Of a stretch of 64,000 nucleotides of DNA, positions 1 to 64,000 are shown piece by piece. Made by a program: the position numbers and the translations under genes. This DNA is from Lineus longissimus. Lineage: Eukaryota > Nemertea > Pilidiophora > Heteronemertea > Lineidae. The notes beneath the pieces were generated by a model. That model had not been told where the DNA came from and did not search any database. It saw only the letters and a program-made list of their open reading frames with translations. Position 1 is the first letter of the stretch, and the number at the start of each line of letters is the position of its first letter. The stretch lies in assembly GCF_910592395.1 (NCBI RefSeq), contig NC_088309.1:14574599-14638598 (forward strand). The letters run 5' to 3'.

Positions 1-160
1 ATCCAAACTAAATATTATGACATGTATGAAAAGGCTCAGACTGGGTTCCCGAGACGGGGGAAACAAAGTGTGAATAATATTATACAAGTTTTATTATACG
101 AGTGGAATAAGCTGTCAGAAGAGGTAGTTATGGCGCCATCCATCATATGTTTCAAAAGCC

Positions 161-2320
161 GACTAGATAGGGACTCCCTAATCAGAGTTCCAAGTTCCAT
201 GAAGTTCCAAGTTCCAAGTTCCAAGTTCCAGGGCGGTCATCTCAGAAATGCATTCAATGCCAAAATTCATGATTTCTCGATATATTTAATGTAGGTGGCG
301 CTTTACTATGCTGATATCTCACAGTTCTTATTGTTGGGAAGTTAAAGGGACTTCCTCCGATAGGTGGCGCCTGACTACATTGACCTTGTGCTGTATCATT
401 TGAAGGGGTCTCTGACTGGGAGTTGATGTTAAAGGGAAACAATGCTGTGGACTTCTTCCGATAGGTGGCGCTTGACTACATTTACCTTCTGATAAATCAT
501 TTAAAGGGGTCTCTCACTGTGAGTTAGAGTGTAAAGCTTGAAAATATACAGTCCCTGTATAATGAACAAGCGGGGAAAAAACTCATTGATAAGATCATGC
601 CGTCATCCGGGCACTTACTCCAGCGGAGGGTCTAAATTGGCCAATTTGAACTCTGGAATTAGCCCCGGGGCATAAAATTCTATTCAATGCAATGCTGGCA
701 ACGTCCAATGTATCGGTATGTAAAATGTATCGGCTCCCACTTGCAATCCTCAACTCAAGAACATTGACAAGAGAATAAATCTTACCTTTATTTATGCCTT
801 ACAATTTAATACATCTTAGAATTATAACTATTATGTAAGATTTAATTAAACCCTTTCCATCTGTCTTTGATCAACAGGAAGTTTCAATTTTGTCACTACA
901 ACTGCTTATAAACATGCTCTTTGGTGGTAAAGAATCTGCAAATAAGCTGTCAAGATTGATTGATGAGTAAGGAAGCCTGTTCAGATGCTTGCTAAGGCTG
1001 ACCCAAATTAATTGTCTGTTTGCAGTAACCCTACCCAAGGTATTCATACAGGGTAGGTAGGTTTTTTCTTAATTTTCAGTGATTTTAGTGGTCAAAATCA
1101 TAGAAAAACTCCAAGATGCTAAAGAAAATTACTAAAATGCCAATAAAACTTTTGGGTATGCATGATTTTGGTGGGTCAGTTGGGGTGACGGCAAACAAAC
1201 AATAAATTTGGGCCAGCCTAATTTTGGGCCTGGCAGACATTGTCAGAGGAAGGATTGGGGGTCGGCAAAATGGCAAGAGAAGGAAGAGTTAAATGGAGAC
1301 TATAGGCAGCAGCTAGGTAGGCACGTTAAAGTTAGAAAAAGTTGCCAATAGGGGTCTCCCACATCTCACAGTACATCGAAACTATATTCATGATTGTATG
1401 AGGAACGGTACCTGGGCGAGCCCTCTGTTACATCATATGGAGCAAAAAAAACGGAGTTCAAAACTCGCATGACTTCAAAAAGAACTTCTTTGTGCAAACT
1501 GTGGAGAACACTGACCGTTCAGAATTTGCATCACAAACAGAACGTCCACACTTTTGTTGCAAAAAAGTGTGGGATACACGGAAAGCCCCCCCCCCCCCTC
1601 CGTTGCATGGTGTGGAGAACACTGACAAGGTTAAAAGCACAACAAAAAGAATTGCTGCCCCCATTGCACTTCCATCACATAACATAACATAACATAACAT
1701 AATTAACATAACATAATTTATTTCTCTCCAAAAAACCCTTTCGGGTATAAGAGGTTACATGATTTAACATTTACATATGGTGGACCAAGCTGATGAATTC
1801 TTTACAAAAACTATGAATATTGTCTAAGTTTACCCGGGAACATTTAGTCATAATGCGATGGAAAAATTCATGATAAAAAACCTGAGGTAATCACAAGGTA
1901 AATGTATTAAAGCGCCACCTATCGGAGGAAATCGACAGCATTGTTTCCCTCTAACATTAACTCCCAGTGACAGACCCCTTTAAATGATGCATCACAAGGT
2001 AAATGTAGTCAAGCGCCACCTATCGGAGGACGTCTACAGCAATGTTTCCCTTTAACATTAACTCCCAGTGAGATATCCCTTTAAATGATGTATCACCAGG
2101 TCAATGTAGTCAAGCGCCACCTATCAGAAGAAGTCTACAGCATTGTTTCCCTTTAACTTCCCAACAATAACAACTGACATTTCCAGAAAGTGAGACATCA
2201 GCGTATACATAACGTCTATCAAGAAATCATGAATTTTGAGATGGCCCCCCTGGAACTTGGAACTTGGAACTTGGAACTTCATGGAACTTGGAACTCTGAT
2301 TAGGGAGTCCCGACTAGATA
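161..2320. mobile_element. Non-autonomous foldback (MULE-like) DNA transposon with 9-bp target duplications
   Basis: The same 9 bases, GACTAGATA, stand at 161-169 and 2312-2320. Between them the ends are inverted repeats starting GGGACTCCCTAATCAGAG (170 onward, and in reverse complement ending at 2311). The arms continue inward for about 380 bp (about 170-545 and 1905-2311). Both arms contain runs of the heptamer GTTCCAA and about three ~100-bp units that each include GATAGGTGGCGC and GTTAAAGGGAAACAATGCTG. A 9-bp duplication with TIRs beginning GGG is typical of Mutator-like elements. The 1.36-kb centre has no recognisable transposase, so the element is non-autonomous. The class is inferred from the target-site length only. 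Confidence 0.75.
1676..1718. repeat. (AACAT)n microsatellite
   Basis: About eight pentamer units of AACAT with one interruption (ATTAACAT), inside the central part of the foldback element. Confidence 0.9.
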
Positions 2321-2439
2321 GCCACTGGGCAGCGAAGGACATATATTCGTACTGATGATGGAATGGTTGTTATTAGTTCTAGCTATTATGAAATATGGAA
2401 ACTGACTTAAATGTGTTGACGGTGTAAATATGTACATAA

Positions 2440-2572
2440 GTTTATTGGACACTTTACCCGCACTAGCATGCGTACTCAACCCAAAAAAGATATGTTTTAC
2501 TTGAGACGACTAACAGGAGGCAAAGACCCAGGAGGGCCACGAAGCCGCTATTGATGATGATGATGATGAAGT
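2440..2572 (+). mobile_element. Possible LINE 3' end with (TGA)n tail
   Basis: The stretch ends in CGAAGCCGCTATTGATGATG followed by more TGA units to about 2570. The upstream bases can be read as a short Arg/Gly-rich tail (LTGGKDPGGPRSRY, then stop). CR1/L2-type LINEs of marine invertebrates often end in such trinucleotide repeats. No reverse transcriptase is attached, so at most this is a strongly 5'-truncated copy. The assignment is weak. Confidence 0.3.
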
Positions 2573-2598
2573 GAGTGAAAAAAGGCCGGAGAACCCCG

Positions 2599-2654
2599 TG
2601 ACGTCACCCAACACTCCCCGTTGTGTTGCAACGTAGCCGAGGAGGGTGACGTCA
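2599..2654. promoter_or_regulatory. Two full CRE-type palindromes
   Basis: TGACGTCA occurs at 2599-2606 and again at 2647-2654, 48 bp apart. This is the full-length binding palindrome for CREB/ATF-type bZIP factors. A possible first exon begins about 530 bp downstream at 3186. Functional use is inference. Confidence 0.3.
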
Positions 2655-3185
2655 CAGGAAACCTAAAGAAGAAAAAACCCGCGTAAAACCCACACATCAT
2701 ATGACCATTAATATTCTCAACTTTTTGAGATTTGTTTTGTTTTACATCAAGTTTAAAACGGATAATTTGGAACCGTTGATGTGATTATGTGTTGAATATA
2801 TATTATGTTTTCATTGCTCAAGTATAGTTAGGTTATTTAATTCCTCCAAATAAGTGAGTTTTGTGTACATCTGTGACCTTTTTTTATACGGCATTGTATA
2901 CGTCTGTTTGTAAACAAACATGTTGAACAAGCAAATGTCCAAACGTGTCGGTCTTCAGGTTTGCACTGGGAATGAACTGATCACTAGTATGACCTAACTA
3001 CTACATTGTATATTCCATCAGTTATTATGGTGTAGTCGTTAAATGCGTATGTCTATTAACTAGGTGTTACATTAATTTGGAAGAGAAGCTTCAAGAAAAG
3101 AACAGCTATTGCGGGAATAACCACTCCTCAGACGGCGCTACTGTCGAATACCACGTGACTGAGATCCACCAATCAGATTTGAACA

Positions 3186-3452
3186 ATGGCGACATCAGCA
3201 CCAAGGACGCGCGGTCGAATTGTAGATTACAAGCAACTTTTAAATGGGCCTGAAATACCAATATCCTCAGTAAAGGACAGCTCAGTGTTTGTTCTCTTAT
3301 GTAAATGTAATTCCAAGTACAGGTACTCAGGGATGAGACATGATTGTGTTAGACTGCACATTTCCTCGAGGAAGTGGATGCAGCTGCCCACCACAACCCC
3401 CCCCCCCCCAACTTTGCCTCATACCCATGACACTGACCCACCATGCACATAA
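3186..3452 (+). CDS. Candidate first exon, unrecognised protein
   Basis: An ATG (context CAATGG) opens a frame beginning MATSAPRTRGRIVDYKQLLN, a basic start with a plausible N-terminal character. After about residue 45 the frame becomes low complexity (poly-C encoded prolines). If this is real, the exon probably ends earlier at an internal donor such as CAG/GTACTC near 3324. Upstream DNA is CpG-containing and has two CRE palindromes. I do not recognise the protein and found no convincing second exon. It could be chance. Confidence 0.2.
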   Translation: MATSAPRTRGRIVDYKQLLNGPEIPISSVKDSSVFVLLCKCNSKYRYSGMRHDCVRLHISSRKWMQLPTTTPPPPTLPHTHDTDPPCT

Positions 3453-3910
3453 TGATTACTTAATTTTAATGATGTATGGCTATATGGCCAAGAAGTACTG
3501 AAAGCACAATAATGAAATTTGCATATTGTTTGACACGAGTTTTGTTATGAGCTCAGGTACATATACTGAAGCAGCGGGCAGGGCCTGAGGAAACTCCACC
3601 CAAAATACATTTCTAAGGAGGCAATGACCAATTTAAGGTTATGAAAGTGACTGCAACATATATCACTAACATCATTTAATTCGAAGAAGAAGTTGGCTTC
3701 TATTCCTCCATTTCCAATAAATATGCCTGAGTAGCAATTACTTCACTCCTGGCTGAAATTCCCTCACAAAGACACCCCCATGGACACTATAATTTTTTTC
3801 CCAATCAACCTCAAATTTCTCCAGGCAGTAGTCAACAGTGTTGCCATCTATTTCTGAAGTCGGGAACTGACCGCACTAGCGCGCTTTTCGAGCTATCCAA
3901 GCTGGAATGT

Positions 3911-4732
3911 ATGGGCCGTGAAAACCGCAAAAAATATGTACATGTTTTTGTAAGCGGTCGTCGCTCGCGCAAGTGTGTCTTGCATGTTTTTGTGAAAGAG
4001 GACGTCGAAGACGTTGGGTCGCGCTCGCGCAAACTTGCCTCACATGTTTTTGTGAAAGAAGACGTCGAAGAACGCGGTCGTATAAAAAAACAGACGTTGG
4101 GTGGCGCTCGTGACGGGTCATCCTATTTAGCGTCCAGTGGCGACCAGTAGCGTCCAACGCGAAATAATAGGGTGTATATGGTTAAAAATGTTTTCAAGCT
4201 CCTTAAACAATTTCAATAAACAAGATTTAGAACTTTGGTTGAGTTTGCAAACCTAGTTTTTGAATAATCATCACCAGAAAACGATCTTAGTATGCCAACC
4301 TGATGCCAGATCCCGATTCTGCTTTTTCTATAAACCCAAGGAACGGCAGCTAAAACAAACATGGCGTCCAGTACTTTTGCTGGACGCATACTAAGATCGT
4401 GAAAGTGTTTTAGGAGCTTGAAAACATTTTTAACCATATACACCCTATTATTTCGCGTTGGACGCCACTGGTCGCCACTGGACGCTAAATAGGATGACCC
4501 GTCTCGAGCGCCACCCAACGTCTGTTTTGATATACGACCGCGTTCTTCGACGTCCTTTTTCACAAAAAAACATGTGAGGGAAGTTTGCGCGAGCGCCACC
4601 CAACGTCTGTTTTGATATACGACCGCGTTCTTCGACGTCCTCTTTCACAAAAACATGCAAGACAAGTTTGCGCGAGAGCGACGACCGCTTACAAAAACAT
4701 GTACATATTTTTTGCAGTTTTCACGGCCCATA
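3911..4732. mobile_element. Foldback element with ~350-bp imperfect arms
   Basis: The left arm starts ATGGGCCGTGAAAAC at 3911 and the right arm ends with its complement at about 4731. The arms (about 3911-4300 and 4386-4732) also share the inner block CGATCTTAGTATGC / GCATACTAAGATCG. Within each arm a ~70-bp unit containing CATGTTTTTGTGAAAGA and GACGTCGAAGA is tandemly duplicated. No transposase is present. The short loop holds AACATGGCGTCCAG. The family is unknown and target duplications are not obvious. Confidence 0.65.
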
Positions 4733-4873
4733 GGAATGCCCCAAAACACAAATTTTCTCAAATTTACACTACATAATTTTGGCTAAGCATTACAAATCTT
4801 CGACCTATTGATGGACCCATCGAATTTTCATCCAAATTTTTTGATTTTTCGTCTGCTGGTGCTTATATATATA

Positions 4874-4909
4874 CAGAGTCTTTCTATACAATTGTATAGA
4901 AAGACTCTG
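4874..4909. repeat. Perfect 36-bp palindrome
   Basis: Begins CAGAGTCTTTCTATACAA and continues as its exact reverse complement. It is flanked on both sides by TATATATA runs. A related hairpin with the same outer CAGAGTCTTTC lies at 62176-62213, which suggests a small mobile foldback sequence. Confidence 0.95.
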
Positions 4910-4961
4910 ATATATATATAGAATCGTGACAGAAGTCGGGAGCTTATGTTTTTTGCCTGCA

Positions 4962-4978
4962 CCCCCCCCCCCCCCCCC
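4962..4978. repeat. 17-nt homopolymer C tract
   Basis: Seventeen C in a row. Similar tracts recur in this window (about 1586-1598, 37195-37212, 38540-38552, 50089-50100, 63536-63548). Confidence 0.95.
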
Positions 4979-5081
4979 GAGAATATTGATTGACTGAGTT
5001 GGCCAACGCATTTTGCAGTGGTCCGTTCAGAGCTTATTTAGCGCATGCGCACTGTCGATTAGTGACTAGGCCCGCAATAGC

Positions 5082-5282
5082 TGATAATGATCGCATTGAT
5101 AATAAAGTCAAGTGCTTGTCGGCCAGTCTATTACATGTATACGATATTGTCGCAATGCGAAGGAGCAGAACATGATGGCAAAACCATTAGGCAAATTGTC
5201 GTCGCCCACGTATTGTCCATCACGATTGAAGAATATTGAGGCATCGAACAACAATCCTATGCTCATAAGTAATAAGGAAACA
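5082..5282 (+). repeat. Dispersed repeat, copy 1 (partner 16405-16640)
   Basis: This segment aligns in the same orientation with 16405-16640. Shared blocks, in order, are TTGATAATAAAGT, GAAGGAGCA.AA.ATGATG, CCATTAG.CAAATT, ATCGAACAACAAT and AGGAAACATG. No coding potential or terminal structure was recognised. It is probably an old interspersed element. Confidence 0.6.
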
Positions 5283-5444
5283 TGAGGTACGCCAAAAGCA
5301 TGATTTCTATTATTTTAGCCTGTGACGTAACCGACGGTCTGCACCTGGGGAATGTTTCTTGTATTTACCATCCAAATAATTTGATTCATGAGTCCTGAAA
5401 GATTTGATCAAGAACATACAGTAACAGTCCAAATAAAAAATTAC

Positions 5445-5560
5445 ATCCCATAAATCGCGTCAGTGGCGCGTCAATTACGCGCTACCCAGCGCGTATGTCA
5501 CGCGTAGGCCGAGCGTAATGGCGCGAAAAATGGAGATATAAGTGCGTCACTGGCGCGATG
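5445..5560 (+). repeat. CGCG-rich dispersed repeat, copy 1
   Basis: Contains GTGGCGCGTCAATTACGCGC, then TACCCAGCGCGTATGTCACG. The same series occurs inverted at 41340-41475. It has internal inverted symmetry (GCGTCA.TGGCGCG at both ends), resembling a small MITE. It abuts the first detectable exon of the transposase gene and may mark where that gene was truncated. Confidence 0.6.
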
Positions 5561-6303
5561 CAGGACGGATGTAAATTGTGATTTGGACTGAAGGTTGAAT
5601 TGCTTTTGGGAGGTGATGCAAGATGCGATTCGATGGGGCATTGTGCAAAATTTGGATCTTATTCCTTGTTGGAATTGGGGAAAAACAAAGTAATAGCGAC
5701 GGAGATGGTACAGGTATTAAAGTGCAGATATTGACCACAAAAGTATTGAAATTGCATTGGTCAACTCTTAAGAATATACTTAAAACTGATCAATAGTTCC
5801 TAACCTTGGCCGTTTTTCTTTGATTGACTCTTCTTGTTGGAGATGCACATTGGTAAAATACAGTTCTCTATGCTCCTTTTCAGAGTAACGAGGTCAAGAA
5901 CAGCTATAATATGGAATTGAGAGGCTTACAGGAGTGTAAGAAGACTGTGGAAAGTTTCAAGATACGAGCTTTGGTAACAGACCGCCATCCTCAAGTCGCC
6001 AAATGGGTGAGAGAAAAATGGAAGATCACCCATTTCTACGACTGCTGGCATATTGTAAAAGGTATCTATATAATAATACTGGAAGGGGGACGAATAAACT
6101 CACACTTAGAGGCGTTGGATTGCCTTGAAATTTTGCATGAATTGTGGTGACACCTTACCCTGATGCAACGTCTTGGTTTTGTTCAAAAATATACTTCAGC
6201 GGAGCAGTAATGAGGGATTTTTAATCGGACACTGTCAATTCTCCTTACCACTTACAGAAGCCAAGCCATTGCTGTTAAATTATGCAGGGGCTTAATCAAT
6301 TAT

Positions 6304-6479
6304 CTGCACTCCCTCTGGGGTGAATAACATTACCTTTTGAACAGCTGGCTGTAGGGGGATGATTGGAACAGCCGGTATACCTGCTGACCTGCTGCACTCC
6401 CTCTGGGGTGAATAACATTACATTTTGAACAGCTGGCTGTAGGGGGATGATTGGAACAGCCGGTATACCTGCTGACCTG
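6304..6479. repeat. 88-bp unit repeated twice in tandem
   Basis: Two nearly identical copies (6304-6391 and 6392-6479) beginning CTGCACTCCCTCTGGGGTGA, with one clear difference (ACC versus ACA before TTTTGAACAG). They lie in the intron between the second and third transposase exons. Confidence 0.95.
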
Positions 6480-7555
6480 CTGAACCCAGGTTAATGTTAT
6501 TTTCGGTCCACGATTTCGCGGGAAATGAAATTGTAAACAAACGCATGTGTGCAGTTCAAATGTAAACAAAAATGTATTTTTGGTACTTTGGTTGCTGGAC
6601 TTGGGTTTTCCCGCAGTTAGGAGCTGGGGTCAAATTGATGGTCTATTGTTTATGGGTGCTGTTTTAGTTAGAGCTAGCCCTTGATTATGAAGGAATTTTC
6701 AAATGAAGGTGACCATGGTCTGTTTATGTGCTCACCACAGCTTTCAATACTTGATGTATCTGAAGAGGCACTCTGAACTTGGCATGGCCTTATCAAGGAG
6801 CTGCTCACGATGCTGAACTTCTAGCTTGCCTTTCGACTAAGTGCCCTGCCCGAGACATTTGGAAGCCGACATGTGAAGGCCTATCTGAGTTCTCCTTCTT
6901 CTCCGTATAAAAAGGGGCATATTGCTGACTGAGGTACGAGGCATATTGACATTGCCTCATCATCTCCATCGGACCAATTGATACACTTTTTATGCACACA
7001 TACAGCACGCCACAGCTAGGTCCGTGTCTGTGGACAAATGGTTGGTTTAATTTGCCTCTTCAATATTGCTCCTTTGATATTGCATTAGATTTTCATTGCA
7101 ATTCAATCTAATCAAGATATAGCCCATTTGAACCTGCCTGCGCCACGGGTATAATGCTAGTGTCTTATATTCTCTTGTGGCTGCAAATATATATTAATTT
7201 GTTTTTGTTGGTAACGAATGATATCCTTGATAGAGGACTTAAAAACCATCCCATTTTCTTCCCAGGTATTTGCAAAAAGATTGACAAGCTTACCAAGAAA
7301 AAGGGATTTGAGATCGTTAAAGGCCATATATCAAGGTTTGAAAACATGCTTGATACTCATGAAATATGTTGAGGGTTAAAAAAACAAGATCCCAGACATT
7401 AAAAAAATTCTAATAATAAAGTCATTATTTAGTTATTTCAATTTTCAATTTGAAACTATTTGAATTTCCCTCCACACACAACTTTAGATTAGTTCCACAT
7501 GTGGCCGCTAGGGATTTTTTGATGACGTAGATCAGGTCAGTCAGAACAAAGCAAG

Positions 7556-7927
7556 ATGGCTTCCGCATACAGTTCAGAGAGTGAGAGCAGTGAATTTGAG
7601 GATGTTTTGGTCGATACAGAAGGATATTTAAACGTTGAGCCATACATGTTCGAGCCATTGATATCATTAGATCATAATGAGAGTGATCATTCGGACGAAA
7701 GTGATTAGAATTTGTGGTTAATCAATTTGCATGGCAGACCTGCCGATATAGCAAAGAAGACATTGATAGACGGTTGCAGATGCATAACATGTATGATTTT
7801 TGAACAGACTAATGTTGCACAATATTGTTTCGCCTCGTCAGTGTTGTATCGCCAGTTATGTAATGACGCTGAACTACTATTGAAAAGTGACGGTATTATG
7901 CACAATCATCTTGACGTGACGATATAA
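7556..7927 (+). pseudogene. N-terminal part of a P2X7-ballast-type protein, broken by an in-frame stop
   Basis: ATG at 7556 opens a 50-residue acidic stretch beginning MASAYSSESESSEFEDVLVD and containing VEPYMFEPL. It stops at TAG 7706-7708. The same frame then continues to 7927 and contains CRCITCMIFEQTNVAQYCF. The minus-strand gene at 10883-12127 has the same order: acidic start, EEPYLYEPE, then CKCGNC and YCC. The matching order suggests both halves were one reading frame, or one exon boundary, now interrupted. The zinc-binding Cys cluster is degraded relative to the paralogue, and the C-terminal ballast core (HxAYR, LPSC, GFK) is missing because the element is internally deleted. Confidence 0.6.
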
Positions 7928-8102
7928 TGCCGTGCAACGTTAGATAGGCCAAGATGTCAGATGACAATAATCTGTCATTGACAGTGGCTGTCACTGACAC
8001 TGACCTGTGTCGCTGTCACCTTGCTATGGCTGGAACACAAGAAGACACTATGCGGTATCACAGGCCCTAATAGGGCTTACACATTATGTATAACAACCGA
8101 CC

Positions 8103-8408
8103 TCAGCAGCCTCGGGCATTAAATGCAATTGACATGGTTGGAACAGCTGTTTTTAACAAGTGGCATTTAATATTCAGTTGGATGCAGATATCCGGCTTCA
8201 TGTGATAATCCGTATCGATAAAGTGATCACTGCAAAGTTTGGCCGAAGGCCCAGGCTTCCAACACTCCAAACGTTTGCACTTCCGAATCCACAGCTTCCT
8301 CCTCTCTCGTTCAACTGGCTTTGGAAATTCATGAAAATGGGTCCCATCCGTCATTCGATTGTTCTTTGTGCTAGCCTTGACACAATTCGGAGCCACACAA
8401 TACACCAT
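8103..8408 (-). CDS. THAP domain exon of a transposase
   Basis: The 101-residue frame starts MVYCVAPNCVKASTKNN and shows the C2CH zinc signature: Cys4 and Cys9, then CSDHF (C-x2-H), with the invariant Trp in RKLWIRKC, the Pro in HEFPKP and the box TAVPTM. These are the diagnostic residues of THAP DNA-binding domains, which bind transposon ends in P-element and Kolobok-type transposases. The exon lies about 300 bp from the right TIR of the nested 1.39-kb element and points inward. No catalytic exons follow within the element, so it cannot encode an active transposase. At most a free THAP protein could be made, and that could repress relatives (inference). Confidence 0.85.
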   Translation of the reverse strand: MVYCVAPNCVKASTKNNRMTDGTHFHEFPKPVERERRKLWIRKCKRLECWKPGPSAKLCSDHFIDTDYHMKPDICIQLNIKCHLLKTAVPTMSIAFNARGC

Positions 8409-8921
8409 AGTGAATGAAACACATTACTTCCAGGTGTGCATAATTAATTAAGGCCCTCCTGCTTTTATGATTGCATGACATGTACAGATGACCTGATCTA
8501 CATCACAACTTTTGCTGCACCCGCCGCCTGGCTCTAACAAGCCAGTTGCTAGCCTGATCAGGTAATCAAGTTGTCAAACACATAATTGGCTATATCTTCA
8601 AAATGGATGGAGCTAATTGCATTTGGTTTTCTGTATTGTATAAAGTGTTAGGTACACTTTTGAAATCGTCTTACAGCAGAAAATGGCAAACAACCTTGAT
8701 ATATGACCTTTAAAGAGTGGAAAAGATGTATAAAACATCACCTCTACTGGTGTGCCGTGTCTTCTCCTTCTGACGATGGTGAAATGATTCTTAAGAAGTG
8801 GCTGTCCTGTCCGGAGCACATTCAAGGCATCCATAAGAACTGCCAACACAAAAAGAGGATTACAAAGAAGAGATGGCTTAAGAAAGGTAACTTATAATGA
8901 AAAAACCTTGCTCAATAACTT

Positions 8922-9195
8922 CATTCTTTGTCTCATCTCATCTACAGTGATGTTACATAAAAACACGATTCTCACACTTCAAAAATTATCTGTTTTACAG
9001 GGTCTGCCGCTGCTGTCGAACAAGAGCAGCTGCTGACGAAACCTTATCTCTTGAGAGACATTCTTTGTCTCATCTCATCTACAGTGATGTTACATAAAAA
9101 CACGATTCTCACACTTCAAAAATTATCTGTTTTACAGGGTCTGCCGCTGCTGTCGAACATGAGCAGCTGCTGACGAAACCTTATCTCTTGAGAGA
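8922..9195 (+). repeat. 137-bp tandem duplication of an intron-exon boundary
   Basis: Units 8922-9058 and 9059-9195 are nearly identical; the visible difference is GAACAAGAG versus GAACATGAG. Each contains the 3' end of the intron, an acceptor ending TTTTACAG and the first ~58 bases of the exon. The first copy lacks a donor, so splicing to it would read into the repeated intron. The second acceptor (exon from 9138) gives the full open exon. Confidence 0.95.
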
Positions 9196-9860
9196 CATAA
9201 AGAAGATGTCAAGCTTGGGTCAGACCAGCAGCGTTGAAACCTTTCACAGCATTGTGAATCAGTTTGCCCCAAACATGTATGCCTTCTCCTACGAGACCAT
9301 GATCACAAGGTATGGAAATAACACACAATGAGCCATATTGCTATGCCTTAGTGAAATGATTCAGTATTTCTTCGATTGTTTGACAAATATAGTATATAGC
9401 TCTTTCATTTCAGAAACTATTTGGCTGCAATGCACTACAATGAGAATGCTGGTCGTGAGCAGGCAATGTCACCTGGTGGTTCTGGGCAATACAGCATAGC
9501 CTTCCCAAAATACAAAGAGGGACATCACACACTGAAGAAGGTCTTGGTGAAATCAACTTTTGGTAAGGATCATGATACAAGTCAAACTCCAGAAAATTAT
9601 ATATCATCAAAATTATCTCGGTCTAAACAAATAGAAAAAACACCTTTAACTTGTTATAATTTATTTTTACATACCTTTCAGAATATGTTCGGGAGTGCTT
9701 GGAGGAGACAGTCAATCTCCAGAACCCAAAATACAGGAAAGCTCAGCTGCAACTGTTCCCAGATCCAGTGGCACCACCACCATTGTGTGATGCCTTTGAA
9801 AGGCCTGACAAAGACATTGCAGTTGCTGCTCAAAGGTCAAGATTTCGAAAAATTTAATTA

Positions 9861-10886
9861 TTAACCCTTTCGGACCCAACACCTAACCCACCCATCTACC
9901 CAGGCCCAAAATGGGGATTTTTAGAGCTTTTTTCTGCTGGCCTGGTGTGTTGAAAATAAGAGAGATAGAGGAAAATGACTGCTTGGGTTGGATAGACAAC
10001 AAAATGGAGAATATTTTGGTAGGGAAAAAAAAATCTTTTAATGCTAATGAGGTCATGTGACCTCATTAGCATATTCTCAAAACTGTCCGCAAATGATTTT
10101 TTTTACTTTGAAAATTCTTGGCTCTCTTAGTTTCAAGAACCACGAACAAAAACTGCATGGAATATGTAGGGGGGTGGGGCATCTTCATTTTCACACATTT
10201 TTTTTCAATTATCTTCGAAATTATGATTTTGGGGACATTTTCCTCATTTTGGGGCGAAAACGCCAAAATCTGACGAAAACGACATAATTTCATATTTCAG
10301 CCAAAATAAATGGTAAAAACCACTTCTTCTGTTATTATATCTTTATTATAACTATTAGAACTTTGAAACTGTGATAAACAAATTGTTTTTACCTGATATT
10401 TAGGTGAAAAAATACAAGATCACCCTGTTTTTGAATTTTTCACACCCGCAACTGCGACATGTAAGATTGTATGATTCATGGTCCGAGTGGTCGAACTCCC
10501 AGTCCGAATCAATGTTTTCCCCATCTGACAGCTCCATATCTTCACCCCCAGGTCTAAATCGGACTCGCTATCATCAATGAGCGCCGCAAGAACATCTTCG
10601 GTAGACAAATGTACTTTCCGTTTTGCCGCCATATCGCGCTGCTGCTCTACAATGCATGGAGTACAAATGTCTACTACGGCCGTATATATCGGTGGGGAAT
10701 CCCCGAAACCAGCGAGACTGGTTTCATTGATTGTAGACATTGGTTTGATAGGCAGTTCGAAGATGGCAGCACCGTAATTTGCTTGTTATCAACGATCTTC
10801 TGCATCAACCGCCCCACGGTTGCTCGGGTAATTGCGGTGGGGTCAAGATCAACCGTGTCACGGTTGCTCAGGTCCGAAAGGGTTAA
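9861..10886. mobile_element. piggyBac-like element, internally deleted
   Basis: TTAA flanks both sides (9861-9864 and 10883-10886). The TIRs are CCCTTTCGGACC from 9865 and its complement ending at 10882, which fits the piggyBac superfamily (CCY ends, TTAA target). The 1018-bp body retains only an N-terminal fragment of a transposase on the minus strand. It is inserted exactly between the stop codons of the two convergent genes of the surrounding transposon. Confidence 0.8.
10420..10632 (-). pseudogene. N-terminal fragment of a piggyBac-type transposase
   Basis: The ATG at 10632 starts MAAKRKVHLSTEDVLAALID followed by DSESDLDLG. This is the usual acidic 'LT-EEVL--L--SDSD' start of piggyBac transposases. 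Past Gly of DLDLG, the acidic composition continues in a neighbouring frame (ELSDGENIDSDWEFDHSD), so a frameshift is likely near 10555. The catalytic domain is absent. Confidence 0.6.
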
Positions 10887-12127
10887 ACAAGAGCTGGCAA
10901 AATATTGTCATCGCTTTCTTTGAATCCCTTGAAGTCCTCATCTTCAGATGGGGTAGGAAAGTGTGCTCCAATCACGGAAACGGCACATGATGGCAGAACC
11001 ACACGGTTTTTCTCCCCCAACCAACCACAACACCATCGTACGAATTGCCTGTAGGCTATATGTCTGTATTTCTGTTCTTGTGGTCCTTCAAAGGCCCTCC
11101 CTTTATATTGTTGTTTATAGCCAAGCCAAGCACATTGCAGACTCCAGGGGTCAAGACATACTGAATGAAATCCTGGATGGCTAGTTATACATGTCGGTAG
11201 TTGTTGCGTGACGTGCTGTGCATCATGAAGCTTATCAACAACTCTAGGTTTCTCTTTGCAGCAGTAGCCCTCCATTTCCTTGGGCAAAATCTGACAATTT
11301 CCACACTTGCACCTGTAAATATAGTAATTGGAGAGCGCCTTAGTAAGCCTGCATTTGAGATTTTCTTTTGAAAACATTTCGACATCTTTGGAAATTTGAT
11401 ATTGTAATTTTGACAGACCTGCGTGTATTTGTAAAATCTTAAATAAAAGGAAAATGATCTTGTCACATTCCCTATTTGTTAGCTCTTTTCATTTCTGTAT
11501 CATTGTATGGCCACCCAATATTCATACATGTATGCACTACACCATCATCAGCCCGTTCATAGGCCCACTAAATAGCCTGCAGTCACTGAAACATGCACTT
11601 TAAATGTTTATAAGAAAAAAGAAACTCACAGTCATGACCTGGTAAATGAGTTCATGACCCAAAAATATGGTGTATAATCAAGCTGTCTGGCTTCTAACAT
11701 TCTGTCTCGGAGTTTGTACTGTTGCATTATAGCTTCAGAGTGGAGAAATGTTTGGTGTCATTGGAATACAATATTAGTGCATTCATGGCATCTGGACCAT
11801 TCAAAAGGACTGGATTACTTTAAAAGGGATATAATTTCATACTTACCATTTAGAAATTGTCAGTGGAGTGCAGAATCTTCGCCAATCTTCTGGATTGTCC
11901 TCACTGTCTTTGTCACTTCCACTCCCATCATCTTCGTCATCATCTACCTCGGGTTCGTAGAGATATGGCTCTTCAAGATCTAAAATAACTCCTTCTACTC
12001 CTTCCTCAAGATCTGCAATGCCTTCATCTTCGATAAGTAGACAGGCACTAAAATCCTCTTCATTTTGAGATTCATCTTCTGATGAAGATTTATAGAGATT
12101 GTCATCCCTTTTAAACGAGATATCCAT
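10883..12127 (-). CDS. Free-standing P2X7 ballast-domain (P2RX7_C-type) protein, two exons, apparently intact
   Basis: Exon 1 is 12127-11847, with donor ATG/GTAAGT. Exon 2 is 11312-10883, with acceptor TATTTACAG. Together they are 711 nt: 236 residues plus stop, with a Trp codon split across the junction. The N-terminus is very acidic (MDISFKRDDN...) and contains LEEPYLYEPEVDDDED. The C-terminal half matches the cytosolic ballast domain of the vertebrate P2X7 receptor: a Cys cluster CKCGNC with YCC, then CITSHPGFHSVCL, KYRHIAYRQFVRW, VVLPSCAV and FKGFK. In P2X7 this domain binds zinc and guanine nucleotide. Here it has no channel segment and no membrane helix. The stop lies within the TTAA of the adjoining piggyBac insertion. 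Its convergent pairing with a transposase and its presence in the nested relative suggest it is the transposon's second gene; its role there is unknown. Confidence 0.85.
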
Positions 12128-12368
12128 GGTATATTGTATTATGCAGTGTATGTGACTGTAGCCACGTGGCTTTGTTTTCTAATGGTGTGCTGTAGCAGTG
12201 CTCATTAGCATATGGATTAATACTGCATTGGATCAATTAGTGATTTAGGCCTTCTTGTTTGAGGTAAGTGATTTTTTCTTCCTGCAGTGTCATTTTGTAT
12301 ATACACGCAGGAAAAGTGTTTTTGGTGATTTTGGTGATTTCAGCAAAGATTTGCAATTAGCCCTTTAA

Positions 12369-13016
12369 GAAAAAAATAGAATAAGTATTTTTACCCGTCA
12401 TCTTTATGAGCTAGAGGGTTGACTGCGTAAAACAAATACTCTAGACTCACAGATCTAAGACCGGTTCATCGATTTGGAACATTACTTCCCTCAGTATTAT
12501 ATGCATTGAACAGGCCAATGTCCCATCATGATTAGCTCAAACTTGTTGGTCTTTTCAGGCTGTATATTTTAGATTGACAATGGTTGTAATTCGGAATGAA
12601 CTGATCACTTTTGACCTACATACCAACCACTTTACTTATTTCTTGATCTTTGATTGATCGATCAATTTCTATGTAATACTAATAGTACTAGATCTAAAGG
12701 TTAATTTGATTTAATTTATAAGATTCATTGAACACCATATTACAAGAAGACATAAGATAAACAACCGAATAATGAACATAAAAATAAAAACAAACAAAGG
12801 AACGCAATGATGGAACTCCATGGGGATGTCCAGAGGGGTCATAGACCCATAATAGGGATCCCCTTGAAATTATACATATAAAATTAGATAATCAACAATG
12901 AAACCCTAGAGGATAGGAAAGAAGTTGAAGAAGCAAGTAAGTCGCAGCACTATCGTTGCCCCAGACAAAGATGCACTGCCGTGACTAGAATTTCTCCTTT
13001 AAACCCTTTCAACGTG
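12369..13016. other. Spacer without recognised feature
   Basis: AT-rich, with stops in all frames and no coding, RNA or repeat signature that I can support. Confidence 0.6.
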
Positions 13017-13913
13017 ATTAGTGAGGTTGAGATCCACGACTTATAGCAAGAACCGATACTTATACTTATATTTTTTGCCAAATACGTCATCAAATATGGG
13101 AGGAGTTTTCCCCTCCGATACGTTCCAGCAAGAGTTGAATTTTCGCTCCATTAAAATGCCCTGGCGTTGCTCATATGGCTATTATGTAACAAATCCGACA
13201 ACCCAGCAGTAACTGATAAGGTTGGATCATTATCTGACATAGAATTAGAAAAATGAGAAAGCGATTTATACGCATCTAAAAGCCTATTTTGTTGGACATC
13301 TTTTGTGCTCTATAAGTCGCCTTCAGAAACGTGGCCCCCAGTTAAATACAAAACGAATGACATAGCCTATCTATTGTAGTTCATGGCCCTCGTATTGATC
13401 CGCGCCGAGTCTATTACGTAATCATCTTTCCATACGCGAGAACATATGAAAACAACGCATCCGAATTTCAAGGTAAGTGGAGCTTTACTGCTATCAAAAA
13501 CTCGATTTTGCTATAGTTTATGCACCCTGATTTGAAACATTTTTACTAGATCGTGAGGGTATCTATATCACACTACTTGAAGGTTCTGTCCTTCCACCGA
13601 CAACACGATTTCTAGTTAAAAAGTTAGTTAGAATCACAGTATACACTAAAAATTCAGCTTTTTGCTATAAGGCCAGGCGCATGCATAGGACTTATACCAT
13701 GTGTGTGATCGACGGTGTTGCGTGTCTCGAGGCTTATGGGCCGATTGAAGGGGAGGGCGATCTTTGCTTTTTACCAGGAATTCACTAGGCGGGCAAGCCC
13801 CCCCCCCTCCCTCAATCTTTTAAGATCTTGAATCCACCACTTGGACAGACCATTAAATTTGTCCGCAATGAGTCTATGACGTGAAATTTCACTTTTTTTT
13901 CTTCATTTTTCAG

Positions 13914-14529
13914 CATGGACAATACAAACCAGGTAGCACAACAGGCCACCAGAAAAAAAGGGTCAACTTCTCAGATGAAGACGATACCCTCCTGCTTAGA
14001 GAAGTAAATGCTCAAAATCCGTACAAACAAGGAAACAGTTGGGCCCAGATCGCAGATGCTTTGAATAAGGCTGATTCTTCCAAGTTGGAAGTTGATTCAA
14101 GACGCGTGCGGAAGAGGACCAAGTTGCTGCTGGATAAATTTGAAGAGGATGAAAAAAAAGACATGAAGGCGTGAGTATGAAAGTTTATGATTTATGATTT
14201 ATGGTTTATGGTTTATGATCTCTCCTCCTGTACAATGTATATTTTTGTACCTGGTTCATTGAAATATAAACCTAGCTTATTTTTTTGCAGATGGAGGTGA
14301 CGATGAAACTAAGCCTGCACCGAAACGCCAGAAGACCACCTCAGGCCAGGTACTCGAGTTCATGGCGGAGAAAGCAAGTCGTGAGCACGAATTAAAGGAA
14401 GGAGAGCTTAAATTGAAGAAGCAGCAACTTAAGCTTGAAGAGGAAAGGTTCAAATTGGATCGGGAAGAACGACAGAAACGTATGGAAAGGGAGGACCAGG
14501 AGTCGAGAAGCTACTTTGGTTCAAAATGA
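13914..14529 (+). pseudogene. Harbinger Myb/SANT-like accessory protein
   Basis: The first exon follows TTTTTCAG at 13913 and contains KKRVNFSDEDDTLLLREV, SWAQIADALN and VDSRRVRKRTKLLLDKFEED, a Myb/SANT-like trihelix fold of the type Harbinger elements use for DNA binding and nuclear import. The second exon starts after TTTTGCAG near 14290. It encodes a Lys/Glu-rich coiled coil (ELKLKKQQLKLEEERFKLD...) and ends YFGSK at TGA 14527-14529. The frames of the two exons do not join at the obvious donor (GC/GTGAGT near 14172), and the ATG at the exon start is out of frame with the Myb part across a run of seven A. At least one small indel is therefore likely. Confidence 0.65.
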
Positions 14530-15031
14530 TGAAGAAGTTTGTACTGGACAAATAAACTGAATACACCATGTGGTGAAGTATTTTAGATGGAGAACAATCC
14601 AACCCAAGCTCGGCCTTATGCTCGAGGATGACCATCATTTTTATTTCAAAACCTGGCCCAAATGAGACCTTTCCTTTTCGTGTGTTAAAATCTGTGGTTT
14701 TATTTCCCGTTTAGTCACAAATAGCCATCTCCGGTGATTGACGGACAAAACAAACAATCGTGTAAGAAATCATTTATTTATTCTGTTATTTTTGTTCCTC
14801 TCAAAAACACCTTCTCTTACAAACGTATTTTACGTAAGATTGTTTTTTACTTGTTCTTACAAATCCGGACATATTTTTAGTTTTAAAGCGAAATCGTTTT
14901 GTACCGGTAACGTTATTTATCTGTTTTTGTTGACCAAATAAAGCATTTTGTTACATTAGTTTGTCCTTCACAAGTTTTGTTGTGTTTGTGTCTGAAAAAG
15001 GATGTCCACCACACATCTTTATCACTATTGC

Positions 15032-16065
15032 CTAATGGCGTCCAAGATAGTCTTCTAATGCGGGAGGATCGAGGCCAAAGTATATACCTGTTTGGCTTCC
15101 ATACAGGCATGTGTGACAGTTGGTTAAAATTAGAGCCACTATATAATACTTTGCTACAGGCTGGAGGTACAGGTTCTTGTCAAAGTCCACGAAAGCAAAG
15201 TTGGAAATTACTTTCCCGAATGTCCATTCAACACTGGCGCGGACCTTGGACATTCTCCGATTGAAGGTGGATTCAGGCTCCTGAAGTTGGGCCCCAGCAA
15301 ATGGCCTCATCAAGAAGGGACGCATGGGATACGCTGGATCCCCGTATATCTTGTACCCTGGATGGCGTCTATCCAACTCCTGTAGCTGTTCTAGGAGGCC
15401 ACTCATACGCAACATTGCTGCATCATGGCGGCGTCCCTCGACGGGGCCATAGAGATTGGCAATCATTCCGTTTGGGGTGCTCACCGACTGGAACTTGATG
15501 CAATGTTGTCGTTTGTGGCCACTGTACACGATCCTTTGATTCCTGGTGGGTCGCGCTATTGGTCGGGCAGTCCCATCCACGAAGCCCCAACACTGTTGAA
15601 GCGGTGCATCCCTCGCTTGGACAGCATCACCGAATTGACGTAGGTGGTCCTCCGACTACCAGGGTTGGTCGAGGTCACGTAACAGGTGGCTGTGCTCATC
15701 GTACAGGATGTCCAATGTCTCATTCACAATGTACGAAACCTCACTTGTAGTCCTCCAGTGGTCGATCGCTATATCAACTAGACGATTCGGATAGGACAGC
15801 CTCCGCAGAAGCAGTTGTAGTCCTTCCATATACCATCGGCTACAGTGCCGTTGCGGCACTTGACGGTCGCTGGCATTCTCAGACTGGTGGCCAGCCGTTC
15901 CATGTCGTCCCTTTCGAAACGGAACAGACACTTATACTGTTCGTTCGTTAGCTCACTCAAAGTCACACCCGTTCTCGTTGGTTTCTCTGCCTTAGCCAAA
16001 AACATTAGAGCAAAATCATCCTCTTCGGACATAGCCAAACTCATCACATCAAGTGGAACAGCCAT
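15032..16065 (-). pseudogene. PIF/Harbinger transposase, frameshifted and with a stop
   Basis: The frame starts MAVPLDVMSLAMSEEDDFAL (an in-frame upstream ATG at 16140 is also possible). The N-terminal part reaches RMPATVKCRNGTVADG, then shifts frame near 15835. The continuing frame has LQLLLRRLSYPNRLVDIAID, hits TAG near 15658 directly after DLDQPW, then stays open to 15032. Catalytic motifs in order are FVDGTARP (Asp), YGDPAYP (Asp) and ASVEWTFGK (Glu), as in DDE_Tnp_4. One frameshift and one nonsense codon make it inactive. It converges with the Myb/SANT gene, the normal Harbinger arrangement. Confidence 0.85.
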
Positions 16066-16404
16066 TTTGCCAAATAATATTGCTCGTTTGTAAAGCGAGC
16101 TCCGATTGGCCACGGAGCACTTGGCACCTCCAATTCGCATTCATGTTACAATATTTATACGTATACGTCGTCACTTAAGTTGATGTTTTCTCAACTCATT
16201 TTTCTATACGTTGTGGCGTATACGGATGTGTATCAGTATAAGTATAAGTTTTGCTATAAGTTTGTGGATCTCAACCTCTCTATTAACCCCAACATTGGAC
16301 TTATAAAACATAACAGTAACATAGAGATTTAAAATCGACAGTTAGCACATCTGCAACGCCCAACCCAAGTGCACGCTTTGTCAAGTTAGCAATCTTCACG
16401 AAAA

Positions 16405-16640
16405 CAAATCGCGTTGATAATAAAGTGAACTCCTTGATGGCCTATCATTCTGCGCCCCTACGAAATTGATGCAACAGGGAAGGAGCAAAATATGATGACA
16501 TGTAACCATTAGACAAATTTGTTGACGCCAACCCATTGTCCAACCAAACTGAACAAGGTTAAAATGGATCGAACAACAATATCTTTGGGAGCTTGTCTTG
16601 CATTCAAAAACGGTCTTCACAGATCGGTGAGTCTAGAATA
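16405..16640 (+). repeat. Dispersed repeat, copy 2 (partner 5082-5282)
   Basis: Same block order as the copy at 5.1 kb, including TTGATAATAAAGT and ATCGAACAACAAT, ending AGGAAACATGG. Roughly 70-75% similar by eye. Confidence 0.6.
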
Positions 16641-16669
16641 GGAAACATGGTAAATATTCGAGATCAGCT

Positions 16670-16867
16670 GTGCCGGCGAACTCAATCAAGTTATTGAAGA
16701 CATTTACCAGAACACGAGCAGCCAACAACGCTAAATATAACCAACGTGCGAATACGAACACCTTTAAGAATTCCTGCATTCCTAGATCACTACCAACTTG
16801 GAACAAAATACCACAAGAGATCTTAGAGTCGGAAACCATTAGGAAATTTGAAACCAACTACTCTTAA
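16670..16867 (+). pseudogene. C-terminal fragment of a LINE reverse-transcriptase ORF
   Basis: About 65 residues, including NTFKNSCIPRSLPTWNKIPQ and ILESETIRKFE, then a stop. The motif pattern 'F..S.IPR....WN.LP.E......I..F' is the conserved extreme C-terminus of jockey/CR1-like ORF2 proteins. Nothing upstream is recognisable, as expected for a 5'-truncated retrocopy. Confidence 0.55.
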
Positions 16868-17165
16868 ATTCCGTTATCAATAAGTCTGCAAACGCTAGCG
16901 CAACACAAACCATTCGCGTTAAACTCCCCTCCGCAGCTAGACTGCGAATTAAACTACCAGAACCAGGACACCAGCGTTGAAACACTTTCTCAACCCCATG
17001 ACTTGACCTGACCCACTGTTGTCGTTTCATTGGTCTATGGCACTATGCCACAAAACAAAACGCCTCGATTTCCATTTAATAAAATATTTGAAAGTCCTCA
17101 CACGATCTCACAGACATTGACCTCAGTGAGCTCCAACCTTTTGGGAACACTGCTTTGAAACAGTT

Positions 17166-17243
17166 TTCATCTGATCCGACAAAAGAAGAAAAACATGTCT
17201 GAAGTTCATCTGATCCGACAAAAGAAGAAAAACATGTCTGAAG
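17166..17243. repeat. 39-bp unit repeated twice
   Basis: Two identical copies of a unit starting TTCATCTGATCCGACAAAAG and ending GTCTGAAG, at 17166-17204 and 17205-17243. Confidence 0.95.
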
Positions 17244-17644
17244 TCGGCATAGCCAGACGGTCTGTATGTTTTTGCGGCAAAGTGTCAATAAACGCAGGTC
17301 TACAGCAGCAAGAGGTTTTGTTAGGACAACTGCAAAAAATTTCGCAAACTTGAACGTATCTTTGTTATGCTCGATCAACATTAGTTCCTGAGTACCAAAA
17401 CTGCTACTTTATCTTTGTAACAATTTGAACGGTCGGTTTTACCAATAATGCATTTAACTGAGAGCAAACCGATTAGTAGCACGAAGAGGTAATGAATATA
17501 TTTAAGATCATGTCGCGGATGTCTTTTAACATAATGATATATTAATCGAAAAACGAAACTTTTCTTTGTTGAAATCAGGAGCATTGTGTAAATCTCATCT
17601 AAATCGGAGACGACACAAGCCACAAAAAAGAGCACGCATTTGAT

Positions 17645-17965
17645 TTGCTATTAGTAGATGATTTTAAAGACCTTTTCTTAGCCACGAAACGACCGCAGTC
17701 ATTTGTATCTGCGTACTCCAGACTCAAGACTTTCGGTGGCAGATCATTCCAAATTCTTGCTCCTGGCATGTGGAACGCACTTGACGCCGCACTGCGGCAG
17801 GAGACCTCATTGGTCTCATTTAAAAAGGACCTAAAGACGCATCTTTTCCGTCGTCCTTTTGGGGAGTGAGGAACTATGTGGGGAGCGCCGTAGAACATTG
17901 CTACAGTGGAATAGCGCGCTATAAAAAATTTCATTCATTCATTTCATTCATTTTCATTCATACTC
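17645..17965 (+). mobile_element. 5'-truncated CR1/L2-type LINE 3' end with (ATTC)n tail
   Basis: The frame contains RLKTFGGRSFQILAPGMWNA and TSLVSFKKDLKTHLFRRPFG before the stop, the standard C-terminal 'R.F....P..WN.LP........F...LKTHLF' motif of CR1/L2/Rex1 ORF2. It is followed by a short UTR with AGCGCGCTATAAAAAATTTC and a CATT-type microsatellite tail (about 17928-17962), marking the 3' end on the plus strand. Confidence 0.75.
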
Positions 17966-18472
17966 CTAACTGTATCACCCCCTAAATATCAAGAAATGCT
18001 GACGTCCCCGAGGCGGACTCGTCATACAGCATGTTTCAGGAACCTTAATCCAATCATCGGCGAGGATGACTGTAATTCTTCCGAAGCGTGGCCAGAGTTT
18101 GTTCATCACTCGAGGTTTTATTCCGGACCACGCACCCGATTCCCAACACATGTAATTTAATAACCGAGTTCGGGCTAGAGACCCTTGAGGTTAATATTCA
18201 CAGTCTTTGTATTAACCGATTACTCTGCACATCCATCTTGTCATCAATTCATATCATTAAATTGCTAAAAGATGCAGGACAGAGACGAGCCCTCTTGACC
18301 ACTCAATCAATCTCATAGACCGAGCCTCTTAATTGAATGAATTAATTGCATACATAGTTATTCTCCTAAACATGTGACCAGCAAGATCACTTATAGCAGC
18401 CTGGTGATGAGACGTCGCAAGTGTATGTCCGATATTTTTGGCTTCACGAATTAACACCGAGCTACATTTAGA

Positions 18473-18580
18473 GGTCCTTGGTTGTATAATCAAGACCGCT
18501 CGGGTAGACCGAAAATGTAGACCATAAACCGAGAGAGCCGAGGCTTTGCCCGAAAGGCCTAGATTATTCAACCAAGGACC
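18473..18580. repeat. Inverted repeat (19-bp arms)
   Basis: GGTCCTTGGTTGTATAATC at 18473 pairs with the segment ending GGACC at 18580, with one mismatch. The loop is about 70 bp. It may be a small foldback element or structured RNA. No other evidence. Confidence 0.7.
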
Positions 18581-19299
18581 GACAGCAAGGTAATAATGTT
18601 TATTCAATAAGGTTTCAAAATCAAACAGAAATATTAGTTTAGAAGCGTGCTTTGGTCGCGCTTACATCGAAGAATACTGCAGTCTGGTGTACGGAACTCT
18701 GGCGTCAGGTCTCCTGCGAAGATGACGTCAGCAAGGGGATTCCCAATCTGAGCAGAGTGGGACCGCGGCGTATACTAATCTTTCATGTCTTATAAGAATT
18801 CTTTTATTTGGATAATACCAACAATCGAGAAGATTATTGTCTCATATGCAGGCTGGTGATGAACGGTTGTTGTACTGTTGCCATCGGGGTGTTTGATACA
18901 CACTTTAATAAAATAAAATTTCGCACGGGCCAGTGACATTTTCTTCGTGACAATACAATAACAACACCACTTGAGTGTCTGATCCGAGTCACCAGATCGC
19001 ACGCAATGGTTTTCTCCGCCCTGAAAGTTCGAGACCGCAGCTCGAGTTCTTGCCGCAGAAAAATCAAGAAAATTACGATTAAAAGGCGATTTTTGTCATT
19101 TTTTTACTAAAACACTTTCATGACGTCCTCAAGTAAGCCGTAACGACGACGAACTGACGACGTTATGATCACAAAAGGGTACTCACTAGTAATTAAATGC
19201 TAATGCATTTATTGGCGACATCTAGCGGCTCATCACGTTTTCCCAGACGTTCCGATGAAAGTAATACCCGGAGGTCTAGACCTATGGCAGTTCTTCAAA

Positions 19300-19390
19300 C
19301 CATGAAACTTTCATTGTGGGTGGACCGTGATAAATTCAGGGATTTGGGGTCTGAAATTTTGGGGGTCATTTTCGAACATGGGGGCAACAA
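19300..19390 (+). repeat. Dispersed repeat, partner at 40836-40920
   Basis: CATGAAACTTTC.TTG, then GTGATAA.TTCAGGG.TTGG and a G-rich block occur in the same order at both sites. Confidence 0.4.
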
Positions 19391-19398
19391 GTATACAG

Positions 19399-20112
19399 GG
19401 TGTCTCATAAAAAAGGTAATCCGGGCGAAATGGGTTAATATTTTTAAACCATTCATGATACAGCTTTTGACTTTGCAGCACAGAAAAATAGAAGCCATGA
19501 GCTTTGTGTTGATACCATTGTGACTTCCATGCAGTCACGCATGACTGAGTACCATGGTCTTTTTAAATGACATACAGAAATAAACTTGTTCCAAGGAATT
19601 CCATGCAGTTGTTGTCAAACATGGTTCATTGCCTATGGTTCATTAATTTAAGAGTGTTATTTTATAACTGGAAGGGGTATTTTCAGACTCAAGTTCAAGG
19701 TCTTGCAGAAGTAAGAGCTCGCATAATTCGGGAGGTCGATGGGTTGAGGGAAAATCCAGAGATGGTGACATGGGCTGTTCAGGATATGTGTCGACGTTGT
19801 CAAATGCATCCACAGAGGAGGGGGTTACGTGGAGGGTGTCGCGGCTGAAATTGTGAAAATGTTGAACTCTTGTGGAACAAAATTGACCTGAAAGAAAGTG
19901 AGGTGATGTTGATAATTAAACATGCTTTCATAAATGCCAAGCTTGAATTTCCCTACTTGAAAACAAGGTGATTTCTGCATGTCTTTTTCAAGACCATGGT
20001 GCTCAGTCATGCATAACAGGTTGGACGTCGTATTGGCATCAACACAAAACTCACAGCTTCTCGTTCTACTTTACTGTGCTGCAATGACGCAATACTCTAT
20101 AAGAACAGGTAG
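19399..20112 (+). mobile_element. Tc1/mariner-like remnant with long inverted ends
   Basis: The left end reads CAGGGTGTCTCATAAAAAAG, a terminal signature seen in many Tc1/mariner-related elements. About 100 bp of the left arm (19480-19590, with GAGCTTTGTGTTGATACCA and CTGAGTACCATGGTCTTTTT) recurs inverted at 19965-20095. Between them the plus strand encodes GLAEVRARIIREVDGLRENP and, in a shifted frame, CIHRGGGYVEGVAAEIVKML. These resemble the C-terminus of mariner-type transposases, with a frameshift near 19815. The right arm lacks the outermost ~60 bp. Confidence 0.55.
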
Positions 20113-20938
20113 AAATTATCCTCAAAAATAAGAAATAAATTGCAATAAACATATCAAACGTGCACACGTGATGAATTTTGGCGAAAAACACAAGGTTTGT
20201 CAATCACGTTCTATTTCACAATTCGACACCCTCAAAGGGAAAGGTTCTAATTCATGAAATGAATATACTCTCAACAATATGGACATATTTTCGTCATTCC
20301 CGCATAACTGTTCAACAGTCAACGTCCAACGACAATCCCACTCCACAAATCGTAATATTAATTCAGATCAAATACCTTAAAAACCTTTTATTTGATTTTA
20401 AAAGCAGTTATCGAGTAAACGGACATCGCCCAAAATATCCACGAAATAAACGGACAAATGACTACAAAAACAACTTTTCTCAAAAAACTAGCGATTTATA
20501 CCAAATAAATCTGATGGGAGACAAAACTGCATACAAGTTTAGCAAGGCTCAGAAAAATAATGAGACCTATAGTGATAGATTTCAAGGTGAAAATCGACGA
20601 AGAAAAAACATTATAGGTAAAAATAAAGGATCATAATTGTGAACCAACAGTGAAAATCAATGGAATACTGGATGGAATCTATTGCTTCTTCTTCCAATGG
20701 CAGAGTGAGGCCAAATCAAAAAAAGAAGAAATTACAGAGAAATTGATTGAAGTCGTGAATGGTGAATTTAAACTCCGCGATGGGGCAAACCAAAAAAACC
20801 CTAAGCTGCAGTGGTTGGCTAGGGATGAATTTATTTGCAAAGGGGCGGGAAATTGCCAGCCGCGGTGTGGAGGCATCGGTGCATGTATCGAATGTATCGC
20901 ATCTCAAGCAGGTCGGGTGGCGTGGCTCTTCATCGTGC

Positions 20939-21515
20939 TGAAAGGGTGGATGTCGTCCTGGGTGCCGACAAATGGTACCCAGGTTCGAGATCGACTGGAC
21001 AATAAGCACCCTGGGTGCCATTACACTGGACAAACAGCACCCAGCTTCTTTTTGCCTGGCTTACGGATCTTAGGGACGAGGACGTTTCTTGCAATCTCGT
21101 TTTATCTCGCGCCGTGGTACTAGCGGCATTAGCAGTGCGCGAAATAATAAGAACAGGTAACAGAAAAAAACGCGTTTAGACCTATAGGTCTTTGAAAGCA
21201 CATTTCGGATGATATATTCAGAAAAGGTATGTAGGAGGGATATATTCAGAGAATGAAAAATTGTGTGATGAAAAAATGAATGGATTTGCTGCGTATTTTT
21301 CTTGACAATCAGTCGATATGGCTGCGTCGGTGGTTATCGTGACACGTGACCTCCGCGAGCGTGGGGCCAACCTCGGTTGTAGGTATAGAAAAAGTGTAGA
21401 AGAAGAAGCTGGGTGCTGTTTGTCTAGTGTAATGGCACCCGGGGTGCTTATTGTCCAGTCGGTCTCGAACCTGGGTACCAATTGTCGGCACCCAGGACGA
21501 CATCCACCCTTTCAG
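20939..21515. repeat. Inverted repeat, ~117-bp arms, 340-bp loop
   Basis: Arms 20939-21057 and 21399-21515. The left begins CTGAAAGGGTGGATGTCGTC and the right ends with its complement. The arms share the GGGTGC-containing blocks GTACCCAGGTTCGAGA and GGACAATAAGCACCC. The right arm is followed by a (TTC)n run. It looks like a MITE or foldback. The loop contains no recognised gene. Confidence 0.8.
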
Positions 21516-21639
21516 TCTTCTTCTTCTTCTTCTTCTTCTAAACAACTCTACTTCATTAATGTAGGTTGTGGCAGTCGGACTGTTTGCCCATGCACGGAGG
21601 GAAGGGTAAACGTGTTTTAAAGTCGATGCAATGTCCAAT

Positions 21640-24600
21640 TAACAATTAACGTGTGGTAAACGGTTCGTAATGACGTAAGTGGTGCTGGGGACATCATCGA
21701 CGCTTCTTCTCATAAACTATTCGCTCGTTGGTGTGCGTCTTGTGGCCAGCAGCTTGGTTTCGAACTGGTCCACATTTTCGCATTGCTCCGGATCGAATTG
21801 GAGTGCATTCCATTCTTTAATGGTTCTTGGGTAAAATGAATGTTTTACGTAATCTTTGCTGCTTCCTATTGTTAGAAATGCCGAGTTGTGATGTTGTTTG
21901 TGGTGTCGTCTGGAGTCCTACCAGAAAGTAAATGTCAACCGCATTTTTAATATCACAGAGATAAATAACTGATTTGAAGGTCACTAGCTGTCTGAAATAA
22001 ACAATCACCAACAGCGAGCTAAAATTAATCTTCAAAATGAAGAATTGAGTAGGAATAGTCTAAGGAAAGCAAATAAAACCTTTGTTGCATCATAGTTCAC
22101 CGATACATTGTGAAAGCGAATTCTAAAATACCTTGGTACCGTAAAGTCAACTTTTAAATGGAAAATGCATAAGCCTCGTTCTGAGAGTGGAGTGTTTTGG
22201 ACACGCAACCAAGATGCTCTACCAAAGTTCCCTCGGGTTGCACTAAAATGTGGAAACCATGCACACGTCACCCCGTACGGAATTTCAGCTCACTTCAGAA
22301 GTTTGAGGCTCTCAAAACACTGCTTCAAACACAAATCAGCCAAGGAAGCATCAACCACCCTAACTTTTTTAATGAGCACTACACATATTTGCCGAGAAAA
22401 ACGCTCCAAATAGCCCATTTGCGCGGATTTAGCGAGCCGATTTAGCGAGCCGATGCGGACTTTCTATGCGCGCTGTACAAAATGTACATGTCTCATTTTC
22501 TGTAACGTTGCCGTAACATGATGAAAACAACGGCGCTACCGGCGCTCCGGGCCGGCGATGGATGGAATTTGCCAAATTTGCACATATTCAAGTTATTTTC
22601 GTGGCCTATCTTTTTAAGTTTGAGGTATTTTAGAATAGAAATTGAACCCTCGGCTTCGGACCTTGGTTGAGTTACCAAGACACTCGAGGGTGGAGCTAAA
22701 ATACAGTCCTAACCCGAGCCGGGTTCAATTCCTTAACGAAAAGAAAAGAAAAAGTCAGTTTTTTGATTTATAAGAAATTACTATTACATAATGAAGAGAC
22801 AGAATTAGCTGGGCCCAAATACAACAGATACATGAACAACTTGATACACCATTCTCTACTGAAAACCACATTCCATTATCTTATCTATCTCTGTGATATT
22901 TTAAAATACCTGTGGTCATTTACGTTTTGGCAGGACTGTACATGAGATTGATAAACTTGGTGGCAAACGCAATTCGGAGGCATGGTAGCTTGGATTTCGA
23001 ACCTGTCTGTCTGCGCGGTGATCGGTTCACCAAGCCATAAGGAAGACCCTGCCTCCAACACAAGTGAAACGATGCCGCATGCTGCGGTGGAGAGTGATGC
23101 ACAGAAGGCTACACAGCCTTCTCTACAGTTGACTGGACTATCTGAAACTATCTGACTGACAAGCAATCAAACCGCTACGTGGTTTAATTTTCGTACTGTT
23201 GCACAGGAATATCTTACAAGCACGTCAATGCTTTGCTTTTTGCTGAACTCATATACAGATAGGTCCTACTATACCTCCATTTAACTGCATACGCCAATTG
23301 CCTATTGCCAACTCCATGTGATTTTATGATGTGGCCAGATGAGGACAGTCCTTTTTACCAGGGCGATATTTTGCTGAAATGTGGGTAATTGCATCAGACA
23401 ATCAATACTGTTATGAATTTATTAGATGCGTTAGTATGAGCGTATCCATTGTCCCTCCGAGGGGACTCATCACGTTAACATATGCATAGCGGTTAGTCAG
23501 TCCTGTTGTCTACCTCGGCCTCGGGAACTATTACCCACAATGTTTCTGCCTATTCAAGACACACAAACTGCCCATGGAGTAAAGAATGACTATTGGTACC
23601 TGGTATGCAGGTCACTTTTTAAAGCCTAAGGTATTTTTATTTGTAAAAACATACGAGTGCAAAATAAGGCCATTTTTTTATCTGTTGGATTACGAGTCCT
23701 CCTGCAAGTGTTCATTTTCCGGAAAAAGGAAAAAAAGTCCTGACGACCGTTTTTTACACACTTTTTTTTCTCCCCCGACCATAAAATGGAGAGAAATGAA
23801 ACATATCTTTCCCGACGACCAATTTCAACCAATTTTTTTTTGTGGGTCCCCTTGTACAATCTGAGGCTAAATTGATAAAAAATAAGCATGTTGTTATTTC
23901 CCCCGCCCCACATAGGTTTTGAGATTGAAGAAAATATTCAAGTGTGGCCTAAGGATCATTCTCTGATTTAGTTTTTTCGAAGACGGCCTATACATGGACC
24001 ACCGAAAAAGCCACTTTTATTTTTACAGTTGATCTAGAACTCTGCAAGGCCCGTTGCATGTGTACATGAGGAAGTACAACAATACCCCATTGGCTGCCAG
24101 TCAACAAACAACGATGTCTTTTTGTATTCTGCTTTTAGCACACAAATGTTTTAATGAAGTTTCATCAAAAGATGGGAGGCCTTTTGGTGTCCCACCAGCC
24201 AGCACGGACTCGTATAATTTTTTACCCGTTTTTTCCTTTAACCAGTTGCTTTTTTGCCTGTTTTCTTTTTTACCGGGACTTCTTTACCGTACCTTTCTTA
24301 CCTTTTACCAGTGAGACCTGTGGCCAGTGAATTTGTGTATACTACAAAACATCTTCATGACAGTGGGTTGTTTCAGCTCAGTTGACCTTGCTCAACATGG
24401 GTTCACGTTTTGTCACCGTAAGACCTAGAGATTTGAACTTGATGTCTAATTTAGGGCCATAGTTTTTTCTCATCAGAAACCGAAAATCAGCGCGATTCGA
24501 CCTACATTCAGTGTTCGGACGGCTTTGTTCAAAAAGGCTTATCTCGCTTACTGGAGGAAGAATAGAGTGAAATTTGGTCTATGGCGGAGCTTAATTATAC

Positions 24601-25320
24601 AATTCCATGGCAAAATATGCATTAAATCGATTTTCGCCGCCAGGGAGTGTTATTGGCACCAGAAAGTTTAGAATCAATTAAAAATCCCGCGCTTTAACGT
24701 CAAAGTTGCGCAGTTGTATTCTGCACACACATCAGCTACATGCAGACGCCACCTATTTTGTTCTGCGTGAAGCGATGCTGGCAATATCACCTAAAATCAA
24801 TCGTATTAGTCGACCATCCGCTAAACACCAGGTGAGATGGCTAAATAAGACTCTTGTGATTTGGTTATTTATTTTTTTGGTTTCACAAAATTTGGATGTT
24901 TCCATCGAATTTGAAAAGCTTAAATTCTGTCTCACTTCTCAGTCTTACTCAGAAACATACGTCCAGCCTGTTACGTTTATTAAAGATGGAAATTCAAATG
25001 TTGTTTTAAGAAAAAGGATAGAACAAATATCTTGAATGTGTCGAAATAGTTTTCATTTTGTAATCATCAAGTAGATTTTGTATGTGCCGTTGACTGAATG
25101 TAAAGAAAATGCCAATACGCAAACGTAAAAAGTTACGGTTCCGATCAAAACACGCGATCAAATTTGTCGAACTACATCACTGTTATCACTAAATAATAAA
25201 TTGTAAATTTATCTATTTAGTTATGATTTAAAACTAAGTTTCAAAAGTATCTGACTTTAAACATCCATTATAACACAGCAACAATACTCCACTTCATCTT
25301 CAAAATATTTATTCAAACTG
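21640..25320. other. Long stretch without a supported gene
   Basis: I see T-rich low-complexity segments (23640-23870) and several open frames of 60-110 codons without recognisable motifs. There is also a degenerate tRNA-like stretch on the minus strand near 22970-23060 (GGTTCGAAATCC B-box-like). Nothing here can be called a gene. Confidence 0.5.
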
Positions 25321-25324
25321 TCTA

Positions 25325-25365
25325 CAGGGTGTTTCAATAAAAAGGAAACCAACATTAATTTGTTA
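25325..25365 (+). repeat. Solo CAGGGTGT terminal sequence
   Basis: ACAGGGTGTTTCAATAAAAA resembles the left terminus of the mariner-like remnant at 19399. No partner end or transposase was found nearby. Confidence 0.4.
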
Positions 25366-25806
25366 ATTTCCTGGACATGGCTAAAAGTTTGGAAAATTGG
25401 CAACCATCATTTATTACCTAATGATAATCTCTTTCTTATGACACCAAGCAATCCAATTTACTGTCACAGATTACTGAGCACGAAACAGTTCAGAATACTA
25501 ACGCTCTAACCGTTTGAGCTAGGGGGGCATTCTTGTGAACTGCTGCCACCAAATATATCTTATATGAATGGCGATATGCTTTATTTTAGAGAGATGAACC
25601 AGAACTTTTCACAAGTACATGTAATAGAAGAAGATGCCAAGACAAAGGCGAACATTGCTAAGGGAAAACGTAGACTCCGCATACATAATCATGCACAGCA
25701 AAGAAAAAATGGCTTTCTACCTGCAGTTGCCCACGGAAAGCCGCTCAAAGATGTTGGAGAAAGATTACACACAAATGTTTGCACATTCTATAGAGGCGTA
25801 TAAAAC

Positions 25807-25895
25807 GACAGGCATTTCAAGCAGCCCAGTGGCCTTAAGAGCGTTGGCAAATAAAACCAGAGGTCTCGAGTTCGATCCCGATGAGAGGACCTTTT
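25807..25895 (+). other. tRNA-like sequence (pseudogene or SINE head)
   Basis: Box-A-like AGTGGCCTTAAGAGCG is followed about 30 bp later by box-B-like GAGTTCGATCCCG, near the normal A-B spacing of RNA polymerase III promoters. A second box-A-like TAGCTCAAACGGTTAGAGC lies on the minus strand near 25515-25535. The stems do not pair well, so this is not a functional tRNA by eye. Confidence 0.35.
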
Positions 25896-26164
25896 TATTT
25901 TTTTCTTTCCAGAATTCTCTGCGAAGGTCCGCATCATCCCACGGCTTGCTGGTTTGTGAAATCAAGCGCATCGAAGCATTAGAGGTCTATCATGTTTCAG
26001 GCCGTATTCAGAAGGGCCTTTCGGTCGTTTGGATTTCATAGTATTGCCGCATGGTGTGCTCTGGTTTTGTGCACGCAGTTCAGCTTTAAGCATATCGTAT
26101 TGTGTATTGGTAACATTTTCTAAAACGCCCGGGACAATATTTCGAGTCCATACATGTATGCCAG

Positions 26165-26295
26165 TGAAGTAAAGTTGATTTATTTATTGTAATGTCGTCT
26201 GCTATTCGCCAATTCAAATGTTCTGTGTGATTTCACTTTTTGGAATAAAGGACTTCCGGTTTTGTAAATATCATGCGTTGTTCCACATCATTTCA
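26165..26295 (+). repeat. 5' LTR (131 bp)
   Basis: Starts TG and ends CA. It differs from the 3' LTR at three visible positions (TGAAG/TGTAG, AATTC/AATCC, TTTCACT/TTTCTCT), about 98% identity. This implies a fairly young insertion, or gene conversion. Confidence 0.95.
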
Positions 26296-26480
26296 TTTGG
26301 CGACGATTCGGGTAAAAATCACCCACTATTAAACGGAACTAACGGCCTGCCAAAATTATCTCAAGAAGAGTATGAACTGTTTGTCAACAGGCATATTGGT
26401 AACTGCAGTGACCAAACGGTAACTTTGAAGCATAAATCGGTTGTCAAAGTGAAGACTGTCTGAACTCTAAAAAAAACAAA

Positions 26481-27359
26481 ATGGCGGAAGCCGCACTGAA
26501 TATACCGGCGATCGACACGTTCGACAACTTCCTTGGCAAAGGAAGGGCGTCAGCGGGCCCTAAATGGGACAAGTGGCTCCTCAGGTTCGAAAATTACCTG
26601 TTAGCATTAAACATAACGGACGATGGCCGTAAACGGACACTGCTACTGCACTTAGTAGGTCCAACCACGTTCAAGGAATTTCAGACGCTTCCAAATACAG
26701 GCACTAACTATGCTACAGCTAGAACCAAGCTCACCAACCACTTTAAACCTAAAGTGAACACAGAGTATGAACGTATACAATTTCGCATACAGCGGCAGGG
26801 TGAGAAAGAGTCGATTGATTCGTACTACACTCGTTTGAGGCAATGTGCAAGCACGTGTGAATTTACGAACATTGACGCTGAAATCAAGACGCAGATCATA
26901 CAAACTATGACCGATTCAAAGGCCCGGAAGAATGCTTTGTCAGGCAATCTTAATTTGGAGACAATCCTAAAACAGGCACGTAACAATGAACTCAGTAGGG
27001 CTCAGAACAAGACCATTGAAAAACAGTGTGTGAGTCTAGGTACAGGTGACAAACAGATCAATAAACTGCAGTACAGGTCCAAGCCGAAGTACAAATCTTT
27101 TCGCAAATCTAAATCTAACGATCAGGAGAAACAGTGCTATAACTGTGGAGGCACGTGGCCTCACCCTAAAGGGGAACAATGTCCTGCACATGGTGTTAAA
27201 TGCAAAGCATGTGGTCGTGAGAATCATTTCACGAAGTTTTGCAAGTCTAAGCAAACTCCAACTCAGAATCGTGGACGCGGACGTCAACGCGGCGGCTGGA
27301 CTGGAGGCCGTGGAACCTCGGAATCTCATCTAGGAGACGCGGCACGGGACGGAACGTGA
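26481..27359 (+). CDS. Gag polyprotein of the gypsy element
   Basis: An open frame of 292 codons begins MAEAALNIPAIDTFDNFLGK. The central part is the usual retrotransposon capsid-like region (WDKWLLRFENYL, FKPKVNTEYERIQF, ESIDSYYTRLRQ). The C-terminus carries nucleocapsid-type zinc knuckles: CYNCGG...H...C and a canonical CKACGRENHFTKFC (C-x2-C-x4-H-x4-C), followed by a basic Gly/Arg tail (NRGRGRQRGGW). Gag is intact. The protease frame overlaps its end in the -1 frame, as expected if Gag-Pol is made by -1 frameshifting. Confidence 0.9.
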   Translation: MAEAALNIPAIDTFDNFLGKGRASAGPKWDKWLLRFENYLLALNITDDGRKRTLLLHLVGPTTFKEFQTLPNTGTNYATARTKLTNHFKPKVNTEYERIQFRIQRQGEKESIDSYYTRLRQCASTCEFTNIDAEIKTQIIQTMTDSKARKNALSGNLNLETILKQARNNELSRAQNKTIEKQCVSLGTGDKQINKLQYRSKPKYKSFRKSKSNDQEKQCYNCGGTWPHPKGEQCPAHGVKCKACGRENHFTKFCKSKQTPTQNRGRGRQRGGWTGGRGTSESHLGDAARDGT

Positions 27360-28390
27360 ACGAACTTGATTACGATGATGCAGAACAGGATGTGCGTTCG
27401 CTATGCGACAACTTCGAGGATGAATAAGATGACGATGAAAACTACTTGTTTGCTATCAATAACAATTCTAACTCTAGAGTCAAACCACCAAAATTCATGA
27501 TAAGAGTTGGCAGCACTCCAATTCAAATGATTGCTGATAGCGCAGCTACTTGCACAGTAGTAGACGAACTTACCTACAAAACGAAGCTGTCACGATTTGA
27601 GCTGAACAAAGCCAGTGGTGGTATCAATCCTTACAACAGTGAAACCATAAAGCCTATTGGCAAATTCAAATGCAATCTGTCTTTTAGAAATAGGTTGGTG
27701 GCTGATAAGGTCTTTGTTTTGCCAGGTGGTTCGGGATGTCTTTTGAGCATCAGGGCAAGTCAAGCTCTTGGTTTGTTGAAAATTGCCAAGCACCAAATAA
27801 CAAAATTTTCTCAAGTTGAACATGCTAGTGCATCACAGAGTCTTGTTGATAAAATAGTCGGGCAGCATCCTGGTTTAATTGATGGAATTGGCAAACAGTG
27901 TGGGAAACAGTACAAGCTACATGTAGATGAGTCTGTGAAACCTGTAGTTCAAAAAGTGAGGAGAATTCCTTTTCATACCAGAAAGAAGATTGAGAAGGAA
28001 CTTGACAGGCTTTTAGAAGCTGATGTCATTGAACGGGCAAATGACCCCACCACATGGGTGTCCCCTGTTGTGGTCGTCCCTAAGAAAGACACAGAGGATG
28101 TTCGTGTTTGTATCGACATGAAAGTGGCTAATCAAGCAATCATAAGGGAGCGCCACCCATCTCCCACTGTTGATGACATAGTTGACCATCTACACGGCTG
28201 CACTTTTTTCAGCAAAATTGATTTGCGCCAAGGTTATCTACAGTTAGAACTCGACCCTGAGTCTCGTGATCTCAATAGTTTTGTCACTCACAAAGGTTTG
28301 TTTCGCTCAAAGCGCCTCAGTTTTGGCATTTCAAGTGCGAGCGAGGTTTTTCAACGAGCTATTGAGGGTACAATCAGAGATGTTAAACAG
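27360..28390 (+). pseudogene. Pol, first part: protease and N-terminal reverse transcriptase
   Basis: In the -1 frame relative to gag. A TAA at 27426-27428 interrupts the linker. After it the frame is open: the aspartic protease has the active-site triplet in IADSAATCTVVDE, then the RT fingers and palm follow (EADVIERANDPTTWVSPVVV, then VCIDMKVANQAI, then FFSKIDLRQGYLQLEL with the first catalytic Asp, then FGISSASEVFQ). The frame ends abruptly at the left end of the nested 4.1-kb transposon. Confidence 0.9.
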
Positions 28391-29035
28391 GTAGCGCTGG
28401 TATAAAAGGAGGAGGCGGGCACCAGACTTGCAAATGGCTGAGTGGCAAATTTGAATTCAGAGCTCCTGCTCATTTTCACACATTCTTTCAATTTTCGAAG
28501 GTTTAGCAGTAAATTGTGATTTAGAAATGCTTTGATGATGATTATGAATATCATAGAAATCAAAAATGCCTAGTATGATTATTTCAAATGGTAGTTGTCT
28601 AGGAGTAATTTGTGTGAAAAGGGTGTCCAAACTGGCCCAACTGTGGATTCTAGTACATCTTTGCAGTGCATAAGTAATGCAAAAATGCATGAATTATACA
28701 AATGCATGAGTAATACACTGTTAGTAAACAAAGTGATGCATGCCCACATGTTTGTTGCTTCTCAGATCCTGAAATAAAGTCATGCTGCATGCTTTTTAAT
28801 TCAGAGGGCCTACCTCTCAATAGTCCTCCCATGAAGATCACAATCCATAATATTAAATGTTTGTATAAATCCATGAAATATCATCCAAATATTAATTCCA
28901 ATAAACTAATAATCCATGATAATAAGCTAAGGTCCAAGTTGTCACTTCTACTTGGGAATCAGTACGCAGAAATAACTTCAAAATTGTCAGTTTGGAGTAA
29001 AAAAACTAATCCAAGATGTAAATCTATAAGTTAAT

Positions 29036-29722
29036 TTAATTCCACGTATGCCCCATGTAAGGCTGTCCACGTGGGTTAGGGTAAAGGCCTCTGACAAGGA
29101 TGAGGATACAGTCTGGAATGACCTCCCTGTCAGTTCTTTTCCGTGAGCTCCAAACGATGTCATCTTGATTTCTTTCTTGCAATAACCTATGTTTTTTTTG
29201 AATATATCTATAGTCATCCCATGCCCCTCTATCTTTCATCATCTTCCAGTATCTTTTGTAAAGGTCTTTTCGAACTGTGTTATTTCCTTTTCTAGGAGGT
29301 TGTCCTGCACCAAGCCACTTTGGTCTCTTCGTTGTCACACAGGGTTGACAAAAACATTGCTGGCATTCCTCCCTCTGTGGATCCCGAGGTACTACATGTA
29401 GAATCCGTTGCCTTTCCTCCTCAACAGGCACAGCAGGAACTGGGTTAACATTAACCCCTCCATCCCCTATACTCTCTGCCACTTCATCAGAATGTGCAGG
29501 TACCGGCATCAAATTATCCTCATCAGGTCTCACAGGTTCAGCAGCAAGCACCCTTTCAACATTTTCCACTTCACTCTGTGATGCTATTGAATCACATTGT
29601 ACCCCAACATCACAATGTAGAACATCCAGCTCCTCAATGTCCAAATTGTTCCAACTAATAACACTTCTTATAAACTCTTTTTGTTCTGCTGTAACAAGCA
29701 GCTGAAAAATCTCCTTTTCCAT
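29036..29722 (-). CDS. Companion ORF of the 4.1-kb transposon, function unknown
   Basis: 228 residues starting MEKEIFQLLVTAEQKEFIRS. The first half is acidic and Pro/Val rich. The second half has a Cys pattern C-x2-CFCQPC (EECQQCFCQPCVTTKRP), then KDLYKRYWKMMKDRGAWDD and a C-terminal LVRGLYPNPRGQPYMGHTWN. The Cys-rich plus 'LYPNP-GQPYMGH-W' pattern recalls uncharacterised proteins in invertebrate genomes, often near such transposases; this is from memory, not a search. It lies downstream of and in the same direction as the transposase, 270 bp away, so it may be a second product or the far C-terminal exon. The frame is intact. Confidence 0.6.
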   Translation of the reverse strand: MEKEIFQLLVTAEQKEFIRSVISWNNLDIEELDVLHCDVGVQCDSIASQSEVENVERVLAAEPVRPDEDNLMPVPAHSDEVAESIGDGGVNVNPVPAVPVEEERQRILHVVPRDPQREECQQCFCQPCVTTKRPKWLGAGQPPRKGNNTVRKDLYKRYWKMMKDRGAWDDYRYIQKKHRLLQERNQDDIVWSSRKRTDREVIPDCILILVRGLYPNPRGQPYMGHTWN

Positions 29723-29849
29723 AGCACAAATTTTCTGAAACTAACACGGTTTAAAGTCACCTCATGATGTCAGAGTAGGACTTTCCAACATGAGGGGTGA
29801 TAGGTTGGCTTGTCATCTAGGATGATGGTAGCCCTACCTGACCATAGAA

Positions 29850-31678
29850 ACTGTCCATCCACAAGTCCCATAATTTACCCCTGTAGCCGAACAATTTTTT
29901 CTTTATATCTCGGCCAACCTGCCTCCTTGGTTTTCTCGAGTCCTTTACTAAAACAGTTGAAGTGACCTCCCTGTCCTGCTGTTCATTCCAATCTAAACCC
30001 CCAAATTACTCCGGATCATGTATGCCCTTGTCTCAAAAACAATTCTTTTGTCATGAAATTGTAGAATTGCATTATTAAATGACTCTACGAAGTGGGTGTC
30101 TTTGCAACAGACATACAACTCTGGCTTCTTGTAGACTGGAAGTCCATGCAGAAACTTTTTCAAGGCCTCTTCAGCATTTGGATTTGTGATAGGGTCCTTA
30201 CTGGGTTCGTAGTCTGCATCGGACCTGCAAGGGGATTCATGATGGCAATGACTGTGATCTCCTTTGTAGTGTGGGATGATGCTGTCTATCCCTGCGACGA
30301 TGTTTGCTGGGTCACCATTGCATCTTTTGATGTGGTAATAAACATGGGTCTTGACAGAACCCGCTTTGTCAGCCAAGTCCTTGTACCAGGTCTTTCCCTC
30401 AGTGTAATTTGGTCTTGATGTGATTTTCTTCATCCCAGCTGCCACGCCTTTCGTCATGTGCCACTTGTCAAGCGAATTCATGGTTTGTGGATATTCCTCT
30501 CGCACAAACTTAGTGATCTGGGGGTTGGAGTCGTGGGCATGCACCCTCACCGGAACGACTTGTTCATCAAAGTAGGAGTAAATTCTCTTGGTCCCGATCA
30601 GTTCATGTCTCCCTGGAACTGGATCATCAGCCTTGGAAACAACTTGGTGAGAAAGAACCTTGTGTGTCTTATCTCCAAGACACAAAACGTCTGAAAATCG
30701 GGCATTCTTGCGCCAACAGTGTCGTGCATCCGTTGCGATGTCTATCCCCTCTAGTCCATTGGTTACTTCAGATAGGGCAACTTCCATCAACAAAGCATCA
30801 GCCTCTGATTCCTGTGCAGCAGTGTCAGTGACAGTCTTGTATGTTTCAGCAAATGCTAGCAAAGACTTTTCCCCAATTTTCCCCACACCAGCACCATCAC
30901 ACACTCTTTCGTATTGATTTGGTAAAATTCCTGATGCAAAGTAGGCGTGTGCAATTCTAAGGTTGGCTAAAAATTGTCCGCCTTCGACATGAGGAGATGT
31001 AGTCCATCTCATCTTATGGGCACCAGTTTGACATGCGATGTCAAAAATACCCACGTGTCCATCCATCCTTTCATTCATTATTCCCATTTTTGACTTACAT
31101 TGCCGATGATGCAAACACAATTTGTCTAAGAGATTCTCCAGTGACTGCTTTGATGTAATATGCAATGACTGCTCAACTTCTGATCTCTCACAATACTGGA
31201 AAGAGGTACTGCTTGGTTCACTTTGTATTAACTCGTCATTTCTATTGTCATCAGTCATTTCCTCAGCACTATCTCCACCGATCTTATTGTGAAATTTATG
31301 ATATTCAACCATCTCTGACAAGAACTGGTGATTTGACATCTTCGACATATTTCCCCCACCTAGATGTTTCTTGATCAGGTCGATGTTGTCATACAATGAT
31401 AATTTCTCCGCCTCACTCTCACAAGTAAACTCCAAGCAGCCACGAAATTTCTTCTGAGGCTTGTCTTTCTGTTTGTGACGTTCCTTTCTCTCACGAACCT
31501 TGGATGGACTATCTGACGGACATCGTTTTCTCGGATTTTCAAGACGTTCTCTGTCCTTTAATCGCAATTGTCCAATAGGCCAATTGTCATGACTGGAACT
31601 GGCTTCTTCCGACATTCTGACGTTAAATGAATCATCCATGGATGATGACTGATGAACTGTCTTCGGATATTTTTTCAA
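29850..31678 (-). pseudogene. D-x-x-H type DDE transposase of the 4.1-kb element, frameshifted near the C-terminus
   Basis: Starts MKKYPKTVHQSSSMDDSFNV. A basic, Lys/Arg-rich N-terminus is followed by a mid region with LENLLDKLCLHHRQC and a core with IDIATDARHCWRKNA (Asp), RVHAHDSNPQITKFVREEYP (Asp), SLDKWHMTKGVAAGMKKI (D-x-x-H) and DTHFVESFNNAILQFHDKRI (Glu). The open frame ends at TAG next to 29993, inside a run of five G. The coding pattern resumes in another frame (LDWNEQQDREVTS...FGYRGKLWDLW) to about 29850, so a one-base indel broke the C-terminus. Superfamily placement (MULE/Kolobok-like) is inference. Confidence 0.75.
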
Positions 31679-32502
31679 GAGTATGGGCCTACCTATCTCC
31701 CCTGCTATTCAATAGAACCTTCTAATGAGTTTTGATATATTTTGTTTTGTCCTAAACTGACAAATGCACATTCCAAAAGACAAGAACCATATCTGGCCCA
31801 TCTTTATTTTCCACAGAAACTGTTTTTTCAGTCAAACCCAATATATCAAACTCAGTTGACCCATGACTAGCGATGGAATACTTCATGGAATATTCCTCCT
31901 GCACCTCTTCTCATTTAGTGGGACCGTCTCATGATATCAGCAATGAATATGTACTTCTGTTAGTTTTATTATTTTGAAACCACTGAGACGATTTATATCT
32001 GCTAGGCCATACTAAACATGTCCCTCAGTCAATAGAAATGGCAAAATGAAGAGCAAGAATTGAGACAGAAGGTATTTTTTTAATCATCAACTGATATATT
32101 TTCTGAGATGACCCCTAGTCCCTGTGTGGCTTTCATCCCAGGCTTTCATCTTGTTGCCAACTGCCTAGCACCTGCTTACTTGCAGAAAGTTTAAAAGGTG
32201 AAGCAGTTAATAGTAGGCCTACAGACTCAGGAAGTTGGAAGATTTAATGAGTGACAATAATTACTTTATATGAGTGGTAAAACCAGCATTTCTAGACTGA
32301 ACACAAAACATTACTGTCCACAACCACTAAACTTCACACTACACCAGGCACATGGTTCTTTCCCGCCAAGTAGTCAATTAGCCTATATTTAGCTGCTGAG
32401 CAGACCAACCAGGTAGCGAGCAGTCAGATATCACACACCCGTTCAGGCAGTGCAGGATGACCTGAATAATGAGCAGCTTGTTCCACTGGGAACGGGCGCT
32501 AC

Positions 32503-33205
32503 CTTTTGAACATATCGGACGATATAATCATAGGTGGAAAAAACCAAGAAGAGCATGATGCAGCTCTCAAGAAAACTCTTTTGGCTTTAGCTGAGAATGG
32601 GTTAACAATCAATCTGCCCAAGTGTTTATTTGGTGTATCCCAGCTCACATTCTATGGTTTGAGTTTTTCAAAGGATGGTGTAAAACCTGATAAATCTAAG
32701 ATTGAAGCTCTAAAAAAGGTGGCTGCACCAACTTCTGTTCAAGATGTTAGATCTTTGATGGGAATGTTGAATTTCAGTTCTAGATTCGTACCAAACTACT
32801 CAACTCTTACTGCTCCTTTGAGAAGGTTAACTCGGAAGAATGTTACCTTTGAGTGGGGAGAGGAACAGCAAAATGCATGGGACAAACTTGTTGGCTGTAT
32901 CAGTAGCAAACCTGCACATATTTTGATGTAAACAAACCAACAGAACTATTTGTAGATGCCTCCCCTGTAGGTCTGTCTGGAATTTTGGTCCAGCGTGAGG
33001 GTAAAACCCCCAAGGTAATTGCCTATGGTAGTCGTTCTTTGACAGAAACAGAGCAGCGTTATTCCCAGTTAGAAAGGGAAGCGTTGGCAGTCTTGTGGGC
33101 ATGTGAACATTTTCATATTTATGTTTATGGAAAGGCCCTGGTTGTGCATACTGATCATCAACCATTATTAAGTATTTATGGGAAACCCAGAGCAAAATTG
33201 CCAAT
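32503..33205 (+). pseudogene. Pol, second part: C-terminal reverse transcriptase and most of RNase H
   Basis: Resumes with the RT active-site strand NISDDIIIGG (Asp-Asp), thumb motif LTFYGLSFSKDGVKPD and connection RSLMGMLNFSSRFVPNYS. A frameshift lies near 32918 and a stop follows at 32929-32931 in the first frame. In the next frame the RNase H core is open: FVDASPVGLSGIL (Asp), RYSQLEREALAVLWACE (Glu) and VHTDHQPL (Asp). It ends at the left end of the second nested element. Confidence 0.85.
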
Positions 33206-34616
33206 CAGTGTACAACCTGGGTCAAAACTTATACAAAATAGGCCAAAGTCAGCCTCGTTCTGGATTGACCTAGTTTGTGTACTATCTAGTGCATTCCAGT
33301 TTCAATGCACTATGATCTCAGATAGTGCTTTGATAGCTGGGGTCATTATTTGAAATGACTCTGACACAGCCCAAATCTTTTTTTACCTCAATAAACATGC
33401 TTAATATTGTTAGATACATACCACACTACAATCCTAATGCAACATGTATTCCATTTAAGCACTTTTGAGAGCATAAAATGCATTTCATTGTGAGTACTGT
33501 CCAACACACACCCCACCCCCAACTTCTAATTGGGATAGAAAAAGTTTCTATGTCTAAAACAAGAGACCATTGATGGGAGACCTTTGATTGACATCTTGGC
33601 TGTGGAATTCAACCACTTTTCTCAATGAATATGCACACCCCTTGATGTATGAGGCTTATGAATGGCTGGAGTCCACCCAGCACAGCCCCCTCCCCCTCAA
33701 CTAAACTGTCAATAACATTCTTGGTGGTCAACTTGTGTATGGTATCATGATACAGCCTGGTACAGGGACCTTTCTGCTTGATTAATTACACACATTTGGG
33801 TTAATTTGTTTATACACTTGTCTGCTATAATCTCTCAAACTCAGCAGGCTGCTTGTTTGCAAGGCGGCATATTCCTTTGATCTTGTAATAGGGATAGATT
33901 TTGTTTCTGATACTTCAAGTGCAGAAGGTCAATTCCATGGTGTTGACCATGTCTTACTCTAGTGAATGAGTACAATTTACACCCTTTCTGGTCATCAACG
34001 AAGTGGCTATCACATTTTTGATGTTGCTTGTCCAGCTCATTATCAGCCGCTCATTAGCATATTGGCCTAGTAACCATGATGAAACACGTGGTGGTGAAGA
34101 TCAAGTGCTTCCTGCCTTGTCAATTTTGTTACATCTTTCCTGGTTCCAGTTCTTCTGAACAGGTTAAACTTATTTTGTTGTTCCTTTGGTGGATTATATT
34201 CTTACTTCTTTTGGATTATCAATGTTTCACCTTTGTAGGCCTATATTCATTCAGTGACCCTTACTTTGATTTATATTTTTCGACCAAAAAAGGAATATGG
34301 AATGAAATAATTGTTTGGATATTTGGATATTCTTGATTCAATGGATTAGGGATGTTGAGAGGGTGATTTTATTTATTGTACTGCAATAGTGAATTCAATG
34401 CACATTTCAGATGGACAAACTCCACTTTCCATGCATGGCACTATTATTGTTTACATTCCTAATATAGGTAAACTAGGACATATTATGCATGAATCTATGT
34501 CAGTGGGCGGCCAAGTTTATGCTAACCAGGTATACTAAACCGAGGCTATAATCTGCCAGCAACTGGGTCACTTTGGATATCAGTTACACTTTGGCTACCC
34601 AGAGCACTCACTGAAT
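33203..34616. mobile_element. 1.4-kb non-autonomous element with CAGTG ends in the gypsy RNase H region
   Basis: AAT is duplicated at 33203-33205 and 34614-34616. The ends read CAGTG at 33206 and CACTG ending at 34613, with a second shared block CTGGGT a few bases inside each. The pol frame is continuous once the element and one AAT are removed. Three-base duplications with CA-TG type ends suggest a CMC/Chapaev-like or CACTA-related MITE; the class is uncertain. No transposase frame is recognisable inside. Confidence 0.75.
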
Positions 34617-36177
34617 GATACTGGAAAGGTGGTCCTTACGCCTACAACCATACCAACCAGAGATCAGGTATCAACGTGGTTCAGGTAACCCGGCTGACCA
34701 TCTGTCACGCCATCCCTTACCATTGTCTGAGCTTGACCGTAGAGATGAGAAGCTGTCAGAACAGTATGTGAATTTTGTATGTTTAGAGTCTGTTCCAAAA
34801 GCCATGAATTATGAAGAAGTGAAAGAAGCAACTGCTAATGACCCAGCTTTGAAATTAGTAAGAGAGCTCATTGACAGCAACTGTTGGTATAAACTGAAGA
34901 GTCCCAATAGTTTTGACACGGGTGTTGATTTTGAGAGTTTGAAATCTTTCAAGCATGTGTGTACAGAGTTATGTACTAATTTAGACGGTGTGGTTTTCAG
35001 AGGTACACGTCTTGTTATACCTAAGAGTCTACATGAGAGGGCACTTGAAATTGCACACGAAGAGCATCAAGGGGTGAGTCGTACAAAGGCTTTACTCAGA
35101 GAAAAAGTCTGATTCCCTGGATTAGATAAAATGGTAGAAAATCTTGTTGCTGGCTGTCTGCCATGCCAAGCAAATTTTGATCCCAGGAGACGTGAACCAC
35201 TGAAAATGTCTGTTCTTCCAACCCGTCCTTGGCAAATTGTGAGTGTAGATTTTCATGGTCCTTTACCATCAGGTCATTATTTACTTGTAACTCGAGACGA
35301 TTACAGTAGATTCCCAGAAGTAGATGTGCTTAGGTCACAATCTGCTGTTGCCACCATCCCTGCTTTAGATAGGTTATTTGCATCTAGGGGCATTCTTGAG
35401 AAGCTTCGTAGTGACAATGGCACACCATTTCAAAGTACTGAGTTCAAAACTTTTGCAAATGAACTAGGTTTCAAGCATAGACGCGTAGCACCATACTGGC
35501 CTGAAGCCAATGGGGGCGTGGAGAGATTCATGAGAAACTTAGGAAAATTGGTCAAATGTGCCCAGTTGAATGACAAACCTTGGAAGAGAGAATTGAACAA
35601 GTTTCTGATGAATTATAGGGCAACTCCACATTGTGTGACTGGCATAGCTCCTGCTACTTTGGCAAATGCATATCCAATGAGAACTAAATTACCTGAGATC
35701 ACTACCCCAGTTGATGATCATGAGTTGCGAGCTAGAGATAGCAATGATAAGGCTAAAATGAAATCCTATGCTGAATCCAGGCGTAACATTAAGCAATCTC
35801 ACATTAAAGAGGGTGATAAGGTTCTTATGAAGAATGTTACGAAGCAAGGCAAGTTGATGCCAAAATTTCATGCTGAACCTTTTGAGGTCATTGAAAAAAG
35901 AGGTTCAATGGTTATTGCAAAGCGAGGCAATGAAGTGAAGGCGAGAAATAGTAGTCATTTCAAACCCATTTTGTCTAAGGTAGAACCATTGTTAGAGTTT
36001 GAGTGTGATGAGAATCAATGTGATATTATTTCAGATCCTGTGACTGTCTCAGAGCCTAGTGTTCCACAGTCACAACCAGAGTCTTCAGTTCAGACTTCTG
36101 AAATTCGTCGATCATCAAGACAGAGTGTCTTACCTGGTAAATATGCTGATTATGTCCTTGACATTGGAAAGCGTTAA
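34617..36177 (+). pseudogene. Pol, third part: end of RNase H, zinc-binding domain and integrase
   Basis: Opens within LRLQPYQPEIRYQ...NPADHLSRHP, the end of RNase H. It continues through the integrase HHCC zinc domain (AHEEHQG and CLPC). An in-frame TGA at 35110-35112 interrupts between the His and Cys pairs. The integrase core follows with VSVDFHGPL (Asp), RSDNGTPFQS (Asp) and NGGVERFMR (Glu), and then a C-terminal tail to TAA 36175-36177. No chromodomain was recognised. Confidence 0.9.
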
Positions 36178-36510
36178 GATCTTTTGGTGATGAATCATTT
36201 CTTCGGACAATTCTATTTTGTCGAGTGAATTGGAAAGTCTTTGTCTTTGAATGTTCCAGTTCTTGTCATTTGTTGGAACTTGTATTGTGTTGAAATACTT
36301 GTTTTTTTTTGTTTGATGGTACATTATACTGTTGAGTACCCACTTGATGAGATTCACATGTTCTGATGTCACAACATGGTTTTTATGTAATTTGCTGAAC
36401 TGAATTACTACAGGTCTTGGTTTTAATGAAACTTGATTACTTTAGAACAGTAGAATATTTTGAAGAGAACAACTTGGTATTGAGCTTTAGTAGTCGGATG
36501 TACCTTTCTG

Positions 36511-36524
36511 AAAAAGGGGGGTGA
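36511..36524 (+). promoter_or_regulatory. Polypurine tract of the gypsy element
   Basis: AAAAAGGGGGGTGA immediately before the 3' LTR; purine-rich as needed for plus-strand priming. Confidence 0.8.
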
Positions 36525-36655
36525 TGTAGTAAAGTTGATTTATTTATTGTAATGTCGTCTGCTATTCGCCAATCCAAATGTTCTGTGTGATTTCTCTTTT
36601 TGGAATAAAGGACTTCCGGTTTTGTAAATATCATGCGTTGTTCCACATCATTTCA
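36525..36655 (+). repeat. 3' LTR (131 bp)
   Basis: Starts TG and ends CA, followed by the duplicated GCCAG. Near-identical to the 5' LTR and contains an AATAAAGGA polyadenylation-type signal. Confidence 0.95.
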
Positions 36656-36660
36656 GCCAG

Positions 36661-38170
36661 CGTGGCACAACTAATGGGGTCACTTTTTCATCAGTTCAGT
36701 TACTGTTGGCTCAGATACCTAGGCCAAATGCCTACTAACTTTTTCCAGGTCACTTATTTCTTATGCAACATCATTGTACATGAGTATTTGGTATTTCCAT
36801 GCGGCCTGATGTAGCAGAGGTGGACTATGTTCATGTTGCAATGATTGATTGTGCAAATAAATTGAATAATTAAGAGGTAAAAAAGAATTTCTCTATTCTA
36901 TACATCAACGGCAACCTGTAGCATGCCTGCAGTTGAATGTGTCCTTTAGAAGATCATTATTACGCTTCACAAACCAATAATCAAATTGAAGGAAGGAGGA
37001 CACTGCCTTGACCTTTCCCTCTCATCTAGCCCTCCCCGCCTCTGGCCAGAGTACATACAAATAGCCTATCGGTACAGGCTAAGCCTCCCCCTCCTTCCAT
37101 ACACCGCTAAGACGACCGAGTCCTGGAAATGCAACAAGTATACTCTGGGAAGTCTAGATCTTGGACCAGGCACAGGATCTGAGGGTTTGCAGTCGGGGGG
37201 GGGGGGGGGGGGCGATTGCTCCCTCCCTGACCCCCCGAGAGACAGCGACCCAGGAGCCTGTGGACCAGAACTATCCCCATCCCGTCACTAATCCCCTAAT
37301 GTCCATTGAATTTTAGGAACCCCTCCCCTCTCCCCCTCTCCGAATGCATTTGCAACTGAATGTATAATACTACTTCTGTTCATAAATTTATCCACGTCCA
37401 TGTCAACAGGTTGGGAATAGCATTCCGCGACGTTACTATTAATAGCTCACAAGGTCATTTGAATAAGATATTGATGACGTTTTAGTCACGTGGCAGTCGG
37501 ACATCGACACTTATTTCTACGCATTTGAGCTTATTTCAAAGTCAATTATCTTTGACCCTGCATTGTTTTTAACATGAATGATACCATAGAGTCAGAGAGA
37601 GAAATATTCAGAACAATTATGTAGTATTTCCAACACTCGGACATGTGCCAGATTGAATCTAACTGCCATAGTTAGAAAGTCTGAATCCATTACGAAACCG
37701 CATGTTTGTCCGACATTGCCTGTAATTCAGCGATGGGGAACTAGAGGGCAGCAGCTGCAGTGACGTCATTATCGCGGAATGCTATTCCATAGTATGTCAA
37801 GGTATTTCCCAAAGTTGCGGAAATTCCATTGATGATGTCATATGGTGTTCCCTAGTTATCGATAGACTTCTAATTAGATATTCATGAGCGTACGCGAACT
37901 ACTCCGGATCTTGCCTTCACAGACAGATCCAAAACAAAGCACATCAAATGTGATAATCATAATATGGCTACCGGTATACTTTTGATTTCCAACATTTAAC
38001 TGTTATTCAAACTTGATTTTGCAATCGTTTTAACTTGGAATTTTCAAGTAGTAAAACCATGCAATAATTAGATGTGAATAATCCATTCGAGAATAATCAT
38101 TACATCCAATAAAATATTATAATCTCACTCGGTCATCGCAGAAAATTCAACAACGACCTTGGGTGGTACA
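36661..38170. other. Stretch without recognised gene
   Basis: Pyrimidine-rich around 37000-37300, including an 18-nt G run at 37195-37212. No coding or RNA feature can be supported. Confidence 0.5.
37195..37212. repeat. 18-nt homopolymer G tract
   Basis: Eighteen G in a row, the longest homopolymer in the window. It could form a G-quadruplex. Confidence 0.95.
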
Positions 38171-38177
38171 GTAAAGG

Positions 38178-38355
38178 TCACGTACCTGTAATAAACGTCT
38201 AAGCCATTTTTCAGTTAAATTGGCACAATCCACACGCTCATAACTTTTTCCCGGATTTAGCCTAATCAGCGAGGAACGCTTTCACAGCCAAATAGATTCA
38301 TCCAAGCCTGTCAAGGTGACCTACATTTCATCCAAGCCTGTCAAGGTGACCTACA
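38178..38355 (+). repeat. Dispersed repeat, partner 40700-40830, with internal 30-bp tandem
   Basis: GTCACGTACCTGTAATAAA, TTTTCAGTTAAA.TGGCACA, CACACGCTCATAACTTTT and CAGCGAGGAACGCTTTCACA occur in the same order at both sites. In this copy a 30-bp unit, TTCATCCAAGCCTGTCAAGG plus GACCTACA, is doubled at 38297-38355. Confidence 0.85.
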
Positions 38356-39769
38356 TGTAGTAGAGGGCGGATTCGGTTGTGGTTACAACGAATGAATGTT
38401 TTTTTACGAAAAGAAATAATTTCAAGCAACGGGATGTGATTTGATATCATTTTGAAATTCATCATATTATGCAATGATATGTAAAGTCACAGACTTAGTT
38501 AGCCCCCCTTCGGGCTTTATGTCGGGGGAGCTCCCTTGAACCCCCCCCCCCCCTACGATAGCTGAAAAAGTTTTACCCACTTGAATGGAGGGGAACCCCC
38601 ACCCCCACCCCTCAAGCCTCCATGTTGGGACCCTCCATAATTCTTTCTGTCACGTTGTTTGTTTTGGTAGGACTTGTTTTAGTAGTGAATGAAAGCAGAT
38701 GTAATAATTCGAGGGGACACTCCCGCACCCCCTTTTGAGGGCAGGCAGATTGTTCGCCATTCCTTCTGTGTCGTTTTCTAAAGTAGTTCATCATCATGGT
38801 TCAACCCACTATCCCCGTGCAATAACAGTAGTGTGATGAGCAGGTCATTCTTGCATGAAATCGTCCAAAAAAGGTTTTTGGCTGCTTGCAACAACGAACT
38901 CCAGAATTCTTCATCTGCCTCTGACTTGCAGACAATTTTTTAGCTCCATTATTTGTTGGTGCAGTGGGTTACACTATGTTCAGTATATAATAATTGCCTG
39001 AGTGACTGGGGAAAATTTTCAATTCAGAGTCCTGCTATGATCCTATGACAAGAATTACTTCTGATATGAAAGTAATCACATGGGAAACTGTTTCATCAAT
39101 CTCTGCCCTCCGCATTGGTCAATTAAGTGTAATCTAAAGTAAACTGAACAAGCTAATTATGGTGTTATTTACAGAAAAAAAGATAAAAAATAGATGATGT
39201 TGTGATAACAAGCGTGGAAATCTTGGTGTCTAATGATTTGTAACAAATTTTAATCAGATATCATTGTCAATGTCAGTTTGCTTTGGAATCTGGCTAGTTT
39301 CAGTGAATTGGAAAAAGACCAAAGAGTTAGATTTCGTTCCTGCAGTCCATTATTCCGCAATTTAGAGCGACCGAGTGCAATGCATTCTCCAAACTCGCAC
39401 AGTGACGAAACTTGATTTCTCTCTGCCGGCGTTGGCGTCCATGTTGGAAAGCAAATGTTTCGGCGAAAATGGCGGCAAATTTAAGCAGAGGGGCAAAACG
39501 ACGTCATTATTGGGTTATGATCTTTCGCGTGGAGAGTTCAGTACGTCCAAAATGGTAAACACAGGAATTTTTTGAATTTGTTTGCGCTTTGGGTGCGTTT
39601 TTCTCATCAATGGAGTATTTTTGATCAACATTGTGCTAATAGCTTTGTGGACACCCTCTGCCCCTCCGAGGTACCAGTGACAAAAAAGCACCAAAATGAC
39701 CTTCATCTCAACAAAGAGGCAACAATAGACACAGAAAAATGCATTTCCATTACCTACCTGGTGAGTTAC

Positions 39770-40590
39770 ATGTAGATTCGTTTATCAATAGCGTTCGAAA
39801 AATGAGGAACAGAATGTAATTTTCCAAATTTTCGTCAGCGACTGTCTGACATGTTTAGGGGTGTGAGACCCAACCTCAGAACGAGGCAGGGTCAAGGCCT
39901 TAAATGCGGCGGCATGATTCTCCGCGTCCTAACTCCATCCGTAGTTGCAGCATATATATAGTTGGTATCCATCGGTATGATTAAGTTTGGCTCCAATTGT
40001 TCTTATATGGATTACCTCCTTAACATTTCTGTGTGCGTTGTGCGGCTCATGATTGATTTTCTCGACATTGTCAATGAGAGGGCCCCTACACACCATTTGG
40101 ACTTCGGGTTTGCTAAGGGCCGATTTCATATCGTTAGATTCCCGGGACTTCTGATGTTCCTCAGTCCGTTGACCCAACGAGCGTTCGTTCTCACCCACAC
40201 TCCTCGCCACACGTCGCGCACTTTTGAGAGTGGATTACTCACCATTTTTCATTGTTGTTGAGGGGTTCTTTAGGACGAACAAGCGCGTTGCGTAATGTAT
40301 AACCTGACTGACAGTAGAGGCTAATGCTATGTTTCGCGTACAACCGTTCTCTCCGTAGTCCCCTGCATGTGAGGCAACACAACAAATCCAGCGGGTTTTT
40401 TGGTCTGTCAAGTTTCTTTACTTTGATGCTTCTTGCTGCGACCTGGCAGCTTACCCTCCTTAACCCTGCTTCGTTTTGAGGTTGGGTCTCACATTCGTGA
40501 ACATGTCAGACAGTCGCTGACGAAATTTTGGAAAATTACATTTTATTCCTAAATTTTCGAACGCTAGTGATAAACGAATCTACATACTGA
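39770..40590 (-). mobile_element. Penelope-like element remnant with inverted terminal copies
   Basis: Arms of about 115 bp at 39773-39895 and 40459-40585 are inverted copies of one sequence (ATTCGTTTATCA.TAGCGTTC outermost; GTCAGCGACTGTCTGACATG and GAGGTTGGGTCTCAC inside). Between them lies a minus-strand fragment of a GIY-YIG-type C-terminus. Penelope-like elements are known for inverted or tandem partial copies at their ends (pseudo-LTRs). Both arms read outward as the same 3' end. Confidence 0.6.
39929..40210 (-). pseudogene. GIY-YIG-like C-terminus of a Penelope-like element
   Basis: About 93 residues, including RSLGQRTEEHQKSRES, SALSKPEVQM, EKINHEPHNAHRNVKEVIHI and LNHTDGYQL. The order 'R..EH......SAL..H........I..HE..H...R..KEAIHI......LNR..GY.L' is characteristic of the GIY-YIG nuclease domain and tail of Penelope-like retroelements. 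The reverse transcriptase is missing. Confidence 0.6.
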
Positions 40591-40699
40591 ATCAAACTAA
40601 CATGGCATATGAACGACTTCACTAACCTAACTGGTGAGAAATATGATGTAAATAGCCTGTATCACGAAGACACAGGAATTTCCACAACATGCTACTCGG

Positions 40700-40920
40700 T
40701 CACGTACCTGTAATAAAAGTCTAAGCTATTTTTCAGTTAAACTGGCACAATCCACACGCTCATAACTTTTCACAGAGTTGATCAGCGAGGAACGCTTTCA
40801 CAGCCAAATAAATCATCCAAGCTTGTCAAATCATGAAACTTTCGTTGAACATTGTGTGTGATAATTTCAGGGTTTGGGAGTCTACAGTTAGGGAGGTGAT
40901 TTTTGATGGCTTTTAAGCCG
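40700..40920 (+). repeat. Second copies of two dispersed repeats
   Basis: 40700-40830 matches 38178-38322, and 40836-40920 matches 19300-19390, both in direct orientation. Confidence 0.65.
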
Positions 40921-41339
40921 AAAATCAGCTTTTTGACCACAACGGGTTAATTTGAAGCCCAAAACCACACTAGTAAGCCAATTGGACTGAGACTTCATGA
41001 TATTCTTCATTTTGAACACACCTAATTCTCCATTTAAGAAAAAAAATATTTAAATGGAAAATACAATTCAACTGGTATGGTTTAGAGCAAGCATTATCTC
41101 AAACTGAACTATTTTCGTGCGTGACCTAAAAATGCTCCTTGCGCCCTGCTAATCCAACCCCGTCCCTAGTATACAACACGACGAGATGAACTCTCTTGAC
41201 CATGTATTTTACCTTATCATTTGTTAAGGACAAATTTCGCACCAACGAGTAAGCCGTTTATACAAAGGCATGTGATTTAGATTAAGCATTCCATGGATTG
41301 TCAAAATTGATAAGATACAGTTCAAATCACAAATGACAT

Positions 41340-41475
41340 CCATCGTGCTTCGCGTCATTGATGCGTAACGTACACGCGTGTTGCTTGCCGAGTTGATGAA
41401 GCAACGCGCAACCTACGCGTGACCTACGCGCTGGGTAGCGCGTCAATGACGCGCCATTGACACGAATTTAGGGAT
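41340..41475 (-). repeat. CGCG-rich dispersed repeat, copy 2
   Basis: Inverted relative to 5445-5560. It contains CTGGGTAGCGCGTCAATGAC and TACGCGTGACCTACGCG. The outer ends GCGTCATTGA and TCAATGACGCGCCATTGACA give TIR-like symmetry. Confidence 0.7.
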
Positions 41476-41479
41476 GACA

Positions 41480-44400
41480 ATTGTGATTTTTTTTGGCCTA
41501 TTTTTCACTACTCAAAAAAGTATAACTGTATTTTGAGAAAATTGTGTCGCTGGTACATTCCACAACTACATCTGACAATCTTTGATGTATTAAACTTCTA
41601 AAAACGGAGCCGACCAATATGTCCTCCCCTCTTCCTCTTTTCGGAATACTGGTGGGGAACAGGTGAGATTTAGGGAGGAAACAAAAGAACACACTTCCAT
41701 TGCCTGTTAGATACCCAAGCACATCAGTTATAAAATTATGTGTACCCATAGCATAATGGGATAATGGGATAATCTAATAGAGTCCTTTGTGTCAGTTTAG
41801 CGTTTGGATCTCTCTTATTTGGAGCAAGATAGGACTCTGGGGAGTCATCTGGACATGACTCAAATGTTTGATAGACTGTCTGGACAATTTGACCAAACGA
41901 CTTTTATTAAGCGAAATATAATTAAACATTTTCACTTATGGTGACCTATCCGTGATAAATTGTCTGGATTTGATTATGAGGTCTCACTCTGCTAATTACG
42001 GTTCCCACTTGAGTTTTTAACAACTGGGTGTAACAGTTCATAACCTTGTTGATTCACATCAGTCGCTTTAGTATATTCAAACAGTTCCCCTAATTAAGAA
42101 GCATCATCAAAATAACAGTGTGAATGTCGTTAATGTCATTTTATTTTCATTTTTCAGTTTATGATATCATTATCCCAATTGGCCAATCACCAAATAGGCG
42201 TAACTATAGCATAAGGTTAAGGCAACAGATATCATTCTCTTTCAACAATACAAGGATCAGTGGGTTTGACAGACCAAATAACAATCAGCTCAGTATTCAA
42301 ACCCTTTTATGTGGTCTTGGTGGTGCCTCCGGAGTATTCCTTTGTCGCGATTATGTATGTCCTCAGACCTACAATTCCACAATAACCACGGTAAAATTTC
42401 GAAATAAATTTCAGTTTTACAATAACTTTTATTCGATTATGTAGTTATGAGTCACGTCCCACAAAGTCAACTAATTACTCCAGGAAAGACCACTAGAACC
42501 ATCACACTGGTGTAAACATTTTGAGTGTTTCCGTTTCTGACTGTTTCCTCTCATTGTCTGGGGAACGATGCAACAGATCAACGCGTTTCGCTCCGTGTCC
42601 CAATTCTGAAAAGTCAAAGTTGCTCTAGCAGTCCATCTATTATCAAAACACAATATATACGTATCGGGGTGCATAATGATCACATTGCATATTTTGTAAG
42701 ATGGACTCTTTGTGTTCTTAGCGTACTACAAAACCAGGCCTATTGTCTCTAATAAATCTGGCAGTCATCTGTTGGTCCTCCCTTGACACTCATGGTTATT
42801 TTTCATTGCTGTAAAATTCGGCCATGCGGCGAGTCAATGTGTCGCAGAGTGGCAATTATGGAGCACATGCTCAGGCGTTTGATTTGGGATGTTGCACTGG
42901 CATCTTCCGATTTCGACCATGATGAGCTTTGTTGCCTGCGTTATTGCAGCAGTTCGGTTGATGTCATTGCAATAAGAACATTATGAGAACGGGATGTGGT
43001 CAGTACAGTGTTATTGTAGCAAAAACGATATAAGTTGGTAAGTTTAGTCAATGAGACAACGACGCTTACGATGACGATGATGACAACGACGACGATGGTA
43101 AACTCAACTAAGAATCTTACAATTATAGCGTATAGAATGTACATGTAGATAGGAAAGTGAATCAAATATGGATTTCCGACCTGGGATTGCAACAATAACA
43201 TTGTAAGATGTGATGTGGTCAGTGTTATTATTGCAACAAGCGATGAGTCGGGATGTGGTCAGTCAGTGTTATTGATATTATTCGTCCTTCTGCTTTCATG
43301 ACTGATAAAAAAATCATTTCCGGCCGGATGAGACGCCTGTGGTGCGCTCATTCAGATATATGCCAATATGGATGAGAATTGTATGGTGCCCATTCTGATT
43401 TTTCGGGCGGGGGGGGGGGGGCATTTTAAAGATGATCAAAAGAGTTTCAGCGTCACCGCCCCACGTCAAATCATTTATTAGATTTATCATATTCTATTAA
43501 CAGTTTCATTAATCTATTGAAATCTATCGCAATAAAGCACTACTCAGCTGCTGCAGTTCCCCAAAGGCATATAAACTATGCTCTACATGTCACGTTTGCT
43601 AGAAGGTCCCCATCATGTCCATAGCCCCTATCTGATCATTAGTTTTCTAATACTCAGCTGATGATAACAAACAAGCAAAAAACTTTTTTGTATTTTTGTA
43701 TTGCTCGGAAATACTAATTAAGGTAGACGTAATTAACAAATCACTACATCCGTATGGGCACGATCAATATAGGAGATATCACTATCATTGGCGATGATAA
43801 TATACCTCATTAGTATGAGGACCAATCACATCGCGGCATTTGCAATCACGTGCCTTGCGATAATTTTTACTATTTCATGGCATTATTATACCGATGTCGT
43901 CATCGCTGACTTATTGGTATGAGAAAAAACGTGTCCGCCATCTTGATCCCCCAGCCTAAAAGTTTGAGGAGCGATGAGGCATTTAATCAGCAAGAGAGCT
44001 CACGGCAACATACTGTTTCCCAATTATTTTCTGTGCACTTCAATCTCAACGAAAGACATGCAGTAAAAAACACCCGCAAAATATGTTTTGAACACACTTG
44101 GAACGATGTTTTCAAGTTAGGGATCGTCGTTAGGTACAGTCACCCAGATCCCATGATATGCCTCAACCTCGCAGACAGTCTGACTGTACAGTCGAATCGG
44201 TAACTGCTACATGTATTGAGGTCGAATCGGTTGCTCACCTTTGCTCTTGTTCAAATATGTGTCTGCATCGTCTTTGTCACTTTGCACGGCTGAAAGGTAG
44301 ATAAACGTATTATTCAACCAATTCGCCAAATAAAATATGAAGCGTTGAAAAAAGTAATAATTACTCAAAACGAAACATTTCTGTTTGGCAAGGGCATTTA

Positions 44401-47320
44401 TTATAATACCAGGCTGAAGGTGCTGTAACATTCGAGAGTCAGATGATGACCAAATAGAATGTCGCTAGAGTCGCGGTTATATTCGGGCAAGGCGTTCCAA
44501 AATGAGCTCATTTTCTCTAGAATTTAGTTCTCTGTCAAATGCACTTAGTCGTAAGTCCACGCCACCGATATTAGGAGAGTGACGGGCCAGACACTAGGGG
44601 TGGTTGCGGTACGTAACCCCCGTCAACCGGGGTCAGGCTCCGACGGGGTAAAAGAAACCAAATTTTGAAGGAATCGGTCGAGTAGTTTTGACCAGTGGCC
44701 CAAAGGGACAGTGACATTTACTTGTGACGCCTACTTCAGACTATGGAATTCGATAATTCGATATTAAAAATCTAACGGAATGGCCAGGTAAATTTAAACG
44801 AAGAGTTAGCGAGCTTTCGCACCGCACGGTTAGTCAAGCCGACTACAATTAGCTATGTGTATTCGTAACCGGTAAGACGGTTTGTTTTGACCCGTTTCGC
44901 AAATGAAGCCGGCTTGGCCTAGACGGATAGTACAATTGTTGACGACCATGCTTTCGTACCTACCAAGTCGATTAGTCTCTAAAGTTACGTCAATTTAGTT
45001 TATTTACTTAATCAATTTCTGTTTTTTTTGTTACGGATTTAATCTGCTCTGAAGAATGTGATCGAAAGCAACATGAATGAGATACGGTGTTTGTCATCCC
45101 CGTGGTTCATAGCACTCGTTACCCTCCGTTACGGCACACTTGTTATCGCGGATAAAGAGCAGAGCGCAAGTTCTCCAGTTCCTTCAGTCTGACGTGTCAA
45201 CTTGACTTGAAACGGCAAATACCAATAAACCAAATTTGATAAGAAGAGCAGTCACATGCATCAATCTATTAGGTCTATATCAACATAAGGGATTGATATC
45301 GTTTCCCGACGAAGATACGTTTTTTCTTCGTGGGCAATGCGAGGTAAAATAACAAATGCCTTCGAAATAACTCTCCGAATCACTTTTGTTGGTATAGGCC
45401 TTTCATGTTCTCTCCCATCCGATGTAAAATATATAGATACAGATATTATTATATCATGAATGACAATAGAATTTTCATTTAACTGCAAGCCTGCTTTGAA
45501 TTCTTTGACAAATAGTTGCCGTCCCGTTGCGACAGGGTGAAAGTACGTTTTAACGTGATCCATTTGTAAAGAAATGCAAAATAAGATATTCAATTTCACA
45601 TTCGTACAATTTGGTTTCACAGGCCATAAATCCCTGAAAAACCTGTGAACAATAGGCTAGGAATATTAACACGTGGGGCCCATAATTACTTTCGCACCAG
45701 AGTTAATGAGACGATCATGGAAAAGAACAATGCAGCGAGACAGTTATTTCCAGAGATGTCTTTTTCCTACACCGCTATCTGAATGAAAAATTCTGTCCCG
45801 TGGCGCAACCAACGCAACATGTTTGGACGGTTCGAGCTTACATTTCAACGGCAAAATGTGGCATTTACAGCTTCAACGACCATTAAATACCTACGGCAAA
45901 TAAAAGATAAGGGTATTAAGAATTTCTTTCCAAAAACGTTTGATCTTATCCCGACTTGGAGGTTAACCGTGGATGATTTCTGTAACCTTTTTCAACTAAC
46001 GCGTACGAAGCTTGGTGGACGTTGGAAATTAGATTGCGACTTAAAGGAACATATGCACACGTCACAAGAGCGCCCAAAATGATAACCTAACGGTAGTCGA
46101 TTACTCAAATGATCACCTGCGAAATGCCCAGTCTTATCACTGGATACATTGATATACGAATGCTGCGGTCGGTCGATCCATGCATGTCCGCCCATAGTTT
46201 TAACGGCGGGTACAACTATGCTAAACACAATTTAATTAGTTGATGTTAAGTTTTAAATCTCGAGGTCAAATTTTGAATTTCGAAGTTGAGTGCTAGCTGG
46301 ACCTTGAAAAACCACAAAAAACGCGACACCCCTAGGGTAGGTGACGCCGCAAGGAACAAAACAATTGGGGGCCGAACAAAAATCATGTACTATGATCAAA
46401 AGAAATTACAAGAAATGCCAATACTAAACACTTTGTGAGAGAATAAATTCTATGCCTGAACACCAGTCTTTATAGCGGGTAGTCCATTTTTTCAATATCG
46501 TAGCCTCGCCATTGATTGACAACGGTTGCTTAGTGATACATACACCGTGTACTGGCGTGCATTTCGTCTCTTCCGGTTCAGGAGGCAAATGAAGCGCAGT
46601 CCTTTCATTGAGAGATTGCCAATTTTCGTCTAATTAACCTGTGATCGGTGAAGACCCTATCGATCACATCGAACCAGACCAGGCCATATCAGATCATATT
46701 CGTGCACGTTTACGGCAGACTGATCAAGATCAATCATCATTTGTCTATACATGCAAAATGTATATCACATACTATAATTTTATAAAAATTTGGCCCTCGT
46801 AAACAAGTAACAATAACCGACTGAAGCCACGCTCCACGACCCCCAGGCGACTCGCTGTCAAACATGCTCTTGCACATGTCTCAGCACAGCAAGATTCTGT
46901 CAGATCTTGATCCAAGGAAATCACCAAAATTATATAAGGATTACCGGCTGCGATAGGGTTGCATTATTTAACAAGGTGGTGGATCATTGGCTTGCCTCCT
47001 GACCATAGCTGACAGTAACGTTTTTAATATGAAGCAGACATGAGACTGGTTCTTCAGTATAGACCTAGCCACCAGACGGAGTGCCCCAAATTTCCGCACA
47101 AAGTGAGTGTTTTGCTCAAATTCGCACATTCTATTGCAAAGTTAGTGGCTTTCCCATGCCCTAAGATTTATCTTTAAAAAAATTTATTGACCTTTCTTGT
47201 ATGACCAATTACAAAATGGAACCATAACGGCACTTCATCAACATCATGATAATTAGGCTGAAACTGACACAAATTTCTGGCTCTAGAAGAAAATGCACTG
47301 CGGTTGTTACATAAGTTTTT
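41480..47320. other. Long stretch without a supported gene
   Basis: Three copies of GGGATGTGGTCAGT / TGATGTGGTCAGT with GTTATTG downstream occur near 42993, 43211 and 43252, and an (ACGACG/ATGACG)-rich run lies at 43060-43100. Open frames such as 45261-45620 (minus, 119 codons) have protein-like composition but no recognisable motif. I make no gene call. Confidence 0.5.
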
Positions 47321-47330
47321 TAGAAGTGCT

Positions 47331-47460
47331 GGTGTTTTCGCAAAGCGCCCGGAACGTCAACGTGAACGCTTACCCAATTGCTCGACATCGTTATCGTAAG
47401 GTCGAACAATTCGATAAGTGTTCAGGTTGGCTTTTCGGAGGATTTGCGAAAATTCCCTAT
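47331..47460. mobile_element. MITE copy 2 (same family as 62797-62924)
   Basis: Shares TTTTCGCAAA, AACGTCAACGTGAACG, GACATCGTTATC and the terminal block GGATTTGCGAAAATTCCCTA with the intact MITE at 62.8 kb. Its left terminus is diverged. Confidence 0.6.
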
Positions 47461-48049
47461 TGATACCGGTTCTCGACTTCCGACACAATTTCGTTTATGC
47501 CAAGGCAATAGAGCGATTTTGTTGGAAATACGATGTGTCAATTATAGGTTGAAAGTGTGGTTAAAATTTGTAATGCTTTGCTCATCATAGACCGTCAGTG
47601 CAGTAAATCCTTGTGAAATCTGGTTTTATGGGCTTAGGAGCTACATTGTACGCTAGCCCTAAAACTTGACTGATTTATTTGACCCTAGATTATCAAATAC
47701 CTACATTGTAGTGTCTGACAAGCATCATCCCGATGTTCTCTGATCTCGAACAATAGTTGGCTAAGTGCTCGGCCCGCCATTGCTGAAGGGGCAAATTCAG
47801 ACGGGGGGGAGGCACATCTTAACGCTGTAAGCCAATCAGCATGTGAACGAGGATCCGACCCACTTGACCTGGTGCCCGATCCCAAGGCTGATATACTCTG
47901 TATTGATTATAATCGCTCCGACAACTGCAGGTTTTTAAAATTCAATGAAACAGCCAGGGGCCATTATGCTCACCTTATAGATATTTGGTGGTTAAGAATT
48001 CATATGAGAAACATGCTGTATTATATAGCCAAATGGAAACGTTATCCCA

Positions 48050-48930
48050 TTTAACCTCTGTGGCCTTGAACAGTAGGTCAAATGAAAAACTAATGTGACA
48101 TACTACTACTGTATATGATGGTTATATGCACCCATGATATCGGATTGATGGCAGTCGGGCAAGTCGTAAAGCAATAATTGCCTTTTTATGGTTTTCAGAT
48201 GTGGCCCCTTGCTGGCTTAGCAGTGAATCAGATCGATCCAAACGTCAACCCCTGAGACAAACCGTAAAAGTGTACCAAATGTGAGGCCAATGGTCACTGC
48301 AGTTAAGGAAAGTGCCAAACGACGAATTTACACCATTTGACCTATGTGACCTCGAAAAGTAGGTCAACTCAAAATCGGTATGACATGTAATGAATCCTTG
48401 CTTAGAGAACCTACCATAAGAATGCATTGAAATCAAGTCACTAGTAAGCGAAATATTGCACCTTTTTTTCAGTTTTCGCCCCCTGGTGGCCGAATCGAGA
48501 ATAGGATCGAAACGAAATTCGGTGCCGGAGGTTATGTGTATTAAGTTTCAAGTTGTCAGCTTAAGCGGTTAAGAAACGTGCCATTGTTACACTCAAATGG
48601 CCGATTTACGCCATTCTGGGTAAAATCATAAACCCGAATGATATGTGGTATATCCTTGCTAGGAGAACCTATTCTAAAATTTTATCGAAAAGGAGTCACT
48701 TATAAGAGAGATACCCACTTTTTAGGTTTCCACTTTTGCCCCCCTGGTGGCCAAGTCGAGAATCAGATCAGACCGAAATTCAGTGTCGGACGTCACCTGA
48801 CCTGGGTAATCCTGTGTACAAAGTTTCAAGTTCTAGAAACGTGCCACAATTTTTTAAACAAGACACAGACGACGACGGATGGCGGACACTGCGGTATTGT
48901 CTAGGCTCCCCTACGGTGCGCCAAAATGTG
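48050..48930. repeat. Three diverged ~300-bp tandem units ending in a GACGACGACGG tail
   Basis: Blocks such as TTGAACAGTAGGTCAA / CTCGAAAAGTAGGTCAA, CCTTGCT..GAGAACCTA, AGTCACT..TAAG.GA.AT and CCCCCTGGTGGCC.A.TCGAG recur at roughly 48050, 48350 and 48600. The last unit ends with GACACAGACGACGACGGATG and CGCCAAAATGTGTAA. It is non-coding and looks like a known style of tandem-unit repeat in marine invertebrates. Confidence 0.7.
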
Positions 48931-48939
48931 TAACTTTTT

Positions 48940-50570
48940 AGCATTGGTTTTAAGTGAATATTTAATCGAAACAACAACTCAAGTACTTCATTTTACATCA
49001 GTACGTTAAGGATATTCATGTGAACACGAAAAACTATTAAAACATGGTATAGGTGAAGCTGTTTTCTTTTAGATTCTTCGCGAGGCCCACCCTAATAAAC
49101 GCATTATAGTTGCCACAACTACCCCCTTACTAATTCTCAATACGACTACATGTATATACAGTTGGGGGATGTATGATTAAGTAATCTTTTGGACATTCAT
49201 AAAGTGATACCTGTGCTATCTATTCCAATTATTGGTTCACTAGAAATAGCTTGAACAAAACTAGTATTCCGTAAGTGTAAACTTATAAATAACAACGCTT
49301 TCCACAAATATTTCGGTTAAATAAAGCCACCATGTTTCAAAACACATAGGAAAATACAAAATCTGAAGTAGGAATAGATTACGTATACCTAGATCAGCAA
49401 CTGTATAAAATACTGTTGTATTATTTCAAGAATTATAGGATTATACATGTACACCACTTTGGAATTTATCCGAAATCATCAAAAATATTCCTGTTGCTCA
49501 GTGTATTTTTTTTGAATTCTCAAACGGTTGGTTAATTGGAAAAACGGCAGAAAGGAAAAATTGGGATTTTAGGTCCCAACAATCAAGATTTTGGCTTTTT
49601 CAATGTAAGAGCTAAATTATGAAAAACATACTAATCTGTAGTTTTCTTCAGAAATATGCTTAGTAATCTTGATATCTTTATTCAATGAAAAGCATCAGTA
49701 CCCTTCAATTACTCATAGGAATATGATATGTATAGCTTTGTTATATTGTTGTTAGTTAGAGGGTCACAGACAGGTCCAGAAATGACGAAAATCTCACTTT
49801 TGGAAGAAATTATTTTTCACTCATTTAAAGTGGTGAAAGTCCAAAACTGGAACAAAGGTCCATTAAGGAACCGACAAACAGAATAATAATGCAAACAAAA
49901 TCAACTAATATTTTATTCAAGTCCCTAATAGTCAACCACGACTTTGTGATGGTATCAGGTAAAAATCCCCCAAGTAAATAATATCCCCCAGGTAAAAATC
50001 AAAAGTTTTAAACTGGGGAATTTTTACCTGGGAGATATTTACCAGGGATTTTTACCGAGGGGGACATTAACCTTGGCGATTTTTAGCTCGGGGGGGGGGG
50101 GTATCTACCAGGAGGGACAGTTACTGGGAGGATTTTCACCGGGGGGGGGATGTTTACCTACATTTCTTTTTGATGAAACTTATGAGATTGATACTATCCG
50201 GTAGATCTCTTAAAACATAACCAATTGATGTCATCTTGTGATGAAGGGTAATATCCCCTCTTCAATGAGGAACCTGCAGAACTAAAAATCCAGATGGCAG
50301 CACCAGTACTAAAAGGTACACTTTCAGTGCATTTTCCATTAAAATTCGGGATGTAACAACAGCTCCCACATGCTCTCCAGTGTTACAGCAAAAGATAGGA
50401 CACCTAGATTTGGGATTTCACAGTTTGATCTGGGACAATAACACAGGGTTATCCAATCGCATTGTCTGGCCAAATGATAAACTGTTTAGTTGGCCTGTAA
50501 TTTGGGAAATGGGCAGGATTTGAACAAATGAATGGATTAAACTAATGAACATTACTAAAAAAGGTTTATT
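48940..50570. other. Low-complexity and unannotated sequence
   Basis: 49960-50150 is a degenerate array of AATTTTTACC / GGGG.GAT.TTTACC motifs with G runs. The rest is AT-rich with no recognised feature. Confidence 0.5.
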
Positions 50571-50576
50571 GCTGAA

Positions 50577-51320
50577 TCATTCATCATCATCATCATCATC
50601 TACACCCGATTCAAACATCAACTCATTGTCATCATAATCCTCTATCAGTTCGTCATTTAATGGAGGCGGGAAGACTGCACCGTCATTTCCGTCAGGAAGA
50701 AGCCAGCTCAGCCGCCATCTACTGCCGATAACTCGTTCGGCCAATATTTCCCAACCGAGACTGGTCATGCGGACAACTTCCTGGCGGGAAATCGGATCAC
50801 AGTGTCCTTCCTCATGAGCATACTCAATTTCCCATGCTTTTCATAAGGACCTGGGGTGGCTCTTAAACTGCAGTTAACCGTTAAGTCTAAAGGCTGGAGA
50901 AGGGAGGAAGAGGTCATGTCTATTCGCTCGTGGGATTTCTTGACGGGACAGGTGATGCCGATGGGCCGGGTATTGATCTACGATGAGGGGAGGTCGGTTT
51001 TCCATCTCTGGCCAAAATATTGAAAAAAGAAAGAAAGAAAATGAAACTTTGTTTTTGGAGATTGACTATTAAATCGCATCAGAATGAGTGGTTCTCTTAA
51101 GCGAGGTGCACACAGAGTAATACAGCTGAGACGTCTTTATGTATCTCATTCTCTCATCATCTGTGCATCGATCACGCCTTTCTGTCATTTCCTCGTATTC
51201 ATCTACCCATCTAAAGAAAGTCCGTGAGTGGATCCGAAAATGGTTCGCAAATGAACGCATAGACCGGGCATGGTCGCTGCCTATCACATGGTGCAGCCTG
51301 AAAGTGTCAACGTAGTCCAA
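50577..51320 (-). pseudogene. pogo/Tigger-like transposase remnant (N- and C-terminal parts)
   Basis: The N-terminal part (51320-51069) reads MDYVDTFRLHHVIGSDHARS, then SFANHFRIHSRTFFRWVDEYEEM, like the helix-turn-helix start of pogo/Tigger-type transposases ('F+L.VI..A.......A..F.I....+RW'). The C-terminal part includes SSSLLQPLDLTVNCSLRA (the 'LQPLDV.VN..F+' signature). Then come SRQEVVRMTSLGWEILAERV and a tail LNDELIEDYDDNELMFESGV with a poly-Asp end at 50577. The catalytic middle is missing and frames are broken, so this is a dead fragment. Confidence 0.5.
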
Positions 51321-51329
51321 CCGCTGAAT

Positions 51330-52055
51330 TAAGTTGTAACCATGATGATGCCCCTTTCCTATCCTGCCTGCTCATCGTCCGCCCCAGCGCCATCATTGTC
51401 CATCGAAATCACCACATAAATCCAAAATGCAAAGCAAAAAGTTAATCCAAATTAACCTCATCATGACAAATCGAACCACAAACCACAACCTACACTTTAG
51501 GCGTAAGCCTACTACACCACACGGTCCAACTTATATTACGTTTTTTGATGTAACTTAGGCCCTTCGATGACTTGAGCTCTCCCCCATCGAAATAAGCCTA
51601 CCTCGGACTTTGTCATTATTTTGCCATGTTCGGTAGTAGGACAGGTAAATCGAAGAATGCAGTATAGTGCTAAAGGTATTGCACCTTTTGTACCTAAGCC
51701 ATAAAACATTACTCTAATTAACCATTGGTATTATCAAGGGCAATAGTACCCAGCTGTGGGCTGCCCAGTCACCTCCTATTCTAAATAAGTAGTTTGCATA
51801 AACAAATTGCACAAAAAAAGGAAAATTGAAGCTCTGACTGATTTAGCACGCCTTTCCGATGTTGACTCCGATTTGACCCGAGTTTAGCTCTCTATGCGTT
51901 CATCCTTTCCACGTGGAACGATGCACTAGAATAATATAGTAAGGCGCTTCCTGGAGCCATGGATCTACACTGTGGCGTCTTATTTTTGATATAGATTTTT
52001 CCGACGTCAAGCTGATGGCGCGACGATTGCGTCTTAATACCGAAGTGACCATTCT
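51330..52055. other. Unannotated spacer
   Basis: No coding, RNA or repeat feature recognised. Confidence 0.5.
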
Positions 52056-52059
52056 CCAA

Positions 52060-52990
52060 GCGTCGTCAATGGTAATCATCGTTGCCAAGTCGCACTCGAG
52101 TAATTGACTTTGCCGCAGTTGGTTCCCTAGCCACCTTTCAACAATGGGAACAATCGACGACCAATAGTGGTTATAATGGGACGTATCTAAGGTTGGATGC
52201 GCATGCGCGCAATATCACTGCGCGTTCTAGTTTTTCTAAATGGAGGACGAAGGGTCGTTTCAGCGCGAAACGTCCAATTTTGCCAGAATCCGATCCATTC
52301 ATGAAGTAAAAACTAAACAAAAAGAGGCCTTCATTGCCTGAGAGACACCGAGGAAGGTCACATGCCTGAGAAAATAGATTTATGCGAGAAACAGTATGTA
52401 TCAAAAGTGTTACACTTCACGCACACGTTCTGTTAGTATATAAGATATGGGGATGAAAAGCTGTGACGAGGATCGTGCTCATGAAGCCGAACACCCCCGC
52501 CAGGATCGAAAATTCGGGCGGGGCGGGTGGGTGTTTTTTTCCGGGATTTAGAATACACCCCTGAACCAAACGACTGGAACTACATTCTGTCAGGGTCTCC
52601 CAGCTGCTTACGCCCCTACCTTCCCATCTAGCGCTTCCAAGAACAGAATGGAGGTTATGTTTGAGTCACGTGCTAGGTTGACGTCTTTACACTTTGTATA
52701 CTGCATAAATACACAAATCCTGTTGGAAGTGTGGCGAATATGGCGCTTCTTCGTGCGTGATCAGTCGTGCTGTCACCTGATCACGGATCACAGCAACACT
52801 GAGCGCCCGTGACTGCGCCATTCATTGTTGAAATTTATATCTTTATCCCGAATCTGTTTGACACAACTGCACTTCACAGTTTTATGAAAAAACCAATCAC
52901 GACATCCCTAAAATGTTTTTTTATCGAAACATAACAAGAAGGCTATTCAATCCAAGTTACAAGCAACGCACTATTCACACTGGATCAGTG
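52060..52990. repeat. Large inverted repeat, copy A (partner 62555-63285)
   Basis: 52060-52420 corresponds inverted to 62935-63285, and 52728-52990 to 62790-62555, at roughly 80% identity by eye. Shared blocks include GCGCATGC near ATATTGCGCGCATGCG, CAGGCATGTGACCTTCCTCG, AACAATGAATGGCGCAGTCA, TTGCTGTGATCCGT and ATAGCCTTCTTGTTATGTTT. Copy A has about 300 bp (52425-52727) with no counterpart in copy B. Confidence 0.85.
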
Positions 52991-52999
52991 CGTGGATAA

Positions 53000-54680
53000 T
53001 CAAACCGAGTGCATATAAAGTGAGCGTAGGACCGAAGACCGAGAGAGTGCGGGTCGACGTGAACTCGGATCTCCGCGTGCACGTACAAAACCCAGCTCAA
53101 AGCACTATGGTGACGTCATATGTGTAGAGTAATTTCTGGGCGAACTCACACAGTGCCAAAATTAAAAAATTCACACTGGGATTGATCAATTGCTGCCATC
53201 TTGGATATTGGCACCCTGAGATTCAGGTGTTTAAAAATCCTACGTCATACACTGCGTCACAAGTTCAGACCGTAAGTCTTATTCAGGCCGAATTATTGCC
53301 ACATCATCCTTTCTAATTGACGCATAGCCTAGCCGTTTCGTTTTGCACTTTTGTGGAGGAGGTCTACATGTCTAAATCAGCTAATGAATTATACACGGAC
53401 TGATCTGATATTGATTTGTCTAGTGTTGATGCGAATGATTCAGTTTGAGAGAAAATGAAGTATTTCTATTGGAAATCTTAGAGGCTTTTTGACATTTTCC
53501 TTTTTATTACAGTATAAATTGTGACCGTGTATGAGCCTTGGTAGTCTACAGTAAACTAGGGCAGAATCTAGAGCATGATTTTTTTTCGTACGACGATAAG
53601 TTCTAACACGCTGTGCATAGCATTGTTGGGGATTTCCCTTCCCCAGTTTCAACCTCGTGATGGGATTTTTTGCCTCTGTGAGTTTTAGTCCGTGTTTAAC
53701 CCCTTTTATCTCTCCTCAGCCATCATCAGCCTCACTAGCTGCGACCCTCGAAGCCAACGGCTTGTCTCTCTTAAATCGTTTTAGTCCGGGAGCTGAGCGA
53801 CTTTTTTAAACATGCAAGCTACAAATGATTTGAATGTGTTGTGGGATATAGCACGCCTACCCAGACTGGCCCACCTGACCATAGAAACCCAATTCTTAAG
53901 TTTTTCCAGTGGTGGGTGCAGGAGATAGAGGGGTTTGAATTTTTGTTAATTGCTTCATCATTGGACCACGAATGGGAGATCTGTACAGGAGCACAAGCAT
54001 CAATGTACACGTAAATCTTGAACGGTTGGATTTAGACTCTATAAATGTATTACCAATAGATAGAAACATGGTACCTCTGAGTGTGATAAACATGTTTTTA
54101 TTTGTTTTTGAGTGACAGTGTGGTCAGAAATGACTTTTTTATGTATCTTGCCTTGATTTGCCTTGGTTTGCCTTGATTTCTGTAGAAACCAATGTAGAAT
54201 ATCATTTCTATAACATATCAATAGGAAACTTTTTAAAACATGCTTATCCCATTCAGAGGCACCATGTTTCTATCTGATGGAAATTGAAACGAGTTACTAC
54301 AATTGATCTAGCTTCGAGAACATTATTGGAGGTTGTCAATGGCGAGTAGGGTAAAAAACAGATCTTCAATATTGTCTCTGTAGAATCATCGCCCTCCCCG
54401 TTTTAAAAAAAATCATTAAAACACACTGACCAATCACGTGCAATATATTTTGTTCCTTTTCGCCTGTTACTATTGTTCAAATACGACGAACCCAGTCGAA
54501 CATCGGACCTCCTATAATACACGTCGGGCTTTGACATTGATCCCACTTTGCAATCGATGGCGTTGCATGAAGTCGTATTAATATTAAAGGAAACCAAACC
54601 CCGACAAACACCAAATGGCGTCTTGCAAAAGAAGATAAAATATCAGGATAATCGTCGACTAATTAAAATGATTGATGGCT
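53000..54680. other. Downstream region of SKOR, no exon recognised
   Basis: The later SKOR exons should lie on this side on the minus strand, in this interval or beyond. I found none with confidence. Confidence 0.4.
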
Positions 54681-54683
54681 AAC

Positions 54684-56884
54684 CTGAGTTGTCCGTCTCA
54701 CGAACGTCTTCAACTTCGGTAATTTCCTGAAATACAATTAGATCAAATTAAAGTAATTGGAAGATTTAATCAATGGACCAGTGTCGCCAATAACACTATG
54801 AAATCCGCCTCTGTACGCGCTCGGCTTAAGAATTCTGGTCCCGGACGTCCAGATACTAATGGATTCGCTTGTAATTAAATAGAAATAATTAAACGTGGCC
54901 ATACACTCACGAATCGTTAGAGACTTGATCCGGGGTTTTCTAAACGCCACAGAGCGAAATGATGACGAGGTTTCGTTTTGAGCTATTTGTTTTTATAGGA
55001 GGTTTCGTGGATAGATTGCGGGCCATCAACTTTGTTAGTCACATTAATTGAAGAAAATATCTTCATGCCGAGGAATGAGACACAAGAAATGTGATCAGCG
55101 ATACGTTACCAATCAAAGGCATTTTATCGAGCCTTCCGTGCATCTCATTAAAAGTGTCACTCGATGCAATGATCGGAAATTCTTTGGCTCTTAATTGATC
55201 ATACTACAATTGTATGTGCATGTACCTTTTCTATCATTTTGTACTTCTGGCAACTAGCATCGTCTTGCGGCGTTGTAACTATCACCATGGCATCACCCTC
55301 ATTGGTTGCGGGATGTGATATATCCACCCCATGACAACTTACAACTTCCGGCAATGGACTGTCCCTACTATTTTTCTCATCTTGCTCGTACGGAAAATCA
55401 GAACCAGGAGTCTTATCTCGGTACATGTCGCATTCAATATTTTTTAATCGTTCACGATTATTATTTTGTGTTTCCTCGGATGGTGAATCATCCATAATGT
55501 CGATTTCAAAATTCTCATTGTCAACGTCATTGCATTCACTAGTCTCACTTTGCGTGATACTGCCGGCGTTGTCCAAATCGCTCGCCGGACTTTTTGAATT
55601 GACGATTGGTGATGAAGCCTTTTTACCAACGGGTTTAAAAGCTGAAATATAGGGATGCATGCGAGATTCTGTATTTTCGTTAGTGAAGAGACTCGTTTTT
55701 CTGCAGTCAAGGGGAATGTAGTGTCGTTCTGGAGAACGTTGAGAGACTGGGTCCTTTTGCTGTTCCTGAAGCCCTCTTTGCACGCCATATAGAAATTTCT
55801 CCTGCTCGCTTGGGGTTTGGAGATGCTTGCTCCAGAATAGATCATATGACGTATACGGTGCCTCTGTCGTAGTAGGCCACGAAGCCACATTACCCTTGAC
55901 TTCCGCTGTTGACAGAGGCTTATTATAAGGATAGGTTAGATAGGTTGGGTGTGGAGATATACACTTCATTGGGTAGCTAGCGCTCTGTGTCTGATACACA
56001 GGGTACCCGAATTGCCCAGCGTTTAGGACTGGCTGCGAGTTGGGTCTTGTGGGACTGTGTGAGACCTTTTGTTTCTTCTGATATTGGGTGTCAACACCGT
56101 GGGAGGACCTACTGCGCTCAGATTTACTCGTAAAGCTGCTCAGGACCCGTTTTCTACTTCCGCCATTAAACATGGCCTTGACATCTTCCCAAACGTGCTG
56201 AAGGTTGTCGTCATTCTCATGTTCAGCCTTGAGTGTCAGGTGTCTTCGCCACGAATTGAAATTAGCCGCGTCTGGGTGGCTATATTTTGATTCAGGGGTC
56301 CGGTGGTAGTGAAATATGAACTTATTTGGCGAGAAGAACATGTTGCAGTAGTTGCATTTAATGCACTTAGCTCTGGAGCTGTTGTACCGTGAGGGCACGA
56401 ACTTCCCATCACAACCCCAACCGCAATTATGCTCCACAGTAAAAGCGAAGTCTTCTGGTAGTTTAGGTGGCGTAATATCCTCCAGGAAGGACTTTACCAG
56501 ACGTTCGGCTTCCCTCTTTGTAATCATGCCGCATCTTCGTGATGAGATAGGCATAGCCCCGGCTCGTCGGAGGATCTCCAGCTGTACGGGGGTACACTGA
56601 ACACACGTTATGCCCAAGGCAACCCTCCGGTTATGAATCTCATTATAACTATATTGTTTCAATAGGGTGGTAGATATCTGCGCCAAGCACAGCCGCTCGA
56701 CGTTGTCGATGACCAAGGAAATGATCTGTACGCCGTGTAATAACACCCTCCCAACAGTGTTTTGACGAACGCCATTCTTCATTGTTGGATATTCTTCTCT
56801 CTCGCGTCTTTGCTCTGGGGTCAGCTTAATGGGATCTGGTGCCGACTTCACGTCTGCCTCAGCCTTTTCGCCTGGCAGGTCCAT
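54684..56884 (-). CDS. SKOR: SKI-family corepressor of the SKOR/fussel type (partial gene)
   Basis: The main exon runs from ATG 56884 to donor GAAAAG/GTACAT at 55226 (553 codons). An upstream acceptor-like TTTTATTTTAAG just before the ATG suggests a non-coding 5' exon. Residues ~40-135 form the SKI/DACH box (TVGRVLLHGVQIISLVIDNV, ARRAG-type helix, RRCGMITKREAERLV). Residues ~150-245 form the SMAD4-binding SAND-like domain with its zinc ligands (HNCGWGCDGKFVPSRYNSS, CIKCNYCNMFFSPNKFIFHY, WEDVKAMFNGG). The rest is low complexity and acidic at the end. A 43-bp exon at 54726-54684 (EITEVEDVRETDNS, acceptor TATTTCAG, donor CAG/GTTAGC) continues the frame. The C-terminal coiled coil is not found here. 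SKOR proteins repress TGF-beta/BMP and homeobox targets in neurons; the 1:1 relation to SKOR1 or SKOR2 is not resolved. Confidence 0.93.
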
Positions 56885-57264
56885 TTCCTTAAAATAAAAG
56901 AGAACCGAGATTTTGTAGTAATATTACATTGCAAATTCAGGTCAGTTCAATGTCTTGGTTACAAAAAAGTAGGTAAACCATTCATAATCGTTGTCATCAT
57001 TATCTGTATTGAATACAAACTGGCGAATAAAATGGTCTCGTCTGTTCTAACCGATCATCATCGTCACCATAAACCGCAGCTTCCTGATCCTTGTGGATCT
57101 TTGCATCTAGTTCTTTGAATTTATAACTAGGAGTATTATCAAACAGAACAGCATCTTTTCATCGTCAAAGTTTTGCCACACAAAAAAGGATTTGAAAATA
57201 ATTAACCTGAATGACCCCTTACCATAAATGCGATACAAGAAAACAGTGTTTTAAACTGTGTTTT

Positions 57265-57350
57265 TTAATCCATTGTTGGATATTCTTTCCCACACTCACG
57301 TCTTTGCTCCTGTCTCAATAGGAGCTGGTGCCGACTTCACGTCTGACTTG
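57265..57350 (-). pseudogene. Diverged copy of the start of the SKOR coding exon
   Basis: CATTGTTGGATATTCTT, CGTCTTTGCTC and GGTGCCGACTTCACGTCTG occur here in the same order and strand as in the first ~35 codons of SKOR (56776-56870), about 490 bp away. Indels break the frame, so it is not a usable exon. Confidence 0.8.
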
Positions 57351-57529
57351 GCTCTCTAAAGACTAAAGGTGTGTTCAGACGAGTCGGTAGAGTTTGGTTT
57401 TTTTCGATTTTGTCGGCAAGGGCGGGAGTCTTATTATTATTAGATGTATTTTAAAGAAAGATAACAAACACAATTGATATAAGTCGGTCAAGACATTGCG
57501 ATATTTTCATTGGAAGAAGTTGTCAGTTC

Positions 57530-57690
57530 GATGCGATAGTCAGCTCGCAAACGAAAAATTTCAATCGCTGCTATCTGCGAGTCAAAACGGATGCGACGAA
57601 AATCGCTCGCTTTGCGGTGGTCATAGCACGTACAAGGACAAAGACGGATTAGTTCCAAAAAAACTTAGAAATATAGCCTTTCTTTCGGCA
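57530..57690 (+). repeat. Dispersed repeat, inverted partner at 61355-61540
   Basis: AATCGCTGC.AT.TGC, a TCAAAAC.GAT block and GACGGATTAGTT..AAAAAAA are shared with the reverse complement of 61355-61540. Confidence 0.6.
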
Positions 57691-58407
57691 GCTGTAACAG
57701 GCACCAGTCTACCGATTCAGACGATTCTTATACCACTGAGCTGCATTGGCTCTCTTCTACCCAATGGCATTTACTTCTTAGTCCGTTTATGATTAATCAT
57801 GACCGTGAAGTATCTGTCATCCCGTAATCATTTCAGACCAGGTAATCATTTAAATGTGATTTTGGTTGGAACAGTGACAGAACATTCCTTCCTGTTGTAT
57901 TGAAACCCAAAATATGAAACAGAATAAAGAATGCTGCTTGCTAACTTATCAAAGATATATTTGGGATCAGTAACAAATATTAAATAAATGAAACAGTCTT
58001 TCAGGTTGACAAATCTTCCTAATTATGAGAAACAAAAGAATATTTCGGTGCAAGGAATAAGCAAACCTGTTGGCTTTTCTCTGCCCAAAACCTTATCAAT
58101 GCGTGAATAAGGGTCATTGCTAGGACAAGCTGGCATTTTGCAGAAAAAAAATCACCTACATGTAGATAGGTGATTTTATTTGCAGCTTTTTAATTTTTTT
58201 GAAGGGCTTAATCATGAGGTTTTGAAAGGAAGCAGTTCTGGACCCACCTTGCACTGAAGGCCAATGTACAGACATGGGCATAGGCCTACACATTTGTATG
58301 TTAAAGCATATGACAAATCTGTTGCCTTTCCATGAATTTTATTAGATAATCCTAAATTATGGTGACTTAACAGCCAACACGGCCACGAACAGCGATATAA
58401 AGCCCGC

Positions 58408-58993
58408 AGCACACCAGCCGCCAACTTTGGCGACAAGAAGCGTTCAGCTGACGCCTCTCGACGCCGAAGTTGGCGGCCAGTGGATCCCGGTCAGAGCACA
58501 CCTGCTCAGAATCGGCGTCCAGTAGCGTCTTTTCCGCCACTTTAGGCTGCCATTTTTTAAATCATGTGACATCAAGACGCATACTGATTGGCCATAGCCT
58601 CGCCGCCGACGCCAATTCAGGCGGCAATCCGTAGCACACCTGGGCTGAGTTGTTCAAAACCATGTTAGCTTTAACGGCGCCATTAAGCCTTAACGTGAAC
58701 ATTTTACTGGGTTTAACTGAAGAAGATAACGTCCTTAAGGATACTTAACGTAACCGTTAGGGATAACGTGACTCTTGTGCTTTTGAACAACAGGGCCCTG
58801 GCTTCTTCTTGCGTTCAAACGCGGCGACACGCGTCAAAAATCAAACATGTTAGATATTTGGCGTTTAGTTGCGGCAAGTGGCGGCAAGTCGCGTTCGCCG
58901 ACGCCGTTCGTAGCAGACTAGGGATTTTTCAGCCGTTCAGGACTCTTGCGGCAAAAAACGCCTGTGAACGCCGAAGTTGGCGGCTAGTGTGCT
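58408..58993. mobile_element. MITE-like element with GCACACTAGCCGCCAACTT ends
   Basis: The left end AGCACACCAGCCGCCAACTT (about 58410) is inverted at the right end (AAGTTGGCGGCTAGTGTGCT, to about 58993). Similar CGCCGAAGTTGGCGGC motifs occur inside. It contains another element at 58641-58797. A LINE tail abuts its right end. No coding capacity. Confidence 0.6.
58641..58797. mobile_element. Small MITE with GTTGTTCAAAA ends, nested
   Basis: GGGCTGAGTTGTTCAAAA at the left matches the complement of TTTTGAACAACAGGGCCC at the right. About 157 bp. The inner bases are rich in TTAACG motifs of both orientations. Confidence 0.65.
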
Positions 58994-60966
58994 ACTATTA
59001 TTATTATTATTATTATAAAACATTTCTACAGCGCCCTATTCATAAAAGCAATGCTCTAAGGCGCTTTACATTTAAAACATTCATTCATCACAGACATGAC
59101 ATACGAAATATAAAAACACAGCTCCGGAAGTTAAGAAATACAATAATGTTGTCTAAAAAGATGTGTCTTTAAACGACCCTTAAAAGATTGAACACTTGGT
59201 GACCCTCTGATCGTTGCCGGCAGTGCATTCCACAGACCAGAAGCAACTTGTCCCAATTACCTCGAGCCGTATCTTTTAGTGCGAGTCCTTGGCACAGACA
59301 AGAGGCCCTGGTCCGCGGAACGCAACTGCCGGTTTGGCACATGCTTTACCATAAGATCATCGAAATACTCTGGTGCTAAGCCATTTAAAACCTCGGCCAG
59401 GTAACCAGTGCAACCCCTGAAGAACTGGTGTAATGTGATCACGCTTCTTTGCACCGGTTACAAGTCGGGCCGCTGTGTTCTGCACGTTTTGGAGTCTTTT
59501 CAAATGACTGTCAGCTATACCATACAGGAGGCTGTTGGCATAGTCCAGTCTGGAGATGACAGTAGCCTGGACAAGAGACTTGCATGCTGCATCTGTGAGG
59601 AATGGCTTAATGCGACTGATATTACGCATATGAAAGTGACAGACTCTTGACACATTGTTTACATGCTTTTCCATGGTGAGACCCGAATTCAGAAAAACAC
59701 CTAGGTTTTTTACACAGGATGATGGTTTTACACTGCAGTTTCCAATTGTTATGTCAAGGTTCAGCTCTTTAACAATACTTTCAAGGTGTTTGGGAAAGAA
59801 GATGGCAAAGTCAGTCTTGACGTCATTCTGAGATAGACCATTTGCGATTAGCCACGGCTTTAACTCTCGGACGCATGATTCGATGGCCTGGATAGCAGAC
59901 GATATATCCTTCACTCTGACAACTACGTAGTCTTGGGCATCGTCTGCGTAAAGGTGGTATCTCAGGTTGAACTTTCGCACAATGTCGCCGATAGGTTTGG
60001 TATACATGCAGTACATCTTTGGCCCTAAAACTGATCCCTCAGGGACGCCATACTTAATGGACCGCTGGTCAGACACATTATCGCCAATTCGAACCGACTG
60101 GACCCGCTCAGTCAAGTAGGACCGAAACCATGCAAGGGCCGCACATTCTATACCAAAAGAATACTCCAACCGCTTCAGCAAGATGGTATGCTCAATGGTA
60201 TCAAAAGCTGATGACATATCTAACATCAATAGAAGAACCACATCACTTTTGTCTAACCCATCCATCACATCTGATTGAAATTTGATAGGTGCAGTCTCCG
60301 TGGAATGGTAGGGCCTATACGCAGACTGCAATGGGTCATGAAGACAATGAGTGTTGAGATGGTCGCTCAGCTGTGATGCAACTACTTTCTCCAACACTTT
60401 GGAAACAAATGGAAGGTTGGAGACAGGTCTGTAATTTTTCAATTCTTCCTTTTCCAACCCTGGCTTCTTTAAGAGTGGCCGAATGTGTGCCGTTTTTAAG
60501 TCCGTTGGAACATCAGAGTTGGCAAAGGAGGAATTTACGATTGATGTTATGGATGGTAATAATTCATTTATACAGGATTTTAACAACCATGATGGTATGT
60601 GGTCGAGATCACATGACTTGCTTGCCGATTTAAGGATAACTTTCTTCACCTCCACCTCTGACACTGCGGAGAAACTTGTAAACTTTGTACCAGAAAATGC
60701 AACATCGCTGACAATGGGGTCAGGCAGGCTGGATGGAGAATGGGAATCCCGAAGGCTCGAACAGATGCGCTCAATTTGTTCAGGTAAAAATCATTGAACC
60801 TATTAGCCAATGACCTTTCGCTGGTATGAGTGGGGAGCACAACATCTTTGGATTTTCCAAGGAGTTGTCCAGCAAGCCTAAACACCGCCCCCTGATCGCG
60901 ACCACTTGCTACGGGCTTAAGAGCTTGGTGAAATGACATGTTATTCATATTACATGACTTTTCCAT
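58994..60966 (-). mobile_element. 5'-truncated CR1/L2-type LINE
   Basis: A minus-strand reverse transcriptase ORF (main frame 60664-59357). In order: KSCDLDHIPSWLLKSC, NYRPVSNLPFVSKVLEKVV, LLMLDMSSAFDTIEH (catalytic Asp), YGVPEGSVLGP, YHLYADDAQ (catalytic Asp-Asp) and RDHITPVLQGLHWLP. A frameshift near 60790 separates an upstream piece (LLGKSKDVVLPTHTSERSLA). Loss of some codons near 59395 shifts the end (VLNGLAPEYFDDLMVKHVPN, then stop). The 3' UTR has AAGCGCCTTAGAGCATTGC and ends in (ATA)n at 59014-58994. The endonuclease domain is missing, so it is dead and 5'-truncated. Confidence 0.85.
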
Positions 60967-60969
60967 TCA

Positions 60970-62550
60970 TCGATGGTTTGCAAAGCTTTATGCCACATCT
61001 ATAGCTAATTAGGCCTACCAGCAATCTCACAGCAAGTTGGTGGGAGGAGTTATGTGTGTTAGTTAAGTGGTATATATGCAAATCAATCTATGCGCGCTCT
61101 ATTGGAATATTTTGGCAATTTGTACTCCTCATGACCATCACACTCACTCATGACAGGTAGTTTTGGCCAAAAACAGATGTGCATATAATATCTTCTGGTG
61201 ATAGAATTTCTTAATAAATATCTAACTTCGGCTGTAAGGGGAGAGCATTAGCGTTATTTTGAGACCCTTATCATTACAATTCTCCAAAAACTGCGACTGC
61301 CAGGTAGGGGTTGAAAAGTGGCAATTTCATTCAAAAATTGAGGGAATCCAAGTTAGAGTTTTTTTTAAAACTAATCCGTCACAAGGACAATATTTGGTGG
61401 CGGCAGCGGCAACGATCAATATCACACAACGACTATCTGTTTTAACCTGAGGCGAGAGATACTCTGTCGCAACGGCAAATGGCAGCGATTTCAACCGCAG
61501 GTCGTAGGGACTAAAATCGCTCGTTTGCACGCAGTGCTTTAAACTTTACATCGCTGACCCTGGTCGTCAGTCTTGTCTTTACATAACAAAACAAATATAA
61601 GCTGAAAGCCTTTATAGTAAAGATATTTCTCATAAGTGTTGGGGAGTGCAAGTCTATTTTCTTCGGTAGTTTCTCCATTAGGTTTCTAGAGCCCTTGATC
61701 CCGATTCGGTTTATATTTTATCTTCCCTCAAGATTGTCTATTGTTCCCGACCAAAGCGTGAGCCTAATTTCTCAACCCCAAACAATAGCAGGGAGGCTGT
61801 TCCAAGGCTCATCAATCGTAGTGGGATGATTGGTAGTCAATCTACTGCAGCCGAGGTTAAGACTGGTTCTCAGAAGAGTTTTCAGCGAACAGCATGGGAG
61901 AAAGAAATGTGGAATACCGCCGGCATAGCGGGGTAAATAAACAAGGATAAAAGTGTATCCAGAGCCAAGATCATAATCAAGAAATAGCTATAAACGGTAA
62001 AAAGACATGCCAGTAAATCAAAAATCATTAATTGTGATGTTTATTTAGGCTGGTTTCATGGGTGGTTTCATGGTTTTGGAACGTTCCAACGTTTAGAACC
62101 TAACATTTTTGTCAGTTATTATCATCTGGAGAGAAAATAAATACATTTATCCCATGCCCGCGAGGTCAGTGAAATCAGAGTCTTTCAGTATAAAAATCTA
62201 TGGAAAGACTCTGGTGAAATTCAAGGCACAAAGTCAAGTTTTGTCGGATTCAAACGAAAATAGCGTACAAAACCAGCGAAATGTGGCGCATGTGTAGCCA
62301 ACAAAGTTTTCGAAGCACAACTGGCGATTTATGATTGATTGCGTGTTAAAAAAGACTAAACCTATTCCGACGCAACCGTATTAGGTGACGTATAGATTTT
62401 TCTTACTTTACCTTTCCGCGAGACGTTACTGACGCATTGTTTTTTATAACGATATTTTTCGCGCAAAGCAAATTGACGTCTTCCACTCTCCCTGTCCTCG
62501 ACACTAGGTCTCATTTTGTACACACCCGCTGAAATTCGCCTAGTGCCTCT
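60970..62550. other. Unannotated region with a dispersed repeat (61355-61540)
   Basis: Apart from the inverted partner of 57530-57690 and the hairpin at 62176, I see no supported feature. Confidence 0.5.
62176..62213. repeat. Hairpin related to the 36-bp palindrome at 4874
   Basis: CAGAGTCTTTC and GAAAGACTCTG frame a 16-bp loop containing ATAAAAATCTAT. The outer arms are identical to those at 4874-4909. Confidence 0.85.
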
Positions 62551-62554
62551 GCAA

Positions 62555-63285
62555 CAGTTTGATCTACGACACACTGTCCGCTGCTCGTAACACGGATTAA
62601 ATAGCCTTCTTGTTATGTTTCGGTTAAAAAGACATTTGAAGGATAACACTGTGAAGTGTATTTAATAAAGATATTAATTTTAACAATGAATGGCGCAGTC
62701 ACTGGTGCTCAATGTTGCTGTGATCCGTAATCATGAGAAAGCAAGACTGATCAGGCACGAAGAGGCGCCATTTTGCCACACTTCGAACTACTACTAGGGA
62801 TTTTTCGCAAATCTCCCGAAACGTCATCGTGAACGGTTATCGCACTGTTCGGCATCGTTATCTGGAGGTCAAACAATGAGACAGGCGTTCACGTTGGCGT
62901 TTTGGGGGATTTGCCAAAACTCCCTATGCAGGTTTCTCACATGAGTCTTTTTTCTCAGGCATGTGACCTTCCTCGGCGTCGCTCAGGCAATGAAAAACCT
63001 CTCTCTGTTTTGTTTTTAGTTTCATGATAGATCGTATTCTGGTAAAATTGTACGAAAAAAACTATCCCGCGCTAAAATGATCCCTCGACCTCCCTTTGAA
63101 AAAGCAGAACGCGCAATGATATTGCGCGCATGCGTATCCAACCTTAGTACATCCCGTTATGACCACTGTTGGCCGTCGGTTGCTCCCATTGTTGAAAGGC
63201 GACCGGGGGACCAACAGCGGCAGAGTCAGTAAATCGAGTTCGACTTGTCAACGATGGTTACCATTGACGACGCTTGGAAAATACA
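62555..63285. repeat. Large inverted repeat, copy B (partner 52060-52990)
   Basis: Same sequence family as copy A, inverted, about 10 kb away. A MITE is inserted within it at 62797-62924, at a place where copy A has none. Confidence 0.85.
62795..62926. mobile_element. 128-bp MITE with TA target duplication
   Basis: TA at 62795-62796 and 62925-62926. The TIRs begin GGGATTTTTCGCAAATC and GGGAGTTTTGGCAAATC and continue similar for ~38 bp (to CGTGAACG). This is typical of Tc1/mariner-type MITEs. Copy A of the host repeat acts as an empty-site comparison. Confidence 0.85.
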
Positions 63286-63289
63286 TGTT

Positions 63290-64000
63290 CTTGAATGGGG
63301 AAAGTATATTTACCCATCGTTTGGTTTGGCTCATTATGATAATGCAACTTCGGAACCGAGAAGCGCTTACCACCGGTGCTGATACAAACCAGGCTGCTCG
63401 GCGAGAAGTTTTTCGGAGGGAATGATTTGAACTGCGCAAGATGTGTACCGATGATGATGATGATAATGATGATGAATAAGAGAGTAAAGTTAACCCGCCT
63501 CTTTGGGCCCGTGCTAGGGGTGGGTGGTTGGAAGTGGGGGGGGGGGGGATGCGGTGTGCAAATACTGGCCTATAATAGATTTATTATCTCTTAATTACTG
63601 CATTTTTGGGCAAGCAACTTCAATTGTCTTATTATCCGGGATCTGAATTAAGTATTGATTAGGCACAGGTGAAGCAACCTGCTACGTGTTCTCGCTTCAA
63701 TAACGACATTTTCGCAAACACGTTATTTCTAGGCCAGGTGCTTAATCTATGAAAACAAACACTTTCATTGGTCATGGCTTCGGAAATCACCGGAAACATC
63801 CGAACCAAACCAAACGACGGGTAAATAGCACTTCCTTCTTGAATGCGCTCTGTCATTGGTCTCACTCCACAGTTCCATTAAATCCAGCAGACGTGACGTC
63901 AAACCAGTGCCTCGTGTGACACACCCGGCATGACCCAGATGCATGCTGAGACCAAACTACTGGCACAAGATACCTAAACCCTTTATGGAGGTAGAGTCTT
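63290..64000. other. End of window without recognised gene
   Basis: Contains a (GATGAT)n run near 63452-63475 and a G tract near 63536-63548. Nothing codes recognisably. Confidence 0.5.

Follow-up and report, generated by a model that had tools for sequence, protein, structure and literature searches.

In the window, i.e., the whole 64,000-nucleotide stretch of Lineus longissimus DNA analyzed here, a gene encoding a free-standing ballast-type domain (KolX) converges with a DDE transposase, and the two stop codons are 3 bp apart once a piggyBac-type insert is discounted. The initial annotation had described the ballast gene as a two-exon gene of 236 residues, which was upheld: the predicted splice (12127-11847 joined to 11312-10883, minus strand) has GT/AG borders and gives an open product of 236 amino acids.

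11847..12127, minus strand: KolX exon 1, rank 2 by the relatives' HMM, with an acidic/serine-rich N-terminus and a PYLYEP motif
10883..11312, minus strand: KolX exon 2, holding the entire ballast domain (Pfam P2RX7_C, PDB P2X7 sequences, predicted fold)

The C-terminal residue of exon 1 is W, upstream of the first zinc-type cysteine, and exon 2 carries the motifs CxCxxC, CC, C, RHIAYRQFVRW, and LPSC; the stop codon of KolX falls within the TTAA of the piggyBac-type insert. Against Pfam P2RX7_C the spliced 236-residue product scored 56.6 bits (curated cut-off 23.5; E=4.3e-15), which bears out the domain assignment, and in the Pfam scan of this product P2RX7_C was the only match above cut-off, the P2X channel domain being absent. 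Using a KolX HMM built on nine relatives from other genomes, with the window protein excluded, exon 2 and exon 1 ranked 1 and 2 among the 2123 window ORFs (E 1.5e-63 and 1.6e-4, respectively), and the score of the ballast ORF was matched by 0/200 of its shuffles. All seven conserved P2RX7_C cysteines are kept (C95, C97, C100, C111, C112, C135, and C203). KolX is an acidic, disordered-looking N-terminus followed by a seven-cysteine ballast domain with a predicted fold, zinc-type as judged by its sequence. A total of 11 KolX matches were found, of which P0010 and P0011 (gene models fused with other parts) were excluded from the alignments A1 and A2. The PYxYEP-type motif is present in 8/10 rows of A1, i.e., in 8/8 having that region (P0006 and P0008 are without the N-terminus). 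Viral contigs gave 50 pattern matches to KolX, with 0 confirmed.

The transposase consists of seven open coding pieces on the plus strand (5594-9857), which when joined give 342 codons with 0 internal stops.

5594..5713, plus strand: transposase piece A with GDARCDSMGH, the motif of the first catalytic Asp; 5' side absent
5884..6061, plus strand: transposase exon B, containing DCWH and, with the second Asp, TDRHPQ
7266..7320, plus strand: transposase exon, left half, running to the TTAA that holds the nested element
8714..8886, plus strand: transposase exon, right half, containing HIQGIHKNCQH, an H2CH zinc-finger motif
9138..9309, plus strand: transposase exon E, SVETFH (catalytic Glu region)
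9414..9562, plus strand: transposase exon F, by alignment to relatives
9682..9857, plus strand: transposase exon G and stop, by alignment to relatives

The motifs GDARCD, TDRHPQ, DCWH, and SVETFH follow the order of a Kolobok-type DDD/E core and align to relatives. DCWH is the D-x-x-H of the convergent transposase that had been recognized earlier, and the H2CH finger sits after DCWH and before SVETFH, as in the Kolobok definition. Homologues number 190 at E<=1e-3 among 1338 candidates (120 listed); the closest among the matches listed comes from Lineus longissimus, a nemertean (56 %), and a THAP domain is annotated in some of them, e.g., P0014 and P0017. The Pfam Mutator profile gave 21.8 bits, which is under its cut-off of 26.5. 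The portion of the transposase ahead of the first catalytic-Asp motif (the N-terminal half) is missing from the host copy, and 0/5 query pieces of this N-terminus, from five relatives, match below E=0.9 in positions 1-5590.

Several repeats, inserts, and a proposed end lie around and within these genes.

5425..5590: short inverted-repeat element, where the left side of the host element ends
7317..8713: nested element resembling a Kolobok-type deletion derivative, TTAA flanking both ends, TIRs 7321-7338 / 8692-8709
7556..7708, plus strand: ORF similar to KolX exon 1 (EPYMFEP), left end of the nested element, interrupted by a stop
8103..8408, minus strand: exon encoding a THAP domain (Pfam THAP, 51.5 bits against a cut-off of 23.9), right end of the nested element
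8922..9195: 137-bp tandem duplication, within which transposase exon E begins
9861..10886: another nested TTAA element, lying between the two stop codons, with piggyBac-type ends (5'-CCCTTTCGGACC)
12349..12368, minus strand: candidate right end, 5'-AGGGCTAATTGCAAAT after a TTAA at 12365-12368, with 5'-AGGG

The element had been assigned the span 5594..12368. On the right, a TTAA/AGGG end can be proposed at a distance of 237 bp from KolX, but on the left, position 5594 adjoins the end of the short inverted-repeat element and is the edge of a neighboring repeat, not a demonstrated terminus of the host element. A search for the left TIR that took in every TTAA pair and every inverted 10-mer match between 3500-6200 and 11400-14500 gave nothing convincing, and the right-end 16-mer had one other match with 3 mismatches, which is chance level (27/100 shuffles give at least 2). 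Within 5594..12368, only the ballast gene is intact and the transposase is truncated. The host copy is damaged: its left end and the N-terminal half of its transposase are lost, and the transposase is split by the nested element. With one end and half of the transposase gone, the copy is unable to move by itself.

The nested element, which is new in this analysis, appears to derive by deletion from a second KolX Kolobok. Its TIRs are identical at 17/18 positions, start with 5'-AG, and have the ends AGGC/AGGT; the element fits the TTAA duplication and the 5'-RR...YY-3' ends of Kolobok. The ORF at 7556..7708 was rank 1/2123 among window ORFs with an N-terminal KolX HMM, and its score was reached by 0/2000 shuffles (hhalign P 1.3e-5); the THAP exon at 8103..8408 is similar to the THAP of Kolobok-like transposases. 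Both genes read inward, KolX starting ∼235 bp from one TIR and the THAP-transposase lying ∼300 bp from the other. The nested copy supplies the end-to-end layout of a KolX-bearing element and supports, for a related family, the location of both genes between matching TIRs.

The locus is very probably a degenerate copy of a KolX-bearing (Kol0) Kolobok DNA transposon, with Kol0 assigned by fit to published descriptions. In the excerpted text of Kojima and Bao (2022; PMC9587614), KolX has the ballast fold and seven cysteines and is the usual second protein of the Kol0 Kolobok lineage; this match supports the earlier view of the ballast domain as the second gene of a DNA transposon. The word "cargo", originally applied to it, is unfit because KolX is listed in these excerpts as the standard second protein of Kol0. 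As far as Kol0 (Kolobok-1_XT type) is described there, the window resembles it in the DxxH DDE transposase with a separate seven-cysteine ballast-fold protein, in TTAA, and in 5'-RR ends (in the nested copy and the proposed right end), and differs in that its copy is truncated and interrupted by nested elements. It is extremely improbable that the element comes from a different TTAA or Mutator-like superfamily and acquired the ballast gene independently. The top Pfam label is indeed "Mutator-like", and KolX-C-like proteins are reported in a few piggyBac families in the excerpts (PMC9587614), but the H2CH after DxxH, the TTAA beside 5'-AG, and the THAP found both in relatives and in the nested copy agree with the Kolobok description, and piggyBac ends are given in the same excerpts as lacking 5'-RR. 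The link of KolX to transposons was already published in 2022, and the locus is a further example and not a discovery; it provides an independent animal instance of the KolX-transposase pair.

The KolX ORF is open though the transposase is truncated, and nanor is viewed as a domesticated KolX in the excerpts of Kojima and Bao (2022; PMC9587614). Conceivably, the window KolX could likewise be a domesticated host gene, with its adjacency to the transposase accidental or a relic, which we consider highly unlikely. The remaining transposase pieces are also open (342 codons, no internal stop), so the open KolX ORF is not special. The 3 bp between the stops of KolX and transposase, the TTAA/AGGG end 237 bp from KolX, and the alteration of one residue (the R578-equivalent, see below) in the window copy alone further argue against domestication and for a transposon copy.

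Divergence of KolX and of the transposase was correlated over six pairs, in which the outlying Dermacentor row strengthens the correlation, one Tubulanus KolX was chosen (P0004, whose contig has the length of the transposase contig; P0005 dropped), and the Knipowitschia and Dermacentor pairs span different contigs. The listed KolX and transposase sit on separate contigs in Knipowitschia and Dermacentor variabilis, and the second Tubulanus KolX (P0005) is on a contig without a transposase among the matches listed. In a tree of 25 of the 120 listed transposase rows, picked for named animals and with no named Kolobok references, the window transposase (tnp1) and 4/5 transposases of KolX genomes group at 86/100, which is below the tool's star, and 500/500 label shuffles of this tree were as low. 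The second Ptychodera transposase (P0083) falls outside the clade of the window tnp1.

In the degenerate Kol0 copy, transposase and KolX would have run inward from opposite ends. A THAP DNA-binding domain would be expected at the lost left end of the transposase, of which the DDE core is retained, and the enzyme, going by its family, would cleave the TIRs and integrate at TTAA. KolX, putatively stabilized by zinc, may touch the transposase or the end complex, with the N-terminal PYxYEP-type motif as a candidate contact. The most likely role of KolX is tentatively that of a non-catalytic accessory factor of transposition. We consider it less likely that KolX is instead a regulator of transposition (e.g., a repressor or sensor), perhaps by nucleotide or zinc sensing. 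The P2X7 ballast binds guanine nucleotide according to the excerpted text of Rump et al. (2020; PMC7016195), with R546, H547, R574, R578, and K583 as the five rat GDP-contact residues, and the R546- and H547-equivalents are kept in the window and are R in 9/9 and H in 8/9 relatives, respectively. These are, however, the only 2/5 contacts kept in the window KolX (R574->V, R578->G, K583->T): the R574-equivalent is V in 9/9 relatives as well, the K583-equivalent is K in 1/9, and the R578-equivalent is G in the window copy only, despite R in 9/9 relatives. GDP sensing was downgraded because of this loss, which weakens the nucleotide sensing first suggested for the protein.

The XKol transposases of Xenopus, from a 2018 survey of the Hikosaka and Konishi type (PMC6004289), share the DDE, H2CH, and THAP architecture, but the word KolX occurs 0 times in the excerpted text of the survey. 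The nanor/ZCD proteins, as excerpted from Rump et al. (2020; PMC7016195), are short, with a variable N-terminus and a C-terminal ballast, but are treated as genes in that paper, with "transpos" occurring 0 times in its text. The P2X7 ballast (rat/human/mouse; PDB 6u9v, 9e3m, 9e3q) resembles the window KolX in fold (predicted for KolX), zinc-type cysteines, and the R-H pair, whereas KolX is free-standing, without a channel, and changed at R574, R578, and K583. A mobile-element source for the P2X7 tail, as suggested in the initial annotation, agrees with the excerpts of Kojima and Bao (2022; PMC9587614), where P2X7 is proposed to originate from fusion of a P2X4-like gene and KolX; the idea is not new, and the locus supports this published transposon origin. 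In the excerpts of Rump et al. (2020; PMC7016195), ballast genes are described as sharing an "ancestral synteny" with two markers across animals, and a tick as having a THAP+ballast ORF; both may represent the transposon's own genes co-travelling.

In a third element (29036-31708, minus strand), a weakly KolX-like ORF accompanies another, distant Kolobok-like transposase; the ORF is cysteine-poor and resembles KolX C-terminally. This accessory ORF was rank 4/2123 against the KolX HMM (E=0.037; 1/2000 shuffles as high), and its hhalign probability to KolX was 61 % across 51 columns. It had 0 homologues at E<=0.01 in 135 candidates, no Pfam match, and 1 pattern match in viral contigs (0 confirmed); its AlphaFold model (single sequence) has pLDDT 35. 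The ends of the element are within a Gypsy-like pol gene, where no TTAA pair having matching termini was found. It is possible, but rather doubtful, that several Kolobok-like and other transposon lineages have kept and reshaped ballast-type proteins as a general accessory module, in which case the P2X7 tail would be one of its descendants. On the general-module reading, the window would hold three such proteins: the complete KolX, the nested KolX exon 1, and the ORF of the third element.

From our analysis of the degenerate Kolobok copy that hosts KolX, the 236-residue ballast-domain gene (ballast being the P2X7 C-terminal domain), the following features were located:

5594-5713, 5884-6061, 7266-7320 + 8714-8886, 9138-9309, 9414-9562, 9682-9857, plus strand: transposase coding pieces, joined frame
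12127-11847 and 11312-10883, minus strand: predicted KolX exons
7317-8713: nested TTAA element
7556-7708: KolX exon-1-like ORF at the left end of the nested element, by KolX N-terminal HMM
9861-10886: nested piggyBac-type TTAA element, starting CCCTTTCGGACC

The joined transposase pieces form an open frame with the motifs GDARCD, TDRHPQ, DCWH, H2CH, and SVETFH; 190 of 1338 candidate proteins matched at E<=1e-3, the top match among those listed being from Lineus longissimus (56% identity). The initial annotation had the ballast gene and the DxxH transposase convergent, and indeed, disregarding the piggyBac-type insert, the gene ends lie 3 bp apart. Its left border of the element at 5594 is instead a truncation point, since the transposase homology ends where an inverted-repeat element (5425-5590) starts. 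The transposase region preceding the first motif is absent upstream: five N-terminal query pieces gave nothing below E=0.9 in 1-5590, and C-terminal pieces from the same five relatives recovered the exons of the window. The right end is proposed to lie at TTAA 12365-12368, reading inward AGGGCTAATTGC; a left counterpart was looked for and none was found. The piggyBac-type insert carries an ORF (10420-10785, minus strand) beginning MAAKRKVHLSTEDVLAALIDD and without a Pfam match.

Kojima and Bao (2022; PMC9587614) already describe Kol0 Kolobok elements encoding a transposase and KolX, the latter with a P2X7 ballast fold and seven cysteines, and therefore the locus is a further example of a published kind. 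The same source derives P2X7 from a fusion with KolX, with which the earlier suggestion of a transposon origin for the P2X7 tail agrees, and considers nanor a domesticated KolX; in a small number of piggyBac families it finds a protein resembling KolX at the C-terminus and lacking most cysteines, and the second protein of other Kolobok lineages is given as nucleases or a helicase. Among the papers searched, none but Kojima and Bao names both KolX and Kolobok, and one other (PMC9319628) names Kolobok together with P2X7. The ballast domain was surveyed across animals by Rump et al. (2020; PMC7016195), transposons being unmentioned in that paper's text.

The nested element interrupts a host transposase exon, and the frame is restored when its flanks are joined over one TTAA. 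Both of its ends start AGG[C/T]CATATATCAAGGTT (17/18 identical); allowing <=3 mismatches, two matches occurred in 0/100 shuffles. With a KolX N-terminal HMM built from seven relatives, window sequences left out, and run on 2123 window ORFs, ORF 7556-7708 ranked first (E 3.2e-4; score reached by 0/2000 shuffles), followed by host KolX exon 1 (E 5.1e-4) and a third hit at E 3.1. In hhalign ORF 7556-7708 matched KolX over 55 columns (P 1.3e-5, probability 81%); it terminates at a stop and is therefore a remnant. At the right end, on the opposite strand, lies a THAP exon (51.5 bits vs a cut-off of 23.9) resembling 10 of 131 proteins from the transposase search (E<1e-3). ATG-to-end distances are 235 bp for the nested KolX-like ORF, 237 bp for host KolX, and 301 bp for THAP. 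Our reading is that this element derives from another KolX Kolobok by internal deletion and has kept both ends, KolX beginning at one of them and the THAP-transposase at the opposite one. The proposal that both genes lie between matching TIRs is supported by it for a related family; the host copy, its left end absent, cannot provide the test. The arrangement is also one of a Kolobok-type element inside a Kolobok.

The KolX search yielded 11 proteins among 207 candidates. Eight named species carry KolX, and five of them (Corythoichthys, Ptychodera, Knipowitschia, Tubulanus, and Dermacentor variabilis) also appear among the 120 transposase matches listed. Locus numbers are adjacent in Corythoichthys, and contigs are of equal size for the Ptychodera pair and one Tubulanus pair; the two genes are on different contigs in Knipowitschia, Dermacentor variabilis, and for the second Tubulanus KolX. 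A tree was built with 27 rows, 25 of them picked from the 120 listed matches; in it the window transposase falls in a seven-row clade (86/100) with four of the five labelled KolX-genome transposases, an unlabelled second Ptychodera transposase lying outside, and shuffling the labels gave no information on the grouping. Over six KolX-transposase pairs, with one of the two Tubulanus KolX proteins used, the pairwise identities of the two proteins are correlated (r=0.87; 5/720 permutations as high), with Dermacentor an outlier that raises r. For both proteins the closest pair is pipefish and acorn worm (proteins P0001/P0002 and P0014/P0015; 63% KolX, 75% transposase); that the pipefish copy is nearer to acorn worm than to goby could possibly reflect horizontal transfer or paralogy. 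A predicted Dermacentor silvarum protein (P0010) is annotated with both DDE_Tnp_4 and P2RX7_C, which may be a gene-model fusion.

No catalytic motif is recognised in KolX, and the window copy has lost three of the five GDP contacts; we therefore favor a role in which KolX would act as a zinc-stabilised, protein-binding accessory factor over that of an enzyme or nucleotide sensor. The R578-equivalent is Gly here and Arg in 9/9 relatives, a hint from sequence that this copy too may be drifting. The H547-equivalent is His in four of five named invertebrate relatives aligned (Ptychodera, two Tubulanus, Apostichopus) and Tyr in Dermacentor; one passage of Rump et al. (2020; PMC7016195) states that it was not seen among invertebrates, and another allows for it in the acorn worm and sea urchin.

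A third element has one half of a Gypsy-like pol gene on either side of it (26436-28405, 32473-36177):

29993-31708, minus strand: Kolobok/Mutator-like transposase ORF, 571 codons (Pfam Mutator 48.6 vs cut-off 26.5)
29036-29740, minus strand: accessory ORF, weakly KolX-like, downstream of the transposase ORF

The former shares 19.7-24% identity with Kolobok-like transposases over the long alignments. The latter scores weakly by KolX HMM (E 0.037; 1/2000 shuffles as high) and has stretches weakly like the KolX C-terminus (CFCQPC, REVIPDC, PYMGHTW). Because of this pair (29036-31708), it is conceivable, if somewhat doubtful, that ballast-type proteins are a general accessory module of several Kolobok-like or other transposon lineages.

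Other features of the window are:

13872-14174, plus strand: Myb-like ORF, sub-threshold
15032-15655, minus strand: DDE_Tnp_4 transposase ORF, 103 bits
55199-56923, minus strand: Ski_Sno_DHD and c-SKI_SMAD_bind domains, by domain search
59357-60790, minus strand: reverse transcriptase ORF, RVT_1, 85 bits

The first two (13872-16140) we take to be a Harbinger-like element; the third is a host SKI/SKOR-like gene, which shows the window to be animal DNA, and the last is by appearance a non-LTR-type retrotransposon.
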